In this document: one piece after another, positions 1-64,000 of the stretch | Numbering within the stretch: the first letter of the stretch is position 1 | Layout of the letters: each line of letters starts with the position of its first letter | DNA from: Lachnospiraceae bacterium 3-1 | GTDB taxonomy: Bacteria > Bacillota > Clostridia > Lachnospirales > Lachnospiraceae | NCBI GenBank assembly: GCA_000403255.2 | Contig: KE159591.1 | Coordinates: forward strand, 83,823 to 147,822 | Direction of reading: 5' to 3' | Length of the DNA: 64,000 nucleotides | The notes under the pieces: generated by a model | Seen by the model: only the letters and a program-made list of their open reading frames with translations | Databases searched by the model: none | Told to the model about the DNA's origin: nothing | Translations under genes and position numbers: made by a program

Positions 1-1111
1 GCTGGTTGTGCTCATCCAGCTGATGGAACCATGATCCCTTTTCATGATCCAGAACGATTTCATCCAGATATTGCAAAAACATTGCATAGTCGTCTGCATA
101 TTCCGATTTACTTGTAATTCTGTACAATACAGCAGAAGTGTTAATGGCCTCTGCCAGCGTCCAGTGCATGCGGTCATGCACCACTGGTCTTCCACTCCAA
201 TCAGTGGTGTAGACGATACCCGGTGCGCCATCCGCATTCCATGCGTCTTGGATGGCCCGTCGATATAACCGTTCGGCGCTTTCTATATATTTTCCAGCGT
301 TTTCTGCGCCATATGCTGCACATGCCCACTGACAAATGAGCCTTGCCCATTCAATCCCATGTCCTGGAGTTGCGCCGTAAGGTTTGAAGGGATCGTCCGG
401 TTTATCTTGGTTGCATTCCAAATCTGCCTTCCAGTCCCTAGTGAAATGTTCTGGTATTCTGTCCTGATTGGCCAAGGCCCAGCCGATTACATGGTCAATA
501 ATTCTGCCAGCCCTTGCCCGATATTCCTGATTTCCTGTGGCATCCGCCACCGCAAGAAATGCTTCTACCGTATGCATATTGGCATTAATACCCCGGTAAT
601 CATCCAGCAGGGTAAATTCCGTATTCCAGGTGTCGAAGGTCAGACTGTTTTTATCATCCCAGAAATACTGTTCAAAAGTTTTAAGAGCTTCATCCAGCAA
701 TTCTTTTGCCCCGTCCCGCCCAGCCAGCAGAGCGGAAGATGAGGCAAGAATGACAAAGGCATGGGCATAACATTGTTTTCCAGGCACAATGTCGCCGCAA
801 GAAGTGACTCCTGCGTACCAGCCCCCGTTTTTCTCATCCCTCAAGACACCTCTAAGCCCCTTGAGGGCCGCATCTGTTAGCTTTTCGCTGCCTTCATGTC
901 CCAGCAATGTTCCGATACTATAGACATGGGCCATACGGCAGGTAATCCATGTTTCCCGGTTTCGTTCTTTCCATGGCGCGCCGTCATCTCCAAGATAATA
1001 TGACGCTCCTTCAGGAGATGGGAACTGATGTCCGAATTGCAGTAAATTATCTCTGATTTCCTTCATAAATGCCTTGTTTTCTGATGTATCGATGATATAC
1101 TTTTTCTTCAT
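1..1111 (-). CDS. AGE-family sugar epimerase/isomerase (partial, C-terminus beyond window)
   Basis: About 370 codons are open from an ATG at 1111 to the window edge. The start follows a GGAGG site inside the end of the GH38 gene, whose stop is only 2 bases away, so the two are translationally linked. The protein resembles the N-acylglucosamine 2-epimerase superfamily (mannose isomerase/YihS type): an alpha/alpha-barrel rich in Trp and His with motifs such as WITCRMAHVY, GINANMHTVEAF, TPGHGIEWARL and RMHWTLAEA, which carry the usual catalytic His and Arg residues. In a mannosidase operon the likely role is cytoplasmic isomerisation of released mannose to fructose. Epimerase activity or another hexose cannot be excluded. 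Confidence 0.85.
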   Translation of the reverse strand, partial: MKKKYIIDTSENKAFMKEIRDNLLQFGHQFPSPEGASYYLGDDGAPWKERNRETWITCRMAHVYSIGTLLGHEGSEKLTDAALKGLRGVLRDEKNGGWYAGVTSCGDIVPGKQCYAHAFVILASSSALLAGRDGAKELLDEALKTFEQYFWDDKNSLTFDTWNTEFTLLDDYRGINANMHTVEAFLAVADATGNQEYRARAGRIIDHVIGWALANQDRIPEHFTRDWKADLECNQDKPDDPFKPYGATPGHGIEWARLICQWACAAYGAENAGKYIESAERLYRRAIQDAWNADGAPGIVYTTDWSGRPVVHDRMHWTLAEAINTSAVLYRITSKSEYADDYAMFLQYLDEIVLDHEKGSWFHQLDEHNQ

Positions 1112-1113
1112 TT

Positions 1114-4100
1114 TCAGCCTCCAATTAATACAATTGTCTTGATTTCATATGGCATGATATCTGTAAATACCGTATTTCCTTCTGTCTTAAGCTTCGTCTC
1201 TGTGTTCTCCAGCATATCGCTTTCCCATGCCTCTTTAAAATCTTCCTGTACCGTTAAGGTTATTTTCCCTCTTCTGTTCTGGCATTCATAAAGACGAATC
1301 ACGGTATGCTCCGAACGTTCTGCCTGCTTTACCACTTCGATCACTGCATTCTGCTCCTGCACAGTCACATAAGAATACCTCTGGGACAAACAGCCTCCGA
1401 CGTTCTTTTTCACAACAGCCGTCAGCGGATTGTTAAACAGATATGCTTTTTCTACCGTATGCCCCGCTCTGAAATCATCTTCATGGGGACAAATGGAATA
1501 CCAAAACGTGTGATGCTCTTTGTCCGCCTCCGGATTCGGATATAAAGCTGACTTTAACATCGTCAGGCCGATAACGCCGTCTTTTACGCTGCAGCCATAT
1601 TTACAGTCATTTAGCATGCTGACGCCATAGCCGGCTTCGCTTACATCCAACCATTTGTGGGCACAGACTTCAAATTTTGCAAAATCCCACATGGTATTGC
1701 TGTGTGTGGCGCGCTTTACATTTCCATATTGAATTTCAAAAACAGCTTCATTTGTGTGAATGTCCACCGGGAAGTAATCCCGAACAAGGATTTGCGCTTC
1801 TTTCCAGTCAATTTCATTGCGGATATCAATCCGGTACAAATCCTGATAAAAATACAAATACTGTACGATTTTGGAATCCAGATAGGCGCGTTCAATCCGA
1901 ATGCATGCCCGGATTGGTCCATCCTCCAAGATTTCTATATTGGAAACCTCGTTTACTTCCCAGGATTTTTCCGTATAATAATTGTTAATGTCCCAAGCAT
2001 CAAAATTGTGGGGCTTATCTTCATAAGTGACAATCTGGTTTGCCACCTTCCCTTGCGGTATAATTTCCCGGCCCGCAGACTTATCGTAAATGCTGGTAAA
2101 TTGCCCAGCCTCGTTGATGACCACATGAAAATAGGGAGTGTCCACTTCTTGCTGTGAACGAATCATTTGGTTTTCTGGGACTTCTTTTTTCACGGTCTGA
2201 TAGGTGCAGTATCCCCTCACTGGTATTTCATCCAAAACAGCGATATATCCTTCGGATGTTTTTTGTAGGGGATACTCTTTGCAGCCGTCGCACAGAGCAA
2301 GGGAGCCGGTATCATTTGCAATGCAGGAACATGGAATGAGGACGGGCGCCGGCCCTTTCGCATCATTGGGGTTAAAGAGCACAATATCATTTTCCTGGGC
2401 GTCCACATGCTCGGCCACTGCCTCAAGTATCTCTCTGGTCATCTGTTCTGTAAAAGATAATACATGTTCATATTCCTTTTGGGAATCCTCATAGACTTCC
2501 AGAATGGATGATCCTGGCAGAATGTCATGGAATTGGTTTCTGAGCACGATTTCCCATATTTCATTCAGCTCTTTTTGTGGATAGGGGCGTTTCAGCAGTT
2601 TCTTTCCCAGCACACTGTAAAACTCCAGATTCTCACAGGCAAATTCTGACCTACGATTAAACTTTTTATTCCGGGCCATGGAAGTGTAAGTGCCCCGGTG
2701 ATATTCCAGATAAAGTTCCCCTACCCACTTGGGCAGATAAGGATTATCCGTTACGGCCTTTTCCAGATTCTGAAAAAATTCAAGGGCATGGGACTGTTTT
2801 GCCCTTGGGCTTCCCGGAATCCCCTGTTCCAGCCGCCTACAGTTTTCCAGCATCTCTACTGTAGGACCACCGCCCCCGTCGCCGTATCCGAAGCTCATCA
2901 ACGTATCGGTGTGAAGGTCTTTCTGACTGTAACGCTGCCAGTTTCCTTTGATTTGAGAAGGGTTCAGCATTGCGTTATATGTGGTAAAATGCTCTGTCTC
3001 CGCGCTTCCCTCAATTGCGCCTTTCCCATAATCCCGGGAAGGAGAAAAGTGCGTCAGCACTTTTGTGCCGTCTATGCCTTCCCACAGGAACGTGTCATAG
3101 GGCATTTTGTTAAACTCATTCCAACTGATTTTTGTGGTCATAAAATAATGAATGCCGCACTTTTTCATAATCTGAGGCAACGCTGCCGAATATCCGAATA
3201 CATCTGGGAGCCACAAGATTTCATTTTTTGTCTGGAATTCCTCTTCAAAAAAACGCAAGCCATATAGGAATTGCCGAACCAATGATTCGCCGGAGGGGAT
3301 GTTGCAGTCTGCCTCCACCCACATGCCTCCTTCAGTTTCCCAGCGTCCCTCTGCAATACGCTCTTTGATCTGAGCGTAAATTTCCGGTGCGTTCTTTTTC
3401 ACATAAGCATAGAGCTGAGGCTGGCTGGACATGAACTTATATTCTGGATATCTTCTCATAAGCTCCAGTACGGTGGAAAAGCTTCTCACTACTTTATCCT
3501 GGGTAGTTTTAAGGGTCCAAAGCCATGCGCAGTCTATATGGGTATGTCCCACACAACAGACGGTTTCCTTTGAATGCCCGCACATTTTTTTATAGAATTC
3601 TTCTGTAATATATTCCTGGGCCTTTGCAAGGCTATCATAGAATTCTGGGGAATATTTTTTCCGCAGGTCAAGCAGATTCAGGGATTGATTGAGACATTGA
3701 ATCATTTCTATATATTCAGCGCTGTCCCTAGGCAGGAGTTTTGCCACCTCGAAAGGTACGGAAATGTCATAGTAATAATGCTCCACTTCTCGTTCCAGGA
3801 CCTTGTACTCTGAATCCATGAGCAGGGAAAAATTATGGTCTCCCGTATAAGCTGACAGTATAATCCTGTATTCTTCTCCAGTATGGGCGCATTCGGTTAA
3901 CAATATTTCCCGATGATTAACATCCAAGCCCTGTACAATACGTTCGTTTACATATGCCAAAAACTGGGGATTGAGAGCATCCCATCCCCCCTCCTGGCCA
4001 GTTCTCAGTTCATACACAAGAGGTTTTCCCTCACATTCCGAAGGAACGGTAATCACCGTTTCAAAGTAATAATTTTCCCTGTGCCCTCCCCACAGCTGCC

Positions 4101-4263
4101 GGTTTGTCATAACTTCCCAATGTTCGGTGTTGATGGATTCCAGATGTTCAAATTGTGTCTTCGTTTTTATCATTCGGTATTGTTTGATTGGATAGATCCG
4201 GCTGTAAATTAATTCTTTGAGATCCTGGATCAATTTTCCTTCTCTTTCTCTTAATAGAACCAT
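1114..4263 (-). CDS. alpha-mannosidase, glycoside hydrolase family 38
   Basis: 1049 aa, the usual length for bacterial GH38. The catalytic domain carries GHTHIDCAWLW (zinc-binding His and Asp), GRWETEGGMWVEADCN and ILWLPDVFGYSAALPQI. The Asp of LPDVFGY is the expected nucleophile and also a zinc ligand. A central helical region and a C-terminal beta-rich region follow. There is no signal peptide, so it should act in the cytoplasm on imported alpha-mannosides. The start at 4263 has AAGGAG upstream. It lies 54 bases downstream of the GH125 gene and directly before the AGE isomerase, in one minus-strand operon. Confidence 0.95.
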   Translation of the reverse strand: MVLLREREGKLIQDLKELIYSRIYPIKQYRMIKTKTQFEHLESINTEHWEVMTNRQLWGGHRENYYFETVITVPSECEGKPLVYELRTGQEGGWDALNPQFLAYVNERIVQGLDVNHREILLTECAHTGEEYRIILSAYTGDHNFSLLMDSEYKVLEREVEHYYYDISVPFEVAKLLPRDSAEYIEMIQCLNQSLNLLDLRKKYSPEFYDSLAKAQEYITEEFYKKMCGHSKETVCCVGHTHIDCAWLWTLKTTQDKVVRSFSTVLELMRRYPEYKFMSSQPQLYAYVKKNAPEIYAQIKERIAEGRWETEGGMWVEADCNIPSGESLVRQFLYGLRFFEEEFQTKNEILWLPDVFGYSAALPQIMKKCGIHYFMTTKISWNEFNKMPYDTFLWEGIDGTKVLTHFSPSRDYGKGAIEGSAETEHFTTYNAMLNPSQIKGNWQRYSQKDLHTDTLMSFGYGDGGGGPTVEMLENCRRLEQGIPGSPRAKQSHALEFFQNLEKAVTDNPYLPKWVGELYLEYHRGTYTSMARNKKFNRRSEFACENLEFYSVLGKKLLKRPYPQKELNEIWEIVLRNQFHDILPGSSILEVYEDSQKEYEHVLSFTEQMTREILEAVAEHVDAQENDIVLFNPNDAKGPAPVLIPCSCIANDTGSLALCDGCKEYPLQKTSEGYIAVLDEIPVRGYCTYQTVKKEVPENQMIRSQQEVDTPYFHVVINEAGQFTSIYDKSAGREIIPQGKVANQIVTYEDKPHNFDAWDINNYYTEKSWEVNEVSNIEILEDGPIRACIRIERAYLDSKIVQYLYFYQDLYRIDIRNEIDWKEAQILVRDYFPVDIHTNEAVFEIQYGNVKRATHSNTMWDFAKFEVCAHKWLDVSEAGYGVSMLNDCKYGCSVKDGVIGLTMLKSALYPNPEADKEHHTFWYSICPHEDDFRAGHTVEKAYLFNNPLTAVVKKNVGGCLSQRYSYVTVQEQNAVIEVVKQAERSEHTVIRLYECQNRRGKITLTVQEDFKEAWESDMLENTETKLKTEGNTVFTDIMPYEIKTIVLIGG

Positions 4264-4317
4264 TCAGAATTCTCCTTATTTTACTAATTGTGTGAAACAT
4301 AACGGAAAGCTTCCGTA

Positions 4318-5637
4318 TTAGGTCCAACGGGAGCTGTCCGTTATGCTGTATCCGCAATAATCCAGAACAAGCTCTGTGAAAATCGCATTCGCCCATGAAA
4401 ACCATGGCCTGGTAAAGTTTGATGGGTCGTTGACGTCAATTCCCTCGTGCATCCAGCCTGTGCCGCCGTCTGTGGATACCATAGTTTCAATGATCTTTCT
4501 CTTTTCGTCACGGGAGGGGGAAGTTAGTCCCTGCATACCCATGGAAATATGCCATACATAATTTGAGGCCGTGTGGAAGCTCCCAATTCCCTTTGCGTAT
4601 TTTCCACTATAATAATAGGGATTTTGTTCGCTTAGAATGATCTCCCTGGTATTTTTGTAATATTCATTTTCCTCACTGCAATAACCAAAATAGGGCATGG
4701 ATAAAAGGCTGGGAAGGTTGGCGTCGTCCATGATCATATATTGTCCATATCCGTCTACCTCATAGGCGTAAAAAGGCTTGAAAAAACGTTTTCCATCAGG
4801 CCTTACAATCGCTGCTTTTTCAATGGCGGCCCGGAGTTCCTGGGAAAATGCCCTGGTCTCTGCAGCAAAATCCTCTTCCCGGTAGATTTGAGAGGCAATT
4901 TCAGACAAATAGCCCAAGATGACAGACGCAAACATATTTGACGGAATCAAATAGCCGTAAACACAGGCATCGTCGCTGGGGCGAAAGCCGGACCAAATCA
5001 GCCCTGCTTTCGGATTCACCAAAGCTCCCTTTCCGTTTCTTGACAAAGTATCCGCAAATCCGCAGTTGAATCGTTCAAAGGAATACGTTGATTTCTGCTC
5101 ATGATTCTGCTCAATCCGGAAAACTGAAACAATCAATTTCGCCGCTTTGAGAAAATCAGCATCGAAAGCTTTCGTGATTCCACAGTATTTCCAGTACAGA
5201 TAGGCCAGTTCTATGGGAAAACAGAGGGAATCAATCTCAAATTTGCGCTCCCATAATTCCGGTTTCATGTCTGTTTTATCATGCTCCCAGCAGTTTCCGT
5301 TGGCACACTCATTGAATGCATTGGCATAAGGATCAATCAGAATAGAGTTTATCTGCCTGCGGATCACGCCTTCTATCATCCTAGCTATGTCTTTGGAATC
5401 TTTTGCCACAAATAAATAGGGCTTCACCTGGCAAGCAGAATCACGAAGCCACATTGCCGGAATATCTCCAGTTATAATAAAGGTTGTACCATCTTCTTTT
5501 TGCTGAACCGTAGTGTCGAGGGTGCTTAAAAAGCACCGCTCAAACACATCGCCGATGTTCAGTTTCTCAACGTTCAACTGTCTTCGGATTTTTTCCACAA
5601 ATTCTTTTACAGCTAATAAGTCGCTAAGCTGCTGCAT
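4318..5637 (-). CDS. exo-alpha-1,6-mannosidase, glycoside hydrolase family 125
   Basis: 439 aa from the chosen ATG at 5637. A longer open frame to 5748 is rejected because its first 37 residues overlap the permease gene, while a GAAAGGAG site stands just upstream of 5637. The family signature GDIPAMWLRDS is near residue 60, with RRQINSILIDPYANAFN and SLCFPIELAYLYWK following; GH125 enzymes are inverting alpha-1,6-mannosidases. There is no signal peptide, so action is cytoplasmic. Pairing with GH38 and a sugar ABC importer suggests trimming of N-glycan mannose cores or alpha-manno-oligosaccharides after uptake. Confidence 0.93.
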   Translation of the reverse strand: MQQLSDLLAVKEFVEKIRRQLNVEKLNIGDVFERCFLSTLDTTVQQKEDGTTFIITGDIPAMWLRDSACQVKPYLFVAKDSKDIARMIEGVIRRQINSILIDPYANAFNECANGNCWEHDKTDMKPELWERKFEIDSLCFPIELAYLYWKYCGITKAFDADFLKAAKLIVSVFRIEQNHEQKSTYSFERFNCGFADTLSRNGKGALVNPKAGLIWSGFRPSDDACVYGYLIPSNMFASVILGYLSEIASQIYREEDFAAETRAFSQELRAAIEKAAIVRPDGKRFFKPFYAYEVDGYGQYMIMDDANLPSLLSMPYFGYCSEENEYYKNTREIILSEQNPYYYSGKYAKGIGSFHTASNYVWHISMGMQGLTSPSRDEKRKIIETMVSTDGGTGWMHEGIDVNDPSNFTRPWFSWANAIFTELVLDYCGYSITDSSRWT

Positions 5638-5656
5638 ATCATAAAATCTCCTTTCG

Positions 5657-6475
5657 CTAGCCTTTGTCCGCTCCTGACATACCAAAACCTCTGGACATCC
5701 ACTTCTGAGTGATAACATAAAGGATGACCGACGGCATTGCATAAGCAATGGAATATGCCGCTAATGTGCCGTACGCTACTGTATGCTGTCCAAAAAACTG
5801 GTACAGCATGATAGACGCCGGATATTTCTCACCGGTGGAAAGTAGGATAAAGGGCACAAAAAAATTACCCCATGCGCCGGAAAAGGTATAAATTGCAATC
5901 GTAAAAATTCCAGGAAGCATCAAGGGCATAACAACCCGGATGATTCCGTTTAACTTGCCGCTTCCGTCTATCCATGCCGCTTCCTCCAGCGAGAGGGGAA
6001 CCGCATCCATAAAATTCTTCATCATCCAGATTGCGTAAGGCATGGAAGAAGCCGTCATGAACAAAATAATGCCGAGACGGTTATCATACAAATCCACTGC
6101 TACGAAAATCCGAAATACCGGAACCATAATCGTTGTGATCGGAAGGGATGTCATAAAGAGCATGCCAAGCATAAACAATTTCTTATGTCTCATTTCAAAT
6201 CTAGACAGCGGATAAGCCGCCAGCATAGAAAAAATAACAACAAATACAGAGGTGCCAAGGGCCATCAGAAGCCCGTTTCCAAAGGAGCGCAAATTCGCAG
6301 CGTTTGTGAGCACTTCCGCATAATTATCCAGCGTCAGGTTGGGCATACTAACTGCCAGGGTAGCGTTTTTGTCAAAGGAAGCTAACACGACCCAGGTCAG
6401 AGGAATTACAAACACGACAGCCAGGATTGCCAATACAATATATGCAATAATTTGATCTCTTTTCTTGTTCATCAT
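5657..6475 (-). CDS. carbohydrate ABC transporter permease (MalG/LacG type)
   Basis: 272 aa with about six membrane segments. The first is AYIVLAILAVVFVIPLTWVV. The EAA loop that contacts the ATPase is visible as LEEAAWIDGSGKLNGIIRVV. It overlaps the other permease gene by 4 bases (ATGA type), showing translational coupling. With its partner it forms the inner-membrane channel for the sugar caught by the binding protein. No ATPase gene is in this locus; such importers commonly borrow a shared MsmK-type ATPase. The substrate is inferred from the neighbouring mannosidases. Confidence 0.93.
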   Translation of the reverse strand: MMNKKRDQIIAYIVLAILAVVFVIPLTWVVLASFDKNATLAVSMPNLTLDNYAEVLTNAANLRSFGNGLLMALGTSVFVVIFSMLAAYPLSRFEMRHKKLFMLGMLFMTSLPITTIMVPVFRIFVAVDLYDNRLGIILFMTASSMPYAIWMMKNFMDAVPLSLEEAAWIDGSGKLNGIIRVVMPLMLPGIFTIAIYTFSGAWGNFFVPFILLSTGEKYPASIMLYQFFGQHTVAYGTLAAYSIAYAMPSVILYVITQKWMSRGFGMSGADKG

Positions 6476-7341
6476 TTTCCTCCGTCCTTGCTTTGTATCT
6501 TAACATAGAAGATGCTGAATATCACTCCGATCAAAAGTATCAACATGGAAATCGCAGTTCCATAGCCCAGCTCGTAATTTTTGAAAGCACGGATATACAT
6601 AAAGACCGGAAGCGTCTGCACTGTCGTGCTGGTCATTGTATATACCATACCAAAAGTTCCCAGTGTTGACAGAGTAATCAGCATGGTATTGGTCATAATG
6701 GTATCTTTGATAATGGGAATCGTAATATAAAATAGATTTTGAAGCTTATTTGCTCCGTCAATCATTGCGGATTCTTCCACCTCTCCTGATACATTATCCA
6801 ACGCTGACTGGTAAACCATCATGGAAAATGCGGTTCCATGCCAAATATTTGCCAGAACCACCGAAATCAACGGATACCGGAACAACCAGGAAACCATTGG
6901 AAGTCCGCCGGAAGTAAGAAGCAGATTAAAGGTTCCTTTGTCTGTAAAAAAGGTATATGCACAGATTGCCGCCACTGTCTCCGGCATTACCCATGCGGCC
7001 AATACAACAGCTCCTACGATTCGGCGGAATATTCTGTTCTTTTCTCTCATCAGATAAGCAATGACAAATCCTAAAACGGTCTGTCCTGCCACAGAGCCGA
7101 TTAAGAAAATAATAGTTGTTAAAATACTCGTCTTAACGGCAGAGTCTGACAGCATCCTTGTATAATTCGCAATTCCTACAAACTCCTGGGAGCTGGCTGC
7201 AGAACCAGTCAACGCCAGGTTTGTAAAGGAATAGTAGATGGTCAGAACGATGGGCCAGACGAAAAACAACAGCATAAGCAGGATTGCTGGAACTAAATAG
7301 ATATATTTGCTCAAAAAACTTTTTTTCTTATATACTTCCAT
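6472..7341 (-). CDS. carbohydrate ABC transporter permease (MalF/UgpA type)
   Basis: 289 aa. The N-terminal segment YIYLVPAILLMLLFFVWPIV is followed by five more hydrophobic spans. The EAA loop reads VEESAMIDGANKLQNLFYIT. The start at 7341 has an AAGGAGGTAAG site. It is the first permease of the pair and lies about 200 bases downstream of the binding-protein gene, separated by a hairpin that may dampen its expression relative to the binding protein. Confidence 0.93.
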   Translation of the reverse strand: MEVYKKKSFLSKYIYLVPAILLMLLFFVWPIVLTIYYSFTNLALTGSAASSQEFVGIANYTRMLSDSAVKTSILTTIIFLIGSVAGQTVLGFVIAYLMREKNRIFRRIVGAVVLAAWVMPETVAAICAYTFFTDKGTFNLLLTSGGLPMVSWLFRYPLISVVLANIWHGTAFSMMVYQSALDNVSGEVEESAMIDGANKLQNLFYITIPIIKDTIMTNTMLITLSTLGTFGMVYTMTSTTVQTLPVFMYIRAFKNYELGYGTAISMLILLIGVIFSIFYVKIQSKDGGK

Positions 7342-7414
7342 TCTTACCTCCTTGTTCTAGTCAGAACATCAAAAACCCGGGACAAATGTTTTCTGGAGTT
7401 TTAAAACTGCTCAA

Positions 7415-7473
7415 TGAAAAAGGAAAAGCTGTCCGGCAATCCTTCTAAAATCAGACCGTACGGACGGCTTTCC
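7415..7473 (-). terminator. intra-operon hairpin terminator/attenuator
   Basis: On the minus strand GGAAAGCCGTCCG (7473-7461) pairs imperfectly with CGGACAGCTTTTCC (7435-7422) and is followed by a run of T. It lies between the binding-protein gene and the permease genes. Such partial terminators are common there and would keep the binding protein in excess. Confidence 0.6.
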
Positions 7474-7539
7474 CACTCATTCAAGCATTTCATACAAGAG
7501 CATCGTGTCCTGTATTTCCCCTTGCTGCACTTCGACAAT

Positions 7540-8982
7540 TTATTGGATCAGCTCTTCACCGATTGCCGTTGCAGCGCCTTTTTTGAAGTCTGATAACGCT
7601 GTTTCGGTGTCTGTATTGTTTCTTATTACAGTGTCAACCATTTCATAGAGATAGGAAGAAACCTTAGAGTAATTCTCATCATGAGGACGGAAGAATGCGT
7701 TTTCGGACATTGCGGTTGCCTCGTCAATGTACATTCTGCTGCTATATGCATCAAAGTTCATCATATCGTTTCTTGTGGCAAGATTTCCGGTTCCCTCAAT
7801 ATACGTTATGTAGTTGTCTGATTTCATCAATTCGGTAATGAATTCAAAGGAAAGGTCTTTCTGGTCAGAGTTATTGGCAATTGCCCAGCTCCAACCGCCA
7901 GACATTGTCACATAGCCGCCTTTTTCCTGGGTGGGCATCTGAGCAAATCCAAGAGCATCAGACAGGGTCTCGTCTGTGTAGCCCTGCATTGGATAACCAG
8001 AATCCTGAAGATAATCATTATAACCCCAGCTTCCGTTTAAGTACATACCCAGTTTTGCGGTGGACATATACTGGTTTGCGTAGGTATAATCACTGGGGTC
8101 AAGTATCTCTGAAAGAGTTCCCAGGTATCCTTCGTCCAGACATGTCTTAATGAAGCCCAGAGAGTCTTTTACGCCGTCGCTGCTTAGATTGTAAACTCCG
8201 GTAGCATCGTCGCATAAGGAATCTCCGGTTCCTGCCAGAAGCATCTGGAAAGTGTTCATGCTAGTTGCCTCGGCCTCGCCGCTGTTGCATGCAAACCAGA
8301 TGGGAACTACGTCGTCTTCACATTTCTCTTTGATTGCAGCACAGGCGTCCAGAATATCCTGCCAGCTTTCCGGCTGCCATTCTCTGCCCAGGCCAGCAGC
8401 TTCAAATACATCTTTGTTATACCACAGCCCCCGTACATCCGTGCTGATTGGAACGGCATAGGTGTTTCCGTCAGTGCCCGATGTAGCCTGTTTCAATGCC
8501 TCAATGATTGCAGAGTTCCAGTCCTCCCATCCTGCTACCTTATCTGTGATATCTGCCACATAACCTGCCGCTACATCTGTGTTTAACTGAAAGGTATCCT
8601 CAAGGAATAGATCCGGGCATGTGGAATCATCCTGCACCAAGGTCTGTATTTTGGTAACATAATCGCTGTCCGTTGCTACAAGCGCCTGGATATCAAGCTT
8701 TACTTCATCCTTCTTCTCCCAGTTCTCGTAGGTCTGATTGATCCATTGATAAACAGGGCTGTTATCCCCATTATCGTTGGAATCGTTGTAAACAATGGTA
8801 AGTGTCTGCCCGTCGCCTGAAACGGTCTCTCCTCCTTTAGAATCTGCTTTTTCACCTGCAGACTTTTCTTCATTCCCTGCGGAATCAGAGTTAGAAGGAG
8901 CGTTTGAATTTCCGCCACAGCCTGCCAGCAATGCAGCTGCCATTACAGATGCCATTAACACAGAAACAATTTTTCTTTTCAT
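7540..8982 (-). CDS. sugar ABC transporter substrate-binding lipoprotein (family 1)
   Basis: 480 aa. The signal sequence ends in a lipobox, LLAGCGGN, giving a lipid-anchored Cys at about residue 22. A low-complexity Ser/Gly/Glu/Lys linker follows, then a solute-binding fold with ISTDVRGLWYNKDVFEAAGL and KLGMYLNGSWGYNDY. It would sit on the outer face of the membrane and deliver a manno-oligosaccharide to the two permeases. The specificity is inferred from the operon, not from the sequence. Confidence 0.93.
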   Translation of the reverse strand: MKRKIVSVLMASVMAAALLAGCGGNSNAPSNSDSAGNEEKSAGEKADSKGGETVSGDGQTLTIVYNDSNDNGDNSPVYQWINQTYENWEKKDEVKLDIQALVATDSDYVTKIQTLVQDDSTCPDLFLEDTFQLNTDVAAGYVADITDKVAGWEDWNSAIIEALKQATSGTDGNTYAVPISTDVRGLWYNKDVFEAAGLGREWQPESWQDILDACAAIKEKCEDDVVPIWFACNSGEAEATSMNTFQMLLAGTGDSLCDDATGVYNLSSDGVKDSLGFIKTCLDEGYLGTLSEILDPSDYTYANQYMSTAKLGMYLNGSWGYNDYLQDSGYPMQGYTDETLSDALGFAQMPTQEKGGYVTMSGGWSWAIANNSDQKDLSFEFITELMKSDNYITYIEGTGNLATRNDMMNFDAYSSRMYIDEATAMSENAFFRPHDENYSKVSSYLYEMVDTVIRNNTDTETALSDFKKGAATAIGEELIQ

Positions 8983-9105
8983 AGTTTTTCCTCTTTTCTT
9001 ATTTTTTTATTTCAAACGGCACAGGCAACATATCCTTTTTAAATTTCTTTTTTGCAAATCATGTGTCCTTTGGCCGTTATAGAAATCTTTCTGGCTGTAT
9101 CAAAT

Positions 9106-9184
9106 ATTATACCTGATTAAAATAATATATCATTATATCTTTTTGGCGAAATGCTCTGTGATGTTATGGCAAATATATCATTAT
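9106..9184 (-). promoter_or_regulatory. probable promoter and repeated operator-like sites of the mannoside operon
   Basis: A minus-strand TATAAT (9111-9106) lies about 120 bases before the binding-protein start, with only a weak -35 match. The 12-mer ATATATCATTAT occurs twice, at 9125-9136 and 9173-9184, 48 bases apart. Exact repeats at that spacing close to a -10 box are plausible regulator sites, but AT-richness makes chance possible. Confidence 0.4.
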
Positions 9185-9280
9185 TGGTCAAAATTGTCAA
9201 TAAAAAAAGCCAACTCACAGGCACTTTCGTAATTATGCCTATAAATCAGCTTCTTTTTTTATATCATTTACACATATCAT

Positions 9281-9302
9281 TTACATATCAACTTATATGT
9301 AA
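9281..9302. promoter_or_regulatory. perfect inverted repeat downstream of the regulator gene
   Basis: TTACATAT (9281-9288) and ATATGTAA (9295-9302) are separated by 6 bases, 16 bases beyond the regulator stop codon. The site could be a dimeric-regulator operator or a weak terminator stem. There is no long U-run after it, so an operator is slightly preferred. Confidence 0.35.
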
Positions 9303-9317
9303 TTTGTTCTATTTGTA

Positions 9318-10433
9318 CTATTTTGTACCCTGAGATTTATGTATTATGACATCATAAGGAATATTGATAATATCTTCCACGGATTTTCCTTCGATGACGG
9401 CGCACAATTCCTGCACAGCTTGGGTTCCCATGGAATTCTCATTTTGCTTTACATAGATAAAATCATATTCGTCCATATAAGCTTCCGACAAACAATCAAA
9501 AACAGCAATTTCCCTTTTCAGATTCATTGACTTAAGCGCTCTCCCAAAAAGAACGCCCATCTGGAATTCTACAATAAGAAAAGCAGTGCATTCTATGTTT
9601 TTTTTGATTACCTTCATAATCTCTGAAGGATCAAAGTGAATGTTTTCCAGTACCATATCTTCTGCCGCTGGATCGTAGCACTGTATCGTGTCAATTACCC
9701 CTTTCACATCTTCATGCTCCATGATACCGTCCGCAAAACCATTGTGGCGTTCGCTAATCGTAGAGGTATTGCTGAAAGAATGGGATACAAAGCATATTTT
9801 CTTATGTCCTCGTGAAATCAATATCTGCGTCAGTTTTTTTGAGGCGGAATAATTGTCTGTTTTTACACAGGGAATTGGTATTCCCTTCATCTGCCTGTCG
9901 ATCAAAACCATTGGAAATTTATCCATCACAAGCTGAAGAATCATACTGTTGTAGACTTCTCCCTGGGCGCACATTAAAATCAATCCTTTCACTCCAAGCA
10001 AAAGAGCTCTTCGAATCGCTTCATTTTCTTCTTCAATATTGCCATAGGAGCATCGAAACAACATATCATATCCTTTTCTCCGGCATTCTAATTCTATGCT
10101 GCGTAACAGCCCGCTTCCAAAATCGCTTCCAAACGCATCAAAAACTATGCCAATCAGCGGCCTTTTGGGGATTGTTCCCTCTTCTGAGAAGACGTCCCGG
10201 GCAAAAGCGTCGCTTTGGGTTCCGGCCACAAAGGAGCCTTTTCCCCTGCTTCGGGTAATATACTGATTTTCCGCCAGCATATCAAGCGCCCGTTTGCTTG
10301 TAATGCGGCTTACGCCGTATTCTTCCGATAATTCTTTCTCCGACGGAAGTTTATCCCCCTGGGCAAATATACCGCACTGGATCTTATTCAGCAAATCCGA
10401 ATATATTTGCTCGTACATAATTGTCTTTCCCAT
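9318..10433 (-). CDS. GntR-family regulator with LacI-type sugar-binding domain
   Basis: 371 aa. Residues 1-70 form a GntR winged helix (YEQIYSDLLNKIQCG, DKLPSEKELSEEYGVSR, ITRSRGKGSFV). Residues from about 95 form a periplasmic-binding-like effector domain (RPLIGIVFDAFGSDFG, GLILMCAQGEVYNS, MVLIDRQMKGIPIPCVKTDN), the architecture of AraR-type repressors. It stands upstream of and parallel to the mannoside operon with a 335-base gap that holds repeated AT-rich sites, so it most likely controls that operon in response to a sugar. Whether it represses or activates is not visible. Confidence 0.9.
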   Translation of the reverse strand: MGKTIMYEQIYSDLLNKIQCGIFAQGDKLPSEKELSEEYGVSRITSKRALDMLAENQYITRSRGKGSFVAGTQSDAFARDVFSEEGTIPKRPLIGIVFDAFGSDFGSGLLRSIELECRRKGYDMLFRCSYGNIEEENEAIRRALLLGVKGLILMCAQGEVYNSMILQLVMDKFPMVLIDRQMKGIPIPCVKTDNYSASKKLTQILISRGHKKICFVSHSFSNTSTISERHNGFADGIMEHEDVKGVIDTIQCYDPAAEDMVLENIHFDPSEIMKVIKKNIECTAFLIVEFQMGVLFGRALKSMNLKREIAVFDCLSEAYMDEYDFIYVKQNENSMGTQAVQELCAVIEGKSVEDIINIPYDVIIHKSQGTK

Positions 10434-10468
10434 AACTTTCCCTCAATTCCTGGTATATAGTTTAAGAA

Positions 10469-10616
10469 AGAATCCTGCTTTGCAGGATTCTCCGCCTGCG
10501 GCGGGTCGCTTTGCGACAAATTTCCACTCCGCCGCAGTGCGATAGGAGCCTTTTTATTCTATAGGAAAGATACTTTCACGCGTTAGCGTGACAAGGTATT
10601 TCCTATAGAATAAAAA
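10469..10616. repeat. compound palindromic intergenic repeat
   Basis: Four hairpins stand in a row: AGAATCCTGC/GCAGGATTCT (10469-10491), CCGC/GCGG (10492-10501), GTCGC/GCGAC (10505-10517), and a 66-base near-palindrome (10551-10616). The arms of the last share TTTTTATTCTATAGGAAA and end in TCACGC around a GTTA loop. Half of this last palindrome recurs at 17181-17209. This resembles REP/MITE-like dispersed elements. It may also serve as a terminator for the ABC genes on the minus strand or for transcripts entering from either side. Confidence 0.7.
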
Positions 10617-10702
10617 ATTGCTATTAATTGGTTTAGCAATAACAGTTTAGCACAAAAACGGATATACAACAAGAATATAAGGTTTGAAAAATACTCTAGG
10701 GA

Positions 10703-11464
10703 TTACAGACGCTTTTGATCAAAACAAACCACTGACGCTGCCATACACAAGACAATGGATACTCCGGCTGCTGTCATAGCAGCATAATAGCTTTCCGGGC
10801 TTTCTGCTCCTTGCAAAAGCGCCAAACCCTCTATGAGCTTTGCTGGCAGAAAGGTTTGAAATCTAGGAAACATATGCAAAAGATAAATCCCCATAACCAC
10901 GCCGCCAGTCTCCAGCATCACTTGTGCACTGTTTTGTGCCACCGTGGAAAAAAATACGAGAAAAGCAATGACCCAAACACCGAATAACCAATTGCAGACT
11001 GCCGCAAAAAGCAGATTTTTCGCAATGCTGTTATCCCAGAAATAAGCATTATAGACATAAGTAATCCCAAAGCCGATGAGATACAGCGCCGTCCATCCGC
11101 CAGACAAAAGCAATGATTTTGACGCCAGGATTTTTCTACGGGATAATCCCTTCGTTACCACAGGAATCAAGGTTCCTCTCTGATATTCCCCTGTAAAAGT
11201 TCCACTGCAAAGCAGAACAAATACAAGAAGCGTCATGGGAATATTTTTATAAAACTGCACCCAGGAAGTCATGGCATCCACTGTAACCGTTGTAGTTACA
11301 AGCCCTGTATCCGCCAGAGATTCCGATAAAGTTTCCATGAGCCAGGGTGTAAGCTTGGCTGCAGCCGGATTCATAATACCGAATAAGGCAAAAATCAACA
11401 GCAGCACCAGCATACGCCCTGTGCGCTTCCACTCCATCCACTCCTTTTTCAGAAATGCTTTCAT
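10703..11464 (-). CDS. ABC-2 type transporter permease
   Basis: 253 aa with about six hydrophobic spans, beginning MKAFLKKEWMEWKRTGR and LVLLLIFALFGIMNPAAAKL. The pattern (short amphipathic N-terminus, GTFTGEYQRGTLIPVVTKGLSRRKIL, then several spans) is typical of ABC-2 exporter membrane subunits. It is the last gene of the operon XRE regulator, PLDc_N membrane protein, ABC ATPase, permease. The exported substrate is unknown; such pairs often handle peptides or drugs. Confidence 0.85.
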   Translation of the reverse strand: MKAFLKKEWMEWKRTGRMLVLLLIFALFGIMNPAAAKLTPWLMETLSESLADTGLVTTTVTVDAMTSWVQFYKNIPMTLLVFVLLCSGTFTGEYQRGTLIPVVTKGLSRRKILASKSLLLSGGWTALYLIGFGITYVYNAYFWDNSIAKNLLFAAVCNWLFGVWVIAFLVFFSTVAQNSAQVMLETGGVVMGIYLLHMFPRFQTFLPAKLIEGLALLQGAESPESYYAAMTAAGVSIVLCMAASVVCFDQKRL

Positions 11465-11504
11465 TTGTCCGCCACCTCCAGAAACAAATTTTTCAGGAAT
11501 CCTC

Positions 11505-12401
11505 TCATTTGCCTACCACCTCCAGAAACAAATCCTCCAAATCCATCTCTCGCTGCTCCATACGTAAAAGGGCAAGCCTATGATCAGCAACAAATTTAAG
11601 GATTTCCCATTGACGCTCAGGTTCTTCCAACAAAAGTCGTTTTTTTTCCAAAGGTTTCAAAAAAGGAAATTCCAACAAGAGCATTCTGGCATCTTCTGGC
11701 CTTTCTGTTTCCAGCTCTGTTCCAGCCGTTTTTTTGCTTTTGCACACTTCCTCCACAGACCCTTGTAAGACAATTTCACCCTTATGGAGAAAGGCAACCT
11801 GATCACAGATATGCTCCACATCGGAAAGAATATGGGTGGAAAACAACACGGTAGTCTGCTGCTTTGCCGCAGCCAAAATATCCAAAAGCTCCCTTCTCCC
11901 TGTGGGGTCCAGCGCAGAAGCCGGCTCATCGCAAATCAAAAGTTTTGGGCGTCCGAACAACGCCTGTGCAATTCCCAGCCGCTGCTTCATCCCACGGGAA
12001 AATCCTTTGATACGGCCTTTCTCCTTGTCCAATCCTACCAGACACAGCAATTCCGCACTGCGGTTCTCCATCTCCCCTTTTGTCATGCCAGCAATTTCTC
12101 CACAAAAGCGCAAATATTCCACTGCCGTCATATAAGAATAGAATTCTGGCACATCTGGCAGATACCCCACAAAACGGTTGGTAGGGGTATTGCCATAACA
12201 GACTGGCATTCCATTGAGTGTGATCTCTCCACGATCCGCCAGCAGCAATCCAAGAATCAATTTCATCGTTGTGGTTTTCCCTGCGCCATTTTGTCCCACA
12301 AACCCAAATACCGTATGTTCTGGAATAGTAAAACTCACATCCCGCAATACCTCTTTTTCTCCAAACCCCTTTGCCACATGAGAAAGAGTTAAAAGTTCCA
12401 T
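11505..12401 (-). CDS. ABC transporter ATP-binding protein
   Basis: 298 aa from the ATG at 12401, which has a GGAGGAAA site. The open frame continues upstream into the preceding gene and is rejected. Walker A is GQNGAGKTTTMKLI, the Q-loop region YLPDVPEFYSYMT, the signature FSRGMKQRLGIAQAL and Walker B LLICDEPASALDP. This is the standard ATPase of an ABC-2 exporter, paired with the permease encoded 40 bases downstream. A C-terminal extension of about 80 residues is usual in this subfamily. Confidence 0.93.
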   Translation of the reverse strand: MELLTLSHVAKGFGEKEVLRDVSFTIPEHTVFGFVGQNGAGKTTTMKLILGLLLADRGEITLNGMPVCYGNTPTNRFVGYLPDVPEFYSYMTAVEYLRFCGEIAGMTKGEMENRSAELLCLVGLDKEKGRIKGFSRGMKQRLGIAQALFGRPKLLICDEPASALDPTGRRELLDILAAAKQQTTVLFSTHILSDVEHICDQVAFLHKGEIVLQGSVEEVCKSKKTAGTELETERPEDARMLLLEFPFLKPLEKKRLLLEEPERQWEILKFVADHRLALLRMEQREMDLEDLFLEVVGK

Positions 12402-12402
12402 A

Positions 12403-12609
12403 TTAAATTTCCTCCCTTCCCAAAAGGAAATATAAAATAGGACCCACAAACTGCATTCCCACAATAACAACAGCAATCCACAAGCCTCGGCTGCCACGTT
12501 TATAATTCTTGTGAGTCAAAATATGAAACAACGTATAGAGGAACAACACAACCTGCACCACAATCAGCGGAATCAAAAAAGGTAGTAATTCTCTAAGATC
12601 AGGCATCAC
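12403..12609 (-). CDS. small membrane protein with PLDc_N-like domain
   Basis: 68 aa with two membrane helices (LLPFLIPLIVVQVVLFLYTL and LWIAVVIVGMQFVGPILYFL) joined by a basic loop, ending LLGREE. This matches the phospholipase-D nuclease N-terminal domain found alone beside ABC genes. It overlaps the regulator stop by 4 bases and ends 1 base before the ATPase start, so all are co-translated. No catalytic HKD motif is present; the role is unknown. Confidence 0.8.
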   Translation of the reverse strand: MMPDLRELLPFLIPLIVVQVVLFLYTLFHILTHKNYKRGSRGLWIAVVIVGMQFVGPILYFLLGREEI

Positions 12610-13730
12610 TTTTCTCCTCCTTCCAGAACTCTTTTTACAATGCTTTGAAATTCTTTGTTCTCTTTGAAACCTTCAAAAGCAGGATGAGCAAAGATTTCCT
12701 GGACACTTTGCAGCATAAATCCCTTGTCCCGGGGAGCCATGCTTCCAAGAGGAAGAGCCTCAATCCATACATCCAGCAAATCAAAATATGCGTCGCCATG
12801 AAGCGCCATCTGCTCTGATCCCCAAAGCTCGTGGATACATTTTTCAAATTGACGGAGAGACGCAAGCGCCTCCTCATTGTTTCCATTTCCGGCAAAAACA
12901 ATGGCTGCCTGACAATAAAACTGCGCTGCAACATTGGGATGAAGCTGCTCTAAATGGTACAAATCCATTAATCCTTTGACTCTCTGTATGGTTTTTTCAC
13001 ACCGCTCCATATCATTTTCATACAAAGATAAAGATAACACAGCATTTCCCACCAGATTTAACAGACTGGTATATTCTTTCACCTGAACATAATTTTTTGC
13101 CTCCTGTATTTTCCCAGCCATTCGGTATGCCTGAACCAATACTCCTCCATCCTGCCCTGCTAGCCGACTTGGGTCTAAAGCCGGTTCCAATGCCTCAATC
13201 ACTTCATCCGCCCTGCCAAGCTGAAGATTCAGCCCTGCCTTCAATGACAAGGCATCGCTGCACACCAGAGTATCCTTGCAGTGATCCAGAATACGGTCAC
13301 ACCATTGGATGGCCTCTTGCAGCATCTTTTTTCCTTCTTCCTGACTCTTAGCCAGCATAAAATGATTCCAACACAAAATACTAAGCTGTAGTAAAAATGG
13401 ATAACAGGAATAATACCGATGGGCCATAGCACGAACCTTCTGCGCCGCTTCATCAAATGGAAGATTTACAAAATCCTTTGATAGTTCTCCATAACAACGA
13501 CGAATCTGCTCCCTGGAAAGCTGAGCTTCATACCCAATCAGCTCGTCTATGGTCACACCGAAAAAGACCGCAAGCCTTGGCAGCAGTAAAATATCTGGCA
13601 TACTCTGGGCATTTTCCCATTTGGAAACAGAAGCCTTGGTTACCCCAAGGAAATCTGCCAGTTCTTCCTGGGTAAGTTTCCTTTCCCGACGCAGCCGGGT
13701 AATATTCTCTGATAAATTCAGTTCATTCAT
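12606..13730 (-). CDS. XRE-family regulator with long helical sensor region
   Basis: 374 aa. The N-terminal helix-turn-helix reads LTQEELADFLGVTKASVSKW at residues 19-38. The remaining 300 residues are helical, with repeat-like segments resembling TPR-type sensor domains of Rgg/PlcR-like regulators. It is the first gene of the ABC operon and probably regulates it. The effector is unknown; a peptide is one possibility for this architecture. Confidence 0.87.
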   Translation of the reverse strand: MNELNLSENITRLRRERKLTQEELADFLGVTKASVSKWENAQSMPDILLLPRLAVFFGVTIDELIGYEAQLSREQIRRCYGELSKDFVNLPFDEAAQKVRAMAHRYYSCYPFLLQLSILCWNHFMLAKSQEEGKKMLQEAIQWCDRILDHCKDTLVCSDALSLKAGLNLQLGRADEVIEALEPALDPSRLAGQDGGVLVQAYRMAGKIQEAKNYVQVKEYTSLLNLVGNAVLSLSLYENDMERCEKTIQRVKGLMDLYHLEQLHPNVAAQFYCQAAIVFAGNGNNEEALASLRQFEKCIHELWGSEQMALHGDAYFDLLDVWIEALPLGSMAPRDKGFMLQSVQEIFAHPAFEGFKENKEFQSIVKRVLEGGEK

Positions 13731-13876
13731 ATGATTTCTCCTTCTGATATGGTGCCTTTATTATAATAAACAAAACCCTTATTTTTCAATCGAATGCACC
13801 GATACTTTAGAAGATAAAATCAACCATCAGGAAACTTCACCAGAAAAAATCAAGGCAAAAAGAAACATACTTTATG

Positions 13877-14698
13877 TTACGCTTCTCCACCTGTTTTTGG
13901 CAATTCTTCTAGAGAATGAAAGGTATATCCCATCTCCTCCCATTTTGTCAGCAGCTCATCCATAATTTCTCCATTTGTCTTTGAAGTATTATGTAACAAA
14001 ACAACAGCTCCCGGATGTACTCGTTTCAGCAATTTATCAAAAGCCTCCTCATGGGTAGGCTGACTGTCCTGGTTCCAGTCCACATAGGCAAGGCTCCAAA
14101 AAACCGTTTGGTAACCCAAATCCTTTGCAAGCTGCAAGCTGGATTTGCTGTACTTTCCCTGGGGCGGACGATAATATTTCTCCATAGGCGTCCCTATGGT
14201 CTGTTCATACAGCGTTTCCAGCTCTCCCAGCTCCTTGGTAAATTCCTCTTTCCCCATCTTGGACATATCTGGATGATGATAACTATGATTTCCAACAATA
14301 TGCCCTTCTTCTAACATGCGCTTCACCAAATCAGGACTGGTTTCCAAATAATTTCCAACCACAAAAAAAGCTGCCTTTGCCTGATGTTTTTTTAATGCAT
14401 CTAAAATTGCTGGTGTGTTTCCATTTTCAAATCCACAGTCAAAGGTAAGATACAAAATCTTTTCCTGGGTATCCTTTGCATAATAAGCATTGTACTCTTC
14501 CATTTCCTGAATGGTTGCATTGGCAACCGGAAGCTTCCCTTCCTCCTGAAAGCTCAATCCCCAGTTTTCCTCTGCATCGGTCTGGATGGCTGAACTTATG
14601 GTAGGAGCAATCTGAGCTGCAAACCGACCTAGAAGAAAAGAACCTGCAAATAAAACAATAACTGCCAAGCATGATGTTATTTTTATTTTCCGTAACAC
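13877..14698 (-). CDS. polysaccharide deacetylase, PdaA-like
   Basis: 273 aa from a GTG at 14698 preceded by AAAAGGAG; an in-frame ATG at 14737 lacks such a site. A membrane anchor or signal (SCLAVIVLFAGSFLLGRF) precedes a NodB fold with LTFDCGFENGNTPAIL, the zinc-binding GNHSYHHPDMSK, YRPPQGKYS and AVVLLHNTSK. TFDCG in place of TFDDG fits the PdaA branch, which removes N-acetyl groups from muramic acid during spore-cortex muramic-lactam formation. The gene is monocistronic. Confidence 0.88.
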   Translation of the reverse strand: MLRKIKITSCLAVIVLFAGSFLLGRFAAQIAPTISSAIQTDAEENWGLSFQEEGKLPVANATIQEMEEYNAYYAKDTQEKILYLTFDCGFENGNTPAILDALKKHQAKAAFFVVGNYLETSPDLVKRMLEEGHIVGNHSYHHPDMSKMGKEEFTKELGELETLYEQTIGTPMEKYYRPPQGKYSKSSLQLAKDLGYQTVFWSLAYVDWNQDSQPTHEEAFDKLLKRVHPGAVVLLHNTSKTNGEIMDELLTKWEEMGYTFHSLEELPKTGGEA

Positions 14699-15256
14699 AT
14701 TAACTCCTTTTCCACTCTTATCCATAGGTAAGGGCAAAACTTAAACATCCTGTTGATTTCATGGACAGTCTGTCTCCTTTGCCATTCCTATCTGATAAAG
14801 AGCAAATTTCTTTTTTACATTATATTTGCCCAAAAGTCTTTTCATGCCGGAAAGGAGATATTCCTGAAACTTTTTATAACATGATAAATACTATCGCTTT
14901 ATCTGTTGCAACTTCAATTTTGCCACTGAGAATTTCCCAGAATTCCACCGTATTTTCCATACCAGCAATAGGAGTAACATCTTGTAAGCAACAAGGAAAC
15001 TTGTCAGCCCTTTTACCGGATGGCGCTTGCAAAGCAAGTGTGGGCAGAATGATCCGCAGATATGTCGATGTAGTGATGATTGATGATACACCATATTTTT
15101 TAATATGAATGGGGAGAATCCATCGTTTACTGCGCATAAAAAATGCTTCCACAATATTTTTACACTTATACAGAATCTTCTGAATTTTGTCCCCACGGAA
15201 TAGATTTCATTCTTTTCAATTAATTCCATTTGTCAATCATATGTTTACTCACAAAA
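14699..15256. other. 558-base gap with no convincing gene
   Basis: Open frames exist on both strands (for example 14761-15108 plus and 14874-15152 minus), but none has a ribosome site, a family match or a believable start. A hairpin (GCGCTTGCAAAGCAAGTG, near 15025) is present. It may contain a degraded gene; I cannot identify one. Confidence 0.5.
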
Positions 15257-16039
15257 TTAACCCGCCATATGATGTATTGTCACCGTCTGATAAGGAATTT
15301 CTATGTCATTCTTTTTAAATTCTTTTACCAGGGAAGCACGAATATCACTGCATGCCTTAAAATTATCATTCAAATCTCTCGTCCAAATGGTAGTCTTTAA
15401 CGTAACGCCATCCGCTACAAAGCTGCTTACTGTAACACTGCTCTTATCCGTGTCTATGGTAAGCTCATGGGTTGCACATATTTCCTTCATCACAGATATG
15501 GCCTTCTCAATATCCGTATCATAGGAGACCACTACCTCAATAAAATTCCCAACATTCTCTGTATAATTTGTGTTTATAATAACGGCTGAATCCATAATGG
15601 AATTGGGAACAATGCAGCATTCCCCGTTAAACTGACGGATTACGGTATGCCGTATGGTTACATCGCTTACCACTCCTTCAGCTATCACGGTTCCACCCTG
15701 AATAACCCTTATTTTTTCATCTACATTATAAGGCTTGGACGCCGATACCGAAATTCCGCTTATAACATTCGCCAATGCCTGCTGTGCAGCAAAGGTTGCA
15801 ATTGCCACAATCAATGTACCACTTTGCAGCAAAGCCTTACTGATATCTTTTGTAATGTCAAACTGCTGAACCAAACTGTAAATAATCACAATATCAATAA
15901 ATACATTGATGGCGCTTTTTAAAAAACGAAGATGAATTGCATTTGTTTTTTTGGAAGCAAGCCGGTAACACAAATTTACCATCTGATTTAATGCCAATCC
16001 AACCCCCACAAATAACGCTATTTTAAATAACCAATCCAT
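15257..16039 (-). CDS. small-conductance mechanosensitive channel, MscS family
   Basis: 260 aa from the ATG at 16039 with a GGAGGAAA site; the frame runs 4 codons further to a TTG. There are three hydrophobic helices. The pore-lining one is rich in Ala and Gly (GTLIVAIATFAAQQALANVI), as in the MscS TM3. The beta domain follows (YNVDEKIRVIQGGTVIAEGV, IRHTVIRQFNGECCIVPNSI), then the alpha/beta cage. It should act as an osmotic safety valve in the cytoplasmic membrane. It is transcribed divergently from the SGNH lipoprotein. Confidence 0.92.
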   Translation of the reverse strand: MDWLFKIALFVGVGLALNQMVNLCYRLASKKTNAIHLRFLKSAINVFIDIVIIYSLVQQFDITKDISKALLQSGTLIVAIATFAAQQALANVISGISVSASKPYNVDEKIRVIQGGTVIAEGVVSDVTIRHTVIRQFNGECCIVPNSIMDSAVIINTNYTENVGNFIEVVVSYDTDIEKAISVMKEICATHELTIDTDKSSVTVSSFVADGVTLKTTIWTRDLNDNFKACSDIRASLVKEFKKNDIEIPYQTVTIHHMAG

Positions 16040-16133
16040 ATTTTCCTCCAATCATCTCTTTTTTGATTGCATGGATAAATTTACTTATCCCCATTGTAAT
16101 TAACATATACTGTATGGTCAAGACAAAGTTTAA

Positions 16134-16163
16134 TTGCCGCCAAGTATTTGGTCATGTTATAAT
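16134..16163 (+). promoter_or_regulatory. putative promoter of the SGNH lipoprotein gene
   Basis: TTGCCG (16134-16139) is followed after 18 bases by TATAAT (16158-16163), about 70 bases before the start codon. Confidence 0.5.
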
Positions 16164-16231
16164 ATTCCATATGCAGCATATGAGTTTCTCAATGACCTAG
16201 CACAAATTCAACAAGAAAGGAACCCTGACTT

Positions 16232-17188
16232 ATGAAGGAAAAATATTTTAAGCACAACAGAAACATCCAAAGAAAATATTGGAGCAAAACCAGCACATGT
16301 TGCTTTCTGCTGATTCTGGCTTTGCTCCTTGGCGGTTGTTCCTCTCCTACTTCCACGAAAAAAAATACTCCTTCTGCCAAAACACCAACGCCAGCCGTCA
16401 CCGAAACACCAACGCCAACTGTTACCGAAACGCCGGAATCAAAAGAACAGTCCTTGGAAGACACCGAGGAAACATTTGATTTCAACCAGTCCCTAACATT
16501 AAAAGCTCCTAATCCAGCGGCTGGGGAAACCCCAAGAGTCTTATTTGTAGGCAACAGCCATACCTATACGAACGATTTACCAATCATTTTTTCTGAAATT
16601 GCAGCGGCAATGGGACATCAAAGCGATGTACAGGAGTTAACAGAAGGCTCTTACACTTTGACGCTATTTGCAGATCATACCGATGAGCTTGGCTCCATGC
16701 TAAATCAAAAGCTCACCGAAGAAACCTGGGATTTTGTAATCTTACAGGAAAATACAAATGATGCATTTTCCTTCCCAGAGGAAAATATGCTTCCTGCTGC
16801 GGCTTCTTTGGATGAAAAAATCCGGGCAGCAGGAGGACAGACTGCTCTTCTTATGACCTGGACCCCAAAAGAAGGGGCAAGCATTTTAGGACCAGAATAT
16901 GTCCAGTCTGTTCTGGCCCAGAATACCATTAGCGTCTCCAAGGAACTGGATAGCCTTCTCATTCCAGGAGGAGTAGCTTTTATGCGTTGTCTGGAACAAT
17001 ATCCTCAAATTGAATTATGGGACGAAGACGGTATGCATCCCTCCCTGGAAGGCTCTTATCTTGCAGCCTGCCTTGCCTATGCAGTAATCTTCCAAGAATC
17101 TCCTGTGGGATGTACCTACAACCCAGGGCTCGAGGAAGAAACTACCGCCCAACTCCAGGAACTGGCCGCTGGATTTCTTGTTCTATAG
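16232..17188 (+). CDS. SGNH/GDSL-type hydrolase lipoprotein
   Basis: 318 aa. A lipobox (LLLGGCSS) follows a basic N-terminus. A Thr/Pro/Glu-rich spacer of two repeats ([16 protein letters not shown]) tethers the catalytic domain to the cell surface. Block I is [13 protein letters not shown] with the nucleophile Ser, and block V is [13 protein letters not shown] with the Asp-x-x-His pair. The substrate is unknown, perhaps acyl or acetyl esters on polysaccharide. An AGAAAGGAA site precedes the ATG. Its TAG stop shares the palindrome CTATAG with the convergent molybdenum gene. Confidence 0.85.
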
Positions 17189-17209
17189 GAAAGACCTTGT
17201 CACGCTAAC
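17181..17209. repeat. half copy of the dispersed palindromic repeat
   Basis: The 29 bases starting TTCTATAGGAAAGACC and ending GTCACGCTAAC match the complement of the right arm of the 10551-10616 palindrome with one difference. Its CTATAG supplies stop codons to both converging genes, and the arm encodes the last residues of the MoaC frame. Confidence 0.75.
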
Positions 17210-18573
17210 TCCGTTTACATGAGAAAAATCACTTTTCCCTCCTGTTTTATCCACAAGATAGATTTCCCCAATCTTCATGTGCCTATCTAGCGCCTTGCAC
17301 ATATCATATATGGTTAAAAGCGCTAGATTAACCCCGGTCAATGCTTCCATTTCCACACCTGTTTTTCCTGTGACTTTTACGGTACAAAAACAGCAAATTT
17401 CTCTTTTTTGTGGGTCACCCTCAAATTCAATATGACAGTTTGTAATGGGAAGTATATGGCACATGGGAATCAGCTCTGAAGTTCTCTTCGCCCCCATAAT
17501 CCCAGCAGTAGCCGCTACGCCCAGAACATCACCCTTCTTTACCGTTCCTTGTTCAATTGCATCATAAACTTCCTGGTTTACCATAATTTTTCCAGTTGCT
17601 ACCGCTTGTACAAACCAACTGACCGCCATTTTGCTACTCTTTTCTTCTGGCAGCAGATAGTAATTATATTCAAAAGGCATCTCTGCCATGCTTTTCACTT
17701 TTACCTTCAGGCAATTTTTCTTCTTTTCTCCCCAGACGGGCACAAAATCATGGGCACGATACCCAACACTGGTAATATCCTTGGGAATTTCCTGTTCCAG
17801 ACAAAGACAGATGCCCCAGTCAGCCACCTCCATCCGGTGTGCATCTAACCGCCTGATATCTGCAATATTTTTACAACCTGTCAGTTTTGCCGCTTCCCGG
17901 TAAAGAGGTTTAGCAAAAATATCACGGGTCTTACCATACACCACACACCGCCCCTGATCCATCACCAGCAATTCCTGGCAAAACCGATAAATTTCATCTC
18001 TGCTGTGGGACACCAAAATTACCATGCCAGAGTAATCCCATAGCAGCTCCTCCAACTCCTTTTCCATTTGGTCTTTCAAAAACACATCCAGCGCAGAAAA
18101 AGGTTCATCCAGCAAAATGACATCCGGCTCACCTGCCATAATTCTTGCCAGGGCTGTCCGTTGCTGCTGGCCCCCTGACAATTCTCCTGGAAGTCTGTCT
18201 GCCAGGGATGTAAGCTGAAATTTTTCCATCATCTCCTCAATACGCCTTCGCTTTTCCGGTTTCCTGCCCTGTAGCCCGGCTCCAATATTTTCCGCCACCG
18301 TCATAGTAGGAAAAAGGGCATAATTCTGAAACAGATACCCAACCTTACGTTTCTGAGGCTTTGTATTTATTTTTCGTTCTGAATCAAACCACAAGGTTTC
18401 CCCCATCTTAATAAATCCCTTTTCTGGCTTTCCAATTCCTGCCAGCAATTTCAATGTCATGCTTTTTCCGCAGCCGGATGCCCCAGAATTCCAATTCGAT
18501 TGGAGTGTCCTTCAAATTCCACATCCAGACTGAACTCTCCTAGTGTTTTCTTGATTTGAACTACCGATTCCAT
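17183..18573 (-). pseudogene. modC: molybdate ABC ATPase ModC fused to MoaC, frameshifted
   Basis: The ATG at 18573 begins a ModC frame that reads to [13 protein letters not shown] and stops. The correct Walker A ([16 protein letters not shown]) continues one base out of phase. The shift lies in a run of four C at 18481-18484, one short of that needed. After it come [18 protein letters not shown], signature [16 protein letters not shown], Walker [13 protein letters not shown] and a TOBE-like region. Near 17605 the frame passes directly (SWFVQ to AVATGKI) into MoaC, the cyclic pyranopterin monophosphate synthase, with [16 protein letters not shown] and [20 protein letters not shown]. About 15 N-terminal MoaC residues are missing. 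The end is supplied by a dispersed repeat. Confidence 0.88.
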
Positions 18574-18594
18574 TTCTACATTCTCCTTGTGTTC

Positions 18595-19299
18595 CTACCA
18601 GCGTGTTACGTTGCGGTTCTTTTTTCCTGTAATTAAGTTCATCCATGCAATAATCACAAAGGCCAGCAGTACCATAACGCCTACCCACACCCCTGCCGTT
18701 ACGTAATCTCCATCCTGGATTACCATAGCAATTTTTTGAGAGACAGTCGCTGTTTTTCCAGGAATATTCCCCGCCAGCATGGAGGTTGCTCCATACTCCC
18801 CCAGCGCTCTTGCAAAAGTCAGAATCGTACCAGAAGCAATACCAGGACCAGCAGTGGGAAGAATTACCTGAAAGAAAATTTTCATCTCTGACATCCCCAA
18901 GGTTCTTCCAGCATAAATCAAATTAACATCCACCTGCTCAAAGGCTGCTCTGGCATTCCGATACATGAGGGGAAATGCAATCACTGTTGCCGCAATCACA
19001 CATCCTGCCCAGGACTGTACCACCTTGATGCCAAATACATCATACAAAAAATTTCCAAATGGCCGCCGTTTACTGAACACAAGCAGCAGAAAAAATCCTG
19101 CCACGGTGGGCGGAAGCACCAACGGAAGAGTCAAAAGTCCATCGATCACTGATTTCTTTTCCAAAGATAGCTTCATTCCTTTATATGCTGCATAGATCCC
19201 CAGAAAAAAAGAAAAACAAGTTGCCACTATCCCTGTTTTCAAAGAGATTAACAGAGGACTCCAATCCAGATTTTCCAAAATATTTTTGAATTCTTCCAT
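18595..19299 (-). CDS. modB: molybdate ABC transporter permease
   Basis: 234 aa from the ATG at 19299 with GGAGGAAG. Five to six membrane spans are present, with the ModB/CysT-type motif LTLPLVLPPTVAGFFLLLVF near residue 55 and the ATPase-contact loop AGRTLGMSEMKIFFQVILP. FARALGEYGATSMLAGNIPG is highly typical of ModB. It looks intact, but its partner ATPase gene 21 bases downstream is frameshifted, so the transporter may be dead unless another ATPase substitutes. Confidence 0.93.
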   Translation of the reverse strand: MEEFKNILENLDWSPLLISLKTGIVATCFSFFLGIYAAYKGMKLSLEKKSVIDGLLTLPLVLPPTVAGFFLLLVFSKRRPFGNFLYDVFGIKVVQSWAGCVIAATVIAFPLMYRNARAAFEQVDVNLIYAGRTLGMSEMKIFFQVILPTAGPGIASGTILTFARALGEYGATSMLAGNIPGKTATVSQKIAMVIQDGDYVTAGVWVGVMVLLAFVIIAWMNLITGKKNRNVTRW

Positions 19300-19371
19300 T
19301 CTCTTCCTCCAAACCAAAACTTTTCATTCTTTCCCCTTTCACATCTGAGATACCCGCAATTGCCTGACCTT

Positions 19372-20319
19372 TCAAAAACTTTTCAGATTTGTTTCTGCCA
19401 CATCTGGATCAAAATAATATTTTTCAAAGATTTCCTTTGTTGTATCCGACGAAAGAAATGTTATAAAATCCCTGGCTACTGCTGCCTGCTTCTCATCCGC
19501 CTCTGGATTCACCACCTGGGCGGCTGGATAGCGCACCTCTCCACTTAAGTCATAGCTTACCTTCTCCAAAATATCCAGGCGGTCTTCATACCCATAAATA
19601 TCAGAATAGTAAACTGTTCCCACTTCACAGGAGCCTTCCGCCACTGCCAACGTCACCTTGCTCACGTTATCCTGTTCACTAATTTCCACACCGCCAAGGG
19701 CTTGGGAGATCTGTATTGTTTCGGCCTGGGAGGGTTCCTCTGTTTTTTCAAGAATTCCAAGATTCATCAATGCCTGGCGGGTATACCAGCCCACTGGAAC
19801 ACTTCCCCCTGCCAGAGCAATACTAGATGCATCCCCAAAATTTTTCAGTCCTTTTACCTCTGTGCCACTATCTTTTGCCGCTATCACCACCACCTGATTA
19901 TGAACTACATTGCTCCTGGTTCCTTCCACAATTCTTCCCTCTGCTTCCAATTGATCCATCTGTTTCTCCGCTGCGGAAAAGAAAACATCACATGCATAGC
20001 CCTCCCGAATCTGTGTCACTAATGTACCTGAACTATCCATATTACAAACTATACTCACCTGTGGATGCAATTGTTGATAGGCCAATGCAAGCTCTTCGAT
20101 CGCCTTGCTTAAACTGGCAGCAGCAAAAACCTGAATTTCTATTTTCCCTTCTTTTGTTTCCCATTGTTCATCTTTGGAATCCTGGTCTCCCGATTCTCCT
20201 ATGTCCCCTTCCTGTCCTGTGTCTGCTTCCTGTGAATTCTTTTTATTTCCACAAGCTGTAATGGCCAGAATAACCGCTGCCGCCAATAAGACTTTCCATA
20301 TGTTTTGTTTCATTTTCAT
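19372..20319 (-). CDS. modA: molybdate-binding lipoprotein
   Basis: 315 aa. The start is set at 20319 (GGAGG three bases upstream); the ATG at 20313 is equally possible. The longer upstream frame is a shadow of mogA. The lipobox ILAITACGN is followed by an acidic linker and a ModA fold: VFAAASLSKAIEELA, MDSSGTLVTQIREG, CDVFFSAAEKQMDQL, LAGGSVPVGWYTRQAL. It captures molybdate or tungstate outside the membrane. The gene itself appears intact, in contrast to its neighbours on both sides. Confidence 0.92.
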   Translation of the reverse strand: MKMKQNIWKVLLAAAVILAITACGNKKNSQEADTGQEGDIGESGDQDSKDEQWETKEGKIEIQVFAAASLSKAIEELALAYQQLHPQVSIVCNMDSSGTLVTQIREGYACDVFFSAAEKQMDQLEAEGRIVEGTRSNVVHNQVVVIAAKDSGTEVKGLKNFGDASSIALAGGSVPVGWYTRQALMNLGILEKTEEPSQAETIQISQALGGVEISEQDNVSKVTLAVAEGSCEVGTVYYSDIYGYEDRLDILEKVSYDLSGEVRYPAAQVVNPEADEKQAAVARDFITFLSSDTTKEIFEKYYFDPDVAETNLKSF

Positions 20320-21102
20320 ACGCCTCCACACTCTTGGTCCGTTCCACGCAACAGGCCAAGTCCGTGTTTCAAGTGGGGAAGAACATATTCCAGGCTTTCT
20401 TTGACTGCCTTTGGGCTTCCTGGAAGATTCACAATCAAGGTGCTTTTGCGTATTCCAGATACTGCGCGGCTGAGCATCGCCCGGCCGGTAATCGTAAGGG
20501 AATACTGACGGATGGCATCTGCAATCCCCATAGCCATCCGGTCGCAAACTGCCATGGTTGCCTCTGGCGTCACATCCCGCTTGGCAAATCCGGTTCCTCC
20601 CGTTCCCCTGACGCCCCCTTGTCACTCAAGGTGATTACTGCTGCTGTAAAGGGACGGTCTTTTGCAAGGGGAAGCATGTGAATTTCATCTCCTGGTTTGA
20701 TGCTGCCGCCTGTGAGAACCTCCGTAAACACCCCCTCCCTGGGCATAATGCAGTCACCCATCACTTGATAAATTTCACAATGGCTATGGCACTCCTTCCC
20801 AATCTGGGTAAGTTTGAGCACTGCATTCCCAATCTGAAAGCAGGTTCCCACAGGGATTTGGGAGAGGTCAAATCCCTCCACCACCAGGTTTTCTCCAAAA
20901 GCTCCAAATTCTACTTCTGCACCCTGCTGCCGGAAATCCTCTATCTTTTCAAAAGAAAGCATACTCACCTGCCGATGCCAGTTCCCTCCATGGGCATCCC
21001 CTACAATCCCCCAATTTTCCTGCAAAAATGCCTGGGCACTTCTTTTTTCTGGGTTCCCTTTTTTTCACTGATGCAAATTGCTTTTATTTTTCCCATTTTC
21101 AT
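20316..21102 (-). pseudogene. MOSC-MogA molybdenum cofactor protein, two lesions
   Basis: The ATG at 21102 (GGAGG upstream) starts MKMGKIKAICISEKKGTQKK and then slips in a six-base homopolymer (21043-21048). The MOSC domain continues in another frame: ENWGIVGDAHGGNWHRQVS, FGAFGENLVVEGFDL, GKECHSHCEIYQVMGDCIMP. The MogA part starts AAVITLSDKGASGERE. About 50 residues are then missing, and the frame changes to GTGFAKRDVTPEATMAVCDR and ends near LGLLRG. The junction (20595-20602) is TCCTCCCG, complement CGGGAGGA, which fits both flanking codon contexts. That indicates deletion between short direct repeats. Confidence 0.85.
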
Positions 21103-22147
21103 CCTCCTATCTGCACCATCTGTTTTGCTTCCGTGATCTCCTCCACCCGTTCAAAATGGTGTTCCTGGGGCTTCTTGCTGACTGCCTGGAAAATCCGCTG
21201 TCTCAGCAATTCCTTTCGAATGGCTGTTTCATTTTCCCATGACAGATTCTTTAATTCCACAGTCCCACACTCCTGCAATCGCCATTTGCGAATAACACCT
21301 TCACTTCCCCGAAGGATTTCCATCAAATCCACTTCCTCTCCATAACACAGACAAGGCTTTAATTTGCCCTGGGATGTCAAACGAAGTCGATTGCAGCTTT
21401 GGCAGAATTTGCCATGGATGGCGCTAATGAAGCCTATGCTCCCCTTTGCCTTGGGAATCCGGTAATAAACAGCCGGTCCGTTGCCATGGATGCTTTCGTC
21501 TCTTTGCAAATCCGGGTAAATTTTCTTAAATCTACCCAATAATTCCCGGTGATCCACAGGCTCATATTTTTTTCCATAACCAATGGGCATCATTTCAATG
21601 TAGCGCACGTCCACCGGAAGAATCTTTGTCAATTCTGCCACTTCCAGCCATTCTTTCTCATTGACATTTTTTTGAAGAGCCACATTTAACTTGACAAAAA
21701 GCCCTGCTTCCACTGCATGTCTGATGCCTGCCAATACTTGATACAGCTTATCTTTTCCTGTAATCTGCTGAAAAATTTGTGGATCTAAGGTATCCAGACT
21801 GACATTGACCGCATCCAATCCATTTTCCAGCAGACGAGGCAAATACCGCTCTAGCTCCACCCCATTGGTAGTCATGGTCACCTGCTCAATTCCTGGAATC
21901 TTTTTAATCTGCCAATCAATTCTGGACAGCCCAGACGAACCAGAGGTTCTCCCCCTGTAATTTTCAATTTGCAAATTCCAAGCTCTGCAGCAGCCTGACA
22001 GACCAGTTCTATTTCCTCAAAGGTCAAAATATGCTCCATAGGAACCAGAGAAATTCCTTCCGGCATACAATACTGACATCTTAAATTGCAGCGGTCCATA
22101 ATGGAAATCCTCATATACTCAATCTCTCTACCATATTTGTCTTTCAT
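21099..22147 (-). pseudogene. moaA: GTP 3',8-cyclase MoaA, single-base frameshift
   Basis: The first 80 residues carry the radical-SAM motif RCNLRCQYCMPEG and LKITGGEPLVRLGCPELIGR. The frame then ends, and the rest reads in a second frame beginning KKIPGIEQVTMTTNGVELER. It continues through VNVSLDTLD, ALQKNVNEKEW and YIEMMPIG to the C-terminal cluster site FCQSCNRLRLTSQGKLKPCL. Loss of one base in the T run at 21901-21905 explains everything; with six the protein would be full length (about 350 aa). MoaA makes the first intermediate of molybdopterin synthesis. A sequencing error is the alternative. Confidence 0.85.
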
Positions 22148-22165
22148 TTTTATCTCCCGCTAACT

Positions 22166-22369
22166 TCAAATAGGCTCTAATAGTACGTCAATTACGCCTC
22201 CACAGACCATGCCTTCCTCCTGGGCATCCTCGCCGGTTAGATCTACATGATGCCGAACGCTTTTTTTCCCATTAGATCGGATCATGAAAAGAGCTTTTCT
22301 CACGATTTCTGCTTCTACGCATCCACCGCCAATGGTTCCGATACAGCTTCCGTCGGACATTACCAGCAT
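22166..22369 (-). pseudogene. XdhC/CoxI-family fragment
   Basis: 67 aa with the family core MLVMSDGSCIGTIGGGCVEA and the end EGMVCGGVIDVLLEPI. XdhC-like proteins insert or sulfurate molybdenum cofactor in hydroxylases. The normal 30-40 residues before the Gly-rich motif are absent. Upstream codons stay open only to a TAA near 22400, and the ATG at 22369 has no ribosome site. A good GGAGGAG site farther upstream leads into the wrong frame. I read it as a 5'-truncated remnant. Confidence 0.7.
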
Positions 22370-22489
22370 AATTGAAACATGTAACGCTCCTCCTACCTTT
22401 TAATAAATTTTTATCACGGTAATTTTTTATCCCAATCTTGAAATTATTGTGACTGCATGAGATAATGAATCACCAACTATTATTCTGAC

Positions 22490-22526
22490 AGATAATTGCA
22501 AAACTTCTAAGTTGCGTTAATTATCT
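22490..22526. promoter_or_regulatory. inverted repeat upstream of the DauR-like gene
   Basis: AGATAATT (22490-22497) pairs with AATTATCT (22519-22526) across 21 bases, directly before the ribosome site of the regulator gene. It is a candidate autoregulatory operator. Confidence 0.4.
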
Positions 22527-22555
22527 AAGTTATTCTGAAACAGAAAGGAAACATC

Positions 22556-23254
22556 ATGTCTAATACTATACTTGAACAATATAAAATCCTTGTAGATTTT
22601 CTGGGAAAAGCCCTAGGACCAGATTACGAAATTGTCCTTCACGACATTACCTCAGAACCTGGCCAGATTATTGCGATTGCCAACAGCCATATCAGCGACC
22701 GCACAATCGGCAATCCCACCACAAATGCAGCCTTACAAATGCTGGCAGCCAACTCTTACAAAACCAATGATTTTCTCTTTAACTATCCCGTAGCCGCAGA
22801 TGAAAATCATATCCTACGAGCCTCCACATTATTTATCAAAGACGAAGAAGGCAATCCCATCGGACTTTTAGGCATCAATTTTGATGATAGCCGCTATCGG
22901 AACCTCTGTGACAAACTGCTTCTTTCCCTTCATCCAGATGAATTTTCCCAGGCAAAAAACAGTCTTTCCCTAGAATCTCCTGCACCTGCCGAAGTTTCTC
23001 CCAAACAGCCTGACTCTCTTAAGGAGGATTTTCCCATGGATATTTCCGCCCTAATGCAAAAGGCATTTGATAGCGCAACCTCCTCTCTGGATACTCCCAT
23101 TGACCGCTTAAATCAACAAGAAAAGCGAGACATTGTACAAAAGCTTCAGGAGCGGGGCGTCTTCAAGTTAAAAGGAGGTATCGCCTTTGCTGCCAAAAAT
23201 CTTTCCTGTTCCCCTGCCACAGTATACCGTTATCTGGGGGATTTAGAAAATTAA
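22556..23254 (+). CDS. DauR/YheO-type PAS helix-turn-helix regulator
   Basis: 232 aa. Residues 1-120 match the YheO-like PAS domain (LGKALGPDYEIVLHDITS, GLLGINFDDSRYRNL). The C-terminal 60 residues form a helix-turn-helix of the DauR type (GVFKLKGGIAFAAKNLSCSP, ATVYRYLGDLEN). An AGAAAGGAAA site precedes the ATG. Proteins of this type often sit beside purine, dihydropyrimidine or D-amino-acid catabolic genes, so it likely governed the adjacent hydA/ygfK locus. It is intact although its presumed targets are broken. Confidence 0.85.
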   Translation: MSNTILEQYKILVDFLGKALGPDYEIVLHDITSEPGQIIAIANSHISDRTIGNPTTNAALQMLAANSYKTNDFLFNYPVAADENHILRASTLFIKDEEGNPIGLLGINFDDSRYRNLCDKLLLSLHPDEFSQAKNSLSLESPAPAEVSPKQPDSLKEDFPMDISALMQKAFDSATSSLDTPIDRLNQQEKRDIVQKLQERGVFKLKGGIAFAAKNLSCSPATVYRYLGDLEN

Positions 23255-24520
23255 ATGCGGGGCGCAGCAGTTTGGTATTTTCCCAGATATGCCTGACGAA
23301 TGATACCATTTTCTGCTGCTAGCATCCCCCTTAGGTATACCTGCTCTGCCCTTCCCTTAAGACATGTTCCTTCCAATGGACAATAGCCTGCCGCTGACTG
23401 TAAGGTATCGGCGATCAGCATCCATTCCCGGTCTGGATTCCACACCACAAGATCTGCATCACACCATAATGATACATCAATGCAGGCCGTTCCTCCGCCC
23501 CAGGCATTCCGCAGGGAGTTTTGGCAAAGTCATCTTCTCCAAACTCCTTCTGCTGCCTGGTAAAGCTGCAATGATCTGTGGCGATGGTCTGAATCTCTCC
23601 CTGTGCTAAGGCTTTCCACAAAGTCTCCTGATCTTTTTTCCCTCGCAGGGGAGGGGCAATCATATACATTCTTCCCTCACCCCCTGGCAGCTTGTAACGG
23701 CTCTCATCCAATAAAAGATACTGGGGACAGGTTTCCACAAATACTTCATTCCCTTTTTCCCTGGCATGCTTTACTTCTTCGCAGCCTTCTTTGGAGCTTA
23801 AATGGACGATGATCACAGGTGTGTCCACACAGGCAGCAATTTTCAAAATCCGGCTTACCGCCTCCGCTTCTGCAAGGGAAGGACGAGTGGCAGGATAATC
23901 TGATACTTCTCTTCGGTTCCCTTTGCTTTTCATAAGCTCCTTTAAACGAGCATCAATGATTCCTTTATTCTCACAATGAATCCCTGCAATCCCCTTAAGC
24001 TCCTTTAAGCGGGTAAGAATCTCATAAATTGTCTGGTCATCCACTACCATGCCCTCATAGGTGGTATACAATTTAAAGGAGCAAATCCCTCCTTCTACCA
24101 CCTGCTCCAATTCCTGGCTAACCCTCTCATTCCAGTCAGACAGGGCCAGATGAAAGGCATAGTCACAGCTTGCTTTTCCCTCTGCCTTTTTGTGCCAGCG
24201 CTCCAAAGCATATTCCAGGCTTTCCCCCCTGTTCTGGGTTGCAAAATCAATGATGCAGGTGGTTCCTCCTGAAATTTCTGCTTTCGTTCCACTGTCAAAT
24301 CCATCGGCTGTCACTGTACCTGACACCTCAAGATCCATATGGGTATGGGCGTCTATAAAGCCTGGAAACAGATATTTTCCTGACACGTTGATTGATTCTG
24401 CATCCTCTGCTTTAAGATTCTCACCCACGGCAAGAATTTTTTCCCCTTCTGTCAATACGTCTGCCCTTTGGATTCCTGCTCCAGAAACTACCATACCACC
24501 ATAAAACAACTTTTTTTCAT
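23251..24520 (-). pseudogene. dihydropyrimidinase-like amidohydrolase, broken
   Basis: A GGAGG site leads to an ATG at 24520, but the T7 run (24511-24517) puts that start out of phase with the gene. The body shows metal-site motifs FPGFIDAHTHMDLEVSG, GTTCIIDFATQ, SFKLYTTYEG, GIHCENKG, PVIIVHLSS and IQTIATDHCSFT, typical of cyclic amidohydrolases (hydantoinase/YgeZ). After RPALMYHYGV about 65 residues are missing, and the frame shifts at 23451-23463 into ADLVVWNPDREWM, which runs to the normal C-terminus. In purine-degrading anaerobes this enzyme opens ring intermediates. Here it cannot be functional. Confidence 0.85.
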
Positions 24521-24605
24521 AGAGGAAACCTCCTGCCCATTTTTTCTAATTTGATCGTTGCAAAACCTCTAAGCTCTTCTAATTTCACATAGAATCATTC
24601 GATTT

Positions 24606-26614
24606 TTATTCCAACAAATATGTATAATTTTTACATACTGTCTCTATCAATTTTTCTAGTCCTGGAAACAGCCTGCTTTCCTGTCCTGGCTCCCAGGTAA
24701 ATTCTTCCCCAAGATATCTTACCTTGCACTGTACCTTTTCTTTGTCCAGTACTGTAAATTCCTGATTCTTGCTGTCTGCCATATCCTTTTCGTTTGCAAA
24801 CAAGGTAAATTTATCCAGATAAGGCGCGCTGGCATAAGGACTAAGGTTCCCTGTTCCATACGAACGGGAGCTAACAGCTCTTTGAATTCCACGCCATCTT
24901 CCAACGCAAGGTTAAGCTCATGCTCATCCGCAGGCATATACCGCTTGGTTCTTCGATATACCAGATATACATGCTCTACTCCTTTACAGCGTTTTGCCGC
25001 CCTTGCTGTATCCATGGCAGTATTGCCGCCGCCAATCACAACCACATGTTTTCCTGGTTCCATGTTTCCTTTGGTCTGATTGAATTTTTCCAAAAAATCC
25101 AAAGCGTTTACTGTCTGCTTTCCTTCCAGCTCCAATTGGCTTCTCTTAGAAGCGCCCACTGCCAGAATTACATGGTCATACATGGACCGAAGGGTTTCCA
25201 CCGATGGAGCCTTTGTCTGATATTTCAGATTCACTCCAAGGTGTTCCAGCAAAGAAACATCCTTTGCGATTACTTCATCATCAATTCTAAAATCAGGAAT
25301 TACTGCGCTTACAATGCCGCCAAGCTTCTCCCGTTTCTCATAGACAGTCACCTCCACGCCCATCTTAGCCAGATAATAGGCTGCTGCCATACCAGATGGG
25401 CCTCCGCCCACAACAGCAGCTTTTTTGCCGGAAGCATCCTGTGCTTTCAGCGTTTTGACTACTTTGTCATAGCCTTCCTCTGCACACAAAAGCTTGGTAT
25501 CCCGAATCTGTACCGGAGTTTCATAGAAATTACGGGTACAATGGCTTTGGCATCCATGGGCGCAAATGGTTCCTGTGATAAAAGGCAGCGGATTTTTATT
25601 CAAAATCACCTGAAAAGCCTTCTCATAATTTCCTTCTCCTGCCAGCTTCATGTAAGTTGTAATTTCCTGATGAATAGGACAAGCATCCTCACAGGGAGCC
25701 GTAAAGCATCCCATCAACGGCGCTTTTTCTGAGGATTTTCTGGACACGGGAAGCTTCGCCGATTTTACATGGTAGGGATTGGTCACAGCAGCCTTTGCAG
25801 TCTTACTCAAGTCCTCTGCGTCAATCCCAGTAAAAGCCTTCCATCCCTTCTCATCCAAAATCTCTGCTACCTGTTTCATTCTCTGATAACCTCCTGGCTT
25901 TAACAGGGAAGTTGCTATGGTTACTGGCCAAACGCCTGCGCCCACAATTTTTTCTATATTAAATGCATCAGCGCCACCAGAATAGGAAATCCGCAGTTTT
26001 CCCTCAAATTCTCTGGAAAGCTTTGCTGCCAACGCAATGGACAACGGATATAAGGATTTCCCTGACATATACATTTCCTCACTGGGAAGCTCTCCTGCTT
26101 TTACATCTACTGGAAACGTATTGGTAATTTTTACACCGAATTCCAGTCCTTTTTCCTCAGACAGCTTCATCAGCCGCTGCAGCATAGGCGCCGCATCCTG
26201 ATACTGTAGGTCGTCTTCAAAGTGGAATCTGCCAAAAGCCACATAATCATACCCCATATGATCCAAGGTTTCCCGGGCAAACTCATATCCCAAAAGAGTA
26301 GGATTGCACTTAATAAAGGTATGCATCTTCTTTTCGGTCAGCAGATAATTTGCAATGCTCTCAATCTCCTGGGGCGGACATCCGTGAAGTGTGGATATGG
26401 TGGCAGAATTGCAAATTTTGGAGGAAATACCCTCGATGTCTTCTTTGGTAACATGCTTAAATTCTCCAACATGTGCAAGCAGAACCTCCCGGCACTCCCT
26501 GAACGTCTCTGTCTGACTGGCATCCTTCATATTTTCTATGAAAGCATTTATCTTTTCTGACTGTATGCCTGCCAGATCATATCCCACACTAATGTTGAAC
26601 TGGAATCCATCCAT
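24606..26614 (-). pseudogene. ygfK: YgfK-like selenate reductase/FeS-flavoprotein subunit, truncated and internally deleted
   Basis: Homology begins at DGFQFNISVGYDLAG, about 180 residues inside the usual protein. It runs through GCPPQEIESIANYLL, the cysteine-rich APCEDACPIHQEIT and GTICAHGCQSHCTRN, the FAD/NAD motif AAVVGGGPSGMAAAYYLA and VVVIGGGNTAMDTARAAK. After VRMEQGTLV (near 24842) the frame changes to YASAPYLDKFTLFANEKD, the C-terminal tail. A block that should include the last dinucleotide-binding part and ferredoxin cysteines is lost. The N-terminus ends head-to-head against ygeW. YgfK belongs to the anaerobic purine-degradation set. Confidence 0.85.
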
Positions 26615-27079
26615 GCAAAGAAATCTGGCGGCACATTCACCAAGACAAACAGCATGGCAGAAGCCTTCAAAGACGCTGATATTGTATATCCAAAGAGCTG
26701 GGCTCCTTTCGCTGCCATGGAAAAACGTACGGAATTGTATGGAAACGGAGATACCGAAGGCATCAAAGCCTTGGAAAAGGAATTGCTGGCACAGAATGCA
26801 CAGCATAAAGACTGGGCATGTACCGAAGAGCTTATGGCTTCCACCAAAGATGGAAAAGCCCTCTATATGCATTGTCTGCCTGCAGATATTTCCGGCGTAA
26901 GCTGTGAAGAAGGAGAAGTAGACGCTTCTGTATTTGACCGTTACCGCAATCCATTATATAAAGAAGCCAGCTTCAAGCCCTACATTATCGCCGCTATGAT
27001 TTTCCTTGCAAAATTTGCAGACCTGACAGATATTTTAAAGAAATTAGAAGAACAGAAAACACCTAGGACCTTTGAATAA
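26612..27079 (+). pseudogene. ygeW: YgeW-like carbamoyltransferase, C-terminal remnant
   Basis: The last 155 residues of a knotted carbamoyltransferase remain: SGGTFTKTNSMAEAFKDADI, VYPKSWAPFAAMEKRTELYG, ALYMHCLPADISGV and the end ILKKLEEQKTPRTFE. The HCLP motif binds ornithine-like ligands in the family. The carbamoyl-phosphate half, about 250 residues with the STRT-like motif, is missing. The remnant abuts the broken 5' end of ygfK on the other strand near 26615, with no promoter left. Confidence 0.85.
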
Positions 27080-27106
27080 TATCCAGTGAAAGGACTGTCG
27101 TAAAAT

Positions 27107-28051
27107 ATGTCAAAAAAGAAAAGAGTTGTAATTGCCCTTGGGGGAAATGCCTTGGGCAATACACTTCCAGAACAAATGAAAGCTGTAAAAATTACAGCAA
27201 AAGCAATCGTGGATCTGGTGGAAGAAGGCTGTGAGGTGGTAGTTGCCCATGGAAACGGTCCTCAGGTTGGCATGGTAAACAATGCCATGATCGCATTGAC
27301 CCATGAAGATGAAAGCCAGCCCAACACCCCTTTGTCTGTTTGTGTCGCCATGAGCCAGGCTTATATTGGATACGACCTGCAAAATGCTCTTCGGGAAGAA
27401 TTGCTAAACCGGGGCATCGCAAATATCCCAGTTGCCACCATGATTACACAGGTACGGGTAGATCCAAAAGATCCAGCTTTCCAGTCTCCTTCCAAGCCCA
27501 TCGGCAAATTTGTATCTTCCCAACAGGCAAAAATGATGGAGGAAAAATTCAACTATGTGATGAAAGAGGATTCTGGGCGAGGATACCGACGGGTGGTTGC
27601 TTCTCCGAAGCCAGTAGAAATTATTGAAATTGATACCATCCGCACCATGGTAAATTCCGGCAACCTGGTAATTGCCTGCGGTGGCGGCGGAATTCCCGTC
27701 ATCCGCCTGGAAAATCATTTAAAAGGCGCCAGCGCTGTGATTGATAAAGATTTTGCAAGCTGCTTACTGGCAAAAGAACTGGATGCAGACTTTTTAATTA
27801 TTCTCACTGCTGTGGAACAGGTGGCTTTAAACTTTGGAACACCAGACGAAACATGGCTGCAACAGGTATCTGTAACAGAAGCAAAGGAGTATATCAGCCA
27901 GGGTCACTTTGCCCCCGGCTCCATGCTTCCAAAAGTGCAGGCTGCCGTAGATTTTGCTGGTTCCAAACCAGGGCGCACCGCCTTAATCACTCTACTTGAA
28001 AAATCAAGGGATGCCATTCAAGGGAAAACCGGAACTACATTCTCCCTGTAA
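27107..28051 (+). CDS. arcC: carbamate kinase
   Basis: 314 aa, full length. Nucleotide-binding and substrate motifs are clear: RVVIALGGNALG, VVAHGNGPQVGMV, GRGYRRVVASPKP, IACGGGGIPVI, AVIDKDFASCLLA. It converts carbamoyl phosphate and ADP to ATP, carbamate and then ammonia plus CO2. In this locus it would harvest ATP from carbamoyl phosphate made by the YgeW reaction during purine or ureide breakdown. It begins 28 bases after the broken ygeW and is the only intact catalytic gene of the cluster. Any promoter must lie inside the remnant. Confidence 0.95.
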   Translation: MSKKKRVVIALGGNALGNTLPEQMKAVKITAKAIVDLVEEGCEVVVAHGNGPQVGMVNNAMIALTHEDESQPNTPLSVCVAMSQAYIGYDLQNALREELLNRGIANIPVATMITQVRVDPKDPAFQSPSKPIGKFVSSQQAKMMEEKFNYVMKEDSGRGYRRVVASPKPVEIIEIDTIRTMVNSGNLVIACGGGGIPVIRLENHLKGASAVIDKDFASCLLAKELDADFLIILTAVEQVALNFGTPDETWLQQVSVTEAKEYISQGHFAPGSMLPKVQAAVDFAGSKPGRTALITLLEKSRDAIQGKTGTTFSL

Positions 28052-28158
28052 GGCATTTCCCGCAAATTTCATTTTCTCTGGCACTGGAACTACAAAACAC
28101 TTGTTCCGGTACCAGGAAAAATCATTCCCATCATCTGACAGAAAATAAGGTTTTCCTT

Positions 28159-28902
28159 TTATGCTCTCATCGCTCCATCCACAGACAGAACTTCTCCTGT
28201 TACATAGCTTGCCATATCACTTGCCAAGAACAAGAATGCATTCGCCACATCTTCTGGCTCTCCCACTCTGCGAAGAGGAATTGCTGCCGTCATAGGTTCA
28301 ATCATTTCCTTGGGAAGAGCTGCTACCATATCTGTTCTTGTAATGCCAGGCGCAACTGCATTCACACGGATATTACTTGGTCCCAATTCTCTTGCCAAAG
28401 AAAGGGTCAGGCCGTTGACTGCAAATTTACTTGCTGGATATGCAACGCCTCCTGGCTGTCCGCTGATACTTACCATGGAGCTGGTATTGATAATGCATCC
28501 GCCGCCTTGCTCCTTCATAATCTTTACCGCTGGCTGAACTGCATAAAAAATAGAATTTACATTTAGATTCAGCACCTTTTCAAACTGCCCAGATTCATAC
28601 TTATCAACCTTTGTGCTATCTGAAATTCCAGCGTTATTCACCAAAATATCAAGCCTTCCAAATTTTTCTTTCACTGCTTCAATGGCTTTCTCCACTTTCT
28701 TTGCATCGGAAAGATCTGGATAAGCGCCCTCTACCTCCCAATCTCCATTCTCATCCTTCAAGGATGCCAGAGCCTTGTCCACTGTTTCTTTCCTAGAGCC
28801 AAACAGAACGACTTTGGCGCCGTTTTCCAGATATTTTTTTACGATCGCATACCCAATCCCTCGTGTACCTCCTGTAACTACTGCTACTTTGCCTTTTAAC
28901 AT
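28159..28902 (-). CDS. SDR-family oxidoreductase
   Basis: 247 aa. The Rossmann motif VVTGGTRGIGYAIVKKYL is at the N-terminus, the NAG motif is ILVNNAGISD, the catalytic Ser is in INTSSMVSISG and the YxxxK pair in YPASKFAVNG. The end RVGEPEDVANAFLFLASDMA resembles FabG and 7-alpha-hydroxysteroid-dehydrogenase-like enzymes. Two OYE-type genes lie nearby, a pairing also seen in steroid and bile-acid metabolism, but the substrate cannot be read from sequence. Confidence 0.9.
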   Translation of the reverse strand: MLKGKVAVVTGGTRGIGYAIVKKYLENGAKVVLFGSRKETVDKALASLKDENGDWEVEGAYPDLSDAKKVEKAIEAVKEKFGRLDILVNNAGISDSTKVDKYESGQFEKVLNLNVNSIFYAVQPAVKIMKEQGGGCIINTSSMVSISGQPGGVAYPASKFAVNGLTLSLARELGPSNIRVNAVAPGITRTDMVAALPKEMIEPMTAAIPLRRVGEPEDVANAFLFLASDMASYVTGEVLSVDGAMRA

Positions 28903-29060
28903 GTTAATCTCCTCCTAAATCATAGTTCTAATATTCAATCTGTCCATTTATTATCTCACATTTTTTCGTAAAATGATATATTTTTTATTTTGACACCCTA
29001 ATCTTTTGAAATAAGAAAAATGGTACGATCCAGGTTACTGGCCACGGAGTGAACAGGAAC

Positions 29061-30758
29061 CTATCCCGAGATTACTTTGCAACGTTTCTTATAGCAAGCA
29101 ATTCCATACCGGTAAATGGTTTTCATCCCATCATCCCGCAAAATATCTTCGTAATTTCTTTCTTTTATTTGTTTCATTGCTTTTTGGCATCCATCCTCAA
29201 ATGCCGCATTTTCCGCGTATTTTAACTCAATAATTATACCAATTTCTTCTTCTTCAATTTCAATACTGATATCACTGTAACCTTCTCCTGACTCGGCATT
29301 GGACCTGACTTTCCAGCCTGTCATAGTTCCGAATAATCCAAGTAAAATTCCATGATAAAAGTTCTCTTTCATTTCTTTTCTAGAACTGGTATCACGGATG
29401 CTGATGGTTTTCCGTAAATATGCGGTAAATCCTTCCTCAATCATGGAAACATTATTTTCCTGAAATGCTTTGCAAAAATTTTCTATTTTTACTATGTCTT
29501 TCCGCGTTTCTGCTTCAAACCATTGCCGGATTTGTTCTGTAAATATCCACCGAATCTCCTTGTTGGGAATGGACAGCCCTGTGATGTGTTCCTCATCTTT
29601 CCCCTGCTGTGTTAGATATCCTGTGGTAAAAAGAATACTCCATAAATTCTCCATATCAGAGTCCAAATCTCGATAGGTTAACTCCTGGCGAATTCTCTTT
29701 TTTACAATTCCACCGTTTATCAATAATTCTATTTCATCTCTGGTGGTTCTGTCAGCCTTATCTATAAATTTTCGGATAATATTATTGCTGCTGGTATTCA
29801 CCCAATAATTCTGGGGATTTGCAGATGAATTCATCTTTAATGCATGACAATAGCTAATCACATCCCATGGACAGTAAATTTCCAGATTTCCAAAGCGATA
29901 GCCATCATACCATTCTTTGATGGCATTATATTTTTCTGTAAACCCATAGTAATCCAACAGCTTTTCCACCTCGCTGTCTGAAAAACCGAAATATTCATTA
30001 TATTGTACATCTTTTACTGTGTATGCATTAAAATTATTCAAACCGGAAAAAATACTTTCTTTGGAAATTCTAAGACATCCAGTAAGCACTGCAAAATATA
30101 GACTATTGTTACTTTTCAATGCCTGACCAAACAAAGTCCTCATCAAATTCACCATCTTGTCATAATAACCAAAATGGTATGCCTGATCCAAAGAAACGTC
30201 GTATTCATCAATCAATATGATTGTCTTTTGTCCACAATGCTTGTGGAGAAAATGCGACAGCATCAGCAAGCTATTTTCCAAAAGCTCCTCTGACATGGCA
30301 AATTCTCCCTTGTCATTCAGCTCCAAAAGCTTACCAAACTGTTGACGTTCTGTTTCCGTCAGCTTGCTGCTTTGGGCAAGGAAGGTCAATCGAACTGCTT
30401 CGCTGCCGATGATAGAACGTAGCTTTGCCTTTGCCTTATCGAAGGTTGTTCCCTCCGCATTTTTCAAACTAATTGCGAGAACTGGGAATTTCCCCATATG
30501 TTCCTGACAAATCTCTTTTTCCTTTGCAATTTCCAGTCCTTGAAAAAGAGCTCTGTTAGTCCCCATTTCAAAAAAATATTTCAGCATGCTCATATTCAAG
30601 GTTTTTCCAAACCGTCTTGGACGTGTAAACAAATTGACTTTTCCAAAGTTCTCCAAAAGAGTTCGGATAAGGCCTGTTTTATCAATATAATAGTATCCCA
30701 TTGTGCGCATTTCTTCAAAATCTTCAATGCCCATAGGTAGTTTTTCTTTTTCTGTCAT
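29061..30758 (-). CDS. AAA-ATPase-like protein with PD-(D/E)XK nuclease domain (DUF1703)
   Basis: 565 aa. The N-terminal AAA-ATPase-like domain has YYIDKTGLIRTLLE, the Walker A-like RPRRFGKTLNMSML and Walker B ILIDEYDVSLDQA. The C-terminal domain carries the nuclease-like core YSDISIEI and GIIIELKYAE (Asp and Glu-x-Lys). This family is abundant and multi-copy in gut Bacteroidota and Lachnospiraceae. A mobile-DNA or defence role is suspected but unproven. No operon partner is visible; it is flanked by spacers of 158 and 67 bases. Confidence 0.88.
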   Translation of the reverse strand: MTEKEKLPMGIEDFEEMRTMGYYYIDKTGLIRTLLENFGKVNLFTRPRRFGKTLNMSMLKYFFEMGTNRALFQGLEIAKEKEICQEHMGKFPVLAISLKNAEGTTFDKAKAKLRSIIGSEAVRLTFLAQSSKLTETERQQFGKLLELNDKGEFAMSEELLENSLLMLSHFLHKHCGQKTIILIDEYDVSLDQAYHFGYYDKMVNLMRTLFGQALKSNNSLYFAVLTGCLRISKESIFSGLNNFNAYTVKDVQYNEYFGFSDSEVEKLLDYYGFTEKYNAIKEWYDGYRFGNLEIYCPWDVISYCHALKMNSSANPQNYWVNTSSNNIIRKFIDKADRTTRDEIELLINGGIVKKRIRQELTYRDLDSDMENLWSILFTTGYLTQQGKDEEHITGLSIPNKEIRWIFTEQIRQWFEAETRKDIVKIENFCKAFQENNVSMIEEGFTAYLRKTISIRDTSSRKEMKENFYHGILLGLFGTMTGWKVRSNAESGEGYSDISIEIEEEEIGIIIELKYAENAAFEDGCQKAMKQIKERNYEDILRDDGMKTIYRYGIACYKKRCKVISG

Positions 30759-30825
30759 AGGCCCCTTTCCTTTTCATTTTTGTAGTTCCATCCTATCATA
30801 AATCACATGCCTTTACAAGTTTCCT

Positions 30826-32478
30826 CTAAATTTCGTTTGCTGCATGATATCCGCTGCGAATTGCTGCTGCAATGTCGGCAGTTCTTTCACCAGCGCAGTC
30901 TCCGATCAACGTAAGTGGTACGGTAATCTCCTTTCCATCCCACACATTCTTCTTAGAGCCCAAAGCATTGACAATGGTATCTGCATGAATGGTACATTCC
31001 GTTCCTTCCTGGGTATTCTCAGCATAAATCACATTATCACGGATTTCTTTTACTTTTGTATTCACATGCTGTTCTACCCCATGGGCTTCAAAATCTTTCA
31101 AAATCAACGGCAGTACTGTTGCAGATTCCCCAGATGCAATTTTATCAAGCATTTCTATAATAACCACCTTGTGTCCTCTGGAAGCTAAGTATTCTGCTGT
31201 CTCCGTTCCAACCAAGCCGCCTCCTAAGACTGCGCAAACGCCAGAAGCCTCTGCCCCCGCTAAAATCTCCCAAGCAGAGCAAACATTGCTGTTTTCTGCC
31301 TTCATTGGAAGGGGCATATTATGCGCTCCAACTGCAACAATCACTGTATCAAAATCATTTAACTCCTGGGCTGTCGGCTGAGTATGAAGCTTTAATTCTA
31401 TTGAAAGTGTCGGCAGGATTTTCTCATAATAAGTAATAGCTCGCAGAATTTCACTTTTTCTAGGCGGCACGGCTGCCAAGTGGATTTGTCCGCCGATTTT
31501 ATCTCCTTTTTCAAAAAGTGTTACCTGATGTCCTCGTTTTGCTGCAACTCTTGCTGCTTCTAAGCCTGCAATTCCTGCTCCCACAACGGCAACTTTTTTG
31601 GGATCGGCTGCTTCTTTTAAGAAGATGGTTGCCTCGTCCCCGTTTTCTGCATTGAGAATACAAGAGATATATCTACGGTTCTGAATCGCATCTACACAGC
31701 CTTTATTGCAATTTAAACATTCCCGAATACATTCTCCAGCAGCAGTTTTCACCGCAATATCCGGATCTGTCAGCAGCGACCTTCCGTATCCAATCACATC
31801 GGCCTCTCCCTGTTCCAAAATCCGCTCCCCAGCCTCTGTGGTAACAACTCTTCCCACCGTAGCAACTGGAATAGAAACAACAGCTTTTACTTTCTTGGCA
31901 GTGGGAAGCGTCCAATTGTAAGAAACATCTCCCATAGGCGGTATGGTATCTCCCATATTTCCGGTATGGTTTGCTTGCGCCACCTGAATCATATCTACCC
32001 CTGCCTCTTCCAGAAGCTTTGCAAAGGCAATGGCTTCTTTCGTTGTTTTTTCTGCGAGGGCGGTCTGCTTTTGACACTCTTCCTCATTTCCGGCAGCCTG
32101 TGCATCTGCAGCGGCTTTCCGAACCATGTTTGCACCCATAATCAACCGTCCTACTCCCTGAACATCATATTCTGGATGAAAAATCTGCAAGGCTAGCTTA
32201 CTGCCATGGACATGCAGAGCGTCAGCCAGTTTTTGGAATGCTGGAATCTGGCTGTCTTCATAAAGCATAGGGGTTGGGGAAGCGGTACGGACAGGTGCAA
32301 CATCACCGATTACGATATATGCCGTTCCACCTTTGGCCAAACGTTCATAAAAACTTAAACTCCGGGGACCGATGGAACCGTCCCGTTCCTCATAACCGGT
32401 GGTCAGAGGAGGAAACATAATTCTGTTTTTCAATGTCATGCCGCCTACCTGAATTGGCTCTAATAATTTTTTTCCCAT
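30826..32478 (-). CDS. NADH:flavin oxidoreductase (OYE plus FAD/NAD domains), probable internal loss
   Basis: 550 aa from the ATG at 32478 (GGAG ten bases upstream). An OYE-type FMN barrel starts LLEPIQVGGMTLKNRIMFPP. A 4Fe-4S motif follows (CIRECLNCNKGCVD), then two dinucleotide folds (VAVVGAGIAGLEAARVA and VCAVLGGGLVGTETAEYLA). Relatives such as 2,4-dienoyl-CoA reductase, BaiCD and 2-enoate reductase are about 640-670 aa. Here the barrel runs from KTTKEA straight into IAFAKLLEEAGVD near 32035, skipping about 100 residues that include the substrate-binding HGAHGYL-like block. It is in frame but probably catalytically impaired. Confidence 0.8.
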   Translation of the reverse strand: MGKKLLEPIQVGGMTLKNRIMFPPLTTGYEERDGSIGPRSLSFYERLAKGGTAYIVIGDVAPVRTASPTPMLYEDSQIPAFQKLADALHVHGSKLALQIFHPEYDVQGVGRLIMGANMVRKAAADAQAAGNEEECQKQTALAEKTTKEAIAFAKLLEEAGVDMIQVAQANHTGNMGDTIPPMGDVSYNWTLPTAKKVKAVVSIPVATVGRVVTTEAGERILEQGEADVIGYGRSLLTDPDIAVKTAAGECIRECLNCNKGCVDAIQNRRYISCILNAENGDEATIFLKEAADPKKVAVVGAGIAGLEAARVAAKRGHQVTLFEKGDKIGGQIHLAAVPPRKSEILRAITYYEKILPTLSIELKLHTQPTAQELNDFDTVIVAVGAHNMPLPMKAENSNVCSAWEILAGAEASGVCAVLGGGLVGTETAEYLASRGHKVVIIEMLDKIASGESATVLPLILKDFEAHGVEQHVNTKVKEIRDNVIYAENTQEGTECTIHADTIVNALGSKKNVWDGKEITVPLTLIGDCAGERTADIAAAIRSGYHAANEI

Positions 32479-32536
32479 AGTATTTGTTCTCCTTTTGTAT
32501 TGTAATATTTTAGGCAATTGTAAAACTCATATAAAT

Positions 32537-33216
32537 TTATAAGGTCTTTGCAAAATCATAGGCGGCTGCAATGGCGTCTTTTAAATTTCCTACTTTCTCA
32601 CAGTCTCCCAGAACATGGGCATAACTGCAATCCACTGGAACCGGGGCATATCCTACCGCAAATATCAGTGTGTCAGCATCGTCAATTACATGGTCTTTTC
32701 CTTCTTTTTCATAAGTAATCGTAGTTTCGTCTACCTTTTTGATTGTACTGTTTAACTGAAGCTTAACGCCCTTTCGAAGCAACCGTTGTATCAGCACACT
32801 CTTGGCTGCTCCACCTTCTCCAGCCATCCATGTATCTGTCATTTCGATAACTGTCACATCCCGGTTTGCTGGAAATCTGTCGTCCACCAGAGGAGCTAGG
32901 TAATCTGCAGTTTCACAGCCTACGGATCCCCCACCAAGAATAACCACCTTCCGGCCTGGAAATCCTTTGCCAGACAAAACCTCATCTGCCGTCATCGTCT
33001 GCTTAAATCCTTGGAAAGCTTCAATTTCTTTTGGTTTTGCTCCTGGTTTTTCTCACAGAGAACCACCTCATGTCCCCGCATTTTAGCAGTATAAGCTGCT
33101 TCCATCCCTGCTGGTCCACCGCCAATAACCAGTACTTTTTTCTGTTCTTCTGCTGGTGCAATGACATCCGATTCCACAGAAGGGTTGACGGTACAGGCAA
33201 TTGAGATCCAGTTTGG
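32537..33216 (-). pseudogene. second OYE-type FeS-flavoprotein, C-terminal remnant with deletion
   Basis: The reading starts inside the FeS-cluster region (PNWISIACTVNPSVESDVIA) and continues to VLVIGGGPAGMEAAYTAKMR and LCEKNQE. The frame then changes at 33033-33045 into GAKPKEIEAFQGFKQ and MTADEVLSGKGFPGRK, followed by VVILGGGSVGCETADYLA. About 70-80 residues are missing. The junction bases (CAGGAGC on the minus strand) fit both sides, as for deletion at a short direct repeat. The whole FMN barrel, about 350 residues, has been lost on the 5' side. Confidence 0.82.
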
Positions 33217-33637
33217 AACAGAATTATACGAAAAAAGTCTGTTTACTACTTTTCTAGTATTGTTTCTACGTACTTGTATCCAAAGCGACCAGGTACACCA
33301 GTTCCATCAGAAAAATATGCTGATGATTGATGATGTCTTTGAATATATCAGCCAACATTTGACACAAGATCTTTCTCTGAAAAGACTGGAAGAGGAATTT
33401 TTTATTTCTGGAGAACATATTTCCAGAGAATTTAAAAAGAGTACAGGACTTACCCTGCATTCTTACATTACAAGGGCCCGAATTGATTTGAGCAAGAAGT
33501 ATCTCCTACAGGGATTATCGGTCCGTGACGTCTGCCAGCTCTGTGGATTCAGCAGCTATAATCACTTTTTTAAAATGTTTCGAAAGGAATGCGGTATGAC
33601 ACCCATGGAATATTACCGAAAAACACGCAGAGTATAA
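33217..33637 (+). pseudogene. AraC-family regulator, C-terminal remnant
   Basis: Only the DNA-binding half survives: VFEYISQHLTQDLSLKRLEE, the two helix-turn-helices (FFISGEHISREFKKSTG, VRDVCQLCGFSSYNHFFKMF) and RKECGMTPMEYYRKT. The sensor half is gone; its stump joins the OYE remnant head-to-head near 33215. The regulator was probably divergent from and controlling that OYE gene. The frame can be extended to an ATG at 33161, but those codons are antisense to OYE sequence. Confidence 0.75.
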
Positions 33638-33647
33638 CATTGCAGAC

Positions 33648-33675
33648 TTTACTTTTCTTTAAAATTCGCTATAAT
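33648..33675 (+). promoter_or_regulatory. putative hemerythrin promoter
   Basis: TTTACT (33648-33653), 16 bases, TATAAT (33670-33675). An inverted repeat AGCAATT/AATTGCT (near 33682-33705) follows in the leader and could be an operator. Confidence 0.5.
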
Positions 33676-33738
33676 AATAATAGCAATTATATTAGGCAAT
33701 TGCTTATCAGGATTACATTATAGTAAGGAGATTATGCT

Positions 33739-34140
33739 ATGTATGAGATGAAACCAGAATATTATACTGGAATTAGCACTATTGACCAGGAACATACCAG
33801 ATTATTTGAACTGGCTGAGGAGACCTACCAACTGCTGAATGATGATTTTCTTCAGGACAAAACCAATACCCTGATACATTTAATTTCTGAACTAATCAAC
33901 TATACCAGGACACATTTTGCCCACGAAGAGGAATATCAAAGAAGCATAAACTATGCAGGGATCGAGGAACACATTGCCCTGCACCGTAAGTTTGAAGATA
34001 AGCTGCTGGAGTTTGACTTCGATTCTTTGGGAGATGATTTTACCGCCCAGAACGAAACTGCTGAAGAACTGTTGGGATTTCTGACCAAATGGCTGGTCAC
34101 CCATATTATGAATGCTGACATGCTTTATGTAAAAAAATAA
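33739..34140 (+). CDS. bacteriohemerythrin
   Basis: 133 aa, a single-domain four-helix protein. Iron ligands are visible as IDQEHTRLF, THFAHEEEY, EEHIALHRKF and WLVTHIMNAD (His, Glu and Asp of the di-iron site). AAGGAG lies 8 bases before the ATG. Such proteins bind O2 and are thought to sense or buffer oxygen in anaerobes. It is monocistronic with its own promoter and terminator. Confidence 0.93.
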   Translation: MYEMKPEYYTGISTIDQEHTRLFELAEETYQLLNDDFLQDKTNTLIHLISELINYTRTHFAHEEEYQRSINYAGIEEHIALHRKFEDKLLEFDFDSLGDDFTAQNETAEELLGFLTKWLVTHIMNADMLYVKK

Positions 34141-34152
34141 TCTCTCACCAAA

Positions 34153-34185
34153 ATTCCCCGAAAAACCAAAGGGTTTTCGGGGAAT
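34153..34185. terminator. terminator hairpin
   Basis: ATTCCCCGAAAAACC (34153-34167) pairs with GGGTTTTCGGGGAAT (34171-34185) with one mismatch. It lies between the convergent hemerythrin and PspC genes and can serve both. Confidence 0.75.
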
Positions 34186-34203
34186 CATTTCGTGTGAATG
34201 ATA

Positions 34204-34395
34204 CTAGTATTCTTCCGGCATAATCACTGCCGCAATCAGGTACACAAAAACTCCAGTTGTGGTACATCCCAATAGTACAAACAAGAGACGAATAATTGTT
34301 GGGTCAATGTTGAAATAGTCTCCAACACCTCCGCATACACCGCAAATCACTCTATTCTTCCTTGACTTAAATAATCTCTTTGGTTCCATATTCAC
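34204..34395 (-). CDS. PspC-domain membrane protein
   Basis: 63 aa. The PspC signature RKNRVICGVCGGVGDYFNID is followed by a membrane span (LLFVLLGCTTTGVFVYLIAA) and the typical MPEEY end. Stand-alone PspC proteins are part of envelope-stress responses. It is the last gene of the PadR-DUF1700-DUF4097-PspC run. Confidence 0.9.
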   Translation of the reverse strand: MNMEPKRLFKSRKNRVICGVCGGVGDYFNIDPTIIRLLFVLLGCTTTGVFVYLIAAVIMPEEY

Positions 34396-34443
34396 TCCTT
34401 CTTTCTACAAAAATAATATTATGCTCAACAGCAGTCTCTGCTG

Positions 34444-35409
34444 TCACTCATTCTCAAAATATACTCCTACATTCCCGATCCCACATTCAATCTGCATTTC
34501 CTTACTACCTGGGTTCTCTATACTCTTGCTAGATCCAAGTCCACTATAATTACTATCACCAATTTCCACACGTCCAACTCCGCATTCAATATCATAACTG
34601 TAATCTGTCTCTTTTCCAGCAACTGTGACTTCAATTCTGCCGACTCCGCCTTCGATGTCAAACTTTTCTGCCTGAATCAGTTCCGCCGTAAAGTCACCTA
34701 CCCCTCCCTTTATCTTAAGCTCCTCTGCTTCCAACTCTTCCAGGTCCATTTTTCCGGCATCCACTTCCATGGACATCTCTTTTTGGGCAGTGAGTTTTTC
34801 AGAACTCTCACACTTCCCTGCTCCTACATTAATACTAATTTTTCGTGCTGTCAATGGTATTTCCACATTTATATATCCACTTTCCTGTTCCAGACTGATT
34901 TCTTCCAGCTTCTGATCCTTCATCAGTTCCATGGGAAGCTCCAAGGTAACTCTGGCACTGTCATTTCTCCAGTTATATCCATTGCTATTACTTTCAATTT
35001 CCAGGGTATCGCCAGACAGATCGGCTTTTATCCTGTGTTTATGATTTCTATTACGATATTCTATTTTCAAATGAACGTTTTCAGGATCCTCCCTGTCACT
35101 TTCTATAATATTCACACCGCTGCTGCCAAGCTCCATCTCAATTTTCTTAATATCCTTCCAGGAAAAGGTGAAATCCTCATCTTCTTTGCTATCCCAGCCC
35201 ACACTCTCATCGTCCCATTCAAAATCATTATTTCCATAGCGGATAAAAGGTATTCCCTCAATCGGCCCAATAGAAAATTCCCCAGCATCCACCTCCTCCA
35301 GAAAATCTGAAAATGTGAATCCAATGCCCATTCCTACCGCGCACAATACACTTCCCAATATCACAAGAACCAGCACAAGAACCAACGCTATTTTTGTAAA
35401 ATTCTTCAT
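34444..35409 (-). CDS. DUF4097-family beta-helix surface protein
   Basis: 321 aa. An N-terminal membrane anchor (IALVLVLVLVILGSVLCAVG) precedes an extracellular domain made of repeating beta segments (MSMEVDAGKMDLEELEAEEL, LKIKGGVGDFTAELIQAEKF, DIEGGVGRIEVTVAG), the DUF4097 pattern. It overlaps the DUF1700 gene by 4 bases. Homologous partners such as LiaX and YvlB belong to cell-envelope stress systems. The function here is inferred from that context only. Confidence 0.85.
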   Translation of the reverse strand: MKNFTKIALVLVLVLVILGSVLCAVGMGIGFTFSDFLEEVDAGEFSIGPIEGIPFIRYGNNDFEWDDESVGWDSKEDEDFTFSWKDIKKIEMELGSSGVNIIESDREDPENVHLKIEYRNRNHKHRIKADLSGDTLEIESNSNGYNWRNDSARVTLELPMELMKDQKLEEISLEQESGYINVEIPLTARKISINVGAGKCESSEKLTAQKEMSMEVDAGKMDLEELEAEELKIKGGVGDFTAELIQAEKFDIEGGVGRIEVTVAGKETDYSYDIECGVGRVEIGDSNYSGLGSSKSIENPGSKEMQIECGIGNVGVYFENE

Positions 35410-36200
35410 ACCATTCTCTCCCTTCCAGCAAATATACTATTCCATAATCTTCCAATCAAACGGCATATCCAGGGAATTAATTTCCCACATACCCAGATAG
35501 AAAGTACGGTAGCCAGAACTGCTAACGCCAATATCAAGAGCCCTGTTCCCGTCAATGCGAATCCAATCGCCAGGCTTCCGGTTACAATCTGACCAATTCC
35601 TGCGCCAAACAACGCAATGCCTGCAACATAAAGAGAGCCTGCAATACATACAACAGCAATGGCAAGGCCTAAAAGCCCACCGCCTACTCCGCCTACAAGT
35701 CCAAGCCAAATTGGACTGGTAATAATTGCAATGGCTACAATCAAAAGAATCTCCACACCAGTCCGTCCACCATAAGTAGACCGCCCATCTCCGCTGTTAG
35801 CAGATTCATTGCTATAACCAGACTGCTGCTTCTTATCCTCATAGTCATACGTTCTCTCCGCTTTGGAATATCCCTGACCAAACGACTGCCCCTGGCTCTG
35901 GGATTGCTGATGACTTGTGGTTTTTCTGATATCTACTGGATTCTTCTGGGCAAACCTGCTGTCCTCAAATCCTCGCTCTGTGTACTCACCTCCTACGCCT
36001 GGCTGCTCCATTCCAAGATCTGCCTTAATGGTAGCAGCAACCTTCTCTGGTGATTCCAGCTCCTTTAAAATCCGTTCTTCATTTTCTATTCCTGCATCTT
36101 CAAAATAGCTTCGATAGTAGGATAATGCCTCCTGCTTCTCTTCTTCTGATACATCCAACAGCAGTTGCTCCAACTGACTCATAAATTTTTCTCTGCTCAT
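35406..36200 (-). CDS. DUF1700-family membrane protein
   Basis: 264 aa. The N-terminal helical domain (MSREKFMSQLEQLLLDVSEE and EEALSYYRSYFEDAG-like region) is the DUF1700 signature. A Gln/Ser-rich linker follows, then about four membrane helices dense in Gly, Ala and Val. It overlaps both neighbours by 4 bases, so PadR, this protein and DUF4097 are made together. It is thought to be a membrane partner of the DUF4097 protein. Confidence 0.87.
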   Translation of the reverse strand: MSREKFMSQLEQLLLDVSEEEKQEALSYYRSYFEDAGIENEERILKELESPEKVAATIKADLGMEQPGVGGEYTERGFEDSRFAQKNPVDIRKTTSHQQSQSQGQSFGQGYSKAERTYDYEDKKQQSGYSNESANSGDGRSTYGGRTGVEILLIVAIAIITSPIWLGLVGGVGGGLLGLAIAVVCIAGSLYVAGIALFGAGIGQIVTGSLAIGFALTGTGLLILALAVLATVLSIWVCGKLIPWICRLIGRLWNSIFAGRERMV

Positions 36201-36520
36201 TCTGACTCTCCTCCCGAAAATAACATTGTAATTTTAGAAGAATAATTAACCCATTCTGTACGGTATAGGTTTAACTGTGCGTTGCCCCTTTCCGTTATCT
36301 TATAGTACCTTCGATTCCTGCCCCCGCATTCTACATCATAGACCTCCAGGCAGTCATCCTTCTGTAGACGCCGCAGCACCGGATAAAGGGTAGATTCCGA
36401 TACATCAATGGCCTGTCGTACATCCTGGGTGATTTTATAACCATATGTGCCCTCCTCTTCCTTACATACAACCGCAAGAACGATTGCGTCTAAAAGAGCT
36501 GCACCTGTGTTAAATACCAT
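36197..36520 (-). CDS. PadR-family transcriptional regulator
   Basis: 107 aa. The winged helix is shown by GTYGYKITQDVRQAIDVSES, TLYPVLRRLQKDDCLE and GRNRRYYKITERGNAQL. It is the first gene of the envelope operon and probably represses it. The AT-rich upstream region (36540-36600) contains many TATA-like stretches, including dyads around TATATAATATTA, suited to a PadR operator. Confidence 0.92.
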   Translation of the reverse strand: MVFNTGAALLDAIVLAVVCKEEEGTYGYKITQDVRQAIDVSESTLYPVLRRLQKDDCLEVYDVECGGRNRRYYKITERGNAQLNLYRTEWVNYSSKITMLFSGGESE

Positions 36521-36624
36521 GCCATCACTCCTTACTATTTTTTAAACATTATTATTTGATATTTAATACTATATACTATATAATATTATTTGTCAACAAT
36601 TATTATATAAAATAAAAGCAAGAA

Positions 36625-36666
36625 CGGACAAGGCTGGATGCAATTCTTTTCATCCAGCCTTGTCCG
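36625..36666. terminator. strong bidirectional terminator
   Basis: CGGACAAGGCTGGATG (36625-36640) pairs perfectly with CATCCAGCCTTGTCCG (36651-36666). A-rich sequence lies before it and T-rich sequence after it. It separates the PadR operon from the FAD pseudogene. Confidence 0.85.
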
Positions 36667-36692
36667 CCTGCTTTTTCTAAACTCTATCTGTA

Positions 36693-37664
36693 TCAACCTC
36701 CATATTCCTTATTGTACTCCGCAAGTTCCACTTCAATGCCTTTCCCACTTAAAAATTCTGTAAAACTCTTCCCATCGAATTTAAGATGTTCCACCGCATT
36801 TTTGCAGACCAATAGTTTTCCATTTGGCTCAAGGGTCAACGCAAAGTTTTCAAAACACTCCACATTTTCCCCCTTACATTCCTTACAAGGATACACAAAA
36901 AAATTCAAATTACTTTTCAGCTCTTCATAGCTGGGAGACACACATGTAGTATCTTTTTCCAATTTCCACCAGATACTTTTTGTCCATTTCAAATCGAAAT
37001 CCCAAGGATATAATTGGAGGCTCCGCTTTTATTCCCAAAGACGCTATCGCCTCCTTCCACCAAGCCACTCCAACTCTTCCAGTGGCAATAACAATTTTTT
37101 CAGCATAGACGGTTTCTTCTTCGTCTTCCCTCTGCACAGTCAAATAAAAACCTTTTTTTATCTTTTCTATTTTCTTTACTGTCGTTTGTAATGAAATGCA
37201 TTGGTGCGCCTTTAGATAAACAAAATTATCCTGCAATACTTTTTTTACCTGCTTACTGCTTAGAGCAGAAATTTCATAATCCTTCACATCCATAGAAGTA
37301 ATCTGGCTGCCTTTTGTCATTTCAAACATCAACTGCTCATTTCCAAAAAAAACTTCTCTGCAAACTCCTGACAGGAATCATATGCCTCTTTTCCCAAAAG
37401 CTGATACAGCCGTTTCCCACTGGGATACACAGACAGCTTCACAGAATCCCCGTAATGAATACATCCACCAAAGCCTGAAATCACATTACAGGAACCGCCA
37501 CATTTCCCACATTCTTTACCATAATCCACAGGGCAATAACGTTCCTTATAAGAATGCCCTTTTTCGTATATCATAAAATTACATTTTCCTTTGCTTAAAA
37601 GCCTCCTGCCGCATGCAATTCCCGCGGCTCCTGCGCCTACGATCACAACATCCAACCTTTTCAT
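36693..37664 (-). pseudogene. FAD-dependent oxidoreductase, two frameshifts
   Basis: The start at 37664 has GGAGATAAAA upstream. The flavin fold is clear (LDVVIVGAGAAGIACGRRLL, CGKCGGSCNVISGFGG). The frame breaks in an eight-base homopolymer (37345-37352) and resumes as MFEMTKGSQITSMDVKDYEI, continuing to VIATGRVGVAWWKEAI. It breaks again at a five-base run (36954-36958) before DTTCVSPSYEELKSNLNFF and a Cys-containing tail (YPCKECKGENVECFE). With both repaired it would be about 320 aa, resembling uncharacterised NAD(P)/FAD-dependent dehydrogenases. Confidence 0.8.
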
Positions 37665-37710
37665 TTTTATCTCCATTCCATCCCCAGAGTGTATACATAC
37701 AGCAGCAAAA

Positions 37711-38121
37711 TCATATTCCAAATAACTCTTCTAGTATATTTTCCCGGCTTTCCTTCTCCAATAGTTCCGTCTCGAATATCAATTCTTCTTTTCCAATTTC
37801 CTGAATCTCACAATAGGATTTTCCTACTGAAAAAAAACGAATCCTCTTTCCAGATGCCATTCCAACACGTATTTCAGCCAAAACGCCATCTGCAATAGGG
37901 CCAAAAGACCATATCTCATCACTGATAAAAATCAGGTTAGCATTTGCACGAATCACTAAATCGCGTTCTACCATGTCATTCATAAAATAAGACCAGTTAT
38001 TGAAGGGGTTCAAAGGAATCGCATCATGTTCCAGGACATATTTTGTAATCATCTGCTTTGCAAAATAATAATATTTTGATTGTGCAGTATAAACAATCGT
38101 CTTTTTCTCATCGTTTCCCAT
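37711..38121 (-). CDS. small alpha/beta protein resembling nucleoside 2-deoxyribosyltransferase-like families
   Basis: 136 aa. The pattern KTIVYTAQSKYYYFAKQMIT, AIPLNPFNNWSYFMND and IFISDEIWSFGPIADGVLAE resembles nucleoside-2-deoxyribosyltransferase-like folds, where a conserved Glu follows an IADGV-type segment. The catalytic assignment is not secure. It stands alone, with the FAD pseudogene downstream. Confidence 0.55.
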   Translation of the reverse strand: MGNDEKKTIVYTAQSKYYYFAKQMITKYVLEHDAIPLNPFNNWSYFMNDMVERDLVIRANANLIFISDEIWSFGPIADGVLAEIRVGMASGKRIRFFSVGKSYCEIQEIGKEELIFETELLEKESRENILEELFGI

Positions 38122-38257
38122 AGGACCACCTCTAGATTTTTTAATTATCTTAGAAGCCTTTTTCCTGCTTCGTCTTTAAGTTTAATATAGCACAACCCAC
38201 CATCCATAACAAGAAAAATATACCATATGTTTCCCAAACATATGGATTGTATTTGTT

Positions 38258-38968
38258 CTAATTTTCTTTACTTTTTTCTCCATTTCCCGTCAAATTCTCT
38301 CCCGTCAGAAACTTTACAAAATCTGCTGCCGCTTCGTGATTGGAAGAATACTGAAATACAATCAAATATGCTGCTTCCTGACCCTGATACCCATATCTCT
38401 CTAAAATCTCACTCTTTTCCACCCGAACCGCGTCTTTTTCACAGATATCCTCATGAGAAGCCACAAATTCTTCCCCTAAAAGCTGCTCTACCGGAACCAG
38501 GAAATCTTCCTCCTGGGAATATTTCTCATAAACACTTTTTGGACAAATAAAAAGATCTGTGGCGCTGGACCCTACCAGGGTAAGCATTTTGGTTGCGGTA
38601 GCATAATCCATTTCGCCCGAGCCATCCTGGTCTTGGAAGGCAATAGAAGTGTCCAGGATATATTTATGACGTCGGTTCTCATCCCCTCGGTAAGCCTGAA
38701 ATTCCTCCATCATTCCTTCTTCCAGATTCCTTCCATTCACAATTGCTGCATACAGCACAGTCTCATCAAAAAAGCTATCAATCCACTTGACAACTCCCAC
38801 TATCAATAAAATTGCACCCAGTACCAGCCCAATCTGAAGCTTATAATAAGTCAAAATATATTCCAGCTTTTCTTTTCCATTCATGGACGCTAATTTTTCA
38901 CGCTCTAACTCCCGTCTTTCCTTCTTTGTCATATCCGACTCATGTTTCTTTTGAAATTTTGTATCCAT
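38258..38968 (-). CDS. uncharacterised single-pass membrane protein
   Basis: 236 aa. A charged N-terminal 45 residues (KKERRELEREKLASMNGKEK) precede one membrane helix (IGLVLGAILLIVGVVKWI). An exported alpha/beta domain of about 160 residues follows. The layout is common in Lachnospiraceae proteins of unknown function. It lies downstream of the ABC-F gene with a 64-base gap. Confidence 0.7.
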   Translation of the reverse strand: MDTKFQKKHESDMTKKERRELEREKLASMNGKEKLEYILTYYKLQIGLVLGAILLIVGVVKWIDSFFDETVLYAAIVNGRNLEEGMMEEFQAYRGDENRRHKYILDTSIAFQDQDGSGEMDYATATKMLTLVGSSATDLFICPKSVYEKYSQEEDFLVPVEQLLGEEFVASHEDICEKDAVRVEKSEILERYGYQGQEAAYLIVFQYSSNHEAAADFVKFLTGENLTGNGEKSKEN

Positions 38969-39032
38969 ATCTCCTCCTGCTACCTATGCCATTCTGAGGT
39001 AATTACACAGCTTCTAACCTAAATGTTTTTGG

Positions 39033-40844
39033 CTATTTTGAGGCCTTTATCTTTTCCGCCAGCTCATTCAAATATACCCATCGATCCATCTTCTCTTCTA
39101 ACTCCTTTTCAATCTGATCCTTTTGCGCTGACAGCTCAGACAACCGGACAGAATTGGTGGCATGCGCCATCATATCCCCTTCCAAAGCCTCAAGCTTCTC
39201 TTCCAACGCTGCCACATCTCCCTCTATGGTTTCATACTCCCTTTGCTCGTTAAAAGTAAACTTTAATTTTTTTTCGCCATATCTAGGTTTTCCTTTTGGA
39301 GATTCCTTTCTATTTTTCTTTGCTTCTCCAAAAGAATCTGACTTCTCTTCCTTTGCACGACGTTCCTTTGCTGTCCCCAGGTAATCCAAATAACCGCCTT
39401 CATACTGCTGCAAACATCCTTCTCCTTCAAAAGCGAAAATTCTTGTTACCAAACGTTCCAAAAAATATCGGTCATGGGACACTACAATTACAATTCCATC
39501 AAAAGAATCCAGATAATCCTCCAATATGGTTAATGTTTGAATATCCAAATCGTTGGTGGGCTCATCTAAAATCAGCACATTAGGCGCACCCATCAATACC
39601 CTTAAAAGATACAGCCTTCTACGCTCACCGCCAGATAATTTTCCCACAGGCGTCCACTGCATATTACCATCAAACAAAAAACGCTCCATTAGCATGGATG
39701 CACTCATTTTTCCATCTCCGGTATCTACATATTCCCCCACTTCTCTTACATAGTCAATGGCTCTTATGGCTTCATCCATATGAGAATTGTCCTGAGAAAA
39801 ATAACCGATTTTGATGGTCTCTCCTAATTCTATGCTGCCTTTATCTGGAAGCGCCTGACCCAAAATTATTTTCAACAACGTAGACTTTCCGCATCCATTG
39901 GGACCGATAATCCCAATCCGGTCTCCCCTTAAAAAAATATACGTAAAATCCTCAATCAGTTTCTGTTTTCCATAGGATTTTGAAATTTCCTTTACCTCAA
40001 TGGTCTTTTTCCCCATTCTTGAAAATGCCGAAGACATCTCCACCCGCTTTTCCTCAATAGGACCATCCAAAGCCAGCATATCTTCAATCCTCTGAATATG
40101 GGCTTTCTGTTTGGTGGAACGGGCTCTTGCGCCTCTGGCCAACCAGGCAAGCTCTTTTTTGAGAATGCTCTTTTGTTTCCTCTGGCTTGCCTGTTCCATA
40201 TTCTGCTTCTGCATTTTCAATGCAACGTAATCTGCGTAATTTCCAGGATAACTATAGATACTCCCATGCTCGACTTCCACAATCCGCTCTACAATCCGAT
40301 CCAAAAAATATCGGTCATGGGTCACCATCACAACCGCTCCCCGGAATCTCACCAAGTACTCCTCCAGCCATCCAGACATCTCACTGTCTAAATGGTTGGT
40401 GGGTTCATCCAAAATCAAAATTTCCACAGGCTGCAACAGCACATTCACCAATGCTACCCGCTTCTTCTGCCCGCCAGACAAGTATTTTACAGGCTGGGAT
40501 ACATCTGAAAAACCCAATTGATGCAGCATGGATCTTGCTTTTCCTTCCATCACTCCATCCTGGGTATCCAGCCCCTTCAATGCAGATTTCAAAATACTAT
40601 CAGTATGTTCCAGCAAAGGCGTTTGCTCCAAATAAGCTATTTTCACATGGTTTCCAGTGATTACCGTTCCTTCATCCGCCTCCGCTACACCTGCAATAAT
40701 TTTCAGCAACGTAGATTTTCCCATGCCATTGACGCCAATTACGCCTACTTTTTCTCCCTCTTGAAGACTGAAGGCTGCATCCTTTAATAAGATACGCTCT
40801 GCTGTGTAAGCCTTCTTTAAATGTTCTGCCGTTAATATATTCAC
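39033..40844 (-). CDS. ABC-F family ATPase
   Basis: 603 aa with two ATPase domains and no membrane spans. Domain 1 has GVNGMGKSTLLKIIAG, LSGGQKKRVALVNVL and LILDEPTNHLD. Domain 2 has GPNGCGKSTLLKIILG, LSGGERRRLYLLRVL and LILDEPTNDLD. A charged linker and a C-terminal coiled coil (about residues 530-600) are as in Uup-like proteins. ABC-F members bind the ribosome to resolve stalled or drug-bound states. It lies 21 bases downstream of the RNA methyltransferase gene. Confidence 0.93.
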   Translation of the reverse strand: MNILTAEHLKKAYTAERILLKDAAFSLQEGEKVGVIGVNGMGKSTLLKIIAGVAEADEGTVITGNHVKIAYLEQTPLLEHTDSILKSALKGLDTQDGVMEGKARSMLHQLGFSDVSQPVKYLSGGQKKRVALVNVLLQPVEILILDEPTNHLDSEMSGWLEEYLVRFRGAVVMVTHDRYFLDRIVERIVEVEHGSIYSYPGNYADYVALKMQKQNMEQASQRKQKSILKKELAWLARGARARSTKQKAHIQRIEDMLALDGPIEEKRVEMSSAFSRMGKKTIEVKEISKSYGKQKLIEDFTYIFLRGDRIGIIGPNGCGKSTLLKIILGQALPDKGSIELGETIKIGYFSQDNSHMDEAIRAIDYVREVGEYVDTGDGKMSASMLMERFLFDGNMQWTPVGKLSGGERRRLYLLRVLMGAPNVLILDEPTNDLDIQTLTILEDYLDSFDGIVIVVSHDRYFLERLVTRIFAFEGEGCLQQYEGGYLDYLGTAKERRAKEEKSDSFGEAKKNRKESPKGKPRYGEKKLKFTFNEQREYETIEGDVAALEEKLEALEGDMMAHATNSVRLSELSAQKDQIEKELEEKMDRWVYLNELAEKIKASK

Positions 40845-40865
40845 TGATTTCCTCCTTGTTGCAAG

Positions 40866-42068
40866 TTAAAAGTCACTGCATACCTGGAAAATATAAAATT
40901 TCAGGTAATAGGATTCTTCTGCCGCCCACAAAATGGGATGATCCGGCGCCTGAGTTTTAAACTCCACCTGCCGAAGCCGCTTATGTACATTGGCAGCCGC
41001 CTGATGGATAGTCTTTGCAAACAGATCTGCATCCATAAAATGAGAGCAGGAGCAAGTGGCAAGATATCCTCCTTCCTTTACTAATTTCATGGCGCGTAGA
41101 TTGATTTCCCGGTATCCTTTCACTGCATTCTTAATGGAATTTCTGGATTTGGCAAAGGCCGGAGGATCTAAAATTACCACATCAAAGACTTCTCCCTTCC
41201 GCTCCAATTCTGGCAGCAGCTCGAACACATCTGCACAGATGAATTCTACCTGTTCTGTCAATCCATTTAACACTGCATTTTCCTTTGCCTGATTCACCGC
41301 AAGCTGGGAGGCGTCCACACCCAGCACATAATCTGCCCCTCCTATCCCGGCATTTAAAGCAAAAGAGCCTGTGTGGGTAAAACAATCCAGAACCTTTGCA
41401 TCTTTGCATAGCCTCTGGATGGCCTTGCGATTATATTTCTGATCCAGAAAAAATCCTGTCTTCTGTCCCTCTTTGACATCTACAAGGTAATGAACGCTAT
41501 TTTCCAAAATCTCCACCTTGGTATCAAATTCCGGTCCTAGAAATCCTTTGTACAATTCCATGCCTTCCTGTCTGCGCACCTTTGCATCACTGCGCTCATA
41601 AACACCCCGAATCTCAATTCCATCCTCCTCCATGCATTCTTTCAAATCTGAAATAATCTCTTCCTTCCACCGGTCAATGCCTAGAGCCAGAGACTGTACC
41701 ACTAAGACATCGGAAAATTTATCCACCACCAATCCTGGCAGCCAATCTGCCTCGCCGAAAATCACCCGACAAGAACTGATGTCTACGGTTTTCTTCCGAT
41801 ATTCCCAAGCATTCCTAACACGCATTTTTATAAAATCACCATCCACTTCCTGATCCTTTTTCCGTGTCATCATACGGATACGGATTTTAGAATTGGAATT
41901 GATAAACCCTTGTCCCATGGGATAACCGTCAAAATCACGTACCAGCACAATATCCCCATCTGCAAAATTCCCCATAATAGAATCTATTTCATTATCATAA
42001 ATCCACATACCACCAGATTTGATGGTTCTTCCCTCTCCTTTTTTCAGAGTAACCACTGTATTTCCCAT
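40866..42068 (-). CDS. class I SAM-dependent rRNA methyltransferase, RlmI-like
   Basis: 400 aa. An N-terminal PUA domain (LKKGEGRTIKSGGMWIYDNE) is followed by an RFM-like region and a Rossmann methyltransferase with VLDCFTHTGSFALNAGIGGA and the catalytic VILDPPAFAKS, then ATCSCSHFMD. This is the RlmI/YccW layout, which methylates a cytosine in 23S rRNA. It is probably cotranscribed with the ABC-F gene, both acting on the ribosome. Confidence 0.92.
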   Translation of the reverse strand: MGNTVVTLKKGEGRTIKSGGMWIYDNEIDSIMGNFADGDIVLVRDFDGYPMGQGFINSNSKIRIRMMTRKKDQEVDGDFIKMRVRNAWEYRKKTVDISSCRVIFGEADWLPGLVVDKFSDVLVVQSLALGIDRWKEEIISDLKECMEEDGIEIRGVYERSDAKVRRQEGMELYKGFLGPEFDTKVEILENSVHYLVDVKEGQKTGFFLDQKYNRKAIQRLCKDAKVLDCFTHTGSFALNAGIGGADYVLGVDASQLAVNQAKENAVLNGLTEQVEFICADVFELLPELERKGEVFDVVILDPPAFAKSRNSIKNAVKGYREINLRAMKLVKEGGYLATCSCSHFMDADLFAKTIHQAAANVHKRLRQVEFKTQAPDHPILWAAEESYYLKFYIFQVCSDF

Positions 42069-42117
42069 TGAAGCTTTCCTCTCTTACTTGTATCATCTGC
42101 TGTTTCCTGATAAAATC

Positions 42118-42657
42118 TCACCTTTCAGTTACCTTTATTGAAAATCCTTCATAAATTCCAACAGGAATTTCTTCACCAAAAAAATACTCCTCCATTGTTT
42201 CTTTCTCAAATCTATATACTGTAACCATCTTTTTCATTGGATCCACAATCCAGTACTCTCGAACCTGTGCTGCCCGATATTTAAACAATTTTGTAAAATA
42301 ATCCATTGGTTTATTCCCAGGAGAAACAATTTCAATAATCCAATCTGGCGCACCATGGCATCCTTTATCGTCTAACTTGGACAAATTACAAATAACTGAA
42401 ATATCTGGTTCCACATAATTTATATCATCTTCATTTAAAAACACAGCAAAGGGAGCTGCCAAAACTTCGCATTTTCCATCCTTGCTGTCAATATAATTTG
42501 CTATTTTCTGATATAATTTGCCACTTATCCTTTGATGATGTAAATTCGGAGGAGCCATATAATATATCTTTCCATCAATCAATTCCGCTCGTTCTCCATC
42601 CGGCAATTTATAAATATCTTCTATGGTATAAGATTTTAATTTTGTTACTGCATCCAC
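42118..42657 (-). CDS. Uma2-family PD-(D/E)XK endonuclease-like protein
   Basis: 179 aa. Family hallmarks are YTIEDIYKLPDGERAELIDG, YVEPDISVIC, GAPDWIIEIVSPGNK and KLFKYRAAQVREYWIVDPMK, which hold the Glu, Asp and Glu-x-Val nuclease-like core. Uma2 proteins are widespread and multi-copy; their biological role is not established. It starts 220 bases from guaB on the opposite strand. Confidence 0.9.
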   Translation of the reverse strand: MDAVTKLKSYTIEDIYKLPDGERAELIDGKIYYMAPPNLHHQRISGKLYQKIANYIDSKDGKCEVLAAPFAVFLNEDDINYVEPDISVICNLSKLDDKGCHGAPDWIIEIVSPGNKPMDYFTKLFKYRAAQVREYWIVDPMKKMVTVYRFEKETMEEYFFGEEIPVGIYEGFSIKVTER

Positions 42658-42795
42658 TTTAGCTCCCTCCTTCTATTTTTGTGGTTCTATTTTATTCTAA
42701 ATTCAAACACAAGTCAAGGAGACAACATATCTTCGGGATTATGAAACAATTACCGGTAATTGCAAAACTCGTGTAACAGTTCGAATTTCAGGCAT

Positions 42796-42824
42796 TGACA
42801 GCCTGTTTTTTTTTTGATAAAATC
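42796..42824 (+). promoter_or_regulatory. guaB promoter
   Basis: A consensus TTGACA (42796-42801), 17-base spacer and TAAAAT (42819-42824) lie 55 bases before the guaB start. Confidence 0.8.
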
Positions 42825-42848
42825 GTGGGAATAACAATAAAATAGTAA

Positions 42849-44333
<1,485 letters not shown>

Positions 44334-44379
44334 ACAATGAAATCGGGAGAAAACGGACGAAACTATTGTCAAGCATAGA

Positions 44380-44413
44380 AATATTACAATTTTTTTAATT
44401 TTTATGTAATATT
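44380..44413. terminator. AT-rich inverted repeat after guaB
   Basis: AATATTACA (44380-44388) pairs with TGTAATATT (44405-44413) around a T-rich loop, directly before the cold-shock promoter. It may be a weak terminator or a regulatory dyad. Confidence 0.4.
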
Positions 44414-44415
44414 CC

Positions 44416-44444
44416 TTTACTTTTCCAGTATTATGTGTTACTAT
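44416..44444 (+). promoter_or_regulatory. cold-shock gene promoter
   Basis: TTTACT (44416-44421), 17 bases, TACTAT (44439-44444). A leader of about 50 bases precedes the strong GGAGG site at 44484. Confidence 0.65.
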
Positions 44445-44497
44445 AGTCCCATGCTTTAAACAGATATAGCATATATTATTTTTTGGAGGTACTTGAC

Positions 44498-44698
44498 ATG
44501 CAAGGTACAGTAAAATGGTTTAACAACCAAAAAGGATACGGTTTTATCTCTGATGAAGCTGGAAATGACGTATTTGTTCATTATTCTGGATTGAATATGG
44601 AAGGTTTCAAGTCTTTAGAAGAAGGTGCTTCTGTAGAATTTGATGTTACTGAAGGTTCCAAAGGACCTCAGGCTGTAAACGTAACTGTAGTTCGTTAA
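44498..44698 (+). CDS. cold-shock protein
   Basis: 66 aa. The start at 44498 follows TTTTTGGAGG. The RNA-binding motifs are [15 protein letters not shown] (RNP1) and [10 protein letters not shown] (RNP2), with the usual end [10 protein letters not shown]. It is a single OB-fold nucleic acid chaperone of the CspA/CspB group, with its own promoter and a strong terminator downstream. Confidence 0.96.
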
Positions 44699-44792
44699 TT
44701 TAATCAGTGTTTTTGCAACGTACCTTTGTCTATAATATAGAAATTTCGGTTTTTTATTATGATATAAGATATTGAGGAATTACAATTGATTA

Positions 44793-44842
44793 AAAAAGAA
44801 CTGCTGTATCCACTCATTCCTATGGATACAGCAGTTCTTTTT
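44793..44842. terminator. bidirectional terminator
   Basis: AAAAAGAACTGCTGTATCC (44793-44811) pairs perfectly with GGATACAGCAGTTCTTTTT (44824-44842). It serves both the cold-shock gene and the convergent lspA. Confidence 0.92.
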
Positions 44843-44875
44843 CTCGCAGGTTTCCATTCATTTCACACCGCTTCT

Positions 44876-45328
44876 CTACAAATCCTTCCCAAACAGCACA
44901 ATCAGTAAGCTTCCCAGAAAAATACATAGATCGGAAAGATTAAATATCATCTGATTCAACCGCTTCCAAGGTGTACGAAAGCTAAAATAATCCACTACAT
45001 ATCCTCTCTTTACCCTGTCATAAAAATTATTGGCGCCTCCGCCAATGGCAAGACTTAAGCCCAGCATTAGACCAGGATTTGCCTTCTTGCGAAGCAGAAG
45101 ATACCATAGAATCCCCAAAAATATCAGTATAACCCCACAGGTTTTCTTTACAATCTCTGGGCGCTGCTCCATAAAGTTCAATGCAGCTCCTTTGTTATAG
45201 TATTTTTTTATTGTCACTCTGCCCCTGCAAAGTTCTGTCTGTTCTTTCAAATCTCTTTGTTTTTCCATATGCTCTTTTAGAAAAAAATCTCCGGCAAACA
45301 CAGTTGCCGCAACCACAGCATAATTCAT
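44876..45328 (-). CDS. lspA: lipoprotein signal peptidase II
   Basis: 150 aa from the ATG at 45328 (AGGAGACAGG upstream); a longer frame overlaps the peptidase gene and is rejected. Four membrane spans are present. Conserved blocks are YYNKGAALNF, GGGANNFYDRVKRGYVVDYF and IFNLSDLCIFLG, which hold the two catalytic Asp residues. It cleaves the signal peptides of diacylglyceryl-lipoproteins such as ModA and the sugar-binding protein in this window. It follows the S8 peptidase gene by 16 bases. Confidence 0.9.
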   Translation of the reverse strand: MNYAVVAATVFAGDFFLKEHMEKQRDLKEQTELCRGRVTIKKYYNKGAALNFMEQRPEIVKKTCGVILIFLGILWYLLLRKKANPGLMLGLSLAIGGGANNFYDRVKRGYVVDYFSFRTPWKRLNQMIFNLSDLCIFLGSLLIVLFGKDL

Positions 45329-45344
45329 CTCCTGTCTCCTCTCT

Positions 45345-47024
45345 CTACTGAATGCGGAAATCCTCAAAAGCCTGGTACAAATCCAACCTACCCCAGCCAA
45401 ATGCCTTATTGGGATAAATTCTTTTACTGTCCCTGGCCGCACCCCGAATTAACACGTTTTTAATCTCATTATTGGTTATTGTTGTATAGTTTCCTCGGAC
45501 AATGCCCCATTCCAGTACCAATGCCACCGCACCTGATGTAATGGCTGCTGCAACGCTGGTGCCATCCCGGGTGGTAAATTGATTCCTCTGTCCTGCACCA
45601 AAGACGCCTACGCCTGGAGCCACCAAATCTGGTTTCACCAATCCGTTGGGGGTAAATCCTCTGCCAGAACGCAAATAAATACTATTATCCCTCACATCAT
45701 AAGCTCCAACGCTGATTGGAACAATGGAAGTGGCAGGAACCGTAACGGTAGTATCCGGGTTAGACCGGACAAAAAATACCTCGCCCGATACCATTTCCTT
45801 CATAGGCAGCCACATATTGAATACACTTGCCATATCTGCTTCTGGAAACACCCGAATATTCCACAATCCCTGGGAAGGATTTTCAAAGCGCATATATATC
45901 ACCTGTGCTCCATCTAAAATCCCCGTAATTCTGTAATCCACGGTTACCTTGGTATTTTCAAAAAGAAACCGATATTCCCTTCCTCCAGATAAAATATATT
46001 CGCTGGGCATCCGTTCTCCAGTGGGAGAAATAATTTCCACAATAAAACGCTGAGGCGCCCTGGCCCAAAGCTCAACATAAAATCCTTCTACCCTTTCTCC
46101 TACGCTGATTTCCACATTTTGGTATGGCTGCCCCTTCTGCATCTGCCCAAAATAGTGGTGTCTTTCATTCCCTTCATTTCCAGCAGCTGTTACAATCGCC
46201 CGGCCAACACGCAATGTCATGGTATTCAGCATAGACGCTAAATGACTCACCCCTGTATGGCTTCCCATATTTGTTCCCAATCCAAAACAGACAACCATAG
46301 GCATATGAAGCTTTTGCGCAAGCTGATTCAGGTACTGCAGCCCCGCCATAATATCATTTTCCTGAAATGCCTCCGCACTTTTGGGAATAAAGAAAAATTC
46401 CCTCAGATAATCCTTGGCAGGCTTTAGCTTTACCATCGCAATCCTGGCATAGGGAGCTGCGCCGCTAAATTCCTGCTCTGGAATCTGAGTCCCGGCTGCT
46501 ACGCTGGCCATAAAAGTGCCATGTCCATCTGGGTCAGTCACTGGCACCAGCTCTCTTGGATTTGCCAACTGCAATGCTTCATTAATCTGTCTATCCAGAT
46601 ATTCGCTTCCATAAATGAATTTCTCTGGAGGTGTCCCGCTCCTGTCTGTCTGATCCCAAATTGCTGCAATTCTGGTACTTCCATCACTGTTACGGAATAC
46701 TGGATTTTCATAGTCAATCCCCGTATCCAAAAACCCAATCAAAACGCCCTGTCCCTTTAAGGACAGGGCCGGCTGATTCTGAATCCTCAATATCCCACTT
46801 GCTTCCAAAGCGCTCTCATCCATAAGGGTATAACATTTTGGAATTGAAGTATATTCATAATTCTGAATATTCAAAAGCAAATTGCTGCTTCTGGGAAGAT
46901 ATGCAACCTCAAATATTTCATTTATCTTTTGCACACAATCCTTGATGACTGGCCTGTTCTGCAGCACATGTTCTAAGATAAAATCATAATAATCATTTGA
47001 ATATACGGCTTCTTCACATTCCAT
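45345..47024 (-). CDS. S8-family subtilisin-like serine peptidase
   Basis: 559 aa. The triad is visible: Asp in LIGFLDTGIDYENPVF, His in DPDGHGTFMASVAAG and Ser in RDGTSVAAAITSGAVALVLE. There is no obvious signal peptide. The layout resembles the clostridial CspBA/CspC-like subtilases, with a jelly-roll insert between the His and Ser regions (about residues 320-430). The substrate is unknown; spore-related or intracellular roles are possible. It is probably cotranscribed with lspA. Confidence 0.92.
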   Translation of the reverse strand: MECEEAVYSNDYYDFILEHVLQNRPVIKDCVQKINEIFEVAYLPRSSNLLLNIQNYEYTSIPKCYTLMDESALEASGILRIQNQPALSLKGQGVLIGFLDTGIDYENPVFRNSDGSTRIAAIWDQTDRSGTPPEKFIYGSEYLDRQINEALQLANPRELVPVTDPDGHGTFMASVAAGTQIPEQEFSGAAPYARIAMVKLKPAKDYLREFFFIPKSAEAFQENDIMAGLQYLNQLAQKLHMPMVVCFGLGTNMGSHTGVSHLASMLNTMTLRVGRAIVTAAGNEGNERHHYFGQMQKGQPYQNVEISVGERVEGFYVELWARAPQRFIVEIISPTGERMPSEYILSGGREYRFLFENTKVTVDYRITGILDGAQVIYMRFENPSQGLWNIRVFPEADMASVFNMWLPMKEMVSGEVFFVRSNPDTTVTVPATSIVPISVGAYDVRDNSIYLRSGRGFTPNGLVKPDLVAPGVGVFGAGQRNQFTTRDGTSVAAAITSGAVALVLEWGIVRGNYTTITNNEIKNVLIRGAARDSKRIYPNKAFGWGRLDLYQAFEDFRIQ

Positions 47025-47088
47025 AAGCTGCTCTTTTCTTTTTTATCATATTATGTAAAAAACCAAAAAAATATTCAAATCACAAATC

Positions 47089-48633
47089 TTAAGCTCTTGT
47101 TTTTTCCTCTAAGGACAGACACCCCCGCATACGGATCACTGGCCCTCCCTTATTCTCAATATAATCTCTGGTAATGGTTACCATACCGATATTATCATCC
47201 TTGGGAATCTCATACATAATATCCAGCATAAATTCCTCAATAATGGCACGCAAGGCTCTAGCTCCCACATCCTTCTTCTTCGCTTTCTCAGCAATGGCAC
47301 GCAAGGCAGCTTCTTCAAATTCCAGTTTCACCTCATCCATGGCAAGCAGCTTCTTATATTGTTTTATAATCGCATTCCTGGGCTCCGTCAAAATACGCAC
47401 CAGCATCTCCTCCGACAAAGCATCCAATGCAAAAATCACTGGAAGACGCCCCAGGAATTCAGGTATCATACCATACTTACGAATATCCTCCACTTCCACC
47501 CGATGCAAAAGATTCTTCTCCTTATCGTATTTATCCTTCAAATCCGCATGAAATCCCATGGAAGACTTCTTATTCAGACGTTCCTTAATAATGTCCTCTA
47601 AATCTGGAAACGCACCGCCGCAGATGAACAAAATATTCCTGGTATTCACAGTAGCAAGAGGCACCATAGCGTTCTTGCTGTTTGCTCCTACTGGGACCTC
47701 AATCTCCGCTCCTTCCAGCAGCTTTAGCATTCCCTGCTGCACACTCTCACCGCTTACATCTCTTTGGTGGGTGTTTTTCTTCTTAGCAATCTTATCTATC
47801 TCATCAATAAAAATAATTCCATGCTCCGCCCTTTCTACGTCATTATCCGCAGCGGCCAAAAGCTTGGAAACTACGCTTTCAATATCATCTCCAATATAGC
47901 CTGCTTCTGTTAGGGAGGTAGCGTCTGCAATGGCAAGGGGTACATCCAGCAATTTTGCAAGGGTCCGTACCATATACGTCTTCCCACTTCCTGTAGGGCC
48001 AACCATCAGCATATTGGATTTCTCAATTTCCACACCATCCTGAACGTCGCATCCTACCCGCTTATAATGGTTATAAACAGCCACCGACATCACCTTCTTG
48101 GCATGTTCCTGTCCCACCACATATTCATCCAGGCTTGCCTTTATCTTATGAGGGGCTGGGATAGACTTGATATTCAGCACAGGCTTTTCTTTCTTCTCTT
48201 CTTTAGATTTCTTCTTTTTCAATTTCTGGCTTCTTGGCATCATATTCACGCCCATATTCTGTAAATCGGACAAATTAATCATGCTGATATTAGGCATATT
48301 CCCAAAACTGCTCATATCTCCAATGGGAAATCCCACATGATTCATGCTGTCGAAGGTTTTTTGCATGCAATCTGCACAGATGCATATCTCATTTGGTATC
48401 TTAATCATCTTGCCTGCTTTGCTTTCCGGGCGATGGCAGATATAGCAGATATCCTCGTATTCATTTTCTCCATTCTCTCCCTGAACACTGTCCAAAGAAC
48501 CCTGATCAGAAGCCTTGGCATCTACTGGTGAAATATCTGCGCCGTTACCAGATTCTGTATCCTTGGCTTCTCCCTTCGTGTCTGTAACCACCTCTCGAAA
48601 ATCTGTATCATCAAACTTTTCTGTATCACTCAT
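47089..48633 (-). CDS. ClpX-like AAA+ unfoldase with acidic N-terminal extension
   Basis: 514 aa, about 80-90 longer than standard ClpX. A charged N-terminal region (residues 1-60, rich in Asp, Glu, Gly) precedes a four-Cys zinc-binding domain (ICYICHRPE, ICICADCMQK). The AAA+ core has Walker A GPTGSGKTYMV, the pore loop GYIGDD (GYVG in typical ClpX), Walker B IIFIDEIDKIA and RDVSGESVQQGMLKLLEG. A ClpP-docking IGF-like tripeptide appears as MGF in KSSMGFHADL. It may be a second ClpX paralogue rather than the housekeeping one. Confidence 0.85.
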   Translation of the reverse strand: MSDTEKFDDTDFREVVTDTKGEAKDTESGNGADISPVDAKASDQGSLDSVQGENGENEYEDICYICHRPESKAGKMIKIPNEICICADCMQKTFDSMNHVGFPIGDMSSFGNMPNISMINLSDLQNMGVNMMPRSQKLKKKKSKEEKKEKPVLNIKSIPAPHKIKASLDEYVVGQEHAKKVMSVAVYNHYKRVGCDVQDGVEIEKSNMLMVGPTGSGKTYMVRTLAKLLDVPLAIADATSLTEAGYIGDDIESVVSKLLAAADNDVERAEHGIIFIDEIDKIAKKKNTHQRDVSGESVQQGMLKLLEGAEIEVPVGANSKNAMVPLATVNTRNILFICGGAFPDLEDIIKERLNKKSSMGFHADLKDKYDKEKNLLHRVEVEDIRKYGMIPEFLGRLPVIFALDALSEEMLVRILTEPRNAIIKQYKKLLAMDEVKLEFEEAALRAIAEKAKKKDVGARALRAIIEEFMLDIMYEIPKDDNIGMVTITRDYIENKGGPVIRMRGCLSLEEKTRA

Positions 48634-48738
48634 CTTCTATCTCCTCTTTCCTTCCGAAATTTATCATCCGAAACATGGTTTCATTATAAGCCAGAGTACC
48701 CAATAGCACAACTGTTTTTCAAAATGCTTTCGAAAAAT

Positions 48739-49773
48739 TTAATATTCATAAAAGAAATTATAGCCGCAAAAACGCTGGGCAATAGGATCATAATATACTC
48801 CCAGCGTCTGCTGTTCCCTCTGCATCAGCAGTAAAATCATATTCTTTAATTCCACAATCTGATAAGAATAGTCCAGCTCAACATTCTCCACGTTACACTC
48901 TTCCTTCTCCATATCGTCGGATAGACTTACTTGTGCCTGCTCCTTGGCATAATACCCCAATTTTTCAAAAATTATTTGAATTTCCTCTGGTACATACACA
49001 TCCTCGCTCTTTTTGCCTCTCAAAATCTCTTTCAACCAGTGAAATCCCTCCAAATAAGTATTCAAATACTCTCCCCTTTCATCGTCGTAAAAACCAATCA
49101 GCCCCTGATAACGGGAAGCAAGCATATACTCGAAGTATTCTTTCATTTCCTCTTCCATGCTTTCTAAGACTGTAACCAGCTTTTCTTTTCCCTGTTCCCA
49201 TACATTCCAATCCCGTTTCTGTCCGTTTCGGTATTCCATACATGTAAAGCTTATGATATTCCACTCATTACAGGCAATCCGCACCTGAAACTGTTTTTCC
49301 TCTAATTGCAAAATATCCTGATAAAAATAAAGGAATCCATTCTGAAAATTGTCCACCATAACCATATGGTCCATAATATTTGTCTCATTCTTCGTATACC
49401 AGTTTCTCACATTGTCTATAGAAGTATCACATTCCCCGGCAATCAATTGGTACAGATACCATTCCTGTAAACTCTTTAATTCCTCTTCCATATTCTTGTC
49501 ATTGACCTGCAACATCAATTCCCCAAATCTAGGATACTCTCCCAGAATTTTTTCTTCTCCTTCCTCTGGATAACAATTCCATGGAAATAATTCAATATTT
49601 TCTTCAATTTTCCCATAGAAAATATTGGAACTGGTATCTTCATACACGGATTCTTCCAACACCCGCTCCTTTTCCAGAACCTTCTGCCCGCTCTTTACAA
49701 TGACAAAATATCCAGCTCCCAGAATCATTCCTGCACAGCCAACTGTTAACAGCATGGATTTTACTCTACGCAT
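48739..49773 (-). CDS. membrane-anchored protein in two-component operon
   Basis: 344 aa. One N-terminal membrane helix (SMLLTVGCAGMILGAGYFVI) is followed by an extracellular, Glu- and Tyr-rich domain with no recognised family. Its start overlaps the histidine kinase stop by 8 bases, so it is cotranslated with the kinase. It probably acts with or is controlled by that sensor. Beyond this I cannot assign a function. Confidence 0.75.
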   Translation of the reverse strand: MRRVKSMLLTVGCAGMILGAGYFVIVKSGQKVLEKERVLEESVYEDTSSNIFYGKIEENIELFPWNCYPEEGEEKILGEYPRFGELMLQVNDKNMEEELKSLQEWYLYQLIAGECDTSIDNVRNWYTKNETNIMDHMVMVDNFQNGFLYFYQDILQLEEKQFQVRIACNEWNIISFTCMEYRNGQKRDWNVWEQGKEKLVTVLESMEEEMKEYFEYMLASRYQGLIGFYDDERGEYLNTYLEGFHWLKEILRGKKSEDVYVPEEIQIIFEKLGYYAKEQAQVSLSDDMEKEECNVENVELDYSYQIVELKNMILLLMQREQQTLGVYYDPIAQRFCGYNFFYEY

Positions 49774-51181
49774 ATGAGCTGCCTCCTTTCATGGAAATTA
49801 GCACCCGGGTTCCCTGCCCCGGATGACTTTCAAATTTCATATTTCCCTGATGGAGAGATACAATCTCCTTACACAACGCAAGCCCCAATCCTGCTCCTCC
49901 GTTGGCCCTGCTCCTGGCTTTATCCACCATATAAAATGCCTGGGTGATTTTCTCGATTTCCTCCTGAGGAATACCTACCCCCTCATCCGATACTTCAATA
50001 CAGAACTGCCCATCTATAAAATTCCCTTCTACCTGAATTTTACTGCCCTTTTTTGACGCCTTCACCGCATTGTCCACAAGATTATACAGCAATGATTTAA
50101 ACAATTCCCGATCCACCCACAAATTTCCCTGCTCTGACTGGCAGACCAGATTCACATTTCTGTTATCTGTAATCACTTTTAGTGAAGTTCCGATTTCAGA
50201 AAAAAGCTCCTTCATATCTTCCTGCTTCCAATCCAGATTCGTTTCCCCTACGGTAATTAATTCCATCAATTTTCCAGAAAGAGTCCGCATTCTGGTTGCC
50301 TCAGATTTGATAATTCCTGCATACTCAATCCTGTTTTCTTCCGTAATATCCTTTTTGATCTGCAATAAATCGGAAAATCCTAAAATCGACGTAAGGGGTG
50401 TTTTCATTTCATGGGAAAGATTGTCAATGAAATGCTTCCGGTCCTCTGCCACATGCTCCAATGCCCGCACATTGATCTCCACCGCTTCTGCCATAGCATT
50501 CATATTATGAGCAAGCTCCGAAAGCTCATCATGTCCCCGCTCTGGGATGCGTTCCTGATAATTTCCCTGGGCAATGGAACGAGTGCCTTCATCAATCTTC
50601 TTTAATGGATTTAGTAGTACCTTTACCACAACCAGTAAAATCAGCGCAATTACCACCGCGCATACCATACTGATAATTTGAATCTGCCACAACATATTCT
50701 CATGAATTTCCATCACATCTGAAATATCACTTTCTGTCACAACGTAATAGGTTTTTCCCTCCATGCTTTCTGCGGACGCTGTATATAATTGGTAGCCATC
50801 CACCTGCATATAGCTTTTCCCCGTATCCCGAACCGCCTCCATCAGTCCGGTTGGCACATAAATTTCCCGATTACTGTAAACTTGTTCATTCTGTGCATTA
50901 CAAAAAAGAATTCCACTGCCACCAACATTTTTCCCAAAAGTATCCTCCATAAATTTTTGCAGTTTCTTTTCTTCCAGCACAATCGCATTTTCTTTTAGTC
51001 TTTCTGTAATCATCATACTCTTAAAGCTGGTAACCAAAAATTCATGTTCACTGTATACACTCTGTTTTTTCTGATTTAATGCAAAAGAAAAACTACTTTT
51101 TAACAACAAAATACTGGTCATGCTTACCGCCAGCATCACCAGTATCAACGTATATAAGAAAACTTTCTGCCATAATTTCAT
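49766..51181 (-). CDS. sensor histidine kinase
   Basis: 471 aa. Two membrane helices (VFLYTLILVMLAVSMTSILL and ISMVCAVVIALILLVVVKVL) bracket an extracellular sensor of about 130 residues. A HAMP segment follows (IDEGTRSIAQGNYQERIP), then the H-box DNLSHEMKTPLTSILGFSDL, N-box LLYNLVDNAVKASKKG, and G-boxes SDEGVGIPQEE and GGAGLGLALCKEIV. It phosphorylates the OmpR-type regulator encoded 4 bases upstream. The signal is unknown. Confidence 0.95.
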   Translation of the reverse strand: MKLWQKVFLYTLILVMLAVSMTSILLLKSSFSFALNQKKQSVYSEHEFLVTSFKSMMITERLKENAIVLEEKKLQKFMEDTFGKNVGGSGILFCNAQNEQVYSNREIYVPTGLMEAVRDTGKSYMQVDGYQLYTASAESMEGKTYYVVTESDISDVMEIHENMLWQIQIISMVCAVVIALILLVVVKVLLNPLKKIDEGTRSIAQGNYQERIPERGHDELSELAHNMNAMAEAVEINVRALEHVAEDRKHFIDNLSHEMKTPLTSILGFSDLLQIKKDITEENRIEYAGIIKSEATRMRTLSGKLMELITVGETNLDWKQEDMKELFSEIGTSLKVITDNRNVNLVCQSEQGNLWVDRELFKSLLYNLVDNAVKASKKGSKIQVEGNFIDGQFCIEVSDEGVGIPQEEIEKITQAFYMVDKARSRANGGAGLGLALCKEIVSLHQGNMKFESHPGQGTRVLISMKGGSSYA

Positions 51182-51185
51182 ACTA

Positions 51186-51848
51186 CTACTCCTTTGCGCT
51201 TTCCAATCGATAGCCCAACTTGGGTATGGTCACCAGTTTATCTTTCAAATTTAATTTTTTGCGGAGCTGTTGAATGTGGATATCAATGGTTCTTGTCTCT
51301 CCTTCGTACTCAAATCCCCAAACTGCCGCAAGCAAGCGGTCTCTGGAAATGGCAACGTCTTTGTGCTGGATGAAAAACACAAGGACTTCAAATTCTTTGG
51401 GCGTCAGATAAACCTCCTCCCCGTCACATTTACAGGTATGCTCTTCCACATTCACAGAGATCGTTCCATAAGAATATGTATTCTCTGTCCGCTTCACCCT
51501 GCGCAGAATAACCTCAATCCGCGCTAACAGTTCCATGGCCTCAAAAGGTTTTACAATATAATCCTCTGCCCCAAGGCGGAGCCCCCGCACTTTATCGGTC
51601 AATTCCTGCTTTGCCGTAATGAAAATCACAGGTGTTTCTGTGTTGGTGCGCTTTTGCATAATCTCAAAGCCGCTCATATCTGGCAGCATTACATCCAGAA
51701 GGATCAAATCATAATTTCCATGCTCTATCTTCTCAAAAGCTTCCGCTCCGTTATTACACACAATTCCTTCATAACCGCCGATTGCCACTGTTGCCTCCAT
51801 TAGCTTTGCAATATTGGCGTCATCTTCCACAATCAAAATTTTTATCAT
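51186..51848 (-). CDS. OmpR-family response regulator
   Basis: 220 aa. The receiver has the acidic pair in ILIVEDDANIAKL, the phospho-Asp in LILLDVMLPDMSGFE, and the Thr/Lys switch in PVIFITAK and EDYIVKPFEAMELL. The C-terminal winged helix is shown by VYLTPKEFEVLVFFIQHKD and EGETRTIDIHIQQLRKKLN. It is the first gene of the regulator-kinase-membrane protein operon. Confidence 0.96.
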   Translation of the reverse strand: MIKILIVEDDANIAKLMEATVAIGGYEGIVCNNGAEAFEKIEHGNYDLILLDVMLPDMSGFEIMQKRTNTETPVIFITAKQELTDKVRGLRLGAEDYIVKPFEAMELLARIEVILRRVKRTENTYSYGTISVNVEEHTCKCDGEEVYLTPKEFEVLVFFIQHKDVAISRDRLLAAVWGFEYEGETRTIDIHIQQLRKKLNLKDKLVTIPKLGYRLESAKE

Positions 51849-51970
51849 TCTACATCCTGTCCTTTTCTTCCGCCGTTACCTTTACACACTCCTACGCATA
51901 TCATACCAACGAATATTATATCGGAAACTTGGGAAAAAGTATTCAGGAAATTGTAAGAAAAATGTAAAAA

Positions 51971-52091
51971 TCAAATATCCCGCAGCAAGTTGACTGGGTA
52001 TGTCTAATTGCTCACGGGAGTCAAATACCCCGCAGCAAGCTACGGGTTATTTGACCCTCGCGGCATTCGCCAAATATCCGCGCAAGCGCGG
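51971..52091. repeat. intergenic palindromic and direct repeats
   Basis: A 19-mer beginning TCAAATA and ending CCCGCAGCAAG occurs at 51971-51989 and 52021-52039 with one difference. The second copy forms an imperfect palindrome with CGGGTTATTTGAC ending near 52055. CCGCG/CGCGG (52078-52091) is another small dyad. This is G+C-rich REP-like sequence between the response regulator and the esterase remnant. Confidence 0.6.
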
Positions 52092-52135
52092 CTGCTTGGC
52101 TCATTGCTCGCGGGAATAAACAGCGGGTAAGGATA

Positions 52136-52440
52136 TTATTCTTCTATTGGCAGTGCAAACCGCTTTTCCAGCCAATTCCCTGCTAACTCAGTCCATTTTG
52201 CGGCGTCTGAATTAATTTGTCCCTGCGTCCTTGCTGAAGACTGGTCAGCCAATGCCAGCCCATGAGAACCCTTTTCAAAGATATGAAGCTCAAAGGGAAT
52301 ATTTTTTTCTGCAAGAGCATAAGACATACGAAGAGAATGCTGCACTGGCACCAAAGAATCCTCTGCAGTAGCCCACAGAAAAGTAGGGGGCATATCACCC
52401 GTCACATGTCTTGCAGGACTCACCTGATTTAATTCTTCTG
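52136..52440 (-). pseudogene. alpha/beta-hydrolase esterase, C-terminal remnant
   Basis: The frame reads ELNQVSPARHVTGDMPPTFL, WATAEDSLVPVQHSLRMSYA and HIFEKGSHGLALAD. These carry the catalytic Asp (AEDSLVP) and His (GSHGLAL) of acetyl-xylan or BD-FAE-type esterases. The nucleophile Ser region and everything before it, about 200 residues, are missing. The piece overlaps the end of vanZ in another frame, marking a deletion junction near 52440. Confidence 0.82.
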
Positions 52441-52886
52441 AAAAAGCTGAGTATAGTATAAAAAATCACTCCTGCCAGACCTCCGATACTGTCAATGCAC
52501 ACATCTGTAACCCTGCCTGCCCGACCTGGCACAAAGAGCTGATGAAATTCATCGGTAGCCGCATAGCACACGGTACATCCCAATGCCAGAAGAATCGTTT
52601 TCTTTTTGCTGAATGAATAACATTCCAAATGAAAAAGAAGGAGAAGGGCCAGAAATGCATACTCGCTCATATGGGCGCCTTTGCGAATCACAAGCTGCAT
52701 CCCCTCTGCCTGCTGGAGCAATTCTTCCTCTGTTCTCTCCTGCCCAAACAAATCATTCTGCCACTTTGCAATCCGGTAAGAGACCGACTGGCTGGTTTTG
52801 GAAGATTCCGTTGCAGTTTGGGCGGAAAAAAGAAATATAATTATCATCCATGCAATGACCAATCCTCCTGTCACATACTTTTTCAT
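52395..52886 (-). CDS. VanZ-family membrane protein (3' end altered by deletion)
   Basis: 163 aa. Four membrane helices and the VanZ signature are present: GGLVIAWMIIIFLFSAQTAT at the start, IRKGAHMSEYAFLALLLLF, AATDEFHQLFVPGRAGRVTD and DSIGGLAGVIFYTILSFF. The last 10-12 residues (KSGESCKTCDG) are encoded by the out-of-frame esterase remnant, so the natural C-terminus has been replaced. The core is complete and the protein may still work. VanZ homologues affect glycopeptide and lipid susceptibility. Confidence 0.85.
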   Translation of the reverse strand: MKKYVTGGLVIAWMIIIFLFSAQTATESSKTSQSVSYRIAKWQNDLFGQERTEEELLQQAEGMQLVIRKGAHMSEYAFLALLLLFHLECYSFSKKKTILLALGCTVCYAATDEFHQLFVPGRAGRVTDVCIDSIGGLAGVIFYTILSFFRRIKSGESCKTCDG

Positions 52887-52893
52887 ACCAAGC

Positions 52894-53625
52894 TCACTCC
52901 CCTTGGAAATCCTTGAGATAAACTTCCATGGAACGGCTCATCTCCCTGGAAAAATCCGATTCATATTTTCTTTTCCAGAATGCTTCCATCCATTCTTCAT
53001 AGCTTTTCCCATCTGTCATTCCAGAGAACATCCCACGGATTTCCTCTCCGGTTTTATCCTTGTAAGTATTTTCACAAACAATATCCGAAAGTGCAAACCG
53101 CTTTGGCTTCTCCCGTTCCTTCTGCTGCTGGGTAGGATGTCCAAAAACCAACATACAGGCTGGGTATACATATTTGGGCAGCCCCAAAAGCTCTTTCATT
53201 TCTTCTGCCTGCTCCATCACATCACCAATATAGCAAGAGCCAATTCCAAGACTCTCAGCCGCTGTCACCGCATTTTGGGCCGCAATCATTGCATCTTCCA
53301 CCGCCAGCAGTAAATCCCCCGCTCTTGGCGCTCTGGGAGACAATCCAGCTTCTTTATAGAAGGAAAGCCATTTCCTACAGTCTGCACAAAAAATCAACAC
53401 CAGCTTCGCTTTGGCAATCATTGGCTGATGATCACAAAGCTCCGCCAGCTTTTCCTTTTTTCCCTGGTCCGTGATATCCAGAATCGTATACAAGAGCTGG
53501 CAGCCCCCAGAGGGCGCCTGCAAAGCAGCATTTAAAATACTTTCCCGATCTTCCTCTAAAATTGCTTCCTCTGTAAACACACGGACGGATTTCCTCATGT
53601 GAAGCGCTTTTATGATTTCATTCAT
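52894..53625 (-). CDS. nitroreductase-family oxidoreductase
   Basis: 243 aa from the ATG at 53625; an ATG six codons earlier also exists. FMN-binding features are MRKSVRVFTEEAI, ALQAPSGGCQLLYTIL and AAESLGIGSCYIGDV, then YVYPACMLVFGHPTQQ. It probably acts as an NAD(P)H-dependent FMN reductase on nitro compounds or quinones; the physiological substrate is unknown. It ends 8 bases before the vanZ start, so the two are likely cotranscribed. Confidence 0.9.
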   Translation of the reverse strand: MNEIIKALHMRKSVRVFTEEAILEEDRESILNAALQAPSGGCQLLYTILDITDQGKKEKLAELCDHQPMIAKAKLVLIFCADCRKWLSFYKEAGLSPRAPRAGDLLLAVEDAMIAAQNAVTAAESLGIGSCYIGDVMEQAEEMKELLGLPKYVYPACMLVFGHPTQQQKEREKPKRFALSDIVCENTYKDKTGEEIRGMFSGMTDGKSYEEWMEAFWKRKYESDFSREMSRSMEVYLKDFQGE

Positions 53626-53713
53626 CCTTTCCTTTTCCTCCATAATTTGATACTCCCATTATATCTTTGAATAAATTCTATTGCAAGGCAAATATTATTT
53701 GAGTTTCCCCATT

Positions 53714-54561
53714 TTACAATTCATAGTACCAAAAGGTTTCCATTGCTTCATTAATTTCGTCTAATGAGAATTTATGGGAAACCAATTCATTGACAGGCAA
53801 TCCTATTGCCACAGCCTCCTTTAACATTTCCATTGCATGCAACCAGTCTTTTGCCTGGTAGGTCCAGGAACCAATGACTTTGATTTCTTTATTACAAATA
53901 TCTAGGTGTGGATTATAAGTCGTATCGCCATTATTTACAAAAAATCCTAATTCACACATAGAACCGCCCCGACGCACATAATGCCATATAGTAGAAGCAG
54001 CTTTGGGAGATCCAGTACACTGAAATGCCATTTCTGCTCCCTTATGTTCCGTAATTTCTTTTATAATAGTTTCCGCATCTTCTTTCATGAAATTAACGGT
54101 CCATTTTGCACCTAATTTTTGAGCCATTTCAAGACCTTTTTCATCCCCATCTACCGCAATAATATTTCGACAGCCCATCGTACGTATCGTTGTCAATAAA
54201 AGCAAGCCAATCGGACCACAACCTTGCACCAAAACATAAGAATTGTGCTTAAAATTAAAAATTTCCTTTGCTTGCTCTACCGCATGGACAACAACTGCTG
54301 CTGGTTCAATTAGCAATCGACTATCTAAATCTTCCATCCAATTTCTACAATAGTTCCAGTTCCCTCATGACCAAGCTGAATTGGAATATAGCCAAAAGGA
54401 TCTCCTTTGTATTCATGGACGTCTGTTCCGCAGATTCCACATCCCTCAACTTTCACAAGAACCTCATCATCATTGATTTTCGGAATTGGAAGCTCTTTGA
54501 TATCTATTTTCTTCTCCCCTGTCAATACTGCTACTTTTGCTGTTTCTGGAATCTTACCCAT
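53714..54561 (-). pseudogene. zinc-dependent alcohol/polyol dehydrogenase with internal deletion
   Basis: The start at 54561 (GAAAGGAAGG upstream) gives AVLTGEKKIDIKELPIPKIN, the catalytic zinc Cys in EGCGICGTDVHEY and QLGHEGTGTIVEIG. The frame then stops. The second frame restarts at EDLDSRLLIEPAAVVVHAVE with the Rossmann motif VLVQGCGPIGLLLLTTIRTM. About 80 residues are missing, including the four structural zinc cysteines. The junction lies near 54334-54343. The closest known types are sorbitol or threonine dehydrogenase-like enzymes. Confidence 0.85.
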
Positions 54562-54737
54562 AAAAATACCTTCCTTTCTTTTCCTCATAAAAATGCTCTA
54601 CTAACTTGTACTTTTATTGTAGATTCCAGGATATTCAGATGCAAGTTACACTTCCTGTCAAATGTAAAATACATTACAACCATACAAAACTGTAATATAT
54701 TTTACACTTTTACCTGATTGTAATGTATCCATGATTT

Positions 54738-55292
54738 TTATAAATCCTTTAATAATTCATACAGCTTCGGCGGCAATGCATCCAATAGCCGGTCTGAAAT
54801 TTCCTCTGGAGTCAAAATCATATTATTTTTCGTCCATTCTGCAGTCATGAAAATGGAACCATGGCAGTACATACGCAATAAAAAATCAATCTCAGGCGTC
54901 AAAAAATCCACGTTCTTTTTATGTATCACTTCCCGATAAAATTGATAAATACATTCATAGTCATAATCAATCAGACAGTTCTGTGCAGAAGAAGAAAACG
55001 CAGAAGAAAAAAATACCCGTTCTTCCATCATTAGTTGAAATTTTTTGACCAGACCCTCCCGCAGCGATAAGCTTACACCCATCTGACGAAAGGATTTCTG
55101 GGCCAGGATATCAAAATACCAGTTTACTAAATCATATTTATCTTTGAAATAACGGTAAAAGGTTGGCCTTGTCACTTGGCAGACATTTACAATTTCGGTG
55201 ACGGTAATCCGATCTAAAGGTTCGGACTCCATTAAAATTTTCAATGCTTCTATAAATTTTCTTTTGATTCTTTCGGACGAGCTGATTATCAT
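54738..55292 (-). CDS. TetR-family transcriptional regulator
   Basis: 184 aa from the ATG at 55292; in-frame ATGs at 55316 and 55349 are alternatives and none has an ideal ribosome site. The helix-turn-helix is RITVTEIVNVCQVTRPTFYR followed by YFKDKYDLVNWYF. The C-terminal half is of the DhaS-like type (HGSIFMTAEWTKNN). It is encoded upstream of the dehydrogenase pseudogene on the same strand, so it was probably the dehydrogenase regulator. Confidence 0.87.
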   Translation of the reverse strand: MIISSSERIKRKFIEALKILMESEPLDRITVTEIVNVCQVTRPTFYRYFKDKYDLVNWYFDILAQKSFRQMGVSLSLREGLVKKFQLMMEERVFFSSAFSSSAQNCLIDYDYECIYQFYREVIHKKNVDFLTPEIDFLLRMYCHGSIFMTAEWTKNNMILTPEEISDRLLDALPPKLYELLKDL

Positions 55293-55546
55293 ACTGTTCT
55301 TTCCCTGCCCTTTCATCCTCTTTTCAATTTTCAAAGAAACCTGAAACATTTTTCAAAAAGTGGCTTAAATGCAGTATTTTAGGCACTTCTGGCAAGAAAA
55401 GAGTAAGGTTTTACTACTAATTTACTACTTTTCCCCTATTAAATGGATTGCCCGATATTATGTCGGGTAGTCTGTTTTTTTATACCCTTTTCTATGTTGT
55501 GAAATAAATATGTCGGGCGCATTTGCAAAAAAAGGAGTACAGGCAG

Positions 55547-56026
55547 ATGTATAAATGGTTTACAGGAATAAAGACAATAGAGGAATTGCGGCAACGGTAC
55601 AGAGAGTTATTAAAGAAATATCATCCCGATAATGAGGGCGGCAGTATTGAGATTACACAGGAGATTAACGCCGAGTACGACCGCCTATTTGACGTTCTAA
55701 GCAAGGAACAGCATAAAGACGAGGAAACTCCTAAGTATGACTATCAAGCCGAGAACGACGCTTTTAAGGCTGTTTTAAACACGATTATATCATACAACAT
55801 GGAAATTGAACTGATAGGCAACTGGATATGGTGCTTTGACGGTTTCGCTTACAAAGACAGGCTGAAAGAGTTAGGCTTTAAGTTTGCGCCGAAGAAAAAG
55901 GCGTGGACGTGGCATTTTGGCGATTATGTGAGATATAGCAAAGGGGAAATTACGCTTGATGAAATCCGGCAGAAGTACGGTTCTAAGAAAGTTGGCAGTA
56001 AGTCCAAACAATACGCAATCAGCTAG
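55547..56026 (+). CDS. J-domain (DnaJ-like) protein of the mobile element
   Basis: 159 aa from the ATG at 55547 with AAAGGAG upstream; the open frame extends to a TTG that is unlikely. Residues 1-65 form a J-domain with the invariant HPD (ELLKKYHPDNEGGSIE). The C-terminal half contains a segment rich in aromatic and Lys residues (FKFAPKKKAWTWHFG). Such short J-proteins accompany mobilization genes in Lachnospiraceae; they may recruit host DnaK to replication or transfer complexes. Confidence 0.82.
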   Translation: MYKWFTGIKTIEELRQRYRELLKKYHPDNEGGSIEITQEINAEYDRLFDVLSKEQHKDEETPKYDYQAENDAFKAVLNTIISYNMEIELIGNWIWCFDGFAYKDRLKELGFKFAPKKKAWTWHFGDYVRYSKGEITLDEIRQKYGSKKVGSKSKQYAIS

Positions 56027-56054
56027 AATCAGAATCATTTTTCCAGACAAGAGA

Positions 56055-56089
56055 AAGGGATACCCACGCAACCGGGTATCCCTTTTTTA
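56055..56089 (+). terminator. terminator after the J-domain gene
   Basis: AAGGGATACCC (56055-56065) pairs with GGGTATCCCTT (56074-56084), followed by T6. Confidence 0.88.
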
Positions 56090-56152
56090 AAAGAGATATT
56101 TATCATAGAAAAACAAGAAAGGTATAAAATGTGATTTAGCAAATGATTTAGA

Positions 56153-57451
56153 TTAGAATGAAAAGCCGCAATCTGTTTTTGTGCCGCCAATGTCAATAAT
56201 GTCTGGGATATAGCCTGTATCGGATTTACCCTGTAAGCGTTCGTTTCGCATATTGAACATTTCCATCTGCCAATCGGAAACGCTGTTCCGGCGTTCTTTC
56301 TGGAACTTCTTATATAAGTCCTCTACGAGTTTTTGAAAGGGTTTGCCGGTACGCTTGCTTTCACGCTCCAAAAATTCAAGGAATTTAGCGTTAAGGCTCT
56401 TCTCGTCTGAAAGAATCTGGTTACAGATTTCAGCAAGTGAATAGACTTCTTCTTTCGTTTTTTCAATGCTTGCCTTTTCAGCAATCAAGGCTTGTGTCTG
56501 CGCCTGTACGGTTGCCCTGTCGTTATCAAGGGCGGTCTGCTGTACGGATAAGATTTCGCGCTCTTTTTCAATTTCCTGCTGTCCGGCTTTTGCCTTGCTC
56601 ATAATTTCATTTGTAAGCAACTCCAATTTGTCAAGTTCTGATTTTCTGATATTCATTTCAATTTCTCCTATCTTTAATTTTATTTCTTTTTCGGTCAGTT
56701 TTTTCAACTGTTCCGGCGTTAAGCCCTGCTGATGAAATACACCGTCTTTGTCTGTATATCCGGCAAGGACTTCATCAATCGGCTTGTTGTCAAGTTCTAT
56801 TTCATATCCTTTATCAATTAAGGATTTACGGATTGTTTTATGGATTCCGGCTAATTGCTTCGGATTTTTGAAGAACTTAGTTTGCGAGATAACGCATTTC
56901 TTTTTTTCGGTTATGCCAGTAGATTCATAACAGGGCACAAAGGCAATGTGCATATGTACGCTTGTTTCGTCTTTATGGATTGAAAATCCTCGGATGTTGT
57001 CTTTGTCGAACTGTTGTTCTAAAATTTCGATAACATCCCACATCCAAGTATCTTCATGCCCTGCGATTGATTCATTATCAAGCTGAACGACCAGAGGACG
57101 TACAAGGACTGTATCATTTTTGCCCCCGGTATAGATTCTTGCTCCGTTTGCTTTAGCGTAATCAATTCTTTTGTTAATTGCGTTCAGCATATCGCCGGAG
57201 TTTTGTGTTTCCTGCCAGATACCGTTATCTTTGAAATAGGATTCATTCAATAAGGTAAAATCAGGGTTTATGTCCGGGTTGCTATGCCCGACCTCACATC
57301 CATTCTTACGGTCAGTAGAGCGGTCAATGTGCCTGATATACCCGGTAATGCCGCCATATCCTGTTTTACTGGTTTTCGTACAAGTGTACGCACCAGAGCA
57401 TTTTACTTTGATACTTGCGTCAAATGATAAGTAGCCAATGATAACCACCAC
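56153..57451 (-). CDS. MOBV-family relaxase (plasmid recombination/mobilization protein)
   Basis: 432 aa from a GTG at 57451; the exact start is uncertain. Conserved relaxase features are GYIRHIDRSTDRKN, NPDINPDFTLLNESYF and the metal-binding HKDETSVHMHIAFVP with its His-x-Asp-Glu-x4-His-x-His pattern. A long coiled coil (about residues 250-350) follows. MOBV proteins nick oriT and pilot the strand into a recipient using another element's mating pore. The candidate oriT lies about 300 bases upstream of its start. Confidence 0.9.
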   Translation of the reverse strand: MVVIIGYLSFDASIKVKCSGAYTCTKTSKTGYGGITGYIRHIDRSTDRKNGCEVGHSNPDINPDFTLLNESYFKDNGIWQETQNSGDMLNAINKRIDYAKANGARIYTGGKNDTVLVRPLVVQLDNESIAGHEDTWMWDVIEILEQQFDKDNIRGFSIHKDETSVHMHIAFVPCYESTGITEKKKCVISQTKFFKNPKQLAGIHKTIRKSLIDKGYEIELDNKPIDEVLAGYTDKDGVFHQQGLTPEQLKKLTEKEIKLKIGEIEMNIRKSELDKLELLTNEIMSKAKAGQQEIEKEREILSVQQTALDNDRATVQAQTQALIAEKASIEKTKEEVYSLAEICNQILSDEKSLNAKFLEFLERESKRTGKPFQKLVEDLYKKFQKERRNSVSDWQMEMFNMRNERLQGKSDTGYIPDIIDIGGTKTDCGFSF

Positions 57452-57734
57452 CTATGCTTTAGATTGTTTCCGTTGGAATTGTTTTTTGCGGAATGTTGAT
57501 TGCAAAATAGAATTTCCAGAATGAAAGATATATCATATCTTATATATAGAGTATATCAGATTGTTAAATATTTGTCAATCTTTTTTATCAATTATTTTTG
57601 CATTTTCTATATTATTTCTTATGCTGTTTTCTTATGTATCATCTTCCCCGGAAGTCTTATTTCACCGGCGGGCTTCCCCCTCTCCGAAAGTTTTATCTCT
57701 AACCCGGTCAAGTTATCTCTCCGGCTAGGTTGTA

Positions 57735-57800
57735 GCAAAATATAAGCTAATATCCCAGAGGGCATTAGCTGATTTTGCAAGGGGAGCGTTGCACGCCCCT
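57735..57800. other. candidate oriT hairpins
   Basis: GCAAAAT..AGCTAAT (57735-57751) pairs with ATTAGCT.ATTTTGC (57764-57778), followed by a second hairpin GGGGAGCGT/ACGCCCC (57781-57799). Position upstream of a MOBV relaxase and the stem-loop layout suggest the transfer origin. The nick site is not identifiable by eye. Confidence 0.55.
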
Positions 57801-57870
57801 TTGAACCCCCGGCTTTTGAATCCCCAGCACGGTATCTCTTTTCGCTTTCGGGTTATAAAGCCATGTTCCT

Positions 57871-57914
57871 GCTATGCCCATGCTATGCCCACGGTATGCC
57901 CATGCTATGCCCAT
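57871..57914. repeat. four tandem 11-bp iterons
   Basis: GCTATGCCCAT, GCTATGCCCAC, GGTATGCCCAT and GCTATGCCCAT follow one another without gaps. Eleven bases is one helical turn, so the copies face the same side of the DNA. This suggests cooperative binding by a replication or transfer protein. No other gene is convincing between 57452 and 58353 apart from these sites and AT-rich sequence. Confidence 0.75.
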
Positions 57915-58353
57915 ATCATGTACTATTTTGTGGACATGGCTCTATTGCCTTGCAGAATCAAAAATACAGGCATTGTGTTAAGCACAGGGGGAGAGCGTAC
58001 AGAACAGGTACAGGGAGAGGGTACAGAGGGGGATAGCAACAATAACATATACAAAGTAAATACTATTCGCTGTCCGTTTGTCTGTCTTTTTTTGTAAAAA
58101 ACTATTTTACTTATATTGCTTATCTCTTATCTTCCTTATATAAATAAAACTTTTTTATGAAAAAAAGTCAGACAACCAGACAAACAGCATTTATACTGTA
58201 TCTCACATATAACCTATCCTGTAAAATAAACCAGACCGTCAGACACGCCGCTAACGCCTGTTCTGTACCCCTAACCCATTACTTTGTATCTACCACTATG
58301 ATGTAATAAAAAAGAACCGGGAGCAAAAGCAAAAAAGAAAGGAACTAATCACT

Positions 58354-58671
58354 ATGAATGAAAAATACTTAGAATCCGCAATGCTTTTCGCAAGGCTTTA
58401 TGGTATTGCCGAAACCCTCAATCCGTGGTCTTATATCGACAATGAGAAATTTACCTGTATGATTAAAGAATGGACGGATGAATTTATAAATGTGGAGAAT
58501 GGGGATGTTCTGAAATTCTTTGAATGGAAAATCTCACAAAAAAGACAGGATATGCTGAATATATCAAGAATCAACCGCCCTGCCCTTAATTATCTTCTGT
58601 CCTGTATTCTAATATGTCTGATACATGACACTCCAAAATCTCGCAAAGTGTATCTAACGTCTTTGTCGTAA
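58354..58671 (+). CDS. small hypothetical protein of the element
   Basis: 105 aa. AGAAAGGAA precedes the ATG. The first 65 residues (MNEKYLESAMLFARLYGIAE, WSYIDNEKFTCMIKEWTDEF) look like a compact acidic helical protein. The last 30 residues are antisense to the XRE gene and of different character, so the original stop may have been lost. No family was recognised. Confidence 0.5.
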   Translation: MNEKYLESAMLFARLYGIAETLNPWSYIDNEKFTCMIKEWTDEFINVENGDVLKFFEWKISQKRQDMLNISRINRPALNYLLSCILICLIHDTPKSRKVYLTSLS

Positions 58672-58792
58672 TCGCTTTTCCGTGTTTCATCCTATGTAAT
58701 GTGTTTGCCGGAACACCATGCTTAAAAATCAAGGCATACTCTGTAATGCCTTTTGCTAAAAGTGTGTCATAAAATGGCTGATATGAAATCAT
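58586..58792 (-). CDS. small XRE/Cro-type repressor
   Basis: 68 aa, a bare helix-turn-helix protein: KGITEYALIFKHGVPANTLH, RMKHGKAITTKTLDTLCEIL and ECHVSDILEY. Upstream in the divergent gap lie a palindrome and a half-site overlapping the promoter of the Ig-like gene, so it probably represses itself and that gene. Confidence 0.82.
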   Translation of the reverse strand: MISYQPFYDTLLAKGITEYALIFKHGVPANTLHRMKHGKAITTKTLDTLCEILECHVSDILEYRTEDN

Positions 58793-58849
58793 AGGGAAAT
58801 CTCCTCTCGATTTTTAAAAAATCATATCATGCCAGAGTTTGTCCATATG

Positions 58850-58909
58850 CCTAAAATATTAGGTAGTTACGCCTAATATATTGACTATGCGGAGGGTTTG
58901 GAGTATAAT
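58850..58909 (+). promoter_or_regulatory. promoter with palindromic operator before the Ig-like gene
   Basis: The operator CCTAAAATATTAGG (58850-58863) and half-site CCTAATATA (58872-58880) directly adjoin the -35 TTGACT (58881-58886). The -10 TATAAT (58904-58909) follows after 17 bases. The arrangement fits repression by the divergent XRE protein. Confidence 0.7.
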
Positions 58910-59002
58910 TCTGTTTAAGCAGAATTGTGTCGAAAAATGACGGATTATCACAAGAAAGATATTTTTGAATATATCGAATCTAAAGAAAGGAAGTAAAATA
59001 TT

Positions 59003-59620
59003 ATGAAGAACATCATCAAAAAATCAATCATTACTATCACAGCATTCGCAATCATGCTTACATTGGCTATGCCTATGAGTGCAGAGGCAGCAAGAAAGAA
59101 AGCTCCGAAACTGAACAAAACTAAGGTTACGTTGACTATCACGAAGAAAAAGACAAAGCCTGCTGTTCAGCTCAAAGTAAAGAATGCCGCTGGAAGAAAA
59201 GTGAAATGGACTTCTTCTAACAAAAAAGTCGCTACGGTAAGCAAGAAAGGGAAAATCGTTGCGAAGAAGAAAGGCGTGGCGATGATTACCGTAAAGGTGA
59301 AAGGCAGTAAGACGTTGCGTTGTAAGGTAACGGTGAAAGATAACAGGAAAGCTGTTACGAAGAAACCGATTACGAATCCGGAACCAAGTCCAAGTCCGAA
59401 TCCTACTCCGAATGGTGAATGTGAGCATGATTGGGTTGAGAAAGAAAAAGTTGTTGAAACGAAATACGCTTGTACTTGTGGAAAACTGTTTGACACAGAA
59501 GAGCAATGGACCATTCACAACGACGAAGTTGTAGAAAATGGTGAAACAATCCACTCATTCAGTCCATATGAAATCACTGAAACTTATTACGAATGCTCGA
59601 AATGTCATAAGACAAAATAA
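59003..59620 (+). CDS. secreted Ig-like (BIG2-type) protein, copy 1
   Basis: 205 aa. The signal peptide (KKSIITITAFAIMLTLAMPM, cleaved after AEA) is followed by a very basic bacterial Ig-like domain (KVTLTITKKKTKPAVQLKVK, VKWTSSNKKVATVSKKGKIV, KGVAMITVKVKGSKTLRCKV). A Pro/Ser/Asn linker and a C-terminal tail with paired cysteines (CEHDWVE, YACTCGK, YECSKCHKTK) come next and could bind zinc. It is preceded by AAAGGAAG and the regulated promoter. The target of the secreted protein is unknown; a closely related copy lies 2.6 kb downstream. Confidence 0.85.
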   Translation: MKNIIKKSIITITAFAIMLTLAMPMSAEAARKKAPKLNKTKVTLTITKKKTKPAVQLKVKNAAGRKVKWTSSNKKVATVSKKGKIVAKKKGVAMITVKVKGSKTLRCKVTVKDNRKAVTKKPITNPEPSPSPNPTPNGECEHDWVEKEKVVETKYACTCGKLFDTEEQWTIHNDEVVENGETIHSFSPYEITETYYECSKCHKTK

Positions 59621-59625
59621 GTAAT

Positions 59626-59659
59626 AACCTCCTGCTGAGAAGTGGGAGGTTGTTTTTTT
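59626..59659 (+). terminator. terminator of Ig-like copy 1
   Basis: AACCTCC (59626-59632) pairs with GGAGGTT (59645-59651), followed by T7. It is identical to the terminator after copy 2. Confidence 0.85.
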
Positions 59660-59677
59660 CTCACATATACAAGTACA

Positions 59678-59707
59678 TTGATAGATACCCACAAACTATG
59701 TTATAAT
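59678..59707 (+). promoter_or_regulatory. promoter of the AbiE-like cassette
   Basis: TTGATA (59678-59683), 18 bases, TATAAT (59702-59707), about 100 bases before the first gene. Confidence 0.6.
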
Positions 59708-59810
59708 ACATATACAAATAACTTTTACCAAGATTATCACCCTACAAAAACAAAATACATTCGAGTGCAAAACTAACAACGTATGCCAGAAAGTAAAGAG
59801 GTCTCGCATT

Positions 59811-60218
59811 ATGGAACATCCATTAACACCAACTGCAAAATCAATCTTCTGTACAGACTTTGAAAATTATAAAAGCAACGTATGCCACCTACTACACAAC
59901 CTCGGCGACATAAACTTTTTACAAACAATTTTAGAAGATGACACCATCAGTCAACTTGCCAAAAATAACTTGACAGGATACGCCCTGTATTTAGTTGCTA
60001 TGGTAGATTACATCAGTAAAGAAAATAGCGTACCTTTATGTACGAAATATGACTGGTTACGTAAGTTGAAACTACCAGAACTGGCAATTCCTGTAAGTAT
60101 ACAACTATATATAGACATCTGCGGAAAAGATGAAACATACCAAAAAATATATAATCAAGCCATCCCAGAATTCTTAAAATACAATATATTAGAAGGAGAT
60201 ATAAGAAATGTCTGCTGA
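59811..60218 (+). CDS. first gene of AbiE-like cassette, unknown protein
   Basis: 135 aa, helical, A+T-rich codons unlike the chromosome. The ATG has AAAGAGG upstream. Segments such as YKSNVCHLLHNLGDINFLQT and LTGYALYLVAMVDYISKENS show no known domain. It overlaps the next gene by 11 bases, so translation is coupled. Given that order it could be an accessory or a detached DNA-binding part of the antitoxin; this is inference. Confidence 0.65.
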   Translation: MEHPLTPTAKSIFCTDFENYKSNVCHLLHNLGDINFLQTILEDDTISQLAKNNLTGYALYLVAMVDYISKENSVPLCTKYDWLRKLKLPELAIPVSIQLYIDICGKDETYQKIYNQAIPEFLKYNILEGDIRNVC

Positions 60219-60645
60219 AACAACCATGATACAACCTCACATTATATCAGATGAAACTATTTGGAACCAAAGTGATTTCAAAGCATTATACTTCCAAAAC
60301 CTATTAAAAAATACAAACTATGTTCTTTGTTCTGTATCAGCAGCCGAATACCTCGGACTATGCAACTGTACCACAGAAACAGAAACATATGTACTATCCA
60401 AAGAAGAATGTATTGCCAACAACATACAAATCGTCACCACTGATGGTACACTCCATACAAGCGTAAACCAAACCATCAACGATTTATTAGCTGACAAAAC
60501 AATAGATGAACAAGTAATTTTTGAATCATTAGCAGACCAATATTTCAAAAATAACTATGCTGACCTAACAATCACACCAGACAATCAAGATGCTTTCAAC
60601 TATTACAAACCAATGGCAGAAATGTATTATCATTCAGAGATTTAA
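60208..60645 (+). CDS. AbiEi-like antitoxin candidate
   Basis: 145 aa with AAGGAGATATAAG upstream. Weak similarity to the AbiEi core is seen as YVLCSVSAAEYLGLCN, IVTTDGTLHTSVNQTINDLL and VIFESLADQYFKNNY, matching the order of the AbiEi C-terminal antitoxin domain. The usual N-terminal winged helix is lacking. It sits just before the nucleotidyltransferase gene, the conserved antitoxin position. The assignment rests mainly on position. Confidence 0.55.
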   Translation: MSAETTMIQPHIISDETIWNQSDFKALYFQNLLKNTNYVLCSVSAAEYLGLCNCTTETETYVLSKEECIANNIQIVTTDGTLHTSVNQTINDLLADKTIDEQVIFESLADQYFKNNYADLTITPDNQDAFNYYKPMAEMYYHSEI

Positions 60646-60662
60646 TTTAAGGAGATAACTAT

Positions 60663-61580
60663 ATGCAAAATGACAATAATCTAAACACGCTATATCAAAT
60701 TATTAGCAACATGCAAAAACTTAATATACCTATCGCGGTAAAAGGCGGACTATTATTAAAAGCATCGTTACAAGAACATAAATCTGATATAGATAGAAAA
60801 ACAACAGACATTGACGGCAACTGGCTCAAACAAACACCAGACATCGAAGAAATGCGTAAGAATCTTGAAAAAGCTGTACAAATGTCATATCCTGACTATC
60901 AAGTAATAATAAAAAGACCATATGGTGAAAAACAATCAGCAGGATTTCATATCATAAAAAATAATATTACATTAGCACACATTGACATTGACGTAAATAA
61001 AATAACACCAACAAAATTGTACATGATTAACGATATAAAATTTCATGGAATACCAATGGAACAAGTTTTATGTGATAAAATTGCCGTCTTATCATCTCCA
61101 CAAATCATGAGAAGAACAAAAGACTTATTAGATATGTATGCCATCACGCAGGTTATACCATATGACAAACAAACCGTAATTGAACTATTATCCAAACGCA
61201 AGTTAGGAAACTTCTCTACATTATATACACAAAAAGAAAATATCGAACACGCATACGAAAAACTCAGAGGTGTCACAAATAAACCAGAATTCCAACAAGT
61301 ATACGAATCAGTAATCCATTACTGTAAAGATATTAACAACTCATTAACCTCGCTAAAAATAAAAGAACAAATCACAAAGTCATCAAAAGAAATAAGCTAC
61401 GCTAATGACGATGACCTCAAACTTGCATTAGAAGAAAAAGCAAGACAACAAGAAAGAGCAAAGCACAAAGAATCACACACAGCCTCATATAAAGAATTTT
61501 GCAAAAACGTAAAGAATGCAGGTACAAAACAAAATCCAAATAAAGACCATCCAAACACCGGATTAGGATTAGGAGAATAA
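60663..61580 (+). CDS. AbiEii/AbiGii-like nucleotidyltransferase toxin
   Basis: 305 aa with TTTAAGGAG upstream. The polymerase-beta-like nucleotidyltransferase core is recognisable: IPIAVKGGLLLKASL (the KGG motif), DRKTTDIDGNW with paired acidic residues, and LAHIDIDVNK with a third acidic position. EQVLCDKIAVLSSPQIMRRT and KDLLDMYAI are typical of AbiEii. Such toxins modify tRNA or other targets and give bacteriostasis in type IV toxin-antitoxin and phage-abortive systems. A charged C-terminal tail of about 70 residues is an extra. Confidence 0.82.
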   Translation: MQNDNNLNTLYQIISNMQKLNIPIAVKGGLLLKASLQEHKSDIDRKTTDIDGNWLKQTPDIEEMRKNLEKAVQMSYPDYQVIIKRPYGEKQSAGFHIIKNNITLAHIDIDVNKITPTKLYMINDIKFHGIPMEQVLCDKIAVLSSPQIMRRTKDLLDMYAITQVIPYDKQTVIELLSKRKLGNFSTLYTQKENIEHAYEKLRGVTNKPEFQQVYESVIHYCKDINNSLTSLKIKEQITKSSKEISYANDDDLKLALEEKARQQERAKHKESHTASYKEFCKNVKNAGTKQNPNKDHPNTGLGLGE

Positions 61581-61585
61581 CATTT

Positions 61586-62203
61586 ATGAAGAACATCATC
61601 AAAAAATCAATCATTACTATCACAGCATTTGCAATCATGCTTACACTGGCTATGCCTATGAGTGCGGAGGCGGCAAGCAAGAAAGCTCCGAAACTGAACA
61701 AAACTAAGGTTACCTTGACTATCACGAAGAAAAAGACAAAACCTGCGGTTCAGTTGAAAGTAAAGAATGCCGCTGGAAGAAAAGTGAAATGGACTTCTTC
61801 TAACAAGAAAGTCGCTACGGTAAGCAAGAAAGGGAAAATCGTTGCGAAGAAGAAAGGCGTGGCGATGATTACCGTAAAGGTGAAAGGCAGTAAGACGTTG
61901 CGTTGTAAGGTAACGGTGAAAGATAACAGGAAAGCTGTTACGAAGAAACCGATTACGAATCCGGAACCAAGTCCAAGTCCGAATCCTGCTCCGAATGGTG
62001 AGTGTGAGCATGATTGGGTTGAGAAAGAAAAGGTTGTTGGGACAAAACTCTGTTGTACTCACGGACTCGTATTCTACAGCGAAGCCGAATGGGTAGCACA
62101 CTGTGACAAACTCATGGAACAGGGACTTGACGGATGTGGTGTAAGCCCAGAACCAATCTACGAAACCTATTACGAATGCTCGAAATGTCATAAGACAAAA
62201 TAA
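61586..62203 (+). CDS. secreted Ig-like (BIG2-type) protein, copy 2
   Basis: 205 aa. It starts 5 bases after the toxin stop, with GGAGAA inside the toxin end, so it belongs to the toxin operon. The signal peptide, Ig-like domain and linker are nearly identical to copy 1 at both DNA and protein level. After KEKVV the tail differs (GTKLCCTHGLVFYSEAEW) yet keeps the paired-cysteine layout and ends in the same YYECSKCHKTK. Confidence 0.85.
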   Translation: MKNIIKKSIITITAFAIMLTLAMPMSAEAASKKAPKLNKTKVTLTITKKKTKPAVQLKVKNAAGRKVKWTSSNKKVATVSKKGKIVAKKKGVAMITVKVKGSKTLRCKVTVKDNRKAVTKKPITNPEPSPSPNPAPNGECEHDWVEKEKVVGTKLCCTHGLVFYSEAEWVAHCDKLMEQGLDGCGVSPEPIYETYYECSKCHKTK

Positions 62204-62208
62204 GTAAT

Positions 62209-62241
62209 AACCTCCTGCTGAGAAGTGGGAGGTTGTTTTTT
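62209..62241 (+). terminator. terminator of Ig-like copy 2
   Basis: AACCTCC (62209-62215) and GGAGGTT (62228-62234) followed by a T run; same sequence as the terminator at 59626. Confidence 0.85.
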
Positions 62242-62279
62242 GTGATTTGAATAAAGATAATGCAACAGGATTCTAAAAA

Positions 62280-62322
62280 GGGATAACGCTTAGCAAAAAG
62301 AGCGTTATCCCTATGTTTTTTA
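62280..62322. terminator. second terminator hairpin
   Basis: GGGATAACGCT (62280-62290) pairs perfectly with AGCGTTATCCC (62301-62311), with A-rich sequence before it and a T run after it. It can act in both directions, closing the Ig-like gene and the opposing 287-aa gene. Confidence 0.8.
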
Positions 62323-62406
62323 TGTGGGAACGAAATAAAGTACGACCGAAGTAATGCTCCGTAAATTCCATTGCAATAAAACAAAAAAAGAGGATCGCAA
62401 CGGAAT

Positions 62407-63270
62407 TTAGGGAGTGTTATTCTGGTTTTGTATTTTCGCTCTTTTTAAGAAACTATCTATTTTCTCATAGTCTATTGAATAGAAAGAATCCAAGTCCTGA
62501 TACATCTTCTTATACTTCTGATATGTGGCATACTGTTTTTGCACTTTCTCAAAATCTTCTTTCTTCATACCCAGTCCTTCATTATATTCTTCGGGGAACG
62601 TGTCAAAAACATTTATGTCAAGTCCGTCCAGAGAACCGTCTGACAGAATCGACAGGCATTCTTCTATTAAATAGTGGTCTATCTGCAAGCCTAATGCTTT
62701 TTCAAGAACCTGTTGGATTATCCGTATAATGACAGGCGTTGTATCTATATGGGAACGGTAATAATTTTGTGCATAATCATATACTGACAGTGGGTTTTTG
62801 GCATAATATTCATAAGTGGGTATCGGGATGTTTTTGTCGTAGGCTTGCATATCCCTACAGAGCCGCTTATAGGCAGCTTTTTTTATATGCTCCGAATCGT
62901 GTGCTTTGCAATGTAGCTCATGTATGCGGCTAACAGATTCATTCCACGCCTTAGTAATCTCTTCTGCATTTAACAATGTGCCGGAAACGTATTCATCTAT
63001 ATTTTTTTCTATCTTATTTAATGTGCGTTTGTCTGGACATTCTCTTATCATTTTTTCCTTTATATAGTAACAAATGAAATACGTCTGTTCAGATTCATTC
63101 AAATCCTCCCATTCCTGTTCTTCTTTGCCATGTTCTTTTAGATACTCGTTCCAGCGGCGTTTAATTATTTTGCCGATTCTCTTTTTTTCATCGTTGGTTA
63201 TTCTAGTCATTTCGTAAATACACCAAATCTTAGGAAAATTTACCGTGGGCTTGTTTGAAGTCTCACTCAT
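62407..63270 (-). CDS. hypothetical protein of the element
   Basis: 287 aa from the ATG at 63270, with AAGGAGG 8 bases upstream; a longer frame to 63318 is less likely. The protein is helical and charged, with IWCIYEMTRITNDEKKRIGK, WEDLNESEQTYFICYYIKEK and a Tyr/Lys-rich C-terminus. I recognise no catalytic motif. It could be an element replication or regulation protein; nothing in the sequence decides this. Confidence 0.65.
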   Translation of the reverse strand: MSETSNKPTVNFPKIWCIYEMTRITNDEKKRIGKIIKRRWNEYLKEHGKEEQEWEDLNESEQTYFICYYIKEKMIRECPDKRTLNKIEKNIDEYVSGTLLNAEEITKAWNESVSRIHELHCKAHDSEHIKKAAYKRLCRDMQAYDKNIPIPTYEYYAKNPLSVYDYAQNYYRSHIDTTPVIIRIIQQVLEKALGLQIDHYLIEECLSILSDGSLDGLDINVFDTFPEEYNEGLGMKKEDFEKVQKQYATYQKYKKMYQDLDSFYSIDYEKIDSFLKRAKIQNQNNTP

Positions 63271-63392
63271 AGCTTCATCCTCCTTGTCCCCCTCTTTTTT
63301 AAAATGTCCCCCATACAAATTTCATTTTTACCCATTTTAATACATTTATCAAAAAATGTAAAGTGTCGGACGGCGAATTGAGGGAGACGCAA

Positions 63393-63509
63393 ATGACGAA
63401 TTATTTTTCCAACCTTTATCCAATTGACTGCGCAGTGCTGTCTGTGAATGCACAATCCTACCGAAAATATGGCACGCTGCCAGAGCATGAATTCCTTCCT
63501 GAAATATAA
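63393..63509 (+). CDS. possible small ORF (38 aa)
   Basis: GGGAG lies 6 bases before an ATG that opens 38 codons (MTNYFSNLYPIDCAVLSVNA then QSYRKYGTLPEHEFLPEI). No family was recognised. It could be a real small protein or the 5' stump of a deleted gene. Confidence 0.35.
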   Translation: MTNYFSNLYPIDCAVLSVNAQSYRKYGTLPEHEFLPEI

Positions 63510-63553
63510 AAGGCCATGGATCCCATCAAGAGACCCACAGCCCTATGAAGCAT

Positions 63554-63877
63554 TCAGTTCTTCAGCTGTCCGGCAGCCAGGGCGGGCAGATGGATCAGAC
63601 CGGTGGCGACAGTCACCGCATCCACCTTCCGCATCAGGGAGCCGATCCTTTCTTCATTCCAAAAGATATCGGAGAAATCGGAGAGCTCGCACCCTACATC
63701 AAGGTTAGGGATGCACAGGTAGTTCCCATATTTATGCCGTCCGGCGAGGATGTGGAAGTAAGTCCCCCGCCCATTGATCTCAGCTTCATACCATCCGTTC
63801 TCCGTGCTCAGCAGGATGATCTGCCCCGTCCAGGTCTCCCTGCGGGAGCCGTTTTTCAGGATACAGGTATAATTCAT
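63554..63877 (-). CDS. DUF6618-like protein of a conjugative module
   Basis: 107 aa with GGAGG before the ATG at 63877. It begins MNYTCILKNGSRRETWTGQI and contains GRGTYFHILAGRHKYGNYLC and IPNLDVGCELSDFSDIFWNE. This pattern is typical of small proteins encoded beside type IV coupling genes in Lachnospiraceae integrative elements. The function is unknown. It follows the truncated gene at the window edge by 12 bases. Confidence 0.65.
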   Translation of the reverse strand: MNYTCILKNGSRRETWTGQIILLSTENGWYEAEINGRGTYFHILAGRHKYGNYLCIPNLDVGCELSDFSDIFWNEERIGSLMRKVDAVTVATGLIHLPALAAGQLKN

Positions 63878-63889
63878 GTTCCATGCCTC

Positions 63890-64000
63890 CTATCCGAGAT
63901 TCTGGCTGCTGACGGAGGCCAGGATGACATCCGTATCAATGACTTTCTTCTCCATCTGCGCCCCCAGTGTCAGTGCGTCGGTCATCAGGTTGTCCACCAG
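63890..64000 (-). CDS. partial conjugation-module protein (C-terminal 36 residues)
   Basis: The frame is open from the right edge to a TAG at 63890-63892, giving LVDNLMTDALTLGAQMEKKV and IDTDVILASVSSQNLG. Too little is present to name a family. Position upstream of the DUF6618-like gene suggests an element transfer gene. Confidence 0.5.
   Translation of the reverse strand: MVDNLMTDALTLGAQMEKKVIDTDVILASVSSQNLG

Follow-up and report, generated by a model that had tools for sequence, protein, structure and literature searches.

Pathway loss in host-associated bacteria leaves ordinary pseudogene clusters, in which linked genes decay through deletions and frameshifts. In Escherichia coli, the reductive uric-acid degradation cluster encodes XdhD, YgfK, SsnA, HyuA, YgeW, YqeA, YgeY, and YgeX (PMC12507026). 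Bacterial breakdown of urate in the gut is medically interesting: an engineered urate-degrading E. coli lowered serum urate in mice (PMC12507026). We analysed a window of 64,000 nucleotides from Lachnospiraceae bacterium 3-1 (genome G000; 96.75% complete, 3.94% contamination) and compared it with congeners, which are mostly fragmented assemblies with one genome per species. The reductive uric-acid set (xdh, ygfK, ssnA, hydA, ygeW/arcC, ygeY, and ygeX) is complete in the congeners G006 and G008 (the end of ygeX is broken in the latter). In the window only remnants of this set are present, and four members are gone.

Anatomy of the locus

The remnant of a collapsed 19-gene locus occupies positions 17183–28051 of the window, and the original prediction of serial decay at a molybdenum-cofactor and purine-degradation locus holds. 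All 19 genes are present in conserved order in both G008 and G006, and the span from arcC to moaC measures 10.9 kb in the window versus 26.7 kb in G008. The genes ygeW, ygfK, hydA, xdhC, moaA, mogA, modC, and the start of moaC are disabled (Table 1). Seven genes had been predicted to carry at least one lesion each, and all seven lesions named were found at the predicted positions. The genes modA, modB, dauR, and arcC had been called intact, and profile matches or full-length alignment to G008 confirmed that they are whole. The name dauR is the one given in that prediction. Seven further genes that it did not list (ygeY, ygeX, pbuX, ssnA, xdh, mocA, and moeA) are absent from the window, lost with two deletions of 6–7 kb. 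The smaller lesions at the locus are four deletions and two small frame breaks.

Table 1. Features of the decayed locus, with positions in the window and the evidence for each assignment.
Feature	Position	Strand	Evidence
moaC, without first codons, fused in frame to modC tail	17183..17605	-	Pfam MoaC profile 13-136; separate gene in G008 and G006
modC, frame broken at presumed Walker A region, tail deleted	17606..18590	-	tblastn 18484-17606 to G008/G006 modC; alignment; three-frame view
modB, intact	18595..19317	-	TIGR02141 over cut-off; 98% of G008 modB in a single frame
modA, intact	19372..20310	-	TIGR01256 over cut-off
MOSC-mogA fusion gene, out-of-frame internal deletion near 20595-20603	20322..21064	-	tblastn and breakpoint comparison with G008
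moaA, one small frame break near 21896-21935 (codons ~80-100)	21102..22159	-	two tblastn frames; alignment; three-frame view
xdhC, approximately last 70 codons remain	22166..22369	-	XdhC_CoxI Pfam; 67 residues align to G008 and G006 xdhC
Deletion scar, xdh start runs into xdhC 3' part	22360..22400	-	blastn breakpoints versus G008 and G006
dauR-like regulator (YheO-type PAS + HTH), intact	22556..23254	+	Pfam PAS_6 and HTH_22; full length versus G008
hydA (D-hydantoinase family), ~100 bp out-of-frame deletion near 23460	23266..24515	-	comparison with G008; relative's protein TIGR02033 over cut-off
ygfK, two remnants in different frames	24612..26616	-	comparison with G008; relative's protein TIGR03315 over cut-off
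Junction of single ~6.7 kb deletion that runs from ygfK codon 142 into ygeW	26613..26616	.	G008 positions 18723 and 11987 meet, 4-base overlap
ygeW, C-terminal ~155 codons remain	26613..27079	+	TIGR03316 profile 254-391 of 391; 254 bits versus full-length cut-off 500
arcC carbamate kinase of the locus, intact	27107..28051	+	TIGR00746 over cut-off; 87-91% to locus-type arcC of 4 congeners

The deletion that left the scar at 22360..22400 removed xdh, mocA, moeA, and the 5' part of xdhC, a stretch of 6.1–6.9 kb in the relatives. The ~6.7 kb deletion took ssnA, pbuX, ygeX, and ygeY, and the 5' truncations of ygfK and ygeW are the two ends of this one event (overlap 26613–26616). Codons 1–142 and ~735–925 of the G008 ygfK protein are missing from the window. 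Approximately 50 codons are deleted from MOSC-mogA, with G008 residues 12–172 and 222–310 falling in different frames. The break in modC lies in what we take to be the Walker A region, and a separate deletion brought the tail of this gene into frame with the shortened moaC. Breakpoint overlaps measure ~1–7 bases and are clearest at mogA and ygfK/ygeW. Because the relatives are ~68–84% identical in DNA, the short repeats proposed at the deletions are indistinguishable from chance. No Rfam family reached its gathering threshold within the window.

Molybdoenzymes, cofactor genes, and selenium

Genome-wide searches at E ≤ 0.001, with positive controls included, returned no match to PF02738, PF00384, PF00174, or the tungsten family PF01314. 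The expectation that no molybdoenzyme remains is thus borne out for four Mo/W-pterin families in a 96.75%-complete genome. Neither moaA nor moaC has a second copy, as each gave a single match in the genome. The assignment to purine or urate breakdown also fits, since the enzymes encoded at the locus in the congeners are those of the published reductive uric-acid route.

The proposed selenium dependence found no support. SelD exceeded the family cut-off in 0/29 genomes of the genus, G006 and G008 included, and in 2 of the 14 controls; sub-threshold matches occurred in all 29. The sub-threshold protein of G008 scores 148 bits for HypE and 98 bits for SelD, both below cut-off. The SelD count does not support a selenium-dependent molybdenum hydroxylase system at the locus. 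YqeB/TIGR03309 was not among the families listed for ten congener locus proteins (the best 25 families for four of them).

The window very probably holds a recently pseudogenised 19-gene urate/purine and molybdenum-cofactor cluster. The ancestor would have carried a single 19-gene cluster for anaerobic reductive breakdown of uric acid and purines, together with molybdate-uptake and cofactor genes. Its enzymes would have been a xanthine dehydrogenase-type enzyme, YgfK, SsnA, HydA, YgeW, YgeY, YgeX, and ArcC, with a nucleobase permease, and the uptake and cofactor genes would have served its molybdoenzyme. Loss of the enzyme or pathway would have left the cofactor without any other user found in the genome. 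Selection may then have lapsed across the whole set, with deletions (two of 6–7 kb and four smaller) and small frame breaks piling up. We infer the order of lesions, the recency of the loss, and the driver, namely that the pathway lost its usefulness and not that its loss brought a gain.

Reality and age of the lesions

Frame-splitting was scored at thresholds of 60% identity and a coverage of 0.5, equal for locus and control. For the locus, 19 G008 proteins were queried, and 10 match the window well enough; the controls were G025 orthologues in nine anchor regions that cover 360 kb of the window's genome. Four of the 10 matched locus genes were split (ygfK, hydA, moaA, and mogA; the modC break escapes this test) versus 1/125 controls (Fisher p = 8e-5), so sequencing error is unlikely as a general cause. 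Disabling lesions at the locus are well above the genome background. With looser thresholds the counts were 4/10 and 1/136. Three further genes of the 125 controls were short without a split, and in the reverse direction 3/128 G000 proteins looked split in G025 and one was short. On the same contig outside the locus, a small control, the split counts were 0/7 with G008 queries and 0/5 with G006 queries.

Sequencing or assembly error, with mis-joins and indels from base calling behind the broken genes, is highly improbable. Two lesions are small and close to short base runs, and the small frame breaks in moaA and modC, considered in isolation, might stem from base-calling errors. Indel errors would also leave no nonsense codon beside the lesions and no rise in dN/dS, as observed. 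However, frame-splits are rare elsewhere in the genome, the six deletions of ~100 bp or more cannot come from base calling, the missing Mo/W enzymes fit a real loss, and the contig is 636 kb long. Error was rejected as the main cause given the control split rate and deletions ranging from ~100 bp to 6.7 kb. The loss appears to be very recent, because the broken frames contain 0 stops where 263.5 are expected per substitution per site (ygeW left out of the sum). The absent stops place neutral substitutions since the loss below 0.0114 per site (95%). Against G008, dN/dS is 0.04–0.09 in the broken frames where computable (dS is saturated in xdhC), similar to the 0.03–0.11 in the intact genes. Neither stop codons nor raised dN/dS was found in the broken frames as a mark of relaxed selection; either the decay is too young or some lesions are errors.

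Any trace of the locus was present in 10/29 genomes of the genus, by the searches made. In G001, G011, G016, G021, and the pair G025/G026 the remains of the locus differ, and so do the breakpoints. The ygeX of G008 is broken at its end, as checked against ten outgroup loci, and the moaA of G006 carries one lesion; ygeX is unbroken in G006, moaA is unbroken in G008, and no other breaks were found there as far as tested. We conclude that the decay is parallel in the genus, because other genomes hold different remnants and G008 and G006 carry one lesion each. It is very unlikely that several species inherited one old loss from a shared ancestor and are erasing the remnants only now. The rpoB tree pairs G000 with G016 as sisters, each with a decayed locus, and G025 and G026 carry the same remnant, as such a loss would suggest. 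The split between G000 and G016 amounts to 0.62 changes per 4-fold rpoB site, however, and a loss before it would predict ~80 stops across the frames broken in G000 (half of 0.62 × 263.5), where none is present. The decayed G001 is moreover nested with G006 and G008 (starred branches), which both keep all 19 genes, and breakpoints vary between lineages. We also consider it unlikely that the survivors form a trimmed, still useful unit, either molybdate uptake with MoaC or carbamate kinase with its regulator. Four genes are intact, arcC is highly conserved, and G011, G025, and G026 also keep MoaC without a close MoaA match. Against this, modC lacks its Walker A frame, moaA is broken, and the time since the loss is too short to show relaxed selection on the survivors. 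Under a random-lesion model with six small lesions, the escape of modA, modB, dauR, and arcC has p = 0.18, and four or fewer intact genes have p = 0.08. The four genes need not be kept for a function, and retained function was set aside as an explanation that this model does not need.

Possible parallel loss and comparison with known systems

A plausible but tentative reading is that loss of uricolysis, along with the cofactor pathway dedicated to it, is now under way independently across one gut genus, with six lineages (G000, G001, G011, G016, G021, and G025/G026) at different stages. Were this so, decayed copies of greater age would be removed entirely within a short time, or else the hosts or the gut would have undergone a shared recent change. 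Such a change (urate supply, molybdenum, or competitors) may have removed or reversed the benefit of the pathway. Among the literature matches listed, titles and the opening lines of abstracts gave no report of this cluster being lost within a genus. Close species differ in the pathway through what looks like recent loss, and genus names would therefore be a poor guide to uricolysis. A set of sites that runs from nearly whole through breaking and broken to bare makes the order and speed at which a pathway and its cofactor supply are lost measurable. If the reading is true, the genus offers a natural gradient, with a nearly whole locus at one end and a bare site at the other, on which to test how a linked pathway dies together with the cofactor supply that serves it alone.

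The congener locus resembles the E. coli cluster (PMC12507026) in having ygfK, ssnA, hydA, ygeW, ygeY, ygeX, a carbamate kinase, and an enzyme of the xanthine dehydrogenase family; the window keeps remnants of part of these genes. It differs in having a single-chain dehydrogenase of the TIGR03311 family and in housing cofactor genes and genes for molybdate uptake within the same cluster, and the window's cluster is broken. With the selenium-dependent molybdenum hydroxylase (SDMH) loci (PMC2276186), the congener locus shares a selenium label in the NCBIfam names TIGR03311, TIGR03314, TIGR03315, and TIGR03526, but it differs from them in the SelD result for this genus. As in ordinary pseudogene clusters, the decay in the window takes in linked genes that belong to one pathway. 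The difference is that this locus has decayed separately, and apparently recently, in several congeners. The kind of event is ordinary pseudogenisation, and its interest is the parallel, recent series.

Organization of the complete locus and its remains in the window

The genome of Lachnospiraceae bacterium 3-1 (G000) comprises 5.08 Mb in 27 contigs and is 96.75% complete; the window covers positions 83823–147822 of its contig C21. Protein comparison showed that two congeners, G006 and G008, carry all 19 genes of a locus for reductive uric acid/purine breakdown, molybdenum cofactor synthesis and molybdate uptake, and both have them in one order. arcC, ygeW, ygeY and ygeX lie on one strand and the permease gene, ssnA, ygfK and hydA on the other; dauR is reversed and is followed by xdh, mocA, a moeA-like gene, xdhC, moaA, MOSC-mogA, modA, modB, modC and moaC. 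In the congener locus, xanthine dehydrogenase (TIGR03311), SsnA (TIGR03314), YgfK (TIGR03315), hydantoinase (TIGR02033), the NCS2 permease, YgeY, the diaminopropionate ammonia-lyase family (TIGR01747) and carbamate kinase score over their NCBIfam cut-offs, and xanthine permease (pbuX) slightly below its own. The labels mocA, moeA, xdhC and mogA are best matches, mostly below family cut-offs.

The span from arcC to moaC measures 10.9 kb in the window versus 26.7 kb in G008, mostly because of two large deletions. Four smaller deletions affect ygfK, hydA, MOSC-mogA and the modC-moaC border, and the reading frame has a small break in moaA and another in modC, at its Walker A region. The original prediction of damage to seven adjacent genes was correct, and all its lesions are present; it overlooked seven further genes that are gone (ygeY, ygeX, pbuX, ssnA, xdh, mocA and moeA). 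Its description of the deletions as lying at short repeats is uncertain, the breakpoint overlaps being approximately 1–7 bases. arcC, dauR, modA and modB are undamaged, and a random-lesion model (p = 0.18) makes a special explanation for their survival unnecessary. The single stop that the dN/dS comparison assigned to arcC fits codons upstream of its start, given that the 314-codon frame is open.

Positions of the features in the window and in the loci of relatives
Feature	Sequence	Position	Strand	Detail
Large deletion 1, ygfK codon 142 to inside ygeW	window	junction 26613-26616		6.7-6.8 kb in relatives
Large deletion 2, xdh start to xdhC end	window	near 22360-22389		6.1-6.9 kb in relatives
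Bilirubin-reductase-type gene	window	30826-32517	-	NF045599, 797 bits (cut-off 750)
ygeX (broken near its end)	L023 (G008)	2195-3220
moaA lesion	L021 (G006)	about 16660-16780
ygfK-hydA frame	L027 (G021)	3813-7658		1,333 aa
moaC	L157 (G025)	10047-10508
moaC	L158 (G026)	11033-11494
Shortened ygfK/ygeW locus	L074 (Lachnospiraceae MAG)	7687-16364

The window also encodes a bilirubin-reductase-type protein. Its frame is 566 aa long, compared with 674–756 aa in G001, G006, G008 and G016, and all four homologues align to it with a gap at one common place. Approximately 110 internal in-frame codons appear to be missing, and this is perhaps a second gut function lost near the decayed locus.

Authenticity, consequences and age of the loss

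Ten of the 19 G008 locus proteins were matched in the window (>60% identity, coverage 0.5), and four of these ten are split between frames. By the same rule, one of 125 G025 orthologues was split in nine anchor regions elsewhere, covering 360 kb of the G000 genome (Fisher p = 8e-5). Looser thresholds gave 4/10 locus genes versus 1/136 controls, and elsewhere on the locus contig no splits were seen (0/7 orthologues with G008 queries and 0/5 with G006 queries). Each of the two small frame breaks, in moaA and modC, could be a sequencing error; the deletions could not be explained by base-calling errors.

In outline, the published route (PMC12507026) has urate reduced by an XdhD-type molybdoenzyme and dearomatized by YgfK. 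SsnA and HyuA open the ring, and YgeW, YgeY and YgeX degrade the ureido groups and diaminopropionate (PMC12507026). Because the molybdoenzyme, SsnA, YgeX and YgeY of the locus are missing, this route is predicted not to operate in G000, unless paralogues exist elsewhere. In the rest of the genome, the YgfK matches listed are distant paralogues (29–35% identical).

MoCoBD_1, Molybdopterin, Oxidored_molyb and AFOR_C gave no match in G000 at E ≤ 0.001; 5, 11, 9 and 5 of 14 reference genomes, respectively, were positive. As far as a 96.75%-complete genome can show, the expectation that no molybdoenzyme remains is thus borne out for these four Mo/W families. moaA and moaC each have a single match in G000, both inside the locus. 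MoaE (PF02391) was found in none of the 29 genus genomes, including G006 and G008, and in 11 of 14 controls; E. coli MoaE gave no match at E ≤ 1 in the loci compared, where E. coli MoaA matches 21 loci and MoaC 18. The proposed selenium dependence is unsupported, as SelD scores over its cut-off in 0/29 genus genomes. Family names on the locus nevertheless contain "selenium". The G008 protein with a sub-threshold SelD match scores higher as HypE (148 versus 98 bits, both below cut-offs).

Compared with G008, dN/dS of the broken genes (0.038–0.092; xdhC was not computable) resembles that of the intact genes (0.026–0.105), values that are rough since dS exceeds 1 for all genes compared. The broken frames (6,528 bases, ygeW left out) contain not a single stop codon, against an expectation of approximately 264 for each neutral substitution per site. 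Therefore, fewer than approximately 0.0114 substitutions per site have accumulated since selection lapsed. The distance to the sister genome G016 is 0.62 per 4-fold rpoB site. Presuming neutral broken frames and real lesions, the rpoB scale apparently puts the loss in G000 within the final few percent of the interval after the G016 split, and the loss is therefore independent of the decay in G016.

Parallel decay across the genus

A search with MoaA, MoCoBD_1, YgfK, MoaC and ArcC, together with mapping of the fetched loci, found traces of the locus in 10 of the 29 genomes and none in 19; incomplete assemblies are among the 29. Even the two loci keeping 19 genes carry what are their first lesions. 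G008 ygeX lacks some 35–40 codons near its end, out of frame (flagged with 10/10 outgroup loci), and G006 moaA is disrupted at its end by a repeated segment (flagged by 3/3 moaA-holding outgroup loci). G006 moaC is slightly below the coverage limit against one of two moaC-holding outgroup loci. The other genes of both were checked where present in the outgroup, 9–13 per outgroup.

Most of the locus genes are found in G022, a 74%-complete genome in many contigs; mocA has no match, and a different, 56%-identical dehydrogenase is present. In G021, pbuX, ssnA, ygeX and ygfK are each incomplete, and xdh and ygeY contain a single stop apiece. In this fragmented genome, ygfK without its last ~170 codons continues into hydA as one open frame, which is a deletion fusion. 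Scraps of xdh and modC are left in G001; moaC, a portion of ygeW and a damaged arcC in G011; modA and scraps of modB, mogA, ygeY and arcC in G016; and moaC with a scrap of modC in G025 and G026. Because stops are few (G001, 1/340 codons; G011, 0/585; G016, 1/605; G021, 2/3,318), the losses in these four genomes also look young or ongoing.

The rpoB tree holds 27 of the 29 genomes, two having no rpoB match. It groups G001 with G006 and G008 and G000 with G016, and places G011 in the other main clade. Scoring G001, G011, G016, G025 and G026 as remnants requires five changes, at least four of them on well-supported branches. The moaC genes of G025 and G026 are identical (0/462 bases differ) despite a difference of 0.118 at 4-fold rpoB sites, so the two were scored as one case; either recent recombination or mixed bins would account for this. 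Oddly, their moaC frame stands without a close moaA match.

Among the best 80 of 293 loci fetched with the YgfK piece of the window, 75 have ygfK in one frame at ≥98.5% coverage. The five short ones are L039, L054 and L073, which are truncated by contig ends, L047 and L074. In L074, ygfK starts at codon 205 and directly adjoins ygeW, xdh is split, and ygeY, ygeX, pbuX and ssnA have no match. It is a parallel of the ygeW/ygfK deletion in the window, the same kind of loss. The multi-gene pathway decay is real, apparently recent and of an ordinary kind; the parallel series within the genus is what adds interest.
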